Shown here one piece after another: positions 1 through 64,000 of a stretch of DNA of 64,000 bases (its first letter is position 1; each line of letters begins with the position of its first letter). Origin of the DNA: Gossypium raimondii (taxonomy: Eukaryota > Streptophyta > Magnoliopsida > Malvales > Malvaceae); the NCBI RefSeq assembly GCF_025698545.1, contig NC_068569.1, positions 22,816,001-22,880,000 of the forward strand, written 5' to 3'. Below the pieces are notes generated by a model. It was not told where the DNA came from and did not search any database. It saw nothing but the letters and a program-made list of their open reading frames with translations. A program made the translations under genes and the position numbers.

Positions 1-1122
1 CACATTAACTATAGTTGTTGGTAGGGATCGGACTAATTGGCGAATAAGTTAGATTGAAAACTCGTTAATTATCGGTCTAGACGAAAAATTGAATCAAAAT
101 TTGAGCAGATATTTCAATATTTAACTGAGCTAAAAATCGATTTAGCTTTTTAATAATTTTAGGGGGGATAACCATGGAAATTGGAGAGCAAGAGCGAGGG
201 GTTTCCTTTGGCGCCAAAAGGCGGTCGTCAGCGGCGGTTTGAGGTCAGGAGCATTGCAGACAGAGAAGCATGAAAGTCTAAGTGTGAATCTAAAATAATT
301 CTCAGTCCTGTCATTATCAACCTTTAAATTTCTCCTATTCAACAACAATCAAAAGATGGCATATGCAATAAAACAATCAACTCCGAAAATGACTGGTGTT
401 TCCATTAAATCATCTTGACATAAAATAGGATCAGTGATTAAAGTGATTTCATGGATTAAGTGTATTATTCATCCTAACTTCTCCACAAAAAGCTTGCTTG
501 CAAGGAAGAGTAGATGGATTATAAGAGGAAAACTTATTTTTGGCTGATCTTGGAGCTATAAGTAAGCCATTGCTTTTAGTGTAATTTAAACCCTACATTT
601 TAATGGAGAATTCTAAAGCAGTAATCAATGCCATTGTAAGTAAAAGAACTGAAACAAGTAGAGAACACAAAACAGCTGCAACAATCATATTTTAGACATG
701 AAAATGATCGAGGGATGTTTTATAGAAAGCCACGATGACCCCTACTGGCTATTTCAATCACCATTTTTGGCTTATGGACACCATATTATACGTGCTGTGA
801 ATAAATTAGTCCATTGCTTTTACTTAGTGGGAACCCATTAAGACACCCTCCGAGTTAGGCTCCATACATGTTTAAATTGAAGATTTAAGAATAATTAAAA
901 CCTATGGTCCTTGGACTTGTGTGCGAGTGTTGGAACACAAAGTGAATATGATAAATTCAAATCCTTTGTAAATACACACTTTTGTCTGTAAAGGACATTT
1001 ATTGATACAACATGGTATATACAAGTTCTATAAAAGCAACCAACTATGTCAGATTATACACACGGGAAGATAAAATCTTTATGAACATATAAAGTCTAAA
1101 GCATAAGCATTTTTCTTTACTG
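1..1122. other. Intergenic, no gene recognised
   Basis: AT-rich spacer with no convincing coding region. The part nearest 1122 should hold the 3' untranslated region and polyadenylation region of the minus-strand oxidase gene next to it. Short open frames here have no recognisable domain. Confidence 0.5.
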
Positions 1123-2766
1123 CTACTGCAATTTGACCCAAATGCCTTTGCTGGGAATGCCTTGATGGACCACAAATAAAAGATAAAACCCTGACGGCGC
1201 AAGATTACCCGAACGTGGTGTCGTGACATCAATGTCATACGTTGCTTTCCCCAAAGCCACCACCTTGTCGTTTCCAAGTACAAGCAACCTTTGATTCATA
1301 GAGAATGAATGTGTGTTGAAAGCCGGCGCCACCATTGTTACCGACACCTGGTTTTTAGCTACTTTTCCGGTAATCACCACTCGAACAGTTAATTTTGTGC
1401 CGTATTTGATTCCGGACATTGACTTTGGAGCAGTGATTGTGGGTCTTATGTTGTTGAATTTAGTGTCTAAATATGCCGGAGAGAATGCCTCTAAGCTTAG
1501 TTCAGTAGGGAAAAGAACACCCGTGAGGTTGTAAAATGCGTGGGGATTGCTTCCTCCTACTAAAACTCTGCCATCACGAAGCAATGCGGCTGTGGAATGG
1601 TACAAACGTGGAACGGTTGTCGGATTTTGTGTCTCGAACCGTGTCCCAATTTTGTTATCAGGCTTGTACAATACCGGGTTCAAAACCGGGTTCCGACCCA
1701 ATTCCCATCCTGCTGTTCCTGAACCTGCTCCATTGATGAGCAAGACATTGCCGTTCGGGAGCAATATCATGTCACCCATAACTCTAGCTAAAGGCATGGT
1801 CTCCATGACCCACTGTGGATTCGGGTCGGTTATTTTGATCCTGGCACAAGTATTCAAGGCTCCAATGAACTTCCCACGTACAGCTTGAACATAAGATCCT
1901 TTTGGAGCACCCCCACAAACCAATACTTCAGCTTGAATGGCTGCCGCTTTCAAGTTCTTCAGTGGAAGCAAAATGGCCGAACCAGTGCTCGGGTAGCTTC
2001 TTGGATCGCCGCCTGGAATTGTTGGATACGTCTTCACTACTTTGTTTTTCATATAATCAAGCAAAATAGCTCGATTGTTGGCGAAAATAAATAAGTTCCC
2101 ATCAACGTTAAGAAACACAAAAGGGTAGAGGTTGTTCTCAACTCCTCTCTCACTGGTTTGCGACAAGAAAGGCAAACTGAACGTGTTGGCGGTAATAGTT
2201 TTAGGAACGAACTCGTAATTAAATTGTCTCCGACCACCGACAACAATTTGTCTTCCATCTGGTAAGATATGGTTGGAGGCGTACCATCTTTTGGCCGCCA
2301 ATCCATTTGGTGTCTCTTGCCAATCGCAGGTGCTGCATGGGCTAAAAGTCCTAACCCGTCGTTCGCCGTCATTAAAACCACCGGTTTGGACCAAATTACC
2401 ATTCGGCATGATAGCCCCTGAAGAGCACCAAACGTCGGTTTGAACCATAAGAGGCCTGAACGTATTGGTTAAAACATCGTACTCAACTGAATGAGCCGTG
2501 CAATCCACTTTAAGAGCAGTGTCAGATGGGTCATTGCGGCATTTCCCGTTTGGCAACGGCAGTTTGGACGGGCCAAAATCAGTCCTATCAAACACAACAA
2601 CACGGTCATTCCTGAGGAGTTGCATGTGCATGGCGGAGACGCCAATGCTTTTTTGTAGAAGTTGCCATCGACCGTCGGCGGCGGCGGCGAGGAAACGGTG
2701 ACATTGTTGTGAGGCAAAGAGGAGTTGAAGGATTAGGACGGAGAAAACAAATGGTATGGCTGACAT
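1123..2766 (-). CDS. Aldehyde/glyoxal oxidase, GLOX-like (galactose oxidase family)
   Basis: Single-exon gene for a secreted copper-radical oxidase that would oxidise small aldehydes (or alcohols) with release of hydrogen peroxide, probably in the cell wall. Counting from an upstream ATG at 2811 (562 residues), the galactose-oxidase active-site set is visible: Cys129 (VWCSSG) and Tyr177 (RWYAS) for the crosslinked cofactor, Tyr404-His405 (RLYHS), and His549 (VVHQG) near the C-terminus in the DUF1929-type Ig-like domain. The middle carries kelch/propeller-like repeats (LPNGNVLLINGAG, RDGRVLVGG). I choose the second ATG at 2766 (547 residues). A TATA sequence lies only about 20 bases upstream of the first ATG, which would put that ATG before the transcript start, and the second ATG leads directly into a hydrophobic signal peptide. 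No truncation is seen. Exact substrate unknown; Arabidopsis At1g75620/At1g67290-type proteins are the likely relatives (recalled). Confidence 0.9.
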   Translation of the reverse strand: MSAIPFVFSVLILQLLFASQQCHRFLAAAADGRWQLLQKSIGVSAMHMQLLRNDRVVVFDRTDFGPSKLPLPNGKCRNDPSDTALKVDCTAHSVEYDVLTNTFRPLMVQTDVWCSSGAIMPNGNLVQTGGFNDGERRVRTFSPCSTCDWQETPNGLAAKRWYASNHILPDGRQIVVGGRRQFNYEFVPKTITANTFSLPFLSQTSERGVENNLYPFVFLNVDGNLFIFANNRAILLDYMKNKVVKTYPTIPGGDPRSYPSTGSAILLPLKNLKAAAIQAEVLVCGGAPKGSYVQAVRGKFIGALNTCARIKITDPNPQWVMETMPLARVMGDMILLPNGNVLLINGAGSGTAGWELGRNPVLNPVLYKPDNKIGTRFETQNPTTVPRLYHSTAALLRDGRVLVGGSNPHAFYNLTGVLFPTELSLEAFSPAYLDTKFNNIRPTITAPKSMSGIKYGTKLTVRVVITGKVAKNQVSVTMVAPAFNTHSFSMNQRLLVLGNDKVVALGKATYDIDVTTPRSGNLAPSGFYLLFVVHQGIPSKGIWVKLQ

Positions 2767-2830
2767 ATTAGATTGGGAAAGGCTTTTATTGGTTTTGTTT
2801 TTATTGCTCAAGGCTGACTGTTGGGGTCCT

Positions 2831-2837
2831 ATTTATA
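2831..2837 (-). promoter_or_regulatory. TATA box of the GLOX-like gene
   Basis: Reading on the minus strand gives TATAAAT, followed by AGGACCCC. A transcript would be expected to start about 25-30 bases further on, near 2800-2807, which favours translation from the ATG at 2766. Confidence 0.6.
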
Positions 2838-2849
2838 AAGACCTCGTGA

Positions 2850-4060
2850 GGGAGAGAAGCAATGGAGGTTTGAGAATCCCACACGCTGGTTAGTGAAAAC
2901 GATGGTGTCTGGTTTTAAAATTAAGGAATTTAGAGGGAGAACTAAAGCTGGCTTTCTAGGTAGTTGGCTTGGCTGTTCAATATTTTATGTTGCTAATATT
3001 CTGTCATCGTAGCTAGTTTGGTGGCCCCGGCCCTGGAACTACACTCCTCATTTTACCCATTCCAGTGTCTTCATTCATGTCTGCCTGAAAACTCTAATAA
3101 TTAATTCAAGGATAATAAAAAAAATAGGAAGGGACTAAATATGTAAAATTCAAACTTGGGTTTTTAATTTAGAAATATTATAAATTGTATGCATTGAATG
3201 AGATAGAGTTTGACAGACTATAAGTTGTTAAAGATTCCCTGGAAAACACTCCTTTGACTTTGTTTTCCCAATTAGTAGTCCTCACGTTAGATTGTTGTGT
3301 GTGAAGACGTACATTCTTAACCAAAATAATAATACATATGGTGTGAGGAGTGATATCTTCAACTCATCATGATTAATAGTATAAAATGAATGCTTGTAAA
3401 TGGAAAGATTGGGATTAGCTGATGAACCTACCTAACTCCTTATTAAAGTCTCAGAAATAGAATGGAACTAAAAGATGATGGGAGAAACAAGAATTTCTCA
3501 AATTCTTCATTCAAAAATCCTCACAAATCTATTTTTTTAATTATTTTATTACATTGTAAAACAAGTAACCCTTAATTATATTTTAATTTAAGGTTGGGTT
3601 GAAATTATTATATTTGCATTAAAAACTGGTAAGAGATTAGGCGTGCCAAGCCCAAGAAGCTGTATGCATCAGCATCAGTAGTTTGCAGCGAGCCTCGCCA
3701 GCCACATCCCAACCAAAACTCCATCATCCGCTACTCCAGCTTACAAATCCCAGCATCACCATTAAAATAGATACAAAAACTTTATTAATTATTCATGCTT
3801 CCAAATTTATCTTTTTATTCAAGCCAAAAGATAATTTTTCAAACCAAAAAATTCCGACTGAAAAACCAGTTGGGTGGCAAAATTATAAAATTGCCATTCC
3901 TTATATATTAATTATTTATTTTAAGTATTAACAGTGGGTTGTTTAAATTATTTTATTATATTTGTATTATAATCTAAGTTGAATTTTGTTAACACTAAAA
4001 TAATAATTTTGCATTGTCGTAATAATAACGGCTGAAAACTTTACATTGGAGTCAATTATA
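2850..4060. other. Intergenic spacer
   Basis: Promoter-side flank of the oxidase gene followed by AT-rich sequence. No gene, RNA or clear repeat boundary recognised. A short open frame at 3683-3931 is low-complexity and has no domain. Confidence 0.45.
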
Positions 4061-4061
4061 A

Positions 4062-4572
4062 TTTAAATTTGGTAAAAGACCTCTCAGTCCTCTCAATTTC
4101 AAAATTGAGCAAATTGGTCTCTTTTAAAATATTAAAGCAATTTAATCCCTACCAATTTGAAAGTGAGTAACTAAGTACAATTAATCACAATGTTTATGTC
4201 TTTTGTCAATTGTACATAATTTTAATTGATATAATATCAAATTTAGCCTTCAATGTTTACATATTTTGTCATTTTGGCCTTAATTCTAAAAAATCAACAA
4301 ATTCATCCTCAACATTTACACAAATATTGCGGGATAAATTTGTTAAATTAGGAACAAATTGACAAAGTGTGTAAACTTTTAAGGCTAATTTTGTTATTAT
4401 ACCAATCAAAATTATGTACAATTGACAAAAGACATAAACGTTGTGATTAATTGTACTTAGTTGCTTACTTTTGAAATTGACAAGGATTAAATTGCTCTTG
4501 TTTTTTTTTAGAGCGACCAATTTTCTGAATTTTGAAATTGAGAGGGACTGGAGAGGCCTTTTTACGTTTAAG
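4062..4572. mobile_element. Palindromic MITE (about 0.5 kb)
   Basis: The two halves are inverted copies of each other. The left arm reads (a)cctctcagtcctctcaatttc, then later tgtttatgtcttttgtcaattg. The right arm repeats the same words in reverse complement, for example gacaaaagacataaacg and gaaattgagagggactggag. Arms are about 230 bases with a short AT-rich middle, and nothing is encoded. The form is that of a non-autonomous DNA transposon. Superfamily not determined because target-site duplications are not clear. Confidence 0.65.
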
Positions 4573-4801
4573 TTTGTATATTTCATATATCATAATATTA
4601 AAGAATTTGAGTTTATATATTTCATATATTACTTATATCAAAATGTTAATTACTTAATAAATTATTTAAAATATTTTGATTATAATTTAAGTTTATATAT
4701 TCCATATATCATAAATTTAAATAACATTTAAATACATACTTTCTATTTTGTTTTACACATCATGTCTAAATTAAACATTTTATCTTATCAAAAGCACTTT
4801 A

Positions 4802-7376
4802 TGTGACACCCCTCATCTGATCTGATCACCAATTCAAATGTTAGGTGTTTCAACTGTTACCAATGCAAGTCACAAAGCAACTAGTAAGTTAAAAAAAAAT
4901 TAAAAATTTATTATAAATTCATCATAAATAGACAAAGTACGAGAGTTTTAAAAATGTTTTCATGACATATATCAGCTCAAGTCGTGCCCACAAAAGTAGT
5001 TGTGAACCTACAGAAGAGTTTGAAATGTTATCTTTGGACAGTGAGTGTCGTCGCAACATCAAAAAAGGAACGTCGCGACGTCATTCGAAATTTGACTAGG
5101 TTGCGACATGATAAAGCAAGATTGCAACATCGTGAGAGAATGTCGCGATGTTGATTATGGCCATAATCGCAATGTGACCTACTGTATAACCCCAAAACAT
5201 GCCAAAATTGTCCCAAATAATTTCCATACAAGTTTTGAGTAAACTTTACTTTAAGGATACCTAAAAAATCCAAAACAATACCACACATAATAATCATACT
5301 CATGCTGAGTTTACTCACAATGTAAATTCAACCATAACTCAAAATTACCATAGAAAACAAGCTTAATGGCCTTCAAACCCTTGTTTCAAGAGAAGGGGTA
5401 GTGTCATGGATGCCAACATTATTAAACTTCAACACTATAAGCTAAGCATAATCATTAAAGCTATTCAAATGTTAACATAACAGTTGAATAACATATGGAT
5501 CTAGACACCTTAGATAGATACATGCCATAAAACATAGTTACAAATTTCCATACTTAGGTAATCTCGATGAAAGTGTGATGCTCCTGAATTGAGATGGCTT
5601 CAAAGATTCGAGGGCGAAGATCTACGCGCATGAGCAACGGTGCATAAGCATAAATACTTAGTAAATTCATTTGACAACCACTATACTTACCTTGTCCTAT
5701 TTGATACTCTTTTTATTTGGCTCAACAACCATAGCTTACTACCAACATGTCCACGTGGTAATATGTTAACAAAAGGGATTAATGAATATAAGCAAACTAA
5801 TTAACATCATATTTACATATATACACTAGCATGCATAGTTCATTCTTATTTCATACCATCAATTCTATAGTTGTTCCTTATGTTTTGCATTCATAGGTAT
5901 CAATTTCATTTTTCTTTTAGTTTTGTATTAATTTCATAATTTCGTCCATTGTAACCTTAGTAACACTATGGGAACTTGTACACTATATAAATATCGAAGT
6001 GTAAAGCCTGAAAGCAACAGAACTCTAGTATGACATAAGCAATTCGAAGAGGTAACACGAGCCCAATGATCTGCAACTAATGTTCAACTAAGGGTAGTAT
6101 ATCATAAATCCAAAATATACACATTAAACAAACTTCAAACCCTACAAATCGTCAGTACAGAACTCCAAATAAAATCACACAACAAATCCAAATTAGTATG
6201 CCAACTGTATTCTAATCTTCCTACCAAGCTTACATGGAATTCAATTCATTTGACCTCATGTCGGTGACATCATTGAACACCATAACTCATTTCTATCACT
6301 AATTACTTTAACATTCTTTCATATTATGACTAAATCTAAGATCTTGTCGTTATTGCATTCATAACTTATCACTTTCATGATTCAACTATATATTGATTAT
6401 CAAATAATACCAATATCCATCAAGTACGATTTTTAACCACTTAATGTATTAGTTTTTCTAGCAAATCAATTCATCATATTTTCAGACTCACTAAGCCTAT
6501 GGCATCAAATTAAAAATTCAAAAAAGGTAATGTCTTACCTTTCCAAAACAACAAAAAGGGATATTTGCTTCTCCAAATACTTTCACTCACAACACATTTT
6601 CTTTTCCTTTGGCTACCTCTTTCTCCATTCAAAATATATAAACACATACAAGTATTTAATCAAATTATGAGCCCATCGCCAATTAGCCTAATCAATTCAA
6701 TAACAACTCATGTATGTGCTAAAAGTTCAAGTATGCTTCCTAAACAACCTAACTTTATTTCAATTTCTTCAAACCCTCACAAAAGCATAACCATGGGCTA
6801 GCTAATTTAACATTTAAAAGGATGGACTTACTTTAAACTATCACCTAACACCATTAATTTAACAAAAAAATACATAAAGGTTCCTTACCCTTGGAGAATA
6901 ACCCATGGAAATAGAGGAAACTTTGAAAGATTTTTCCCTTTCCTTTCTTTCTATGTGAGCCGAATGGATGACTTCTCTCTCCCACTAACTTGCATTTTAT
7001 TTATTTGTCAAAATTTTCATTTATTATTTATTATAGCATCCAATGGCCATGGTTTAACAAAATGATGGATAGTGGAAACGCATGGGCAAGATTAATGTTT
7101 TCCACTTAAACATTAAGGTTATGGTCATGATAAATAGCTACTTAAGTCATTAAGGTCTAATACTCTCAATTGGGCAAGCTACTTTACCTTGATCTACAAT
7201 TTAATCCTTAAACCCTTCTACCAATTCTAATATCATTCCAATATATACTACATCTTTTCTCTCTCTCTCTCTCTCTCTTTTATCAATCGTCAAATTTAAC
7301 TTTCGTATTTCGAAATTCAATTCACTCGATTATTGAGACAATACAAATATTGACAAAAATATTTTAGAATGTTACA
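4802..7376 (-). mobile_element. Solo LTR, 2.6 kb (LTR retrotransposon relic)
   Basis: The stretch starts TGTGACACCC and ends GAATGTTACA, so both ends carry the TG...CA form, and it is flanked by near-identical 5-bp repeats (CTTTA at 4797-4801, CTTTC at 7377-7381). No gag or pol is present, which fits a solo LTR left by recombination between the two LTRs of an old element. The strand is inferred from the similar GGGTGTYACA-ending LTRs elsewhere in the window. Internal features are a cluster of TCGCGACGT/GCGACAT words near 5045-5180 and a CT microsatellite at 7258-7277. Probably a long-LTR Gypsy type; family assigned by style only. Confidence 0.7.
7258..7277. repeat. (CT)n microsatellite
   Basis: Uninterrupted CT dinucleotide run of about ten units, lying inside the solo LTR. 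Confidence 0.9.
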
Positions 7377-7739
7377 CTTTCTGACAGTAATAATGTACAC
7401 TATAAAATTTTTTAGTACTTCAGAAAAATTTTCAATTTTAATGGTAAATTGGCTTTGAACTAAACTTGGTTAGGGTCCGAAAACTAAAGTAAAATAATGA
7501 TGAGGCACTTTTAAGTAAAATAAATTTCCTTTTATTTGGAAAAAATGAAAAAAAAAATTTGTGTTGCAATTGAAAATTCGAGAAGCAAAAGGCAGTCAAA
7601 AAAGTCAATCACATATTAATGAATTCTTGGCCTCGGGCACGTCATCGCCAACGTAAACATTTATTCTCCACTTGAATATGATTTTGGGATTAATTTAAAA
7701 ATATTATTTTAATTTTAATTCAAAGTAATTCTATTTCTA

Positions 7740-8046
7740 TCTATATTTATATCTATACTGACTGATTGAGTTAGTGCCACGAGTTTATTCGATACTAATT
7801 TAATTATAAAATTATTAAAATATCCTTACATTAAAAGGTAATTAATATTATGGCAATGCTATTTTCATCTTTTATACTATCAAACAACTGGAAAAACATT
7901 ATTTGAAAATTGAACACAAAACTAATAAACTCATATAAAAAGCCTTTGCAACTTCACTAATAATAATTTATTAATTTATTTTAATAAATTTATTTTAATA
8001 TAAAATATTTTCGTTCACCCACATTGTGGGTGTGATAAAATCTAGT
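7740..8046 (+). mobile_element. Helitron-like non-autonomous element, 3' end intact
   Basis: The 3' end is a textbook Helitron terminus: the hairpin CACCCAC-ATT-GTGGGTG at 8016-8032, a nine-base spacer, then CTAGT at 8042-8046. A possible 5' end is tctatactgactgattgag near 7750. No Rep/helicase is encoded. The 5' limit is uncertain. Confidence 0.55.
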
Positions 8047-8345
8047 TTATTATTAAACTTTTGACTAAGTTAGGGTCAATGGATGCCAACTCAGTTGAAA
8101 AAAAGACTAATATACTTTCTATCAAATGATAATATTTTTGTGATGATATTTTGTTTTTCACACAATTATACATTCTTTAAATAAAAGAACTAAAATTAAT
8201 ATATCCAAAGATTGCACACGTGTTTAATGAATTTATAAACAAGTTTTTATCACTAAACTAATAATCTTTATTTAGTAAATTTTTTTAAAAATGTATATTT
8301 ATTTACCTAAAATATTTTTTTATCGTGGATGTCAAATAATCTAGT
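8047..8345 (+). mobile_element. Second Helitron-like unit (degenerate end)
   Basis: Immediately follows the first unit. It opens with a related sentence (cttttgactaagttagggtc, compare gactgattgagttagtgcc in unit one) and ends in atcgtggatgtcaaataat then CTAGT at 8341-8345. The hairpin is poor. Read as a second, decayed unit of the same family. Confidence 0.35.
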
Positions 8346-8698
8346 ATATATTAAACCTTTAATTTCTATTTAGTTTTATTTATTATTTTAATTTTAATTC
8401 AGTTATGCATACTTAAAAATAAATTTAATTATTTATATATGACCTAAACATCTATAAATATTAATCTCTTGATTAAGTTGATGTAACAAGTCAACTGAAT
8501 ATCAATTCATTTGAGAAATTAAAAAATATGATGATATTTTATCCTTTTATTTTAAGTATAAAACTATGAAGAATTTGAACTTACAATACATGACTTAATT
8601 GTTTTAAACAATACCTTATTTGGTTTTAATGTGAAATTTTATAAATATATTATTTATGTATTTTTTCACCCATAAGATATGTGTGCCATAGAACTAGT
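8346..8698 (+). mobile_element. Third Helitron-like unit
   Basis: Contains cttgattaagttgatgtaac near 8468, the counterpart of the opening words in the two units before it. It ends with a weak hairpin region (cacccataagatatgtgtg) and CTAGT at 8694-8698. Non-coding. With its neighbours it forms three head-to-tail units. Confidence 0.4.
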
Positions 8699-8936
8699 AA
8701 TTATTTGTTAATATAATTTTTTAAAAAATTGTATGTAATAAATAAATGTAAAAATTTGAAAGTAGTATAATCGATATGTTAATATTTTTTAAGTCGATAC
8801 GTTAATGTTAAAATAATCAAAATTTGTATATAATGATAAAAGTTTATATATAATTTTAATATTTATTCTTTAAATTTATATTTATATGGATAAAAATCAA
8901 TATTAAATGTAATCATATTGTTTGATATTATAAGTC

Positions 8937-10187
8937 GAGTTAATTGCATCAAACATCGGCATATTGTGACTCCAATTTTAAATTGGTTCAAAGCTTCAAA
9001 ACATTTTAATTACATCCCCAAACAACGATGTTATATATTAATAAGGTCTTTCCATTATTAAAATTATTAATCTAATCATTAAATGACGATCAAATCTTAT
9101 GTGACTAAATATAAAATGAAAATTCTAAAGAAAAATACAATATTTTCACGTAACTTTTAGAAGTAAAAACTAAACATAAAGTAAAACTGAAAAAAAAATA
9201 GTGTATGATAAAGCTTTTATTAAAGTTTTGAAAATGTAAAACTCCTTACCTGAGTTCATATGATAACTCGAGCAAATGATGCTATATATATGAACTAAGA
9301 GCACTAAACTTGAACATCATCTAGTTCTGAAAAAATAACAAGAATTGTGGGAATTTTCTCTGTGTTTCATTCCTTCCAAAATCAAGAACATATTTACACG
9401 GTAAAATACAAAGATAGAAACCAAAATATTATCTCCTAAACTTTAGCATATAATCTCCTAATTAAACCAAAATACTATCTCCTAAACTTTAGCATCTAAT
9501 CTCCTAATTAAAAGAAAATAGATATACACAAAAACTACCATACATATTTACAGAATTAATTCCAATAAGTTCACTTCATTTTAACCAAATTAAGCTCATT
9601 TTGGAGTGGCTCGTGTCATTTCCAAACTATCATCAAAGTTTGGTTGCAATCGGGGCGCATTTAGAACCCTTTCGGAGCAACATAAACCAAATTAGGTGGT
9701 CCGAAGCAATTGTTTCGACAGACCACCTAATTTGGTCTAGTTTGCTCCAAAAGGTTCCTGAATGTGCCTTGATTGCAACCAAAATTTGACGATAGCTTGG
9801 AAATGATCTAAACCACTTTAAAATGAGCTTAATTTGGTTAAAATGAAGTGAATTAGATGATGTTCAAGTTTAGTGCTCTTAGTTCATAAATATAACATCC
9901 TTTGCTCGATTTATCATACGAACTCGAGTAAGGGATTTATAGAAAACCTTAAAACTAATATTTTAAAACATCCATTTTTACAATATTTAGTTTTTCTTAA
10001 AATTTTCATCTTAATTCATGTCAGATAAGATTTGATGTGTCATTTAATTGTTAAATTAGTGATTTTCGTAATGGAAGGACCTAATTGATATAACATCAAT
10101 AGTTTGAGGTGTAATTAGAATGATTTAAAGTTTAAGGACCAATTTAAAATGATGGTATTAGTTTAGGATGTTTGGTGCAATTAACTC
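8937..10187. mobile_element. Mutator-like fold-back element with 0.5-kb arms
   Basis: A near-complete palindrome centred at about 9713 (ggtggtc...gaccacc around a 17-base loop). The left end is GAGTTAATTGCATCAAACATC and the right end is its reverse complement with one or two differences. The flanks are 9-bp direct repeats, TTATAAGTC at 8928-8936 and TTATAAGTT at 10188-10196 (8 of 9 identical), the size made by Mutator-type transposases. The left arm is interrupted by a separate 240-bp insertion (9328-9567). No transposase is encoded, so this is a non-autonomous element. Confidence 0.8.
9328..9567 (-). mobile_element. Small solo-LTR-like insertion within the fold-back element
   Basis: Absent from the matching right arm and flanked by a perfect 5-bp repeat, AGTTC (9323-9327 and 9568-9572), so it inserted after the palindrome formed. 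On the minus strand it opens with a TTGGAATTAATT sentence typical of small Copia or TRIM-type LTRs. Inside it are two tandem copies of a roughly 47-base unit at about 9420-9514 (atctcctaaactttagcat). Non-coding fossil; family assignment tentative. Confidence 0.65.
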
Positions 10188-10208
10188 TTATAAGTTTAAA
10201 ATTATTTA

Positions 10209-10730
10209 GGGTAAACTATGCCCAAGGTCACTAAACTAGTAGTAAGTTTACATATTGGTCTCTCAATTTCAAAAAAGTTATAAAATGCTCACTAAACTAT
10301 TTGAAAGTTTTCATCGAAGTCATCAGGCTGTTAAAATTATTGTTGTACGATCTTCTCTGTTCACGTCACATGCACTAATCAGAAGCTCTAATTCCCTTTT
10401 CTCTTCTACAATTCATTTATTTATGAAACATTTGTTATCATCACAAATCTATGAACTAAAATCCAAATAGCTTTCTTATTCGATCTTCGATACTGGCCAT
10501 TAGATCGACTTAGATCTAATGTATCTTCTTCTACTTGTCGATGGGTACTAATCTACTGTATCGATCGTCGAATCGCTATTTAAAGCTCACTAGTCGGGCT
10601 TTAAAAAAAAAGTCCTGTGACTTAAATAAAAACTTTCAAATAGTTCAATGACCATTTTGTAATTTTTTGAAGTTGAGTGACCAAAAGGTAAACCTACTAA
10701 TAGTTTAATGACCTTGGGTGTAGTTTATCC
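10209..10730. mobile_element. MITE with about 110-bp terminal inverted repeats
   Basis: The left end GGGTAAACTATGCCCAAGGT is matched in reverse complement by the right end GGATAAACTACACCCAAGGT, and the match continues through caatttcaaaaaa and actatttgaaagttttta. The middle is unique and non-coding. Convincing target-site duplications were not found. It lies 20 bases from the fold-back element. Confidence 0.75.
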
Positions 10731-10942
10731 AATAAATATAGTATTTTCCATTTCATTTCAAATTGACTAAAAATGAAGATTCAGCGCCACTTCGTTTCCG
10801 AGCAATTAATCATATACGAAATCAAAATGCTCTCGAATTTAAAGACGAAAAATAATGCAAGAGTTTTTTCATCTCTGAACCAAGAAAAAACCATACATCG
10901 CTTTATTTTTCGTTGATCTGATCCACCTTTATTTCAATAAAA

Positions 10943-13860
10943 ATGGCCGAACAAATTAGCATTGCCAAATGCCCATCCTCTAAATCAACGACGACTGTAT
11001 CCAGACGCAGATCCTTATGGCCGTCCGTTCTCCGTTGGATTCCGACATCTATAGACCACATCCTCGCCTCCGAGAAACGCCTTCTCTCTCTCGTCAAGTA
11101 TGTAATTCTTCGATTTTGTTTGCTTATCATTTAATTTTTGAATTCTACAAGTTTACCTTCAAAAAGCTGGAACCTTTGATTTCACGTTACCTCAATTCTC
11201 ATGTTTCAATCACCTTTTTTTTTCCTTTTGTTCCTTTTCATTTGGATTACAATTGGGTTTATGTAAGTGGATTCTATTTTATTAATTTTGGTGGGAAAAT
11301 TGGATAGGAATTCGATCGAATGAGCTGTTGAAAATTTCAGGACTTCATACGTGCAAGAACATGTGAATATAGGTTCAGGTCCATCTGGTTCTAAAATTAG
11401 GTGGTTTCGTTCTTCGAGCAACTCGCCGAGGTTCGTAAATTAAGTTACATTTGATAGCAAAAAAGGCGCCCCAACACTTGTTTTGATACATGGATATGCT
11501 GCTTCTCAGGGTTTCTTTTTTAAGAGCTTTGATTATCTCGCCGAACATTTCCAGGTCATTGCCATTGATCAGCTTGGGCAAACAGGAAGCTCCTTTTGTC
11601 TTAAAGCTAAACTGCACTAGTGATAACTTCGATTCGATCAGTTCTCAGGTTCATTTATGGTTTACTAAACAAAATCCTTATGATGTGTTTGTTAAAAAGC
11701 AGCTAATGCCATGCATCCTGTATTTTGAGCTTGATATCACAATTCCATTATAGTTTCTTAGTCTTTTTTCACCTTTCTTTCCAGTTGGGGTGGACCGAGC
11801 AGGCCTAACTTACATGCAAAAGCACTGAAGGTTAGTGAGAGGAATTAAGAATCCCTTCATTTACTAGAAGTTCCTAAAGCAATTGCATACATTTTTCTCG
11901 TTGTTTCCTTGTTAATGATGCAGAAACTGAGGCATGGTTTGTTGATTCTTTTGGGGAACGGCGTAGAGTGAAAAATCTCAGTAACCTTATTATACTTGGA
12001 CATTCTTTTGGAGGATATATTGCTTCTAAATATGCTCTCAAGGTGACTGCTTTTACTTGTTAAATGTTTCAACGGAACAAGTTGATACCACATTTTTTGG
12101 TTCTACTGCCTTACCTTTATTCTGTACTCTGTAGCACCCTGAGCACGTTCAGCACTTAATTTTAGTGGGACCTGCTGGATTTTCATCAGAACCAGATAGC
12201 AGTATTGAGTGGCTAACCCGCTTAAGAGAGACATGGAAAGGGGCAACTTTGAATCGTTTGTGGGAGTCTAATTTTACTCCTCAGAAGATTGTAAGATTTG
12301 TTTATCTTGTCCAATTTTCTAAGCCTACAACCAGAAATCAAGGTCAGCTATTACACATTGCTCTGGACTGGTCTGCCAAAATTATATCATTAGAGAACTA
12401 TTCTCTAAATGCATCTAGTAAGTTTGTTCACTGTTAGGAAAAACGTGGTAACCTGTTGCTATTGAGAACTAAAATCTTATCTCTCCATCTGCTCCTATTT
12501 GGTTATTGCTTCTACCTTAAACTGTTGTTGGAATAATTTTGTGGGTCTCCTCTGTTTATATTGCTGTCAAAGTCCTCCTACCCCAATTTGATTTGTTTGA
12601 TTTTGTATTTAGTTTCATTGATTGCTTTTGGAATGAAATAGTTTGATTAATTGCTCTGTGTTTTCTGGATGATTCTGTATGCAGAGGTTTAGGTCCCTGG
12701 GGTCCAAAGATTGTACACAAGTATACGGCTACTAGGTTTAATCCTAAAGATTCAGCTGATTTTGTACTGGCAGAGGAGCAGAATAAACTTCTGACAGGTT
12801 AGATAAGATTTTTAAGTTTGTGTATAGCTTATGTATAAGTAAATAATAGAGATATCTAACAACTACTTTTTCCCTCTTCTTCATGGTTGAAGATTATGCA
12901 TACCATATTTCCGCTGCCAAAGCAAGTGGAGAGCTGTGCTTAAAACATATATTCTCTTTTGGAGCACTACCTCGGGTGCCTCTTCTAAATAGACTTGGTT
13001 ACACTGCTTGATATTTATTGGGTCCATTGCATTGGCTAATACATGCGTATTTATATTGATTTCTGTATAGACCTTTGAAAATACTATTTCTGCAATATCC
13101 TCACATTGACTTAAAAACATACTCTAGAATGCAAAATATGTATCTCTTGTTGCTCTTGGTACATTTCTGTAGATCCACAATAAAGAAGCAGGTATTGTTA
13201 ACAACCATGAATTTATCTATGCATCAATTATATGAGAAAAAAATAAAATAAAATAAAAAGAGAGTAATGCCCTTGTAATGTTCTCAAAGCTTCACTCTGG
13301 TGTAAAATGCCAGTGAATAGGCATACCTTCATTGCTAGCAGAGGATTATGATATAAGCGGTTCATTCATAATTGCATGGCATCTAATCAAAACTAGGAGA
13401 ACACACTTTTCAAAATTTGATGCTGACTAATTTAAGAGCCATAGAATATGAACGACTAGCTTGTATCTAGCAACAAGAGATGAGTTCAGGTTTTTAGAAG
13501 ACACTACTAAGTTTCATTTCTTTTTTCTATCTTTTTTTTCTGTGAATAGTGCATCTGAATGGAAAGTGCCAACAACATTTATATACGGGACTGAAGATTG
13601 GGTGAACTATCAAGGAGCCCAAGACACTACTAAGGTTTGTTCACTTCTGCCATACATAAGAAGTCAACAGACATTGTGCATTTTTCCATGTAAACCTTTT
13701 ATATTAATGGAACCTTAAATGGAGTAAGTTAGAACCCAAATGGCTATATCTTCCTGTCAGACTCCTTATCTTGGCTGCATTTCTGTCATATACAGGGTGG
13801 ACATTTCGTGTTCCTTGAAAACACAGAGGGATTCCATTCGGCCGTGTCATATGTGCATGT
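10943..13860 (+). pseudogene. Alpha/beta hydrolase pseudogene (CGI-58/At4g24160-like)
   Basis: Intron-containing remains of a gene for a CGI-58-like lysophosphatidate acyltransferase/lipase. Pieces in order: exon 1 at 10943-11098 (SLRWIPTS-type start, PSVLRWIPTSIDHILASEKR); 11338-11600 (YVQEHVNIGSGPSGSKIRWF, then GAPTLVLIHGYAASQGFFF); 11786-11830 (WGGPSRPNLHAK); 11922-12042 with the nucleophile elbow GHSFGG; 12136-12293 (HPEHVQHLILVGPAGFSSEP); 12684-12798 (GLGPWGPKIVHKY); 12893-12988; 13549-13635 (SASEWKVPTTFIYGTEDW); and from 13797 (GGHFVFLENTEGFHSAV). Broken by an in-frame TAA in the second piece (FVN-stop-VTFD). The piece around IDQLG reads on past its junction, and the short exon before the last conserved block is not found. 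Because introns remain, it arose by DNA duplication rather than retroposition. Residual transcription cannot be excluded. Confidence 0.75.
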
Positions 13861-14035
13861 AGGAGATTTCTCTCACCTAACCCTGATACTCAACCCTTGC
13901 CTTAAGGCTTGGAATCAGCTTAGAATAAAGTATTGTAATTTCTTCACCCACACTTTTTTGTATAATACATAATCACGAGATTCCTTTGTTCTGTAACATT
14001 CTTTTTGGTCAATAAAACATTCTTTTCTTCCAACT
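13143..14035 (+). repeat. Duplicated block A, copy 1 (hydrolase 3' end)
   Basis: Covers the last hydrolase exons and 3' flank. It is repeated almost letter for letter at 19307-20161, which has a deletion of about 35 bases relative to this copy. The near identity of non-coding bases implies a recent event. Confidence 0.9.
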
Positions 14036-14987
14036 TTTTATCTTATACATATTGGCTGTTGAGTTGTAGATTGTATCTTATATCTGGCTACTGGTTAATG
14101 GGAATTTCTGATTTAACAGATTGTATCATATATTTTTATTGTATTTTTTAGTCAACATAAATGGGCAGTTGCAGTTTTTAGAAGGAAAACTGGAAAACTG
14201 TTTGGAGTTGGTTCAATATCATGATGGGATTGAATGTGGGGGGTTTAGGAGTGTTGAACCTTGTCCGAAGTCACGAGACACGTAAGGCCACTGTACTCTG
14301 TTGTTATTTCCATTATTTTATCTGTAACTATTTTCCTTCGGCGGAAATTAAAAAGTTGAGGCTGATACGGTGGGACCCGGAAACTCGAAACCATACAACT
14401 TTTCGTGTCATATCTATTATTTTGCATGCAGTAGTAATTTATTTCATTCACAAAGAGAAAGTGACATTAAGAAGAGTGGGTCCACGATGGAAACTATAAA
14501 ATTTTTTAATTAAATTATAATTTTTATGATAGAAAAAATATAATTTTATTATTTTAATAGATTATATTTTTATTATTTTAAAAAAATAATTTAAAATTTT
14601 ATAATTTAGGGTTTCAATGACATACTTAACTGCTACTTCTACTATTCCCTTCATTATCTTCACGTGTTTTTTACAGGTTATATGTTTTACTTTTTGGTGG
14701 GAACAACCTTCTTCATTCCGTACAAGGTAAAGCTCCTTAAACGGTGCCGTCCAGTCAAAACTAATAGTACATTTTATGTTTATATATTTAAACATAACTT
14801 GCATTCAGCAAAGATGGAATAGTTTGGCTAAAAGAAAGAACTTTTAACATATAATGCAATAAAAAATAGAACAATATAATGATCACAAATGACATAGTTG
14901 GAGTTTGGGTGCGAAATAAATTTTTTTTTTTTAAAAAGGAAAGAATGAAGGAAAGTCTCAAATGGGGGAAGGTAAAGAGGTTGGATC
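14036..14987 (+). repeat. Duplicated block B, copy 1
   Basis: Starts tatcttatacatattggctg and runs through the kinase 3' flank into its last codons (ggtaaagaggttggatc). Repeated at 18419-19306, and in truncated form at 20162-20280. Non-coding apart from the last bases. Confidence 0.9.
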
Positions 14988-17900
14988 AGCTGAAGAAGGA
15001 ATTTTAAGTCCAACCCTACATCCTTCTAACATGAAAACGATATCTGCCATTGATGGTCTATCAAATGGATCTGTTGCAGTGCAAAGGAGTCCAACTTTGA
15101 CACCTAACAAGAATTCTTCCCACTCTGATGATTCAGGGTCTAACTCAACCAACCCTGGTTCCAACAACTCCGAAATTTGCCCCTTTTGTAGTTGCTTCTT
15201 CACCCATTTCACTATGTCTTCATCTTGTGTGAACATTACCGGTTTTCTTCCTGTCAGGATTTCTAAAACTACGATGCCGAAACTGTACACGTCGGCTTCT
15301 TTGGATGGTTGTCCTGTTAATGAAGCTTCAGGTGCCATGTAGCCTAGTGAACCAACTGGGGTTGATGATGATGAAGCCTCTGCCGGGGTGGCTATTGTCA
15401 GCTTCTCGAGTCCGAATTCGGACAAATGAGCTTCAAAATCGGCATCGAAGAGTACGTTTTGGGGTTTGATATCACCATGAACTATTGATAAGGAGTGCAA
15501 AATCGCTAGGCCGCGACCAATACCAAGTGCGATGAGATGACGCATTGGCCAATTCAACATATGTCCATCTTGGTGATTTGCCTCTTGGAGGAGTGTGCCT
15601 AGGTTTCCATTAGGCATGTAGTCATAAACAAGGAGCCTTAAGTCTGGTGGTCCGGCATAATAGCCTCGTAGAACCGTTATGTTTCGATGCTTTACCTTGC
15701 CAAGCAATTCGGCTTCTTTTCGAAATGTACATTCATCGATGGATCCATCAACAAGGCGACGGATTGATAGGACTGTTCCGTCTTGATAGGTCGCCTTGAA
15801 CACAAGTCCATATCTTCCTCTGCTCATGACATTTTCCTCATCGAATTGCCTTGTTGCTTCTAATGTCTCTGCCAGCGTTATCTTGTTATTAAACATAACT
15901 AATTTCGGACCTCCATTTTCGCCGCCCCCACGATCCCTATCTGCTACCGAACTCGCACTGGCTGGACTTCTTTTCTTCTCCCCATTTCCCCATTCTCTGA
16001 GCCTCTTGCGCCAGCGTAAAAGGCCGTAAATATATCCACAACAGAACACTGCAACAAAGAAAGCTCCACCAGCAGCTATAACAATTAATAGAATCAGCTT
16101 CCTACGTTTTCTGTTTCTCACATTTGCACATTCTTTCTTCAATGGCTTACCACATAGTTCTCTGTTCATCGAAAACACGGAAGGATCATCGAAATGAGAA
16201 CCGAGTGCACTCGGGATCTCACCTTCAAGATAGTTTCTTGACAAATTCAGGTGCTTCAAGCTAATCATGTTTGAAAGGCTTGATGGGATGGATCCGCTCA
16301 AGTTATTTGATGAAAGATTCAAAGCTGTTAGATTGGATAGTTTTGACAATAATTCTGGTATGTTTCCTGATAGGTGATTTCCATCCAGGAAAAGAGTAGT
16401 AATAGATGAAAATCTGGAGATTTCATCTGGGATTTCACCATCTAAATGATTCAAACCCAAATCAAGCTCTTTCAAATGAGATAATCGAGAGAGATCACCT
16501 GGGATATTGCCACTCAAACGATTCGAACGAAGCTGAAGTACTTCAAGATCAGAACAATTATCAAGCTCCAAGGGAACCATACCTGAAACTCGATTAAAGC
16601 TGACCGAAAGCACAACCAATGACTGCAATAAACCATAGCTACTCGGAATCTGACCAGTGAATCCATTAGAACTGAGATTCAAGTACTGCAAATCAACCAA
16701 GTTGGTGAAACCTTCAGGAACATCACCAGACAACCTGTTTTCTTGAAAAGCAACAACCTGCAAACTTGGTAACCCGAAAAGCTCAATTGGCAGCTCTCCA
16801 GAAATCTGCTGCTTGCTAAAATCAAGAGAAGTTAATTTCATCATGTTCCCAATACTCCCTGGAATCGCACCGGCAAATCCACAGGAACTTAAATTTAAAA
16901 CCACCAAACTCAATAAATCCCCCAAACCAACAGGAATTTCTCCAGAAAATTTGTTATTGCTGAGGTTTAAAGTAGTTAAATTACTCAACCGCATTATATC
17001 TTCGGGGACCTTTCCGGTGAAATTATTTCCGCTCAAATTCAACGTTTCAAGCCCCGAAATGTTCCCAAACCCGTACGGGATTGACCCAGAAAATAGATTT
17101 CTCCCCAACGATAGACTTTTCAAGCTCTTCATTTGACTGAAAAAAATCGGCATTTGCCCGGAAAATCGGTTTCCTTCAAAATCGACGACCTTTAACGAGC
17201 CACACTGTAGGAGCTGAGTGGGAACCGAACCGGTCAACGAGTTGTTCGCCACTCTAAGATCTTCTAACTTAAAAAGGTTGCCTATTTCAACTGGTAATAA
17301 ACCAGTGAAGAAGTTTCTAGAAATATCCAATATTCTCAACGTGGTCAAAGTGGTCAACCAAGAGGGAAAAACACCGTGGATTTTATTCTCGTGAAGGTCC
17401 AAAACCTCCAAAACTGCAACGCAACTTTGGTTATTTTGCGGCTTAACGAATTCCGTGAACTCATTAAATGCAAACTGCAGGATCCTCAACGACGGCGTAA
17501 AATTCCCCGACGATTTACAGAAAATGCTTTCGGGAACAGCACCGGAAAGTCTGTTATGCGATAATGCTAGCACTTGAAGATTCGGAACCGCACCGATACT
17601 TCCCGGAACAAGTCCTTTAAGCTTATTATCTTGTGCGCTTAAATGTACCAGCGAAGAGCAGTTCGCTATAGCCGACGGTAATGTACCATACAACTGGTTC
17701 GAGTCAAGCCAAAGGTACTGTAGTTCTTGGAGCTTGCCTATACTCGCCGGAATGCCACCGGAAAACCGGTTGTATGAGAAGTTGATAAGTTGGAGCTGAG
17801 ACTGTGCCGAGAAATTTGACGGTAGTTCTCCGGAGAAATCGTTTGAGGATAAATCGAGGTACCGGAGGGACCAATGGAAATCGGAGGCGATTTTTCCGGT

Positions 17901-18383
17901 TAGATAATTATGAGCTACATTGAGGACTTGTAAATTGGTGAGGTTAAAAATGGAAGGCGGGAGGTTGCCGGAGAGTGAGTTGTAGTGCAAGTAAACAGCG
18001 CGTAAGAGAGCGCATTGGGCAAGAGCGTTAGGGATGTCGCCGTTGAAGTTGTTAGAATGGAGGTTTAATTTGCGGAGCTCACGTAAGTTGGATAATTGAT
18101 CACTGAGTTGGCCACCGAGTTGGAGGCGAGGCAAATTGAGCTCGCGGACTCGGTTGTTGTAACAAACAATGCCACGCCAGTCGCAGGGAGCTGATGGCGT
18201 GAGCGCATCCCAGCCGTCGAGAGCACCAAGTGGGTCTTGGAAAACACTGCGTTTAAAGGACGTAAGCGCACGGATCTCCGCTAGAGTAACGGCACTGTGT
18301 TGTTGAGCGTAAGAAGATGGTACGACGACGTTGGAGATGAAGAAGGTGAGGGAGAGAAGAATAATAGTAGCCGTTATTTCCAT
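14958..18383 (-). CDS. LRR receptor-like kinase, MUSTACHES/MUL type
   Basis: Intronless 1,141-residue plasma-membrane receptor-like kinase. Order: signal peptide (about 1-26); LRR N-cap with CDWRGIVC (67-74); a long leucine-rich ectodomain with many LNLSSN...G.IP repeats; a Cys pair (ELCGKPLKKEC); transmembrane helix about 763-789; and a kinase domain about 845-1120. It resembles Arabidopsis At4g36180 and At1g75640 (MUSTACHES, which sets guard-cell symmetry) through the kinase (RGYYAGPPDLRLLVYDYMPN) and the C-terminal SSADPTSxPSP tail. Catalytic motifs are unusual: the beta-3 lysine position reads LSIRR (Arg875-876), the catalytic loop is HGD (969-971, non-RD), and DFG is EFG (989-991). This suggests weak or no phosphotransfer and a scaffold-like role. 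Only about 40 bases of its 5' flank are original; beyond that lies a duplicated block. Start chosen at the first ATG before the signal peptide. Confidence 0.93.
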   Translation of the reverse strand: MEITATIILLSLTFFISNVVVPSSYAQQHSAVTLAEIRALTSFKRSVFQDPLGALDGWDALTPSAPCDWRGIVCYNNRVRELNLPRLQLGGQLSDQLSNLRELRKLNLHSNNFNGDIPNALAQCALLRAVYLHYNSLSGNLPPSIFNLTNLQVLNVAHNYLTGKIASDFHWSLRYLDLSSNDFSGELPSNFSAQSQLQLINFSYNRFSGGIPASIGKLQELQYLWLDSNQLYGTLPSAIANCSSLVHLSAQDNKLKGLVPGSIGAVPNLQVLALSHNRLSGAVPESIFCKSSGNFTPSLRILQFAFNEFTEFVKPQNNQSCVAVLEVLDLHENKIHGVFPSWLTTLTTLRILDISRNFFTGLLPVEIGNLFKLEDLRVANNSLTGSVPTQLLQCGSLKVVDFEGNRFSGQMPIFFSQMKSLKSLSLGRNLFSGSIPYGFGNISGLETLNLSGNNFTGKVPEDIMRLSNLTTLNLSNNKFSGEIPVGLGDLLSLVVLNLSSCGFAGAIPGSIGNMMKLTSLDFSKQQISGELPIELFGLPSLQVVAFQENRLSGDVPEGFTNLVDLQYLNLSSNGFTGQIPSSYGLLQSLVVLSVSFNRVSGMVPLELDNCSDLEVLQLRSNRLSGNIPGDLSRLSHLKELDLGLNHLDGEIPDEISRFSSITTLFLDGNHLSGNIPELLSKLSNLTALNLSSNNLSGSIPSSLSNMISLKHLNLSRNYLEGEIPSALGSHFDDPSVFSMNRELCGKPLKKECANVRNRKRRKLILLIVIAAGGAFFVAVFCCGYIYGLLRWRKRLREWGNGEKKRSPASASSVADRDRGGGENGGPKLVMFNNKITLAETLEATRQFDEENVMSRGRYGLVFKATYQDGTVLSIRRLVDGSIDECTFRKEAELLGKVKHRNITVLRGYYAGPPDLRLLVYDYMPNGNLGTLLQEANHQDGHMLNWPMRHLIALGIGRGLAILHSLSIVHGDIKPQNVLFDADFEAHLSEFGLEKLTIATPAEASSSSTPVGSLGYMAPEASLTGQPSKEADVYSFGIVVLEILTGRKPVMFTQDEDIVKWVKKQLQKGQISELLEPGLVELDPESSEWEEFLLGVKVGLLCTATDPFDRPSMADIVFMLEGCRVGLKIPSSADPTSLPSPI

Positions 18384-18418
18384 AGAGAAGAAATGGAAAG
18401 TACAAAAAAACTGAAAGA

Positions 18419-19306
18419 GTTTTTATCGTATACATATTGGCTGTTGAGTTGTAGATTGTATCTTATATCTGGCTACTGGTTAATGGGAATTTCTGATTTA
18501 ACAGATTGTATCATTTATTTTTAGTGTATTTAATTTTTATTCAACAAAAATGGGCAGTTGCAGTTTTTAGAAGGAAAACTGGAAAACTGTTTGGAGTTGG
18601 TTCAATATCATGATGGGATTCACGAGACACGTAAGGCCACTGTACTCTGTTGTTATTTCCATTATTTTCCTTTGGCAGAAATTAAAAAGTTGAGGCTGAT
18701 ACGGTGGGACCCGCAAACTCGAAACCATACAACTTTTCGTGTCATATCTATTATTTTGCATGCAGTAGTAATTTATTTCATTCACAAAGAGAAAGTGACA
18801 TTAAGAAGAGTGGGTCTTTTTTAATTAAATTATAATTTTTATGATATTAAAAAATATAATTTTATTATTTTAGTAGATTATATTTTTATTATTTTAAAAA
18901 AATAATTTAAAATTTTATAGTTTAGGGTTTCAATAACATACTTAACGGCTACTTCTATCATTCTCTTCATTATCTTCACGTGTCTTTTACAGGTTATATG
19001 TTTTACTTTTTGGTGGGAACGACTTTCTTCATTCCGTACAAGGTAAAGCTCCTTAAACGGTGTGGTCGAGTCAAAGCTAATACTACATTTTATGTTTATA
19101 TATTTAAACATAACTCGCATACAGCAAAATGGAATAGTTTGGCTAAAAGAAAGAACTTTTAACATATAATGCAATAAAAAATAGAACAATATAATGATCA
19201 CAAATGACATCGTTGGAGTTTGGGTGCGAAATAATTTTTTTTTTTTTAAAAAAAAAGGAAAGAAGGAAGGAAAATCTCAAATGGGGGAAGGTAAAGAGGT
19301 TGGATC
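18419..19306 (+). repeat. Duplicated block B, copy 2
   Basis: Begins tttttatcgtatacatattgg directly upstream of the intact kinase and ends at the same kinase 3'-end word (ggtaaagaggttggatc). The kinase body is missing and block A copy 2 follows. It is somewhat diverged from copy 1, with small deletions. It now occupies the place of the kinase promoter. Confidence 0.9.
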
Positions 19307-20161
19307 TCTCTTGTTGCTCTTGGTACATTTCTGTAGATCCACAATAAAGAAGCAGGTATCGTTAACAACCATGAATTTATCTATGCATCAATTATATGAG
19401 AAAAAAATAAAATAAAATAAAAAGAGAATAATGCCCTTGTAATGTTCTCAAAGCTTCACTCTGGTGTAAAATGCCAGTGAATAGGCATACATTCATAAGT
19501 GCATGGCATCTAATCAAAACTAGGGGAACACAGTTTTCAAAATTTGGTGCTGACTAATTTAAGAGCCATAGAATATGAACGACTAGCTTGTATCTAGCAA
19601 CAAGAGATGAGTTCAGGTTTTTAGAAGACACTACTAAGTTTCATTTCTTTTTTCTACATTTTTTTTCTGTGAATAGTGCATCTGAATGGAAAGTGCCAAC
19701 AACATTAATATACGGGACCGAAGATTGGGTGAACTATCAAGGAGCCCAAGACACTACTAAGGTTTGTTCACTTCTGCCATACATAAGAAGTCAACAGACA
19801 TTGTGCATTTTTCCATGTAAACCTTTTATATTAATGGAACCTTAAATGGAGTAAGTTAGAACCCAAATGGCTATATCTTCCTGTCAGACTCCTTATCTTG
19901 GCTGCATTTCTGTCATATACAGGGTGGACATTTCGTGTTCCTTGAAAACACAGAGGGATTCCATTCGGCCGTGTCATATGTGCATGTAGGAGATTTCTCT
20001 CACCTAACCCTGATACTCAACCCTTGCCTTAAGGCTTGGAATCAGCTTAGAATAAAGTATTGTAATTTCTTCACCCACACTTTTTTGTATAATACATAAT
20101 CACGAGATTCCTTTGTTCTGTAACATTCTTTTTGGTCAATAAAACATTCTTTTCTTCCAAC
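19307..20161 (+). pseudogene. Hydrolase 3'-end fragment (block A, copy 2)
   Basis: Second copy of the last exons of the alpha/beta hydrolase: SASEWKVPTTLIYGTEDWVN at about 19675-19761 and GGHFVFLENTEGFHSAV from 19923, with the same intron and 3' flank. The 5' part of the gene is absent, so this cannot make a hydrolase. It is about 97-98 percent identical by eye to 13143-14035. Confidence 0.85.
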
Positions 20162-20280
20162 TTTTTATCGTATACATATTGGCTGTTGAGTTGTAGATTG
20201 TATCTTATATCTGGCTACTGGTTAATGGGATGGGAATTTCTGATTTAACAGATTGTATTATATATTTTTATTGTACTTTT
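20162..20280 (+). repeat. Duplicated block B, copy 3 (truncated)
   Basis: The first 119 or so bases of block B (cttttta tcgtatacatattgg through ttgtactttt). It then jumps straight to the kinase 5'-end fragment, so the remainder of block B and nearly the whole kinase have been deleted here. Confidence 0.85.
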
Positions 20281-20445
20281 AAGCGCACGGATCTCCGCTA
20301 GAGTAACGGCACTGTGTTGTTGAGCGTAAGAAGATGGTACGACGACGTTGGAGATGAAGAAGGTATATAAGGGAGAGAAGAATAATAGTAGCCGTTATTT
20401 CCATAGAGAAGAAATGGAAAGTACAAAAAAACTGAAAGAGTTTTT
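20281..20445 (-). pseudogene. LRR-kinase 5'-end fragment
   Basis: Copy of 18264-18423: the 5' untranslated bases, the ATG and about 40 codons of the kinase (MEITATIILLSL...LAEIRA). A four-base difference (ggtatataaggg where the intact gene has ggtgaggg) shifts the frame inside the signal peptide. Its upstream side, from 20446, is unique sequence and is therefore probably the original kinase promoter. Confidence 0.85.
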
Positions 20446-20660
20446 GGAAATGAAGGGATGGCAGAGATTCAGAGAGGGGGCGCGGTTAAGCGGAGACAGG
20501 CGGACTGACAGAAACGACGCCGTTTAAATCGGGCCAAAAGGAGAGAATCATTTAACAGGACTGTTGTGCTCACGAGGGGTTAGATCAGGTCAGTTGGGTT
20601 TTGCTCTAATTGTTTTAATAATGTGTCTCTAGATGCAACCCAAAGTAATGCACTCACACA
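20446..20660 (-). promoter_or_regulatory. Probable ancestral kinase promoter, now separated
   Basis: Unique, locally GC-rich sequence (ggcagagattcagagagggg, gaaacgacgccgtttaaat) abutting the kinase 5' fragment. As the intact kinase copy is joined to block B instead, this is inferred to be the original upstream region. Inference from the repeat structure only. Confidence 0.4.
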
Positions 20661-22829
20661 ATTGAATGCTAGGAGAAAAAAAAAATCGTAATTATATATT
20701 TTGTTTATTCATTTTCTTATTTCAATTATGATATATTTGATTTTATAAAAAAAGTTATATTTAATTTCCATTAGAATTAAGTATTTTAAATGTATATTTA
20801 ATTTAGTTATATATTATCATTGTTAAAGTTAATATATATAATTATAAATTTTAAATAGTTACAAAATTAAAAGAGAAGACAAAATTAAAATATAATTATT
20901 GTTTATAATATTTTTAAAAATAATAAACTTGCAACAAATGAGTTCTTAGTTTAATAGACAATTTTAAGGTTAAGAATTTATCTCGTATTTAAGTCTCATT
21001 TTGTGTAAATTATGTGTGGGTTATTAGTCATGTCTTACGGTATTTAGATCTTATATAGATTTATTTTGATCTCGATATGCTTAGGTTATCGATTGATTGT
21101 CATTTATAATGATTAATTCTAATTATAGTTATTCGGATCTACTATTTGTAATTGCAATGTGACTACTTGTAACTTCAAAAAAGTACATTTATTAATTATG
21201 TTATGTTTAACATATGATTGTATTAGAATATAAAATTATTTGCAATTTAATTCAGGCATAACGATAAATTTAATTCTTAACACTTACATCCTTATCAATT
21301 TGTCCCTTATTTTTTGAGCTGAATTTGGTCATCAACAATTTAAAAAGAGTCAAATTTCTTATTATTTTTTAACGAAAATATTGACTAAAACATTAAAATT
21401 TTGAGCATGATAGCTCACATGGAAATCCACGTATACCTTATGCTAATTTTCTTGAATTTTTATTTTTTTAATAATTTTATAATTTTTCAAATCCTTGGGT
21501 TATTAATAGATGGAATGCAACTAATTCAAAAAGTTAAAGGCTTGGATCCGCTTAATTCCACGTGTACCTTAATTCCACATTAAAATTTTGAACATGGTAA
21601 CTCACATGGCAATTCACGTGTACTTATCCATTAATTAGATTGATATAACTTGATTTGCTCATAAAAAGTTAAAAAGGCTTGGATCCGTTTAATTCCAATT
21701 CGAAAATCTTGAGCAAAAAACATTGAAATTCAAATTAATTTTAACTTGAAATAACTTAAATTTGTGTGTCAAACCTAAATGACAAAGCTCAAAATTATCC
21801 AAACTTGAAATGTCCCATCCTAAAAAAAACCCAACTTGTAAGCTTGAGTAAACATTATTTGAACTTAAAATGTTGAGAAAAATTTTTAAACTTAAATTGA
21901 ATCGATCTAGATTAACTTGACTCAAAGTTAACTTAACTCGTGTGGTTGATAGGTCTAATTAAATATAACGAATATCTTAATATCTCATTTAAATACTTTT
22001 ATTTTCATTAAAAGAAAAAATAATTTAAATTCTAGTTAAAAATCAAGTATGAAATCAAGCATAATGATCAAATTCTAGTTAAAAATCAAGTACTAATAGA
22101 GCTATTAATCTGTATAAAGAACTAAGTGGATATAAAAGCAATGAAAAGAAGAAAAGGTTATGGTGTCACAAGCAGGCGATTGTTGCTTTGATAATATATA
22201 ATATGGATTGAAATTTTATAGTGAAAAGGATGAGAATATTAGGAGTGATGTAAAGATGGCAAGTGGGTAGTGATGATTTGGTGATTAAAAGGTGTAATAA
22301 TAAAAAGGCATGAGGAAATGATTTGTTTACTCCATCAAAGTGCTTATAATTTATAAGGTTGTAGTAGTAATGATTTGGTTGAGCAGCGTTTATGGGGCTT
22401 ATCATTACAAACCACCTGCGCTCTCCTCTTCACATCATTTCGTTTGCTAAATAAAAATCATGCAATGGACGCCTTATATTGTTTTCTTAAGTTTGATTCA
22501 CACCACCCCTGCTTTTGTGGATACTATAGGAATGCCTATGAACTCTAGATTAGGCATCAATTGATTCTAATGATTTAGTAATCGAATGTGATTACTTTTC
22601 GCAATAGAAATGTCATCTGAAGTCATATAAACTTTGTAAATAATAAACCATTAGCCCAATCACCAAGACTGGTAGGCTAGAGCCATTGACCAACCCCAAC
22701 AGGTTTAGCGCATTAACACTCATTCTATACCAGACATGGCTTGAAAAGATAACTCAGGTCAGGTATAGACGTATAGGTCAGCATCACTCCGTGGAGGTGA
22801 GATAAAAAAACGAATCAGGTGATGATGTG
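20660..22829. other. AT-rich intergenic spacer
   Basis: No gene recognised. Around 21390-21640 a phrase (aaaattttgagcatgatagctcacatgg) occurs twice in direct orientation, probably the remains of a small transposon. The rest is low-complexity AT-rich sequence. Confidence 0.4.
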
Positions 22830-22834
22830 GTACG

Positions 22835-24309
22835 TATCAAATTACACACAACCAGCCAAGAAAATGTGTTTGACTACTGAGAAAACAAAACAAAATAAGA
22901 GAGAAACATAAATCATTCAATAAGAATTTGATTATATCATCATATCTGATTGCTACTGTAGCATACATCTTTATATAGCATCATGCACCGTGTGCTCATT
23001 ATTAACTGATGCATAACAACATTACAACTGACTTCAAACACTTTGGCTAACTACCATCATCTGTATAAGAACTTCCAACTGCTTAACTGATAGAGTTGCA
23101 TTGTTAACTGATCTTGGAATCTATTCACTAACATTCCCCTGGTTGTCTTTATCTGAAAACTTCAAAACATCAGTAAGAGCCATTACTTGAAGGTTGTTTC
23201 GAAAAGAAGCAAACAGTAACTCAAACACACAATTAGCTAAGCTGCGATACTCAGTCTCTGAACAAGACCTGGAAACAACTCCCTGCTTTTTAGAACACCA
23301 GGCAATAGGATTCGGACCAAGGTACACATAGTAAGTAACCTGAAGTAGAACGTCGATCTTCAATTGTAGAGGCCCAATCTGCATCTGCATAGCATACAAC
23401 AACAAGCTGCCCTCTAGTATAATACATGCATATTCCATCGTTCCAATGAGGTATTGAAGCACTCGTTTCACTACTCGCCAATGAGTATCCAAGGGCGAGT
23501 TCATGTATTGACTAAGTTTGTTAACAACATAAGGAAGACCTTTTATTTTCTAAATCTAGTTGGTTTCTTCTTTTCAAGTTAGATTCGAATCGAATCTTTT
23601 TTCGAGTCGAATAACGTAAATACGGTCTTGGTCTGCTATCCTTGTCACATTCAAATTAGTATTGGATTTTGTTAAAACAACAACATATTTGATAAGCGGC
23701 GAGGGTGGAGTTAAGGTGCCATCAACGAATTTCTGCAACTTATGGGCCTTCAACGCAAGGACATCTGTTGATGCCAAAGAAGATAATTAGTATCATCGAG
23801 TACTATATTAAATCTTTTTTGTAAAGAATAGTTGATTGTCAGAGGCCATCAGAAGAAGGAATGCTCCGCAGCGTCAGTGAATCATTCCAGAGAGATCAAT
23901 ATTTGGAGGTGCCATAGGATGGCAAGAGAGAGAGAGAGAGAGAGAGAACTAATACACGAACTAGAGAAGAGAATTCGTGAGGAAAAATAACTCTGATACC
24001 ATATCAGATTACACACAATCAACCAAGAAAATTGTTTGGCTACTAAGAAAACAAAAGAAAATAAGAAAGAAACATAAAACGTTCAATAAGAATCTGATTA
24101 TATCATCATATCTGATTGCGATAGCAACATACATCTTTACATAGCATCATGCACAGTGTGCTCATCACTAACTGATGCATAACAACATTACAGCAGATTA
24201 CAACTGACTTCAACCACTTTGACTAGCTACCATCAACCATATAACAACTTCCAACTGCTTAACTGATAGAGCTACACTATTGGTTGATCTTGGAATTTAT
24301 TCACTCATA
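22835..24309 (-). mobile_element. Shrunken Copia-type LTR retrotransposon
   Basis: Two LTRs of about 300 bp (24002-24309 is the 5' one, 22835-23133 the 3' one) enclose only about 0.87 kb of interior. Next to the 5' LTR is a primer-binding site reading TGGTATCAGAG (initiator Met-tRNA type). A purine tract AGGGGAA abuts the 3' LTR. The interior keeps only the end of Copia pol (reverse transcriptase tail and RNase H, at about 23121-23520; HWRVVKRVLQYL). Flanking repeats GTACG/GTACA fit a 5-bp target duplication. Most of gag-pol is gone, so the element is a broken fossil. The LTRs differ by roughly a tenth by eye, suggesting moderate age. Confidence 0.85.
23925..23947. repeat. (AG)n microsatellite
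   Basis: A run of about eleven AG units inside the Copia remnant, close to its primer-binding site. Confidence 0.9.
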
Positions 24310-25419
24310 GTACAATATCATAGTGTCACATTTGCTGACACATTTGATGGCAAGGTTAATTCTAGGTTGTTTTTGTGTCTGAAACAGTGGTCACACCTTC
24401 ATGCACTGTTCCATTGCCTTATTTGCCTCTTTTAAGAGTTAATAGATTTTAGAACAAAAGCTTTGGACTATTTATTTTTGATGATATTGGATGAGTAAAG
24501 CCCAAAACCATGAAGACTAATTGAGTGATCTAGTCTTTGAACAATAGTGAGATCGCTAAAATTGATGAGTGCTAAACCAGTGTTAGGACTCAATTAATCA
24601 TTTGTTGTACTGTGAGAAAGGCCCCACGGACATACACTGAGGTCAAACTGCGTAATCAATCTCAATGTTCATTTTATATTTTTATACTTTTAGTTTCGTG
24701 ATTGAAACTGTGGCCACAGCTCCAAGCACTATTGCGGCCAAAGTTTTTGTTTGCAAAGCAAATAACCCCTCGTTTCTACAACATTCAATCTTTTAATAAT
24801 CGGGTCCATGGTTGAACAAGCTAGACCATCTGTTCCTGGTTCAATCAGTTTGATTGATTCGACTGGCAAATCAACAATAATTAAATAAATAATTAAAAAT
24901 CATAAAGATCTAAAAAAAATTAAACTCGTTCAACTGTCGATTTTTGTCTTGATTTTTTTTTTTACCAATTTCAAGCAATTTTCGAGTCAATCGATCCAAC
25001 CCCTTTGTTCAAATCATTATATGGATCAATTCTCAATCCATCCAATTCAATAACATTGATTGGTCACATCATCAAATCTTGATAGAATCTAAATTTAATG
25101 ACCAAAATGAATCTAATTGTCAAATTCAATGACAAAAGTGGACAAAACAATACAAATATCAATATGGACCTAGTTATCAAATTCAGAGGCTAAAATTTAT
25201 ATTATCCTTTATTTTTATATTTTTTAAACTTAAAAGTATTTTGCAAAAGGAAAAGAAAAGAGAAGACATGTAGTTACGAAGCGTATTCATGGGATGCCAT
25301 GGAAGTTCAGAAGTATGGGGAACCCTTTGGTGACAAATTATCTTCGACATTAATGATGAATACATACATATCACCGAAGGCTTAGGCGGGGCATCTTTTG
25401 GTTTGATATTTTTTTTTTT
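24310..25419. other. Intergenic spacer
   Basis: No gene or clear element. An open frame at 25183-25464 on the minus strand overlaps a MITE end and has no domain support. Confidence 0.4.
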
Positions 25420-26177
25420 GAGTAAACTACCTAATTGGTCACCCAATTTTTTAAGCATTTTCATTTTGGTCTTCTAAATAAAAATACTTGCAATTTAGTC
25501 ACTACTAGTAGAATAATTAAATATTTTAATCACCCAATTTTTAACTCACTAACAAAATCTAATGTGGTGTTCCACATCATGTCCAAATAAGCAGTAATTG
25601 TTGACTATTTTTTGATCCACTACTATTCATCATATTCTTCCCCTCTAAATGTAACGACCCAAAATTCAGTGGTGTTGAAAATTATAATTTTGGGACCTAT
25701 TTTCGTAAATTGAGTCCGTAAATCAAGCCATTCACTAATTAAAAATCTATAGCGATTGGATTTTACAATTTAGTCCCTGGGCCTTAATTAAACATAATTT
25801 CAGCTAAATTAACTATCCAAATTTACATATAACAATATATTATACACATCAATATTAATATTTAATATTTAATATTTACGAACTCGATTTTCAAAAATGA
25901 GATCCGAAATCGTAATTTTTGACACCATTGAATTTCAGGTCGTTACATGTGGAGGGGAAGAAGATGATGAATAGTAGTGGGTCAAAAAATAGTCAACAAT
26001 TACTGCTTATGTGGACATGATGTGGATTGCCACATCAGATTTTGTTAGTGAGTTAACAGTTGGGTGACTAAAATGTTTAATTATTCTACTGGCAGTGACT
26101 AAATTGCAAGTATTTTTATTTGGGTGACCAAAATAAAAGTATTCAAAAATTTGGGTGACCAATTAAGTAGTTTATCC
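25420..26177. mobile_element. Fold-back MITE with about 290-bp arms
   Basis: Left arm (gagtaaactacctaattggt onward) and right arm (read from 26177 in reverse complement: ggataaactacttaattggt) are inverted copies. The pairing carries on past TGTAACGACC at about 25650 and GGTCGTTACA at about 25946 towards the centre. Nothing is encoded. The end sequence G(A/G)(G/A)TAAACTAC recalls the MITE at 10209-10730, suggesting a common superfamily. Confidence 0.75.
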
Positions 26178-26414
26178 AATTTCTTTTTAGAGTTTTAAAA
26201 ACTATAAAAGTATAATTAATAAAACTGTAAAATTTTTGTTTTGGTCCCTAAAGTTTTACAATTCAAATATGAATTCCTCGATATAAAAATTTCAAGTTTA
26301 CGAAATGCAATACAAGGTTTACCATTACTCAAAAATAGAGAGTTTTCTATCAATAATGTGATTTCCCACCATCACGCTTCACAACTGGCTTGACATTCTT
26401 ATCTATTAAGAGAA

Positions 26415-26742
26415 TAAAGTTAAAATATGCTATAAGTTTTATACTCTTTATTTATCTGAATTTTAGTTTTATACTTTTATTTTTAGAATTTAGTTCCTCT
26501 ACTTTTTGAATTTAAAAATTCAGTTAAAATCGTTATACGATTAAAATTATTCTATTAAATTCATTGGTGTGACGCTTTGTAGCCATGTAATAAAAAATAT
26601 AACATTGTAATGGACTTGAATTTAAGAAGAATATCAATTGGATTTGCTTTTTAAATCCAAAAGTAAATACTTAAAAATAAAAGTAGAAGAACTAAATTTC
26701 AAATATAAAAAAGTACAAAGAATTGAAATATATTTTAACTTA
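26415..26742. mobile_element. Small MITE, about 120-bp inverted ends
   Basis: Left words aagttaaaatatgc, tttagttcctctacttt and gaatttaaaaa recur in reverse complement at the right end (atattttaactt, agtagaagaactaaa, tttttaaatcc). Diverged and non-coding. Limits approximate. Confidence 0.5.
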
Positions 26743-26852
26743 AAAATAATTATATGTTATCAATTGTGTTGAATATGTGTAAATACTTAAGTAATTAATT
26801 TCTAATTTATGAAAATTTAATTAAAAATTAGAATAAATATGTAAAAGTTACA

Positions 26853-28089
26853 TGTCGAAACCGTTTTTTTGAAAAACAAAAATTTGGTTGTCGATTTTAA
26901 AAATAAAAATTGGAGTCGCCACCGATCCTTTATTAAGGTGTGATCGGCTCACCTTAAAATGATTTTGGTCTACGAATTTTGAGAAAACGAGTTCGGAAGT
27001 CAGTTACGCACGAGGAAGGGTTAGCACCCTCGTAACGCCCAAAATTGGTACCAAATTGATTATTTAATGTCTTAGTGTCGAAAGTTAAAAAATATTTTAA
27101 AATAAGCTTGAATGATGAAACTTGCAAAAGGATAACAAATTGCTCAAGTCATGTAAAGAAATCGAGTCCCAATACGTTAGGGTACAATTCCTCATAATCC
27201 TCGAACTTTGAATATCACTTTTTATTTTATGCGAAAATCTTCATTTCGAGAAGGTAACATGCCACACCCAATACGTTAGGGCACGACAAATTAAGTTCCC
27301 AAAATGATTTTTGGTGCTCGTGTATTTAAAATAAAGAATATCCTCGGTAATTTGAAATCAAGAAAGAAAATCGAACCCAATACGTTAGGGCTCAATTTTC
27401 CTCGACAATCCCAAAACCTTGAATATTGTTTTTATTCACAAAACTTATGAATTGAGAAAAATTGATTTTAAGGCTTTGATAAAACCAAAAAGAAATAATT
27501 TCTAAAAGTATCTGAAAACCTCAATGAACAATTATGAGGCAAATACTTTAATTTAAAGCTTATATGAATAAATATTTACAAATATATATACAAGTACAGA
27601 AGCAAATTTGCAGATATGTATACACATATACTTAACACACATACGATAATACATATAAAAGATGGAATGCAATATATATAAAAATGCATGTATGGGTGAA
27701 TATGAAAATTGTAAAATAAAAATAAAAAAATGTACATACGTTAATGCATATATAAGTGAACCAATAAAACAAAATTTATAATAATTTCTAAAAACATGTA
27801 TGTGTAAAAATGCATATGAATTAGAAAATGTAGGCATATACACATATATATGTACATATTTATTTATATAAACTATGGGAGCAGAATATATAAAATATAT
27901 GAAATATATGTATATAGGAACTAAAATATGTATGCATATATGTATCTATTTTAAAACGTATAAATATATATATGGAATATAAAATATGAGAAAGTTAAAA
28001 ACTGTAAAAAAAGTTTTAAAAAATGTATGAATGCATGTGTTCATGAAAATTTAAAACATATATGTATTAATTAAGCATTAAGATAGGCG

Positions 28090-28161
<72 letters not shown>

Positions 28162-29217
28162 TCAATAAATAGGATAAAATAAAAATGATATAGCATAATT
28201 ATGATAAAAACAAAAAAATAGATTAAATTGAGTTAAAAACGAAGCAATGGGGCGAATTTAAAATAAAATTTAAAAAAGAGGCCCACACGAATGCGCGCGT
28301 AACAATGGAGGACCAAAAGGGAAATTATCCCATCCTTCCCAAAACGCTGCGCATCAATGGGTTAAATTGGAACACACAAAAAAAATGCGACTCAATTTGC
28401 AAAAGGAACAAATCGGTTTGACTGAAGCAAGTCACAAAAAACAGGGGCCAAATGCGCAATTAGACCTTAAAAGCCAAACGCGCGGATCCTCCCCTTCGGG
28501 TCGGGTCACCGCGCGGGTCGAGGCCTGGACAAAACGGCGCCGTTTTACTCTGCTATTTAAAGCAGTATTTTTTTTAAAAAAAATCAATTTGCAGCAGAAT
28601 AAAAAGAAAAAAATGAAAGGAAGGAAAAAAAATTTCCTCTGCTAGGGTTTCGCCTCAGTCCCTTGCGCCGCTGTCCATCCGCCGTGGTTTCATCGCAACC
28701 AGTGGCCGGAGGCGCGCCAAACTGGGTTTTTTAACCCTTTTTCGAGCCGATCTGAGGGCGAGGTAAGCCTCTCTCCCTTTTCTTTTACTTTTGTATGCAC
28801 AGAAACTAAACAAAAATAAAAAACTAAAGAAATTTTAATAAATCACCTTAAAACTGATATTTGCTTTTCTATTGATTTTTCTCTCTGTCATGTATTTCTC
28901 TTTTTCCCCTTTTACAGATTTCTAAAGGCTTTTTATAGCCCGAAAAAGAAAAAGAAAAATAATAAAATCAACATCTGTCTTTGCTGTTTTTTCTCTTTCG
29001 GATTCTTTGAACCCGTTTTTGCAGGTGTCGTGGAGCGAATTGTGCGCGTGGGGAGGCCGATCTCCGAGTCCTGCTGCGGCTAGAGGCTGGGGAGGTTGCT
29101 ACTTGTTGCGGCTACTTGCTGCTAAGGTTTTCTGTAGTATTGGGCTAGTTCAATTGGGCCTACATGTGTTGGGCCATTCTAGGTTTAGTTGGGCCCGGGC
29201 ATTATTGGGTTTGTACA
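26853..29217 (+). mobile_element. Solo LTR, 2,365 bp, with perfect TSD
   Basis: Starts TGTCGAAACC, ends GGGTTTGTACA, and is flanked on both sides by TTACA (26848-26852 and 29218-29222), a perfect 5-bp target-site duplication. No internal region is present, so it is a solo LTR of a long-LTR retrotransposon (Gypsy-like by size). Inside it: a near-5' sentence tggagtcgccaccgatcc; three copies of CCAATACGTTAGGG (about 27170, 27270 and 27377); an AT-rich tract; an AAT microsatellite; a possible TATA (ctatttaaag, about 28551); and a GC-rich downstream part. The sharp TSD suggests it is younger than the other LTR relics here. Confidence 0.85.
28092..28160. repeat. (AAT)n microsatellite
   Basis: More than twenty consecutive ATA/AAT trinucleotide units, located inside the solo LTR. 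Confidence 0.95.
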
Positions 29218-29222
29218 TTACA

Positions 29223-29880
29223 TATTAGAAATTTATGACAACATAGATTGTATGAACATATAACATTTGTTTAATGCAAATAAATGACTGAATAAATTTA
29301 GATAAATGGTTTAAATATTTCATGGTGGTTGCATGTTAAAAAAAAATATTGGAAAAGAAACCGATCAAAGATTAGGGTTTTTGGTGGCTTAGGGTGTCGT
29401 GACTTTGTATAATAGCAGCGCAACGCGGTAATGCAGAAAGGTTTCGAATGTACTCAAGGCACCGCGACCCCACCTCTTGGTGTTGCATTCTATATAGCAA
29501 AGCCCTGCATCAGATTCATACGGAGAGCCATGAAGTAACCTCTTGGCGCTACAGTGTCTATAAGACTACATTGTTTTGCATTATTTCGGGATCTATAAAT
29601 TTCAGTTTATTTAAATAAAATTTATAAATTTCAATACATCAGCTACATTTGTACATGTAATTTATTTTATTGATGATTTGAAATAACAACATTTGCATCT
29701 CCAAGGGTTGTTTGTATGCAGAACTTACACCGTTGGGTGCATTAAAGATCGATTTAGAAAACCTAAGGTCAACCGTTTGCCTTAAATGAGATCAGCTAAG
29801 GCTAATTACTAGCTATGTATAGCTTCATGGCTTGACTCCATTGCATTAATTAGTGTTGCATCAAACCGAGGACAAGCGTA
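29223..29880. other. Spacer with a GC-richer unknown patch
   Basis: No gene seen. The part at 29395-29570 (agcagcgcaacgcggtaatg; cacctcttggtgttgc and later aacctcttggcgctac) stands out in base composition and has a repeated phrase. It is probably a repeat fragment that I could not name. Confidence 0.35.
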
Positions 29881-29884
29881 AAAG

Positions 29885-30515
29885 AGTTTTAGGCCCGTTT
29901 TATAGGTTTGAGTTTAATTCGAAAAATGAATTTAAAATTTTATTTAAATTGATCAATTTGAATAAAAATGTTAAAATCTAATCTTAGATCGTCTGTATTA
30001 TTTTTTATATTATTATTTTATATAAAATAAATTTTAAAATATAATATATTAAATACACTAAAACATTAAAATAAATATTTTTCAACAAATTGAAAATAAA
30101 TTAAAAATTATTCACTTAAATGACACTAATATAGGTTCAACTTGACAAACAAATACATCTAAAATAGTAGCAAAATTAATAATAAAACAAGAGTTATACA
30201 ATATCCAAATAATAATAACAAAATAGTAGCAATATAATAGCGAAATGACACTAAAGTATTGAGAAAACAACAGCAAAAATAGTGAAAAAAACAACAAAAA
30301 AACAGCAGATTTTTTTTTGGTAAATTCGAGTCAAATCAGGTCCAAGCAAAAAAAAAACCATACATGAGGCTCAACCCATTTAGAAAATGGGTCTTGTTTT
30401 TTTTATCAAAACTCATTTTTGGGCCTATATTATTGTTCAAATCCATCCAATTTTTGGGTAGGCTTTCGAGCTAGGCCAAGTGGTCCAGCCATGATTAGGT
30501 CCAAACCAAACTAAG
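29885..30515. mobile_element. Non-autonomous element, GGCCCGTTTT family
   Basis: Left end ttttaggcccgttttatagg, right part aaaatgggtcttg...gggcctatattattg. The interior has aaaacaagagttatacaata and similar phrases shared with 45032-45365, and the left side matches 36860-36900. Non-coding and degenerate, so a family label only. Confidence 0.5.
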
Positions 30516-31160
30516 CCTTAGTTTGGATGGGCGGTGTATTTATCTCTGATGAGGTTATGAGATTAGTTACTGTAGTAGTGAAATTGAATACTATAGCGGT
30601 GAGATCAGAAATAGCGATGGGTGTATATTTGAATTCAAACGCAGCTGTAGTGGTAAGATGAGAATAAAAAATTACCATTATAGACATTAGTTTACAATGT
30701 ATTTATAATAAAATAAATAATTAAATTTATATTTATATTAAATAATATAATATAATATAAAATTGTATTTTTTATAAAATGATAATTAAAATATTAAAAT
30801 CATATACAATAAAATTTAAATATGTTTAAATAATTTTATATTAAATAATAATTAAACTTATATATTTATGATAATAAATTTATAAATTTATTAGATTGTT
30901 ATATAATAATTATATAATAATATCTAGTAATACTTTTACTTTCTATAAAACTCAAAAAAAAAAAAACAGAGAATAAGGGTTATAAAGAAATTGATCTCAA
31001 CTTTTTCTCCATCCAAAAAATTAAGAACAGCAGTATGGTGAGAGTGCTCAATTGCACCACACCTCAAATTTTTCAAACAAGAAATCAGTTCAGTGAAAAA
31101 GAATATTCAGCCAATATTCTATTTCACTATGGGTAAAATTCAATCCAAAGGGAGCATAAG
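30516..31160. mobile_element. Possible MITE (TTTGGATGGGCGG ends)
   Basis: The left end tagtttggatgggcggtg and the right end caatccaaagggagcataa (reverse complement ttatgctccctttggattg) look like weak terminal inverted repeats around an AT-rich interior. No duplications confirmed. Confidence 0.35.
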
Positions 31161-31576
31161 TGTCCGGATTATGTAAAGCAATTCTCTATTTCCTTTTTGG
31201 TCAATTAAAAAAGCAAGACTAGCCAGAGCTATACAACAGGATCGAGTATATTAAGGTTACGTGCAACTATCACAGCATAGGCCAAAAGAAAAAGAAAAAT
31301 TATCCAACAATTCAAAGCATACACATATCCAAATATATCTTTAACATAAGATTTAAATACAGAAATTTAGAAAACGAAGAACGGGAAAATGTTCCATAAT
31401 CATCAAATACATAATCTCCAACAGATACGATACACCATAGGCACATAATAAAAGTGACGATAATTTTTAAAGTAAAAGTAACAGTACACACCAATTTTGC
31501 TTTCACAGCAATATTATATGATTAACAGTGCATGAACTTAGCTTATGGATACGGAAATCATGGCGAGATAGATATT

Positions 31577-33235
31577 TTAATCAAGCAAGGGATAGGTGGT
31601 GAGATCGGAGCCTCCGCCACTGTGAAGGCTAGGATGGTTTGGCTGCAGGCGTAAAGCAAATATACGAGGACCTCCATTTTGATACCCGATCAGGGTATCA
31701 TAATCGCCTCCATTATCAACTAATCCATATGGATCTTCTTTCAGGGATTCCTTGAATCAACATAATTTAACATATAAAAACAATGGTTTCAAATGGCTTC
31801 TAATTAATTTAAGGATTAATAAGGAGGTGCTTACCAGTTCATGTAAGAGATTTTTGTGTATCTCTTCCACATTCCTCACCTTCAGGCAACAAAGAGATGG
31901 AGCAACTTTATATATTTTGTTAAATTCAAATGATTTAGAATATTTAAATTGAAATATACAAATATTTATCACCACACATATTTTATATATACAATTACCT
32001 TTTTCCTGGAAGTATCGATCTGGTTGGAGAGAACACGATACTGTCGTACATTATAAACATAAAAATTTAGATTCTGATGAAAAGGAATTCCATCCAAGTC
32101 TTCTTTTTTTTTCATGCAAACGTTTCTTTGTAAATACAAGTAAAGAATAAGAACAATATATGAAATGATGATCCATATATGAATTTTTTAATATCATAAA
32201 TGAAAATAAGAATTTGTTACCTTTCTAAAACCTCTGTTGATGGTGATTAAATTCTTTGTCATATATTTTTGTGTGTGTGTGTCTTTTAGACTAGCTTCTT
32301 CTTTTTATAGCTCTCTGATATGTAATTTTTAGAGAGCAAATGAAAAAGAAAAAAGATCTTGAGATATGAACTTAGTAAAGAAAAATAAATCTAACCATTT
32401 TTTCTTTTTGACTAAAAAAGAGTTAAAAAACTAACTTAGAAAATGCCAAATAAGGAAGATTAAAGAATGAAAACCCTAGTTGAAAAGTTCCTTAATTTGG
32501 TTATAAAAAAGCCCAAACCTTTCTATCACGAATAAGAGTGACAGAGCTCTCCATTTCTTGTTCCAAAGCACCAAGATCTTCGATGCTCAAATCATTCAAA
32601 CAGTCGCCCATCCTTCTCCTAACATTGATTTCATCATATATAAATATATTTATAATGGAATTTCATAAAAATAAATAATTATTATTATTATTTACCTAAT
32701 CTCTTTGCGCAGGTTCCTGTTAACCTCTTTCAGCTGCTTCAACTGCTCTTGCATTTTCTACATATAAAAAAAACTCCAAAAAATTCAATATAAAACAGAG
32801 ATTTATGGCGTTTTAATGAAAATCAAACAAAAAATAAACAGAAAGGAAAAGAGAGAGAGAGAGAGAGAGAGATAGACCTCATAGTGGGTGTTCCAGATAT
32901 CGATCCCCAAGGTTTTCTGGTACTGATCAATTACTTGCTTCGTTCTATTAAAAGAAAGAGAAACAAATAAGCTTTGTTTTTTTTTTCTATGAAATATAGT
33001 TTAAGTTTCAAAAAAAAAAATCTAGGGTTTTAGAGAAGGAGCTTTACGTGGTGGAAGGGCTGATAAACTCATGGAGTTTACCAGTAGTGGAAAACATGAT
33101 GATCGAAACTCTAGCATCGCAAAGAACTGTAAGTTCATTAGCTTTCTTGAAAAGACCGTTTCTTCTCTTCGAATACGTGACTTGCCTGTTGGTCGAGTTC
33201 TCTATCAGCTTGATCTGGATCTTCCCTCGAGCCAT
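31577..33235 (-). CDS. AP3: APETALA3-type MADS-box transcription factor
   Basis: Floral homeotic B-class factor that acts with PISTILLATA as a heterodimer in petal and stamen identity. Seven exons, minus strand: 33048-33235, 32878-32944, 32696-32757, 32519-32618, 31999-32040, 31835-31879 and 31577-31750. All have GT-AG borders and in-frame joins, giving 225 residues. Exon sizes 188/67/62/100/42/45 match the classic AP3 pattern. The MADS domain is residues 1-58, followed by I and K domains ([36 protein letters not shown]). The C-terminus carries the PI-derived motif ([10 protein letters not shown]) and an ending [10 protein letters not shown], close to the euAP3 motif. Odd: residue 10 is Leu (IKLIEN) where MADS proteins nearly always have Arg (IKRIEN). 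DNA contact may be altered, or this may be one of several copies under relaxed constraint. Confidence 0.92.
32853..32873. repeat. (GA)n microsatellite in AP3 intron 2
   Basis: About ten GA units directly beside the donor site of exon 2 (five bases inside the intron). Confidence 0.9.
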
Positions 33236-33347
33236 GATTGATTTTATCTCTAGTTTTTCAGGGAAAGTTGTGAAAATGAAGAGGGGAAAAAAAACAAAGA
33301 GTTAAATCTTAAATGAAATGAAATGAAGGAGATGGTGGAATCCATTA

Positions 33348-33357
33348 CCAAAAATGG
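33348..33357 (-). promoter_or_regulatory. CArG box upstream of AP3
   Basis: CCAAAAATGG (CCATTTTTGG on the gene strand) is a perfect CC(A/T)6GG site, about 113 bases before the ATG. AP3 promoters are known to hold CArG boxes at about this distance for autoregulation by AP3/PI and activation by other MADS factors. Confidence 0.6.
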
Positions 33358-33359
33358 AA

Positions 33360-36300
33360 AGGCAAAGCCTAATCGGTGAAAGGCTTCTCAAAGTTTGTTA
33401 AAGGCGGTAAATTGGAGAGTTTCCCCTTCTTTGATTTGAACCGAATATCGATGTTTCACTGTTTGGAACAGGAACTGTGGGGACCATCACTTTCCGTCTT
33501 TCTCCGTCATTTCTCTTTTCTTTTGTTTCCCATTTTTCTCCTGTTTTACTAACCCTCTAATTAACAGCGGTTAACGGTGTTTTGTTTGTGTTGAGTGTGC
33601 CTATTTATTTTTCAATAAAAAATATAACCGTGTTAGTTATTTTTGATGTTGTGTGATTATATAAAATTTATACATCATATCATATTAAAATTTATGTATA
33701 ATTTTAAAATTTAGATAATTGTCAACATATATTCACATGTATTAAAATAATTAAATAAAAATAAAAATAATTAGTACAAATTTAAATTTAAAATAAAAAA
33801 TAAATAAAATTATTATAAAAATAAGATATTTTCAAAATAAGTGAAAACTTTTATTCTCTTTACTAGAAATAAGTAATGGGAGTGATTAGTTTGTTACATA
33901 TAGTAAAACATATGAAAAAAATTCGATGATGAAATAAAATGATGGTTTTTATAAAATTTATCATTAAATTGTTACCATGGAAGAGGAATGGATGATTCAT
34001 TTTTTAGGGTGCTTCATGGATTGATAGTGAAATTATCAAGGTGTCGTATATCTGGGCAAAGCAATACGTCTCTTCTAACAATGGCACGGCAAATGACGCA
34101 CAAGACAAGTTTTCGTCTTCATCTTTAACTAATGATTGGGTCATTTTGAGTATAGATAGTTCTGTCCAGAAAGAAGCTGGTTGCGCAGCATCAGGAGGAA
34201 TATAGTGTGAGATCAAGGTGGAGCTTGAATTCTTGAATTTAATAAATATTTAAGGAATTGTTCTGTCTTTGACGTTGGGTCGTGGGGTATTCTAGAAAGA
34301 TATTCTCTTTTTATTGAGAAAGGTTACGACAGTGTGTTAATTTAATGTAAGTGTTTTGAAGCGATTATAGCTATTTAGGAAAGGTTTTGTAGAGGGTACG
34401 ATTCTGCTTGTGGTATCTTGCTAGGAAAAACAAAAATTGAGTGCTTAATATTTTGAAGGTCGACATGAACCCACTCATTCTATAACAACAGATTTGCATA
34501 GGCAATGGATCTTTGACACTTTATTTTGGATCCAGAGGAAAACTACGTATCTCCCACAATGATGATATTTAATATATTGCACTCTTTTGAAATAAAAATT
34601 GAATAACCTCTAATATTTGTCTTCTTTTATCATTTTATATATACCAATAAATTTTGGTCACTGTTTACATTCAAACCAGGGCGGGCCTCTATAAGGGTTT
34701 CGGGAGCTGAAATTTTGATTTTTCCCTTAAAACTTTTTAAAAAAATTAATAAAACCCTCAAAGTTAATTTTTGAAAGTTTTTAAAAAATTTTAATTAAAC
34801 TCTTAAATTTTTAAATTCTCGTTAATATCACACAATTTTTAAAAATTTTAATTACCCTTCAATTATTTTTAAAAAATCTCATTAAACTTTTAAAATTTTT
34901 AAAATTTTACTAAATCCCCACTAATTAAAACCATTCATTAACAATAGTCCTGTCTTTGTTCTTAAACTTTTTCTTTAGAATTTTTTGGTAAAATGTTCTT
35001 AAATATTTTTATTTACATAATTTTTAACAATGCTTATTTATTTAATATAATTTTCATATATGCTAATATAACTCAAACTGACATATTTATATATATTGAG
35101 CCTTTTGACTAAATATCAAAATTGGTTATTTAGTGCTACCAACAAGTGTGTAATAATAAGATACATTATATTTTTAATGGGAGAATGATATTGGGACTAT
35201 TATTATTCAAAGTAAAATCTAAATTAAATACTATTATTCGTTGTACATCTAAATTCATAAAAAGAAATCAAGTTAAATAATCTAATAATTTTAAAAAAAT
35301 TGTCGATTCAATCTTAACTCTATTGGTATTGGCATTGTTGTCAATATAGAAGGACGTGGATTTGAGTGTGCTGAAATGCATTATCCTCATATTTATGAGT
35401 TGGAAAGAGGCTATAGGTAGTTGTAAGCATTGTATCAAAAAAATAAATATAATTAGAGCTTATAATAAAGTTATTAAAAAAACTATTAAAAATGCGAGTT
35501 AAAAACTACTAAAGATCTAATTATATATATAATATAAAAATTATACGCATTTTGTAACTAATTAATTCAACATATGTTATCTGAATACATATTTTGTATT
35601 CGAATAATAGATATCGAATGAAAATTTTAAAACTAAAATCCAACTATGTCCTTATTAACTCTAACACGGTTAGAAAGATTCTTAAATTAGTGCCAACAGA
35701 TATTAGATTGCTCATGGGTAAAGACGAGAAAATATCCAGAGGATTTTCTCATATTCTGGATCTAGCTAGTTCATAGTCTGGGCGTGAGGGGCAGATGAAC
35801 TGGACTGCGTTGGCCTGCCATTTTCTTTTTTGAAGAAATTAACGTTGTTAAGGTCTCGAGGTTATGTCATTTCAAAGCCATACCCACACGTCTAATCCTA
35901 CAATTTTTTTCCATCCTTTTTGCTGGAAATATACCTTCTTGGGAACTGAAATTTGTAACAGATGAACAATTGATATGTTGTTTATACTGTGACCCTGCCT
36001 GGATGCATGATGGCTAGACCCACCAGTTCAAGATCCATGATGATGTTAGGTTTTCAAATGGCCTGCTCTCCAGAGTTCTTTTTTATTTTCAGTTATTAAA
36101 TGGAGCTATTCTTTTTCGAGTAAAAAGTTTTGATCAAACGAAACTTAAATCGAGTTTAATTTTATAAGTGAAATTAAGTCTAATTCAAAGCTTGAATCCT
36201 CGAATTTTGAATTGAACTTCTTGCAACTTGAGTGCTAAAAGAAGAAAAGCATTAGCATAGTATAGTAGGACTTGCTTTAGCACATGTGCTGGATGTCAAG

Positions 36301-36527
36301 TCTTCCTCTGAGTGCTTGTTCGATCTTCTCAGTGGAGGAGGAAACCAGTACTTAATTACTTTGGAATATGAATTGGTGATCGGGTTTTAAAACGGGATGA
36401 AGCCCTATTTTCTCCCTTTACAAGTTTCAAAATCCAGATTTATCCAATACATGATGATTAAAGGTAGAGATGAGCAAATAACCTCAACTTGATGGGTCCA
36501 ATTCTATAAATTAGGTTTTTTTTTTTT
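33360..36527. other. AT-rich spacer with decayed repeat pieces
   Basis: Upstream flank of AP3, then repeats too decayed to delimit. At 34690-34960 there is a degenerate tandem pattern of aaattttaaaaa with aaactcttaaa phrases. At 35330-35430 lies tattggtattggcattgttg with ggaaagaggc, typical of dispersed repeats. The part at 35770-36400 has more even base composition but no recognised gene. Confidence 0.4.
34230..34570 (+). mobile_element. LINE RNase H remnant (probable)
   Basis: Scattered plus-strand translation such as SWGILERYSLFIEKGYDSVL followed by FEAIIAI and ERFCRGYDSACGILLGK resembles the RNase H tail that follows reverse transcriptase in plant LINEs (typical pattern ELWGILDGL...GYDRVIIxTDSLEVVKAI). 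Several stops interrupt it. No 5' part or poly-A tail identified. Confidence 0.4.
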
Positions 36528-37014
36528 GGCATAATAACTTATTTGGTTCTTTATTTTTAGAAAAAGTCATTTTAGCTTCCATTTAATTTTTCACCTATTT
36601 TAACCCTTAAACTTGCATTGTTTGTCAAATAACCTCAAAAATAAATGAAATAATTAACATATGTTAATTTTGATGACGTGACATACACATGGACTGCCAT
36701 TCATGTGGATGCCACATTAGCACTTAATTATTTTTTTTAAATAAAAATTTTTAAAAAAATATTTTCTAATATTAATTAATTAAAAAATAATTAAATGCTA
36801 AAGTGAAATACACATGGACTTCCACGTGGATACACATAATTATGGGCTTGCTCGAGTCGGGCTTGGCTGATGCAAAATTTTAGGCCCGTTTTCTTGGCCT
36901 GGGCATGACCCAACCTGAAAAATGGGCCTAAAATTCTACCAAAGCTCGACCTAGATTAAAAATGCTAAACCCGAGTCTGACCCAACCCGGACATATTAAT
37001 TTAAAAAATATAAT

Positions 37015-39211
37015 TGTAATATCCCGAAAATTACTACTGTAATATCCCGAAAATTACTACAGTAAGAAAGTAGGTATCATTGATATAGTAAAATAAGGAA
37101 ATAAAATGACAAAAAGGGAAGTTTTGAGTTATGGCAATATTGGGAAGTATATTATGATATATTAATTCAAGAAAGGATTAAATCGCAAAAGTGAGAAAAG
37201 TTTTGTTGATTAAGAGTAAATACTCAAAATTTGAGGGGGTAAAGTGTAAATATGAAAAAGTTGAAGGACCAATGGTGTAAATATTTTAAGGGTGGAATAA
37301 TCTAGAAACTAAGGAAAATAGATGAATTAGGACCAAATTGAAAATGTGAAGAATTTTGAGGACTAAATCATAATTTTACCAAATTAAGTGATGACTCAAG
37401 GATGAAATTTTTAAAGATTATGAAGGGCAAAATGATCAATTAGAAGAGAGAGAAATCTAGAAGGCAATGATGATGTTGGAGATATTTTAGATTAAATAAA
37501 TAAATAAATATTAGTTTATTAATATTTTAATTTAATTTTTAAATATTATTTTATTATTTTATTTAGTATATATAAGAAAAGGAAGATGAAGAATCACCAT
37601 CCCACCATTTTTTCCCATGCACCAACGTGAGAAGAAGAGAGAAAGAAAGAAAGTTTTGCTTTCTTTACAATTTGGTCATTCCACCAAAAATTCACCATTT
37701 TCACCTAGAAATCAAAAGAATTTCCATATCCATCAAGAGAGAAAGATAACAAGGAGACTATGGGGAGCTAGAACATCAAGTTAGATTCAAGAAAGAGAAG
37801 CTGGGGGAGAGAGAAAATCAAGTTAAAGGTTGAAACTAATAGGATAAGGTAAGAACATCAAGATTTCAATATATTTTTAAGTTTAATATTATTGAAAAAG
37901 CATAGAAATGATGTTATAGTAGAGTTTTCTTATATAAGGTCTTATGTTCTTGATATATTAGTGAAGGGAAATAAGTGAAAGAGATGAGAAATATTATAGA
38001 GAAAGGGAATAAGGGAGTTATAAACTTAGTAATCAACATCTTGCACTAAAATAATTTTGAACAGCAGCAGTAGGTTAAATTTGAAAAATCACCATAAACG
38101 GTGTAAGTAATGGAATTGTAAATCATGAGATATAATAAATTTTGTGAGACAATGTCAGAATGAATTCGGGTTCCCCTGTTCTAACTTTGGAAAATCATCA
38201 AAAATTTGAGAAAAATAATTGGGGGCTTAAATTTATATGTTTAAATCTTTAATGAGTCTATTTTCAATATAAACAAATGGTAACATCATCCAAATCCCGT
38301 ACGAGGAGATAATTAATTTTTAGTGAAGAAGGGTTGAAACTGTCAGGCAGCAGAACAGGGATGAGTTTAAAGAATAAACTGCACTTATTGGCTAAACCAT
38401 AAATTCTGAAAATTTTATGGTAAGAAGATATGTGAGTCTAGTTTCATATAAATTTAGTGGATCTTAATTCGGAGTTTCGTAGCTCAAGATATAAATAATG
38501 TAGTGACTATGACTCAAGTGGACAGCTTTGAATGAACATATAAATAAATAGTGAAATTATAGATAATGTTATATATAATAGATAATGTTATATATAAGCA
38601 TGTTATATACATTAAGGATGTGGAATGGGAGGAGGAGGAGAAGGAGGAAAATATATAATTATTCAACTAGCATGAGTTTTCATTAAAATGACTAATTTGC
38701 ATGTTTTAGGATCAAGGACTAAATTGAATAAAAGTAAAATTTTAAGGGTAAAATGGCTAAAATGTCAAAAAGTGACCAAATTGCATGAAATGAATTGTTT
38801 TATTATTTAAATTAATATATTGAATGAAATATTAATTTAGATCAAGATTGGGTGGAAATTGAGGAAAATAGAAAATTACCAAAATGTCTTTGAATTTTGG
38901 TATTTCTGCAATTTAGCCTAGTAAGTTCGTATGAACTATATTCTGTATAATTTTAATTAAAGTGAATGTTATTTGGTGATGAATATTATATAAATATGTG
39001 TTTTATTATTGGTAATATGTATAATTATTAGATGTATTGAAATGATTATCGGAAGCTCGATTGGATTGGAAGCTTTTCGGAGATATATCACACTATTCAT
39101 TGGTTCTATCAGTAATTTTGAATGATTTGATTCTGGTTATAATGGAATGAATAAGTTAAATTGGCCAACGTTAGCTCATTAATGTTTTGATTGAAAATAC
39201 ATTAAAAAAAG
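37015..39211 (+). mobile_element. LTR-like relic, plus orientation
   Basis: Starts TGTAATATCCCGAAAATTAC, the opening being repeated twice within the first 50 bases, and has promoter-like features (agtatatataagaaaagg at about 37565). Non-coding. Its far end abuts the next LTR without a recognisable terminus, so it seems incomplete. Probably a Gypsy-type LTR; broken fossil. Confidence 0.55.
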
Positions 39212-41118
39212 TGTAACAACCCTTACCCGTCTCTAACACTGGATTAGGGTTATAGAATGCTACCATTCAAAACAGAACAGAAACAAGCTATCACAGTTCA
39301 AATTTTCTTTAAATAAAATTTATTCATTAAACATGTAATAAAAAATATGATATTCATACATAATTGGGGTTAAATTGAGCTTACGGAAGTTCTAAAACAA
39401 TTTGAAACGAAGCAGAGACTAATTTGAAACATTTAAGAAAAAACATGGCAAAAATGCTAAACAGGGGTCACACGGTCATATGGTTCAAGGCCACACACCC
39501 TTGTCCTCAAACCGCGTAACAACCTGATGTCGTGTGATAAAGGCTCACATGGTCGTGTATCAAATTGTGGTCATGTGAACCATCCTGCACCTAAATTGAA
39601 TAGACCACACGACCGTGTCCTGCACCCATGAATGACACACTGCCGTGTGGCAGACCGTTTCACAAGCCGTGTGTGCCTCAAATACCTTAAAAAACAAGCC
39701 AAAGTTGACCAAAGATCCCTTAAGCCACAAGCCAATGCATTAGAACCTTGAACAACATGATATAAGACATCAAAACATACCAAATTCAACTTAATTCACT
39801 CAACCTAAGTGTCTAACCAATATGCCACAATTGGCACCACAATTCAACTATGAAACAACAATTATTCATTACCATTCATACCAAGATTTTTCATGTCTAA
39901 ACATACTCATACAATCATCATTTCCTTAACTAAGATATCAATAAGTAAAACTCAATAAGTGACCTAAAACATGAGTATCTATTTTCACAATTTAAGCATA
40001 CTTCATTCAACCATGCCTTTAAATATTTCATACTATTCAAGCCAATCATTCCAAACATCAACAATTACCAACATTCATTATCAAGTCATGCTAATACCTA
40101 AACATACATATAATGCCATTCAAATATTGGATAACACCATCAAATTACTAAGTATCAAATAGGTACCCAACACTTGATGCATCAAGGTTATTTATAATCT
40201 TATTCACAACCAAAGTACCAAAACATTATCATTAACTTGCAAAGTAAACATCTTATATATATGTCATAAGTAATCAACTTCAAACTTCAAAAAGTCGACC
40301 GAATCAAGTGACGGTAGGTGTGAGCTTCCCGCTGATCCGATCGACATGTTCTGAACGTCCAAAATCTACAGAAAAGTAGTAACATGAGTAAGTGTATAAA
40401 ATACTTAGTAAGCTCATACAATATAAACATTCACTTACCTCAATTTTTATTCATATATAAATAATTATCAATACAAATCTACCTATCAAGATTCAAACCA
40501 CAACACTAATATACAAAGCTTTGAATTCAATCACATGAATAACCATAATCATCTTCATTTCCAATCAAGCCAATTTAGATCTCAAGACCAAAACACAACT
40601 AGTCACATAACCATTCTCAAATGGCATAACTCCAATGATTCAATCACACTTTTACTCAATAAAACCTCGTAAAAGATCTTTGTATACAAGCAAAAATGAT
40701 AGTGTCTGGTTACCTGTTAGGGTTAAACCTTCACGATAAGTAGTCTGGCTAGGGCTTAATATTCATGTATTCTCGAGTCCACAACATATGCAGGAGCTCA
40801 GAACCTGGACAAACTCACTAGCCTATATACGAGAATTTACTCATTTTATCGGGACTTATCTCACGTTATAACACGATTCCACTTCGCCAGCATTCAATAT
40901 TAACAATCCTAATATAACATATAAGCATAAAGAATTTGAATTATATTTTATGAACTTATCTATCGAAATCGTAATGGTTTAACTATCAAGGACTAGTCAA
41001 CAATTTTTTTTTTCCTCGTACATCCTCCAGTCATTGAGATTTTTTTATCTAAAGTATAATTTGATTTAATTAACCAATCCAAATAACATATAACAACATA
41101 TAAAAATCATGCCCAAAC

Positions 41119-44100
41119 TGTAACACCCCTAACTCGAATCCGTCACCGGAACATGGTTAAGGAGCATTACCGAGATTTACAGAACATATAACATGCATTC
41201 CATAACATTTAGCATTCATATCAGAAATCAATTATAATGTCCCTTATATAAGCCCTCGAGGTCCAAAACATGCATTAGAAATAAGTCGGGACTAAACCAG
41301 GTACTTAAAGAGTTTTTTCGCAAAATTTCAAAATTTTTCAAAGGTGTAGGGGACACACGCTCTTGTGGTCAGGCTGTGTGGCTCACACGGTCAAGAGACA
41401 CTCCCGTGTCTCAGGCCATGTGGGCATTCAAAATAAGGCACACGGTCGTGTCCCAACCCGTGTCCTTACCCATATTACTCTCTGACTTGGGTCAAACGGC
41501 CAAGTCACACGCTCGTGTGCTAGGCCATGTGAACATAATGACTTGCATTAATTAGGTGCAAGGGTCACACGGCTAAGCCACACGCCCGTATGCTAAGCCA
41601 TGCGGATAATTTTGAGCATTCTGTTTCTTAATTTTTAAGATGCAGGGGACACACGGCGAAGTCACACGCTCATGTGCTAGGCCATATGTCACACACGGCT
41701 GAGACACACGCCTGTGTCTCTGCCCGTGTGGACGAAAACAGGTCATTTAGAAGGCCACTTTTCTCACTCAATTTGTCTTTCACCTATATCAACATTTTAA
41801 CACATTCATAAGGCAATACCAATCATTCAAATCAAGCCAAAATCAAGTTTAGTACATATTATAACACTCCATATGTTCAAGTATTCAAACTTACCTAATT
41901 GACCCAATTTACATATATGCATATTTTACTAATTATGCTAACTCAAATCAATTAACAATGAGCCTATATGATTTTCATCACTTAACCAAGTTAAAAATTC
42001 ATCAAACATATTAAAGACCATATATAAACACATCAAAACATGTCCATCACAAGCCATTCCAATGGCAAGTTACAACCAAACATTTACGTTGCCATCATTG
42101 GTTACGTTTAGCCTATACATGCCATTATAACCAATATTTGTTTGCTATATATATACCGAAAAGTTCGAGGGATAGTGTGATGTGGCTCCGACCAGCTTCC
42201 AACCTTTACGAGCTTCCAAGTACTATAAAACAGAGGAAATAAAACATAGTAAGCATTTAATGCTTAGCAAGTTCGTATAATGGTAACTTACCATTCATTT
42301 TCATTAAATAAACATACATAATGTATCCAAGCAATTTGACTAATATCTTAAACACACAACTTCATCAAACATGTTAGTCATTATTTCACATGAATATCAA
42401 GAATCAAGTATGAGCTTATCAATATCAAATTTCCATGTATTTCGTGCATATACAGATAACAATTCACTTTGAATTCATTTATTTTCTCATATCAGGATTT
42501 TGTCCGTTGAATCATTAAAAATATCGATAAATACCTGGGTAGTACACACGATGTGCACAAATCTAAAATCCATCAATTCATATTCGGGAATGCTCATATG
42601 AGCACATAAACGGGAAGCTCTCTCTCGAGCCATATAACGGGAACCTCATGTGAGCCATGTAACGGGAAGCTCTAGAGAACTATTAATGGGAAGCTCACAA
42701 AGAGCCTTTAATCGGGAAGCTCATGAAGAGGCATATATCAGGACGCTCATAAGAGCTACGGTGTGTCCACAACACATGTAAGATCACAACCAAATCGGGA
42801 TGCTCCGAAGAGTTATTAACGAGAAGCTCACAAGAACCATAAATCGGAAAGCTCGTGACAGCCAAATATCGGGATACTCATGAGAGCTATTAACGGGACG
42901 CTCTTTCAAGCTATGGTGTGTCTGTAACACATGCAGGAGCATAACCAATTCAGGAATCCTGTATCCATTTAATTTCATTTATTCAAATGAAACTTAATAC
43001 TTGTCGAATATATTTGGATGTGTGTCGAATTTTCATAGATGTCAATTGTACAATTTAATTCACATACACAACATTCAATTCAAAAATATAAATATACAAT
43101 TTAGTTACATGAACTTACCTCGACAATGTTTGTGTATGCAAAATCTACTAATCCGACACTTTTTCTTTTCCTCGATCAAACTTTGTATTTGGTCTATCCG
43201 GATCTATATGAATGAATTTAACATCAATTTAATACAATTCATATTCAATTCAATCCAATTCACATCTTAGGCAAAATTACCAATTTACCCCTATACTTTT
43301 AATTAATTACGATTTTGTCCCTAGGCTCGGAAAATGAAAGTCGTATAATTTAATCCTTATTCCAAGCCTAGCCAATTTTTACATGTAACGTTTGCAGCCC
43401 ACGTATTTCATAAAATTCAAAATTTTTCCATGAATTTTACATCTTTTCAATTTAGTCCCTAAATTATAATTTCATCAAAATTCTCTTAACAAAAGTTGTT
43501 TATATATCAACAACCTTTCATTTTCTACCATAAAGCTTCATAATTCATACATACTCATCCATGGTAAAACTTTAATACTTTGATAACTTTGCAAATTAAT
43601 CCCCGAGATGCTAGATTAAGTTATTACGATCTCGGAAGTATAAAAATTACTAAAAACGGACAAGAAAACATACCTAATTGAGCCAAATAAGTTTGCTCAA
43701 AACCCAAATTCCATAGCTAGGGTTTTCATATATTTTGATTTGGGAAAGATGATGAAATAAGATGATATTAAATTTTTATCATGATCTTTAATTATTTCTC
43801 TTTCCAATTTAGTCTCTCTTTTCTTAAATTTCCTATGATGAATCATCATAGTTATCTGCTAACTCCTCTTAATGGTCTATTTGTCATATAAGGACCTCCA
43901 ATTTTGAATTCCATAGCTATTTGATACCTATAGCTACTAGAACTCAATTTTTGTATTTTATGCAATTTGGTCATTTCCATCTAATTAGACATGTAACTGA
44001 TAAAATTTCTTTACGAAATTTTCATACGATATTTTTATCATAATGCAGACCATGAAATAATATTAAAATAATTTTTCTTACGAACTCAGATTTGTGGTCT

Positions 44101-44141
44101 CGAAACTACTATTTCGATTTCACTGAAAACGGGCTGTTACA
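41119..44141 (-). mobile_element. Nested solo LTR, 3.0 kb
   Basis: Starts TGTAACACCCC and ends GGGCTGTTACA on the plus strand, flanked by CAAAC (41114-41118) and CTAAC (44142-44146), a 5-bp duplication with one difference. It sits inside the LTR at 39212-45031, so it is the later insertion. Contains two internal repeat zones, ACACGG/CCGTGT words at 41340-41740 and an array of about 26-base units at 42590-42910. No coding region remains. Long-LTR Gypsy type by style. Confidence 0.7.
42590..42910. repeat. Degenerate tandem array, about 26-base unit
   Basis: Around ten imperfect repeats of the form (a)acgggaagctcatgagagcc(atat), part of the nested LTR. Each unit holds a small inverted word (gctc...gagc). 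Confidence 0.7.
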
Positions 44142-45531
44142 CTAACTCAATTTCATCTATACCAAAATTTCTTAAATTTAACATTTACCACAATTTAGTC
44201 CCTAAAACCGAAACTATTATAATTCTCACATTTGAGCTTTAGTTTCGAAATCAATCTCAATTAAGTTCTCCAACTATCCAATAGAACACAAAAATTTAGA
44301 ATATTCACACACATTTTGAATTTATTGCATTTTAGTCATTAGGTTCAAAATTAACAACTTTTACTTTACAAACTAGTCCATTAACATATCTAAGCTTCAA
44401 AACTAACCAAATAACCACAAAAGCTTCAAGAAAATATCAATGAAAACTTTAACAAATTTTAACAGTTTCATGAAATAGTCCCAGGGTTAACTAAATTATG
44501 GTCCTAAAATTCCAAAAACATAAAAATTACAAGAAACATACTAAAATAACTTACCCAATCAAAGATCGAAACTTGAATAACCAAACCTAGCTTTCCCCCT
44601 TTCGTTTTCGTGAAAGAAGATGATGAACAAGCCGAATAAAATGTTTTTTTCCCTTTTGTTTCTATATTTTATTAACTATTATACTATATAAAAATATTTA
44701 TAATATAAATTATATCACACTTTAACTAAATAAAATCTCACTTACGGTCCAACACTATTAAAAATGGTATATATATAATTTAAATCCCTTAAAAAATCTC
44801 TAATTATGCTTTTTAGTTAATAAAAATCAATAGAGATTAAGTTTTACATCTTTTATGATATAGTCCTTTTCTTTAATTAACTAACCAAATGTCAAAATTA
44901 CTGAATCAAATCTTAATACGACACTCACATAACTTCGTAAATATTAAATAAATAATATTTATAGACTCACACGTCAAAATTGTGGTCCCGAAACCACTAT
45001 TTTCGAGACAATTGAAAAATGAGCTTTTACAAATGTTTTTATTCTTAAATAACACTAATGCCTCTAAAATAATAGTAAAATTAACAATAAAATAAGAGTT
45101 ATACAATATTCAAATAATAACAACAAAATAGTAGTAATATAATAGTGAAATTATAGCAAAACAATAACAACAAAACAAAACAAAAAATTAAGCTGATTTG
45201 GGCCGAGCTCAAGCCAAAAATCCTACTCAAGGCTCAACCCGTTTAGAAAATGAGCCTTATTTTTTTGCCCAAGCCCATTTTTCGGGCCTTAGTTTTTAAC
45301 CAAATCTTGCCACTTTTCGGACAGGCCTTCGGGCCTAAACGGGTGGCCCAATCCATGACCAAGTCTACACATAGATGCCACGTCGGTAAAGTTAACAGAC
45401 ATTAACTTTTTCATACAATTTGGGGTAATTTGATAAACAATACAAGTTTAATGACTAAAAGAGAAAATTAAATGAAGAGCTAAAATAACTTTTTTTTTAT
45501 AAAGTTGGGAGGCGATATAAGTCATTATGCC

Positions 45532-46214
45532 TTTTCTTTTTCAAAATCGAATTTGGGATGAGCTTGGTTAGATTTTTTCAATTAAAAATTTCAAAGTTGT
45601 ATTGAGATCAAACCTACACCAAAATTATTAAAATATCCTCTCTTTTTTTAATTTTATAGTTAATTATATATTTGAACTAAATAATTTATATATTTTTATT
45701 GGAATATTTTAAAAGCTTTTATGAGATTTTAATTGATTAGAGTCAGAATCCAAGTAATTTTTCTTTTTTCAGGATCAATTTTGGTATTATAATTTTAAAT
45801 AAAATCAAGTTGGAAATAATATTAGGATGAGAGGTATAATACTCGGATCGAAGTCCGCCCCATCCTGTTGCGGCCAAGTTTGGTTAGAACAATCAGGTGA
45901 TGGGCCAAAAAGGGTTACCTTGGGTTTAAGGCCCACAATAACCTAACCAAGCTCAGTAACTCTCGGCAGCCCTCAACCTCAACCTTAGTTTTAGCCTTTA
46001 GGAAAAGACAGACACGTAAGGCAGGCTCCGTTCGTCTGGTTTCCTGAATTCGCTCCGCCCGATTTCTCAGGGTCCATTTCAAAGAGAAGCGACCAAGTAA
46101 ACTACAGATTGAGTGAATAAATTATATAAACCCTTGCCCAAATCTTCCTCCCCCACCACCAAAACGTGGAGAAGAAAGTTTTATACAGTCAGTCATTTAC
46201 AGAGGCATTGAACA
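45532..46214. other. Spacer and TFIIF promoter region
   Basis: AT-rich, then GC-richer towards the gene. It has TGGGCC/GGCCCA-type site II words at about 45903 and 45930 (common in promoters of constitutive plant genes) and a TATA-like attatataaa at 46121-46130, about 85 bases before the ATG. Confidence 0.5.
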
Positions 46215-48116
46215 ATGGATGAAGATCACAACAACGGCGGCTTTTTGGATATGGGAAAAGCCGATAGATCGGTTTGGTTGATGAAGTGCCCCGTCGTGGT
46301 CGCCAAGTCATGGAAGAGCCAACTAGCTTCTTCTTCTTCTTCTTCTTCTTCTTCTTCTTCTTCTGATTCTCAGCCTCTCGCCAAGGTTGTCTTCTCCCTC
46401 GACCCTCTCAAACCCGACGACCCTTCTTTACACCAGGTAAATTAGTTGAGATCAGATAATAATTAGTTCAAGTTAACAGATTATTTAATCGTGAATTTTT
46501 AGATATAGCAATTCTAGTAAAAGGTTTTTTTTAATTGATTGTTTAATCTAACAAGGCAAAGATTTTATGACATGTTTAAACATTGTAGTAGTAATTTTGT
46601 CGTTGTCTTGTTTCTTACGAGTTTATGAATTGACATTTATCAGTTTACTATGGAGGTGGCTGGATTAGAGACCGAAAGAATACCCAAAAGCTACTCTTTG
46701 AACATGTTCAAAGACTTTGTTCCTATGTGTGTCTTCTCTGAATCAAGTCAAGGTCAGAGTTATGGTTCTTTGCTTCTCAAGTATTCAATTTTATGTGTTT
46801 TATCAAATTCAATTATTATTTTCCTTAATTTTAGTAATGTAAAGTTCGTTCCTTTTTCTTAACTGGCTTGGTTAGACTTGGCAATCCATGTATGAGTGTA
46901 TATATGTGTGTCCTGTTTCATATTTTTTAACATAAACCTAAACGATTCTGCCAAAATCCTAAACATGAATGCTATTATACTTGTCATGTTTATTTCACTG
47001 TTTTCGTGTTCATCAATCACGTCTAGGTGTCATTTTGTGCTCAAAATTCTCAGAGGTTTACGGTGACTTGAAGTAACAATTTACTCCGTGATATGATTTT
47101 CTCATAAAAGCCGGTTTGATCTTTCTCTTACTTCAGTTTTGTGCTTTAATTTGTATCTTAAGTGCTGTTTTTTTTGCTATAGGTTCGGTTGCAATGGAAG
47201 GAAAAGTTGAGCATAAATTCGACATGAAACCGCATGAGGAAAACATCGAGGAATATGGGAGATTGTGTCGAGAAAGGACAAATAAGTCCATGATCAAGAG
47301 CAGGCAAATACAGGTAGGCCAATGAGTATGCTTTGGCTTGGGTAAGCCATTCTCTTTCAATGTTACTATGGTGCCAATTATCTTATGTGTTTTTATGCCG
47401 TTTTGAAGGTTATAGATAATGACAGCGGAGTTCACATGAGGCCAATGCCTGGAATGGTTGGCTTGATTTCGTCCAACCCCAAGGTACTTTGAGACACAGT
47501 CTCTAGACGATGATATTTGTAATTTTTCGCGCTTATTGACAATTGCTTATCATCTGTTGTATCTGAGCAGGATAAGAAGAAAACAATTCCAGTTAAACAA
47601 TCAGATGTGAAAAGAACCCGAAGGGATCGTGGGGAACTGGAAGATATAATGTTCAAGCTGTTTGAAAGACAACCAAATTGGACTTTGAAGCAACTTGTCC
47701 AAGAGACTGATCAGCCTGCTGTGAGCCTCTTACATTTCTTCCTCATACTGCTCATTGTGTCTTACAGTTTATATGGTGATTTAAGTGTTCTCTTTTCTGT
47801 AATATGTTATTCTACTGGCTTCATAGAAATGGCAAATTGCTTTTAAAATGGAAAAAGCCAGTCTCTGCAAGAACTTCAAATCGGCTATATATTTCAGCTT
47901 GATAGAGAAGACGATATTCTGTAGTTTGTTGTTTTTGTTCTTTGCTAGCACTTGGCTTGTATTTGCGTGTTTGAAAGTTCTTTCTGTACTTTGCAGCAAT
48001 TCCTTAAAGAGATACTGAACGAGCTCTGCGTGTACAATAAGAGAGGCGCCAATCAAGGAACCTACGAGCTTAAGCCAGAGTATAAAAAATCTGCAGAGGA
48101 CACTGCAGCTGAATAA
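46215..48116 (+). CDS. Transcription initiation factor TFIIF beta subunit (RAP30)
   Basis: Nuclear general transcription factor that, with TFIIF alpha, brings RNA polymerase II to the promoter. Six exons: 46215-46436, 46644-46752, 47183-47313, 47409-47483, 47571-47720 and 47997-48116. All junctions are GT-AG and in frame, giving 268 residues, close to plant relatives (about 260). The N-terminal dimerisation part holds DRSVWLMKCPVVVAKSW and FSLDPLK. The middle has the PKSYSLNMFKDFVPMCVFS core and GRLCRERTNKSMIKSRQIQ. The C-terminal winged helix is KRTRRDRGELEDIMFKLFER to YELKPEYKKS. A (TCT)n tract encodes about twelve consecutive Ser residues near position 38, a likely length-variable linker. 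Expected to be constitutively expressed. Confidence 0.95.
46326..46362 (+). repeat. (TCT)n coding microsatellite
   Basis: About twelve TCT triplets in exon 1 of the TFIIF beta gene, translating to a poly-serine tract. In frame, so length changes would not break the gene. Confidence 0.9.
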
Positions 48117-48531
48117 GTCAGATATAGCTGTAATTTACGTTTCCTTTTTTCTCTGGTTAATCAGAATATGTCTGAAAACAACCCTCATGAAGACGACAGA
48201 TAAATAGATGGACAATTATAGGAAGAAGGAAACATAGCTGTAGCTATTAACTTTGATGTCCATATGATACAATCTATCGTGATATTCATACTTGGTGAAT
48301 CTGCATTACAGTTATAGGTATCTGAACTTATAGCATGTTTCGACCACTATTTTAAATAGTTTTTATGAGGTTTTCATGTAAATATTATAATACGAATTAC
48401 AAAGCAATACAATATTTTAAAATTAGGAAAACAATTAAATTTGTTGATCTGCAAATAAGGTGAAATAATTCGTTACACATTATAACTTGAAGTGGAAGCT
48501 ACAGATGAATGGAAGTAATTATTGTTGAATT

Positions 48532-50731
48532 TCACAACACCATGCTTTGAAACTCCCCTTTATCCTTCTTCACTTCATCAGCAGCATCCAACTCGACCGA
48601 GTTCTCGACCCTAGCAGTGCTCTGTCCCATGCCATTCTTTCCCTTATATCGTCGAGCAACCCACAAGTACTTCAAGAAATTAGCAGCATTGATTATCGCC
48701 AATACCCAGTAGAAATTATCGAGCCTGCTTTTGTTGAGATCATTTCTTAGCCACCCTGTTTGTTCTCCACCGGTTGCACGCTCAATGATTTTAACAATGG
48801 CGGTGCTCAACCAACTTCCAATCCCAATCTCACTAAGAAACATCGCGCTGCTTATGCTTCTCGTCCCATCGGTCGCTTCTTCATAAAAGAACTCCAATTG
48901 TCCCACGTAAGTGAAAACCTCGGCAGTGCCAATTAAGAAGAACTGCGGAAGCAGCCAGAACACTGTCAAAGATGACAGATCAGGGTGGTCTCGGCGTTTC
49001 TTCTCGACTAAAGCAGCCGAGGCCATTGCAAAGATAGATATGAATAGGCCGACACCCATTCTTTGTAAAGATGTAAGACCACGACGATGACCGGTGTGTT
49101 TACGTAAGATCGGGACCATCCATATTTCATAGATGGGGACGAGTAAGAGGGCGTTGATGGCACTGAAAACAGGGACCGAGCCTGCTGGAATGTTGAAGTG
49201 CGGACCAAGTTTGCGGTCCATAATGGTGGCTTGGCTGATGAAGAAGGTCGAGAGTTGAGCAAATGAGATGGAAAGAGCTATTGTAGATGCCCATACAGGG
49301 AGGATTCTGACGAAGGACTTGAATTCTTCTACTTGAGTCACTGTGCAAAGCCTCCATCGGTTTTTAGTATTAGCTTCAGGATCGATCACCATTGCTGCCT
49401 TGTCCAAGAACCTGTAATAAGAAGCCAACTTATACAAATAATTTCAATGTCCAAGGGACAGGGGTGACATTTATCTACAATTACCTATACTGGTTCGTTC
49501 GAGTGAGTTTCCGAGCACCAAAAATATCAGACTCCATCGAATCAACTTCATATAAAACAGCTTCACGTTTTAATTGAGCCCCATGAAAATGGTTCCTAAT
49601 AGAAGCCACAAGAACCTGGAGAAACCTTGTGAAAGGACTTCCCATGGGTTTTTGGTAACGATAAAAAGGTATTCCAGCAGCTAGGATTAAAATGGAGCAA
49701 ACAATAGCCACAGTAGGGACTCCAAAACCCCAACCATAACCTGTCTTCTCTTCTACATATACCAGAAGCGTGATCCCCAAAATGGCACCCATGTTTATAG
49801 CAAAGAAGAACCAGTTAAAGAATGAATATTTCTTTTGGGCTTCTTTTTCATCGGCTCCGTCGAACTGGTCTGCTCCAAAGGATGAAACGCATGGCTTGAT
49901 ACCACCGGTTCCAAGGGCTATAAGAGCCAATGCAACAAAGAGGAAACCTGATTGGTTGCCGGTTGCTTTAATGCATGGTCTGGCCGTGCATTGTGGTGGT
50001 CGCAGGCTGTCTATGGAAGCCGATAGAGTCAGCAAAATCATTCCCTGAGAAAGAAAAAAGAAGAACATGGGGCCTTTAGGATACATGGTCCAACAATAGC
50101 TGATGATTCAGGATGAGCCAACTAGTGTTATTTAGGCCTCTCTGCCATGGGATTTAGACCATCTAAGGCATATGAAATTATGAAAGGGAAATGCTAGCTT
50201 ACGACTGCATATATGCACGAAAAGATGATGATGGTGAAGAATCGACCCAAATAAGCATCGGCAAGAAATGCTCCAAGTAGAGTAAGACAATAGGCAGCTC
50301 CGATCCAATCATTCACATGAGTTGCAGCAGATGGAAGCGATTGGTGCATTTCGAAAACCAAATAAGCCACCATGTTCACTGCTACTGCAAAGAATGCCAA
50401 TCTCTCCGCAACCTCGTTAACTATAATTCAAAGAAAACCAAACCATGAATCAATCAGTGACCACAAAATCACGTCAGTAGATCTCCTCTTAATACCCAAA
50501 ATTGAGCTGAGGCGTGAGCTGGTTTTCGTGAATACCTATGATAAATGGAGATGCCTTCCATCCTCCAGTTGTTTGTTTATCTGCAATATTCCCTCTAATA
50601 TCCACGCATCCATTGCCAACCAATGTAGTTGATGATTCAATTTTCCCATCATCCTGCTGTATATTCTCAACAAATTTCTCCATAGATGGCTGAATAAAGG
50701 ACTTCTCAAATGGGTTACCACCAGGTTCCAT
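48532..50731 (-). CDS. NRT1/PTR family (NPF) proton-coupled transporter
   Basis: Membrane transporter of the NPF/POT family (nitrate, peptides, hormones or other metabolites, driven by protons). Four exons on the minus strand: 50536-50731, 50203-50420, 49485-50044 and 48532-49411, frame-consistent, giving 617 residues. The ATG at 50731 is the first in frame; upstream the frame meets a TAG. Diagnostic points: the ExxER proton-coupling motif (NEVAER, residues 67-72) in helix 1; DWIGAAYCLTLLGAFLADAYLGR; ALGTGGIKPCVSSFGADQFD; a long central loop rich in charges before the second six-helix bundle; and FFYEEATDGTRSISSAM near the end. About twelve helices are expected. Substrate and NPF subgroup not assigned. 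No damage seen. Confidence 0.92.
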
Positions 50732-52081
50732 TATTTCCACTGTTGAAACTCTTGGGGTGGGTTCTGTTTTCGGGAACAATGCTATAACATTAATTCTGGT
50801 GGGGATATCTTAACTTGAGTCCTCACATAAATAAGAGATCAATTTGCCCCCCCCCCCCCAAAAAAAAAGTAACCCTTAAAAAACTGCCTTACTACGTGTC
50901 TTGTAGTTTGGTTTGCTTTTTGACGTTTAACGAGTATCTTCCAACTGATGGGGTAAATGATGGCGTTTCGCCGGCAACAGGAATAATGGGTCTTATTTTT
51001 TTTATTTGCTTAAATCGGGCTACTTCCAAATGGGGCTGAAGAGAAGTGCAACAGGCTGAAGTAATGCTTAGACAGTGACGATGATTTGTTGTCTATCAGA
51101 CCAAACCTTGTATTGAATCATTCAGAACTGCCGCCTTTTTCATTTTCTGTCTGGATCCTTGTCTGATCAGGTCAAACTTGGTCCTTCTGAGAATCTGAAA
51201 TAAGGCCTGTTCTTTTTCAAAGAAATCAACATATTCCCATATCAGAAGGCAACAAAATCATATATTTTTTTGGTAAAAACGTTGATCCCTCCCTCTCCAA
51301 AAAATAAGAACAAAATTTTTAAATTCTGTGTAAAATCAAATTAAAGCTCAAAGTTTCAATCCCGATTCTAAAAAAATCATATTATATATAATATAAAACT
51401 TTTAACTTCAGAAAATATATAGATGAGCAGGAAGTGTAAATTTGAGATTATACCAATTTTTCAGAAGTTAAATTTATGATTATCTCAATCTTTGAGAGGG
51501 AAAACTATAATTATAGCTATCAAAATTGTGACATCAAAAGGATCTTTTTGGGGGGACAAATGTGACCAAAGATACCTCATGTGGCTTGCTACGGAATATG
51601 GGTTTCTGGTACGGGCCAAGGCCCATCGTCAAGGCAAGCTCAAAAGCAGTAATGCTTGTTAGCTCTCTCTTTTCACATAAAATCATCAAAATTACTAAAT
51701 TAGATATGAGTAAGAGTTAAAGTTTGCAGGAGCTATGGGATCGAAATACTTGCCGGTTACTATCATTGGTGGACTACGTAGTGTAACGTTTTCTATTTTC
51801 CACGTCCCAAGTAGTCTCTTGCAAAATTTATTCACTTTTCATTTTATACAAACGTTATACACTTTTCAACATAGTAGCTGGGCTGGCTACAACAGCATGT
51901 AACTGATACTTACAGGAATGTAAATAATTATAAATAAAAAAGTAGAAAATATAAAAAGACACTGCCATGAAAAACCCAGAAAAACCATGTGGTTTTCATG
52001 GCTATTAGGTATTGAATGTATAGAAAGACTATGGAACGGCTTTCACATGTTCGACGTAGCTAGCAGAGAGCTGATTTAGAT
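50732..52081. other. Intergenic between NPF and DREB2F-like genes
   Basis: NPF promoter side and 3' flank of the AP2 gene. Contains a C-run then A-run at about 50847-50868. No gene recognised; a short plus-strand frame at 50815-51039 covers low-complexity sequence. Confidence 0.45.
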
Positions 52082-52750
52082 TTACATGCACCACGGGGTT
52101 TGCAAGGCATCCCATCCTGTTGTATCGACAAGACTGGTACCGAAAATGCTTGGATCATCCATCACTGGAAAATCTAATGACATAACAGCTTCTGCCCAAA
52201 TGGAGTCATCTAAAACAGGCAAGTTCATCGTCATATTCTCCCAAAACCCACCATTTTCTTCTTGGTTTTGTCCAAATTTGGCATTGTTCGCCACCATGTT
52301 CCCTTGAGACATATCTGATTCACTGTTGCTCACTGGTGTTACTTCATCGACCCTGATAATAATTGGGCTGTTCGGTGAACTGGTAGTCGCATTTAGAGGT
52401 TGGTTCCCTATCGGGGCGACCTGAGTATTTGACGAAGGAGGTGGAAACCGAGAGTTGACACACAAGTGTGGCAAGTTGAGCTTGGCATCCGAACCATAGA
52501 GTTTACGTGCGGCAGAATCGTAAGTCATCGCAGCTTCAAGGGCGGTGTCGAAAGTACCTAGCCAAAGACGAGAACCACGGTTGGGTTCACGAATTTCAGC
52601 CACCCATTTGCCCCAAGTTCTTTGTCTTACGCCTTTGTAAGTGCAAAGAGCATTCTCTGGACCTCCCTTCCCTCTCATGCACCCTTTTCTCGAACTCGCT
52701 TGTGCACGTTTCTTCACTAGTTTTTTCTCTCCAGACCCAGAGCCACCCAT
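52082..52750 (-). CDS. DREB2F: DREB2F-like AP2/ERF transcription factor
   Basis: Single-exon, 222-residue nuclear factor of the A-2 (DREB2) group, expected to bind DRE/CRT elements (core CCGAC) in abiotic-stress responses. A basic N-terminus (KKLVKKRAQ) and the group motif [12 protein letters not shown] (22-33) precede the AP2 domain (about 37-95, [20 protein letters not shown] to [10 protein letters not shown]). The DREB-type Val14 and Glu19 of the domain are present (Val50, Glu55). The acidic C-terminus ([20 protein letters not shown]) matches the activation-type tail I recall for Arabidopsis DREB2F (At3g57600). TATA box at 52828-52835. Lacks the longer negative regulatory region of DREB2A. 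Complete. Confidence 0.9.
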
Positions 52751-52827
52751 GGCTTATGCTGACATTGTTAACCCAACCCAAAGAACAAAAGTTATTGATA
52801 AGCACATTAACTGAGAGGGGGAAATCG

Positions 52828-52835
52828 TATTTATA
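52828..52835 (-). promoter_or_regulatory. TATA box of the DREB2F-like gene
   Basis: TATAAATA on the minus strand, 78 bases before the ATG, predicting a 5' leader of about 45-50 bases. Confidence 0.65.
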
Positions 52836-52839
52836 CAAT

Positions 52840-54045
52840 AGAAAGAGAGATAAGAGGTGAAATGGGGGTGTAATTAAGATTGGCTGGAACGTGTCTTAAA
52901 GATGGGTTTAGAGATGATACTTGGCATGGGAACCATGTTGGCACGCGTCGACAGCAAAGCTAATTGACATTTCTGGTGGACACACTTGGCCTAGATTCTT
53001 GTGTGTAAACAAACTCAGGTGGCAAACAGGGAGTTCGATTTGTTTTGGAAATTTTGGGGGATGGGATAAATGGTCAATTTTCTATTGGGAAATGGCGTGG
53101 GGGCAATCGGTTTGAGATAAGAATGTCCCCCGCTCGAGGGTCGAGGATTCCAAAAAAGAACTCCTCAATAAATGACAAATGAGAGAGGGTTGCTTCATTG
53201 ATACGTGGGAGCTCCCAAAAACAAGCTCCACAAAATTACAAAGATTAAAATCTGCCTCCACTTTGTCAGTTTGATTCGAGAAAACAATAATTTATTTGAA
53301 TTAATATTAAAAAGTTATTTTGATTCCTATATTTAATTTCAAATATAATTATGAGCTTGAATTAATGTACAAGTACTAAAATATTCGAATCCTGTTCAAT
53401 AAAAACTAAGTTACTCGGAAAATAACCAAATCTATTTCCATTTTTGAGCAGGATACGAATCAGACCCTATTCCTTATCTTAAGGTCAAGAACACTAAAAT
53501 ATGATAATCCTATCTATGAGCTACAATCAAAGGGTCTCCTATATAATAACCCAAGTTAGATCGTGTTAGGAAACTGGTATTTTCATTTCATTTCATGTTT
53601 TTTCCCATTAATCCAACAATGGCTGACCCTAAATCTCCATATACAGGTCAAGAATTTGAAGGAAAGAAGAGAAAGGATACAAAAATGAATGATACACAAG
53701 CCGAAAAGTGGAAACAGCGGAGAGCACAAAATACAATAAGCTGACCTTTTCATTCATCTAAGCACCTAATTGGGTCATATAAAGCTAAAGCAATAATTTG
53801 GATTAATCCGTAGTTTGAAAATCTCAGCGAAGATATATAGACAGTGAAAACTTTTGCACTGAAGTTGCAGCCCTCAAATATGGCAGTGTTGACTGTTGAG
53901 CTTTTAAAGGAGTCAATCTTGTAGCATATTATTAGTGTGAGCCAAAATTGTTCCAGAATTCATGGGCAAAGGGAGAAAATCTGGGGTAAGCTTCACATTG
54001 GCAACTTGAGTCCGGATGTATTGAATTAGTACATTCACAACTGTA
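52840..54045. other. Intergenic, including DREB2F-like promoter and Obg 3' region
   Basis: No gene recognised. The end nearest 54045 should hold the 3' untranslated region of the Obg gene. A short plus-strand frame at 52921-53115 has no domain. Confidence 0.45.
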
Positions 54046-57000
54046 TTACTCCCTTGACCTCGCACTTAATTCCAATGCATCGTTCGAATCTCTACACTTC
54101 CTTAAGGCAGCCCTTATCTCCTTCAACATGTCGTTTACTCTGATGCCTTTCCTGCTCAATATCCGGAAAAACTTAGTCAGGCTGCTCATCAACCTTGGAC
54201 CTCAGAATGCAATATTAAGATGGAACTTTTAATGAGCTGACGCACTAGAGATGCAAGACAGTATTTAAGAAGAGAAACATTACTTACAAAACACTAACAC
54301 CAACAACAGCAGCGGGCCGTGGATAGTCCTCAATTCCTTTATCCATTTTATCTTCAACAGAAATCGCTGGAGACAATGTAGTCGCTTCGCCACCTTCAGT
54401 GGGCAATGATTGCACTTCATCTCTAGAACTCATTCCCAACTCAGAATGTACTATATCACTTCCAATCTTTAAGATTTCTTCAGTTAAATGCGGAAGCTTA
54501 TCCCTCGCCTAAGGTTGTACCAGATATGTTTTAAAATTTGTTAAAAGAGATGACATATCAGATGTTATACACATAACTCTTGCACTTAAAACACAAACTC
54601 TCAAAAGAAGGTAATGGTTAAGTCTTGTTATTTCTAAAAATCTTAATACAATAAAGATATTATCACATGTATAATGTCATGTATTTCCACATAATACTCG
54701 CACACACAAAAAAAGTTATTTTTGTTAATGGATTCAACGGCTAACATTTGGATTAGAACTAGAATTCCAAAATTTAAAAAAGTATAGAGATTAGAAATAA
54801 TCAAATTGGAGAATAATGACTAAATCCAGAACTTACATATAGTGTGAGACTAATAACAGAATTTGACCTAATGGATTTAACTGCTACCATTAGGGTCGGG
54901 ATTGAAATTTCAAATTTTGGAAAGTGTAGGGACTAAAATTGACCAAATTAGAATTTGACTGAAGATAAAAGCCCAATCACTAAGTGAAACTTACCTTGGG
55001 AAGGTCAATCTTGTTCAGTACTACAACATATGGTCGTTCTAGGTAATTTGGATTGTACATCCTCAGTTCCTGCACATCATAATTCCTACGATAAGAGGAG
55101 TTGAAATTGAGGGGTATTCAGTTTGAGACATGATATATTTAGATGTTGAGAGTATCCAAGGCAAGAGTTTATCATTAATAGTGTTCGTATAACTTAATGC
55201 ACAATTTTAAATGGATTGAAAGGCCAAAAGTGATATCCAAACACAAACTTTGTCCCACCTTATATGTTTTAAAACCACAAAATGCCATAAAAGCTACAAC
55301 TTATTTGTAAAACAAATTATTCCATCAATGAAAAAGATTTGATTAAGACAATGGAACAATGTTAATGAAGTGAATATAAAATAACAAAAAATATGAACGA
55401 GGGAAGACATACCTCTCTGACAGTTATGTAGTCATTTAAAGGGTCATCAGCTGATGCATCAACAACATGGACCAACAAACGTGTCCTCCTCAAATGCCTC
55501 AAGAAATTGCGACCTAGACCCTAAACAATAAAAACGTCAGTAAGATCAGAATAAGCAGTTTCACAAGATGAAAAAGTCAAAATGCATTACCTTGCCCAGA
55601 TGAGCACCTTCTATAAGACCAGGCAAATCTGCCAATGTTGCTTCAGATGAATATTGACCTGGCCCTAAATCAGGGTCACCATCAAGCCGCCCAAGGTTTG
55701 GCATCAATGTCGTGAAAGGATAGTCAGCAATATCTGGTTTTGCAAGTGTAATGGCAGCTAGAAGCGTTGACTTGCCTGCATTTGGAAGCCCCTGCAGGGA
55801 AAATAAAATATTAGCATCTACCTTTTGTAGCCAATCTGATGCACTATCATAAATTATTATGACCTAGCCACCAACAGCGATTACAAGGAAATACAAACCA
55901 AATCATGTTACATAGAAATGCAAGACAAATGAAAAATAATAGGATGCAGTACTTACAATTAACCCAACATCAGCAACAACTCGAAGAATCAACTCCAAAC
56001 TAACCTCCTCTCCAGGCTGACCAAGAACTAAAACCTGCAGAAGTAAATAAAAGAAAATATTGAAAATGAATTTTAACACAACAAACAGAAAGAGCTATCA
56101 CCTTGTAAACACTAAAAACCATATAAATTTTCATCAAATAAGCTGTTTCTTTCTATGCTGCCATAGTAAGGGATAAGATTTCATCTTGGACACCTTATCA
56201 CTTTCATCTCTCATTACGTTTGTGGTTAAAGACATCAACTTTTTCCTTCTGTATTCAGGCATTTCTATCAAGCTAATCTGCCACAAAACAAAGAAAATTA
56301 AACCGTCAATCACAGATCGTTACTGAGAATACAACTTATACAGCATGCTTAAGAACAGAATATAGCCAAAACAAAGGAGGCCTATCAAACAGAATAAGAT
56401 TGGATCATAGGAATCCTAGTTATTATTAATCAGTTCTTTGAACTATAAATAATCTGATACCTATCACATTCAGAGTTTTATGATCATTAGGATAAAGAAG
56501 AAAGAAAAAGGCATCAAATTACTAAACATGTAGCTTTGCATGACTGATATAATAAAATGCAAAACGCCAACTTGAAATTTTACTGAGTTAATTGAATCTT
56601 TGAATGGGTTTAAAGTTTAGACAACCAAGTTCTTAATTCTTACCCCTCCTTGACCACCCCTAGCAACAAGTACTTCATCACCAGGCTGCGCTAGGTCAGC
56701 CAATAACTTCCCACGTTTGCGTTTCACAACAGTGCCTGCAAACCAATTCAAACAATAAGAAAATATGCATTTGGGATAATCCAAATATTATCATACCATC
56801 TCAACAAGCCATGAAAAGACCATAAAAAATGGTGATATTCTTGGTATGTTCTTAGCTACTCTTAATAATTGAAATTCAATTTCCATTTACGATGAAAAGC
56901 CAAATGTTGTAGATGGTATCAAAAGAGTAATACTACAAACCAACAGGAACAGGGATACGCAAAGTTGGGGCAGCAAGGCCATCACGCAGCTGAGAAGTTA

Positions 57001-57655
57001 AAACACCCATAGCAGCGACATTTCCACCACGCTTTGCATTATGTCGACTCTTCTTATGAAGTTCCAATAACGTATCTTTCCCTTCATCAGCATAAATTAC
57101 TACGTCTCCACCATGACCACCCACTGGAAGGATAAGTGACCCATCAAAATCCCTTTTATACGAAAGTTTCTTCTTTGACTTCTCTTTATTCTCATGTTTT
57201 CCTTGCCACTTCGTAGCTTGTTGTTGGCTAGGCATGGTAAGGACGGCACCATGGCCGCCATCACCCGAACGGACGGTGATGATTACTTGATCAAAATACT
57301 TGTGAGGTTCTCTTAGTAATGTATCGGGGTTTGTCGAAGGTGACTCTTTGGTTCTTGTTGTGAGTCTGGACTTTATCGTACAAAACCTCGATTTCCCAGA
57401 TCTGTTTAAGTCCCAATTATGCCTACAACAGAAAGAAGAGCAAAAGCAATCACAAAATGTCAAGGACAAAAAGGATAAAAATGGTTAAGCTTCATGTAGA
57501 AAAGATTGGAGAAGTGAAATTGAAGGAAGGAACTAAGAAAATTAAGATGCACACTTTGTGCTTGTGGAAATGGGGAGGAGAGGACCAAAGAAGAGTTTGT
57601 CGATAGTAAGGCGCGGGGTGAGATAGGCGGAAGGCAGCGAAACCAGAGTCGCCAT
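54046..57655 (-). CDS. Obg-family GTPase, organelle-targeted
   Basis: P-loop GTPase of the Obg/CgtA family, linked in plants to chloroplast or mitochondrial ribosome biogenesis. Ten exons, minus strand: 57555-57655, 56941-57422, 56644-56735, 56194-56277, 55957-56034, 55591-55791, 55413-55520, 54995-55069, 54288-54508 and 54046-54154, all in frame, giving 516 residues. The N-terminus ([16 protein letters not shown]) looks like a transit peptide. The glycine-rich Obg fold follows ([43 protein letters not shown]). The G domain has G1 GLPNAGKST (280-288), G3 DLPG (334-337) and G4 NKID (401-404). The C-terminal extension is short ([16 protein letters not shown]). It could be the At1g07615/OBGL type rather than ObgC/CPSAR1; plastid versus mitochondrion is not decided by sequence alone. 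Confidence 0.92.
54720..54965. repeat. Diverged direct repeat in an Obg intron
   Basis: Within the intron between exons 9 and 8 a phrase (taatggattcaacggctaac... and taatggatttaactgctacc...) occurs twice about 140 bases apart with similar following text (agtataga / agtgtaggga). Probably an old MITE-type fragment. Confidence 0.4.
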
Positions 57656-57849
57656 TATCTCAAAGTAATAATGGCGTGTAGATATTTTGGTAAAAGAAAA
57701 ATAGAGTTTATAAATTTGAATCTTAAAACTTTTTTAATTTTTATTTTTATTTATAAAAGAAAGGTTTTTGGCGAAAAAAAGAAAAACAGTTTTTTTATTA
57801 CGGATAATGTTTGAGGTAATCATTATATGCAAAATAAGGATAAGGGCAG

Positions 57850-60175
57850 GTGGGAGATGTACCTTCGAAATTCGATATTAGTAACGGGTATCATCGAGTG
57901 GGCTGGAACCTATTCGGTTTCTTTGAAGGGGGAGCTAGGATCGTTCCTTTCTAAACGAGAGCTTCGTTAGAATGATCCGATTTTTCTCTATCTGTTTATT
58001 TTTTTTACTGAAGGGCTTAGCTTTTTATTCCGTAGCGCAAAAATGCAATGAGCAATCTAAGGGGTTTCTGTTTGTTGTGGAGGACCTAGTGTGTCTCATC
58101 TCCGGGTTTACGGATGATAACTTTCTTTCGGGCAATTGTCTCTGACTGCAATATTATTAAAAGTGTTGAGGGGAATTATGAGGCTGCATCGGGTAAGGTT
58201 ATAAATTACCAGGAATCAAGTATTGCGATAAATTCTAACATGTTGGCATCTATTCGACACACGATTATGGGTATCTTTAGGTCTCTCTCTCTTGTTTGGT
58301 GTAACAAACGTAACAAAATTTCTTTTCTAAATAAACGACTTAGTAAGCACTTGTTGTCTTGGAAGAATAAATGGATATTGTTATTAACACGATAGTGTAG
58401 GCTTTATCAATCTATTGCATGAGTGTGTTTTTGTTGCTTCGCACTTTCTTTGATGATCTTCAAAAGTTGATGAACTCATTTTGGTGTAGTGATAGTAATG
58501 GAGCGAGGGAGCTCAAGTGGGCCTTGTAAGAGCAGTAGTGTGTCCTTAAGAAATTTGGTGGCATGGGTTTTCGAGATTTACATAGCTTTAAATGTTGAGT
58601 AAGAAGATTGTCCGGTTTATGATGGATCTGTCCTCTTTTGTTTATTGATTCAAATATTTTCCAAATTGATCTTTCCTTGATGCTTATGAGGGTGGTAATC
58701 CCTTGTTTGTATGGTGCAATATTTTGGCATCAAAACATGTGATTTTGTGTGATATGTAATGGCAAGTTGGGAATGACAATGATATTTCAATATTTCGTTG
58801 ACCCATGGTTGGTTGATGACATGAATTTTTATGTGAGCCACTTCTAGGTTGTTGATTTATTTAATGGTAATGGTTGTGCATGGATTAGTGACTTAGTGGA
58901 AGACATTTTAGCTTTTTATGATGCAAAATGTGTTCTTCGGATCCTAGTTAGCGACACTCCTACAACGGATCAACTGATATGGCATTTTAATCCAGATGGA
59001 AGATATAGTGTGAGGTCAGCATACCATGTTGTTCTTAATATGTGTTTGGATTGGTCATTGTTGGATGAGAACACGATTTGGGCGAAGCTATGGCGATGTA
59101 AAATTCCATTAAAGGTTAAAGACTTTGTTTGGCGTTGTTTGAGGCATTTTTTACCTATACAGGTTCGTTCAAATGAGAAGGGTATTCCACTATCTACCTT
59201 ATGTAGCCGATGTGGTAAGGTTGAGGGTAAGAATCACGTTTTGCTGCTTTGTTCGTATGCGCAGGCTATTTGGATTGCTATTGGTTTTTCATTCGGTCAA
59301 TCAACAATGACTAACATATTTTGCAAGCTTCTTGACTCAGCAACTCCTGAGCATCTATAGCATGTATTGGTGCTATGTCGGATGACATGGTCTAATCACA
59401 ATTATTTTGTTTGGAAAAGGGAAATGTGGTTGCAACATCAGTCGTTTGGGTTGTTGATGCTTTTCGGACCTGTTGGCAACAGTCGATAAGGGTGTTTGCT
59501 ACAGCTGATGTGGGTGGTGATTGGGACAAAATAACTCGTGGTTGGGGAAGGGTTGGTTAGGCACCTCCGGAAGGTTGCTTGCTAAAATGTAATGTAGATT
59601 CTGCATGTTTCGAGCAAGAGGGGGCTATAAGGTATGCGGTCGTAGTTCAGGACTCTACGGGTTGTGTGCTTAAAAGTTTTTTAAGTGCTTATTTATGCTC
59701 GTGTTAGTCCTTCCATTGTCGAAGCTTTTACCATCAAGGAGGTCTTGTCATGGTTAAAATCTTTAGCCTTCGATAATGATATAGTTGAGTCAGATTCTGT
59801 GATTGTAATTTTGGCTTTGTCACACCCATCATCTGATTTTTCTGAATTAGGTGTGTTGTTACATAATTGTTTACTGATGAAAAATTAATTTCAACACTTG
59901 TCTTTCTGTTGGACTTGTCGATGTGCCAACAAGGCGACTCGTTCTTTAGCTCGAGCACATTTGTTATATGCAAACCACATAGAATGTGATAGCTTTCATA
60001 TCGTTTCTTTTAGTAAGAATGTTTTGTCTGTAACTAAAGATAGTGTGGTTAGGGAGTACAGATGATAAGTTCAGGTGTATGGGATGAGCCTATTGGTTCG
60101 AGTTTTAGCTTATTCGCTTGTTGTCTTAATACTTTTTCTCATTAATGAATTTCATTTTTTTTCTCAAAAAAGAAA
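57850..60175 (+). mobile_element. 5'-truncated LINE (reverse transcriptase tail, zf-RVT, RNase H)
   Basis: Plus-strand non-LTR retrotransposon piece. From about 57890 the frames resemble the RT core after the catalytic region (ELGSFLSKR, YLFIFFTEGLSFLFRSA), then FTDDNF at 58105 (degraded YADD-type area). From 58896 a 154-codon open frame holds zf-RVT (WRCKIPLKVKDFVWRCLRH, CSRCGKVEGKNHVLLLCSYA). An RNase H section follows from about 59575 (CNVDSACFEQEGAIRYAVVV), with stops and frame changes. It ends in an A-rich tail (tctcaaaaaagaaaaaag, about 60165). The endonuclease and most of the RT are missing, as is usual for 5'-truncated insertions, so it is dead. Confidence 0.8.
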
Positions 60176-60523
60176 AAAGAAATAATGAAGATATCAAGGT
60201 TGTTGAAGGATGGAATCCAAGTTTATGTTAATAGAAGTTGTGTTCCATTCTATTCATACATGTTATTATGTAATGCTAGCTAAAAAGTCCGCGTTTGTAC
60301 AATATAAAGTAATTATTCAAAAAGTGTACTTATTAAATTAATAATTACCTTTTTAATTATAAAAGAAATTTCATTTTATATATCTTTGTTTCATAGAATT
60401 TAATTACAAAGTTTTTTTTTTTTAAGATTCTAATCTGAATTTTTCTTCAAATGCAATGCATCTTATTGCACCAACTATGGATCATTTGCCGTTTTGGTTC
60501 AAAAGTAAAAATATTTATATAAT

Positions 60524-60855
60524 GGGTTAATATATTATTTAGTGTATAAATTTTATTTTAATATTCAATTTCATGTTAAGTTTGGCTTTAATACTCATTT
60601 TAATACTTAACTTTTTCAATTTGATGATTATGTTATAGTTAAATACCTAAGTTTAGCTTCAATATTTAATTTGATACTTAAATTCTCAATTTAAGTCCGT
60701 ATATTTTTACTAAAGCAAAAGTATATAATTTTATTTGATTTAAATACCAAACTAAACATCAAAATTAAAGTTACCTACCAAAATGAGACCAAAAAAAATC
60801 TAGTTAACAAATTCAACATTGAAACCCAAAATCAGGCTAAGTTTTATATTAACCC
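60524..60855. mobile_element. Probable MITE (GGGTTAATAT ends)
   Basis: Ends GGGTTAATATATTA and, in reverse complement, GGGTTAATATAAAACTTAG. The AT-rich interior has no coding. The inverted match weakens after about 20-30 bases, and target duplications are not clear. Confidence 0.45.
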
Positions 60856-61008
60856 AAAAAAAATCTAACCTTTTCCTCTTTTGAGTGAAATACTTTTATA
60901 TATTTATTTACAATCAATAGTCCCAACTCGCACATCCTGAAATCTCGAAAGCCCCAAAAACAAAGCAGTTTCTCCAACGATTTCGATATCTGGTGAGAGA
61001 TCGTGTCA

Positions 61009-64000
<2,992 letters not shown>

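Follow-up and report, generated by a model that had tools for sequence, protein, structure and literature searches.

The analysed window, a 64,000-nucleotide stretch of Gossypium raimondii DNA, contains an intact kinase gene, K, surrounded by partial copies of its own ends and of the 3′ part of a neighbouring alpha/beta-hydrolase gene. Numbered along the window, the features are:

13143 to 14034, plus strand: A, the 3′ part of the alpha/beta-hydrolase gene, with its last introns, exon remnants and 3′ end (self-BLAST, paralogue match).
14035 to 14987, no strand: B, the region separating K from the convergent hydrolase, which also takes in the final 9 codons, the stop codon and the 3′ flank of K (self-BLAST, alignment).
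14958 to 18383, minus strand: K, an intact single-exon LRR receptor-like kinase gene of 1141 aa (open reading frame, domain matches, omega).
18384 to 18424, minus strand: the 41-base 5′ leader common to K and the fragment, with the K|B′ join within the T run at 18420-18424.
18419 to 19306, no strand: B′, a copy of B in the same orientation, directly upstream of K, with a weak TATA-like word at 18467.
19307 to 20161, plus strand: A′, a copy of A lacking 37 bases through a deletion (alignment).
20162 to about 20279, no strand: B″, the first ~118 bases of B (self-BLAST, alignment).
About 20280 to 20445, minus strand: the K 5′ fragment, with leader, ATG (20402-20404) and ~40 codons.
20446 to 20700, minus strand: P, the unique part of the putative old promoter region of K.

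A dispersed repeat starts beyond P, from about 20700-20730.

Self-BLAST of the window finds these block repeats far beyond chance, with E-values of at most 2e-40: 13143-13332 matches 19307-19496 (98.4%), 13363-14148 matches 19490-20280 (98.0%), 14035-14231 matches 18420-18620 (95.5%), 14271-14987 matches 18620-19306 (91.1%) and 18263-18424 matches 20280-20445 (97.0%). Both coordinates and order agree with a preliminary description of the locus as A–B–kinase–B′–A′–B″–kinase 5′ fragment–unique flank. The same description gave K and the fragment about 40 common bases upstream of the ATG; there are 41, the outermost five being a T run also present in B′. It further held that the blocks repeat almost letter for letter, which is accurate for A/A′ (10 of 855 sites substituted and a single 37-base gap) and K/fragment (1 of 157 sites differing, one 4-base insertion) but not for B/B′, where 30 of 878 sites differ and seven internal gaps of 1 to 40 bases occur. 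B overlaps the coding sequence of K by 30 bases, which comprise the last 9 codons and stop, and B′ read on K's strand begins with DPTSLPSPI-stop, followed by K's 3′ flank. The 4-base insertion frameshifts the K 5′ fragment, whose open frame stops after 41 residues. Genome-wide searches with A, the fragment region and the A′-to-fragment stretch, in which all candidates were scored (3/3, 3/3 and 5/5), returned only this locus and old paralogues. Among the 40 of 217 candidates scored for B′, only a ~100-base AT-rich stretch inside B matched beyond this locus, so the genome may contain another, weak copy of B.

The 1141 codons of K form one open frame, with no intron. Its LRR, LRRNT_2 and Pkinase matches, together with a hydrophobic stretch read by eye in the alignment, identify an LRR receptor-like kinase. 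The gene is constrained relative to its C6 paralogue (omega 0.157), and the two evolve at equal rates (relative-rate chi-square 1.36 and 0.01), a test that is without power if the rearrangement of K is young. We considered whether EFG in place of the kinase DFG marks decay specific to K, and rejected this; the C6 paralogue also has EFG, which is therefore older than the rearrangement, and the C11 and C2 paralogues retain DFG.

The hydrolase gene indicates which copy of A is ancestral. BLAST aligns positions 10919-13138 and 13460-14025 colinearly with a hydrolase paralogue at C5:15253023-15256282, and a hand-assembled translation of upstream exons matches Abhydrolase_1 (E 1.8e-16). We take the left A to be the ancestral copy because it is continuous with the hydrolase gene, which is colinear with the paralogue from 10919 to 14025 except for 13139-13459. 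In an alignment with this paralogue, A′ carries the changed state at 13580 and 13592, two sites polarised by eye, and for the 37-base segment. BLAST likeness to the paralogue stops at 14025, ten bases short of the A|B border, with weak likeness beyond in a MAFFT alignment. The ancestral locus would thus have read hydrolase 3′ end (A)–B–K–P, with the two genes in convergent orientation.

The rearranged locus has three joins that the ancestral one lacked: K|B′, B′|A′ and B″|fragment. The first is not ancestral, because A precedes B at both other places (14034|14035 and 20161|20162). At K|B′ the two sides have TTTTT in common, and the ATC after it comes from B only; B′|A′ has either nothing in common, or ATC followed by two extra bases; and B″|fragment has about TA. 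Examined against an MMBIR-type criterion, this amounts to five, zero to three and about two bases, respectively. Microhomology, earlier proposed from the words tttttatc and tctc, is clear at one join only, the five T of K|B′, and not elsewhere.

Divergence between the copies separates into an older class (left part of A plus B/B′, 40 differences in 1291 sites) and a younger one (right part of A plus B/B″ plus K/fragment, 3 in 708). The right half of A does not differ from A′ at any of 442 sites, and a 450-base identical tract spans A and the start of B, which calls for a later homologous exchange. Two ages, with the A breakpoint picked from the data, give a logL of -197.7 versus -207.6 for one age. 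One event with gene conversion of the right part of A reaches -196.7, and -199.8 if B″ was converted as well; K/fragment compared with B/B′ alone is not significantly less diverged (Fisher p 0.07). Two duplications of different age followed by a deletion, and one complex event followed by gene conversion, thus appear to fit about equally well. A rate of 7e-9 substitutions per site and year has been used with t = K/r (PMC7203013). Dating here by K/2r instead, the older class would be ~2.3 and the younger ~0.3 million years old at this rate, as rough values. At an alternative rate of 3.5e-9 substitutions per site and year, the equally rough ages would be 4.5 and 0.6 million years.

A stepwise history would begin with a tandem duplication of A–B, the origin of the B|A join. 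Next, the stretch from B to K's leader would have been duplicated, which created K|B′ and temporarily left a full kinase on each of P and B′. The P-driven copy would then have been lost through a ~4.1 kb deletion that formed B″|fragment, and homologous exchange in A would have removed or homogenised one A–B unit. We give this particular order about an even chance. A smaller though appreciable probability attaches to a single replication-based event, in which repeated template switching made all three joins and later gene conversion between A and A′ left the identical tract. The three joins lie inside 2 kb, each with little or no homology, the likelihood is about equal to that of the two-age model, and the divergence of K/fragment is compatible with that of B/B′ by the Fisher test; against this, a separate conversion tract is required, and 1 of 157 differing sites stands beside 30 of 878. 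This alternative departs from the stepwise one in history only, the structure being the same. The locus, first described as a rearranged tandem duplication, is indeed a rearranged duplication, here refined to three new joins and a 450-base identical tract.

The consequence for K is a change of 5′ DNA. The intact coding sequence is joined at 18420-18424 to DNA copied from the same locus, and the old 5′ region is retained on the incomplete copy, where the fragment (20280-20445) adjoins P. From the block adjacencies alone it follows that K lost its old 5′ flank; as had been proposed, a copy of the gene's 3′ flank now precedes K, and the fragment alone still adjoins the old 5′ flank. Of its upstream DNA, K would accordingly have kept no more than the 41 bases next to the ATG, and P would now serve a frameshifted stub.

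To compare P and B′ with the promoters of K's paralogues, three comparisons were run, with scoring altered after the first two; the third is the result relied on. In plain local alignment with the C6 promoter, 2 of 200 shuffles reached the score of P and 26 of 200 that of B′, both on AT-rich stretches. End-anchored global alignment detected no likeness to C6 (854 of 1000 shuffles for P, 820 of 1000 for B′), with 838 and 908 of 1000 against C11 and 230 and 599 of 1000 against C2. In local alignment with G/C matches weighted up, only 3 of 500 shuffles reached the score of P against the promoter of C6, the nearest paralogue, over 87 columns starting with GGCGTCGTTTC; B′ had no likeness to it (349 of 500), and the positive control, C11 against C2, gave 0 of 500. 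Part of this signal may be composition, since P also scored against the more distant C11 promoter (2 of 500, with a T run in common) and B′ against C2 (24 of 500). The adjacencies themselves imply that P is the old promoter of K, and the likeness to a paralogue's promoter adds moderate support.

Relative to the fragment's ATG, P has GGCCC at -131 and AAACGGCGTCGTTT at -121. The genome count of this 14-mer, 2659 versus 1 for the reversed control, was rejected as promoter proof because 8 of ten sampled places (the first 13 in the C1 listing less three close neighbours) are interlinked by BLAST matches and look like one dispersed repeat family. P matches the ten places weakly beyond the motif, at best over 17 bases around it. 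The longest open reading frames beside them, 40 to 103 codons per site with one of ten above the control 90% point of 100, are uninformative. A single TATAA word (-84) and a single CCAAT (-57) occur upstream of K in AT-rich sequence of B′, which also has five AATAAA words on K's strand; none of the P-type motifs searched for was found in 400 bases.

Transcription of K would now have to start either in what is left of the leader or in B′, which duplicates the gene's terminal codons, stop and 3′ flank. We put forward, tentatively, that K's terminator region has given rise to a promoter that now drives the gene and that replaced P within the last few million years. If so, B′ before K would fire on the strand that originally runs antisense into the hydrolase, and the promoter given up would be the one with GGCCC and AAACGGCGTCGTTT. 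It is rather unlikely, though conceivable, that K is instead silent, an intact but dying gene. The lack of a convincing promoter in B′, with its single TATAA and CCAAT words and no P-type motifs, favours silence; the intact frame and the rate equal to that of the C6 paralogue speak against it but are powerless if the change is young.

Continued use of P, by a long transcript that reads through or is spliced from the fragment to K's leader, seems improbable. P, some 2 kb upstream of K, still adjoins the old leader in the same orientation, and a precedent exists in PEP1 of Arabis alpina, where each copy of exon 1 is spliced to a common set of later exons, yielding two full transcripts (PMC3527215). 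K, however, consists of one open frame and lacks an intron that could be shared, and the fragment's ATG would be read first, in a frame that soon stops. A transcript from P should encounter K's terminator before it reaches K, since B′ includes the gene's final 9 codons, stop and 3′ flank. A two-promoter locus of the PEP1 type therefore looks unlikely here, judging from the single frame and the stop-containing copy of K's end between P and K.

An assembly artefact with collapsed or misordered copies is very improbable: the 450-base identical tract could mislead short-read assembly, but the differences and gaps between B and B′ and the separate gaps of A′, B″ and the fragment (37, 5 and 4 bases) mark the copies as distinct sequences, and the 751 Mb assembly has 13 chromosome-sized contigs and no N in the window. 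We regard the rearranged structure and the loss of K's promoter as probably real.

Partial tandem duplication that reshuffles regulatory DNA is an already known, ordinary kind of rearrangement. Like this locus, PEP1 combines in a plant a full gene with a tandem partial copy carrying exon 1 and part of the promoter, within several overlapping duplicated blocks (PMC3527215); unlike PEP1 as described there, K has no intron, and a copy of its own terminator separates the old promoter from the gene. Tandem duplications in Drosophila yakuba likewise shuffle regulatory elements and form chimeric structures, and are reported to change expression (PMC5460883). That is a population sample with RNA data, whereas ours is one assembly known from sequence alone, in which only a fragment remains of the copy that has the old promoter. 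In Gossypium, tandem duplication of LRR-RLK genes, the class of K, is common, but unlike this locus the tandem sets are annotated genes within 200 kb, mostly of subfamilies XI and XII (PMC6316826); the word 'partial' is absent from the main text of that paper. Among the matches listed in a search of the open-licence literature made without a locus name, no report on this locus was found.

The locus offers a clean natural example of a copied terminator occupying the former promoter's place, and the old promoter, still present at a distance of 2 kb, serves as an internal reference. Should K be expressed, the locus would show how readily a 3′ flank turns into a promoter and would allow regulatory turnover after duplication to be tested in a datable case; should K be silent, it would illustrate an ordinary path to gene loss.

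The block order A–B–K–B′–A′–B″–fragment–flank, proposed in the preliminary description as a rearranged tandem duplication at 13143–20445, was confirmed by self-comparison of the window, block alignments and direct reading. The genes and blocks concerned, with the other genes of the window, are as follows.

1123-2766, glyoxal-oxidase-like gene
A, plus strand, 3′ part of an alpha/beta-hydrolase gene (A′, its copy)
B, stretch between two convergent genes, the hydrolase and K, including K's last 9 codons, stop codon and 3′ flank (B′ and the truncated B″, its copies)
14958-18383, minus strand, K, single-exon LRR receptor-like kinase of 1141 aa
20280-20445, fragment, a 5′ stub of K
20446-20700, P, unique flank adjoining the fragment
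48532-50086, POT/PTR2 transporter gene, two ORFs
52082-52750, AP2/ERF gene

The A|B adjacency is present twice (14034|14035 and 20161|20162), and B|K and fragment|P are each seen a single time, both fitting a normal gene. The three new joins share TTTTT (K|B′), zero bases or ATC plus two extra bases (B′|A′), and about TA (B″|fragment). Since a simple duplication or deletion creates one new join, no more than three of them are needed, or else a single complex event. The window occupies C5:22816001-22880000. Searches of the genome (750,779,957 bases in 281 contigs; C1–C13, 48–63 Mb; C14, 22 kb; C15, 49 kb) with A, the fragment region and the A′-to-fragment stretch, with all candidates scored, returned only this locus and old paralogues. 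Of 217 candidates for B′, 40 were scored; their matches besides this locus were confined to a common AT-rich segment within B, about 100 bases long.

The hydrolase paralogue at C5:15253023-15256282 is matched in the same order by 10919-13138 and 13460-14025. Its BLAST likeness stops ten bases short of the A|B border, past which a MAFFT alignment shows no more than a weak apparent likeness. Set against this paralogue, the window gene (10919-14034) no longer has the splice donor that followed its exon ending near 12990, an exon near 13635 is partly lost, and the last-exon frame is shifted; it is probably a decaying copy. A′ also carries both lesions lying inside A, which therefore predate the duplication or were spread by later exchange. 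Large inverted repeats with arms 78–89% alike, MITE-like by eye, lie at 4074-4562, 8937-10738 (partly nested, immediately left of the hydrolase gene) and 25423-26174. Direct repeats of ~300 bases at 22835-23129 and 24002-24305 are 85% alike; separated by 0.9 kb, they may represent a small LTR-type element.

K and the fragment have 41 bases upstream of the ATG in common, the T run of the join among them, in line with the roughly 40 first noticed, and the proposed loss of K's old 5′ flank is borne out by the adjacencies of the blocks. On K's strand, P is followed by the fragment, whose ATG opens a 41-residue frame shifted by a 4-base insertion, then by B″, A′ (antisense), B′ and K's leader. B′ opens with the copied final codons and stop of K, followed by K's 3′ flank, and holds five AATAAA words, each weak evidence because all lie within AT-rich sequence. 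RNA from P should thus encounter this copied terminator before reaching K. B′ also contains a single TATAA (-84 relative to K's ATG) and a single CCAAT (-57), neither convincing.

K's nearest relatives within the genome are on C6 (dS 0.85) and on C11 and C2 (dS 2.3 and 2.9, saturated). P carries GGCCC at -131 and AAACGGCGTCGTTT at -121, with GGCGTCGTTT at -151 in the C6 paralogue; neither GGCCC nor a motif of the AAACGGCGTCGTTT/GGCGTCGTTT type was found in the 400 bases of B′ examined. In an LDSS study of Arabidopsis promoters, AAACG(C/G) is listed as a novel group of elements to which no function is assigned (PMC1832190). We aligned 300-base upstream regions locally, trimming 42 bases from the end of the first sequence and 25 from that of the second and up-weighting G/C matches. 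P against C6 scored 36.4 (shuffle mean 24.4; reached by 3/500 shuffles), B′ against C6 20.4 (349/500), and the positive control, C11 against C2, 48.4 (0/500). Speaking against a specific likeness, P also scored high against C11 (2/500 shuffles; 160/500 against C2), and B′ was matched by 24/500 shuffles against C2 and 440/500 against C11. End-anchored global alignment against C6 gave no signal (P 854/1000, B′ 820/1000), and an earlier local scoring (P 2/200, B′ 26/200) rested on AT-rich stretches in both cases. Taken together, the paralogue alignments lend moderate support to P as K's old promoter; the adjacency argument is stronger. From about 20700-20730 to at least 21300 the sequence is a dispersed, AT-rich repeat, for which 51 further matches were scored. 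It starts ~250–285 bases upstream of the old leader and so leaves the old promoter only a short unique stretch.

AAACGGCGTCGTTT (20512-20525, with a variant at 28532-28545) occurs 2659 times in the genome and its reversed control once. Eight of ten sampled places are interlinked by BLAST and, by eye, belong with the variant at 28532 to a dispersed repeat in which words resembling GCGCGGATCC/GGGTCGGGTC occur; the count, inflated by this repeat, was dropped as promoter evidence.

Divergence differs among the blocks: 30/878 substitutions for B/B′, 1/157 for K/fragment, and 10/855 for A/A′, all confined to the left 413 sites, the 442 on the right being free of substitutions (change-point permutation test, 4/2000). 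Over A plus B/B′ the longest identical run is 450 sites (0/2000 permutations). Two age classes (40/1291 and 3/708), with the A breakpoint picked from the same data, are far better than one (logL -197.7 vs -207.6). Their simple reading would be a tandem duplication of A–B, followed by duplication of the unit from B to K's leader, after which P and B′ each preceded a full kinase; a ~4.1 kb deletion would then have removed most of the P-driven kinase, and exchange between A copies one A–B unit, leaving the left A hybrid. A single event followed by gene conversion of the right part of A fits as well (logL -196.7); conversion of B″ in addition lowers the fit (-199.8). The counts for B/B″ (2/109) and B′/B″ (3/109) do not separate the models. 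At 13580, 13592 and a 37-base segment of A, where the outgroup is usable, A′ is the copy that changed, and the 4-base insertion is assigned to the fragment with K's intact frame as reference. At a published cotton rate and at a slower one, the two age classes would be about 2.3–4.5 and 0.3–0.6 million years old. The A/D split is placed near 5.7 Ma (PMC7203013).

K's frame is intact, with omega 0.157 against the C6 paralogue and an equal amino-acid rate (Tajima test, 65 vs 79 with C11 as outgroup, 77 vs 76 with C2); if the rearrangement is young, these measures say nothing about K's present state. SEFG is found in K and the C6 paralogue (C6:324644-328000), SDFG in those on C11 and C2, and IRR at the usual lysine motif in all four, positions that we take to correspond to kinase motifs. 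From these residues, K and its C6 paralogue are possibly a catalytically weak pair. The C6 paralogue is without 24 aa of LRR.

Reshuffling of promoters by partial tandem duplication is described for plants (PEP1; PMC3527215) and flies (PMC5460883), and the K locus is a further example. Distinctive here is a gene set behind its own putative terminator, with the old promoter still alongside.
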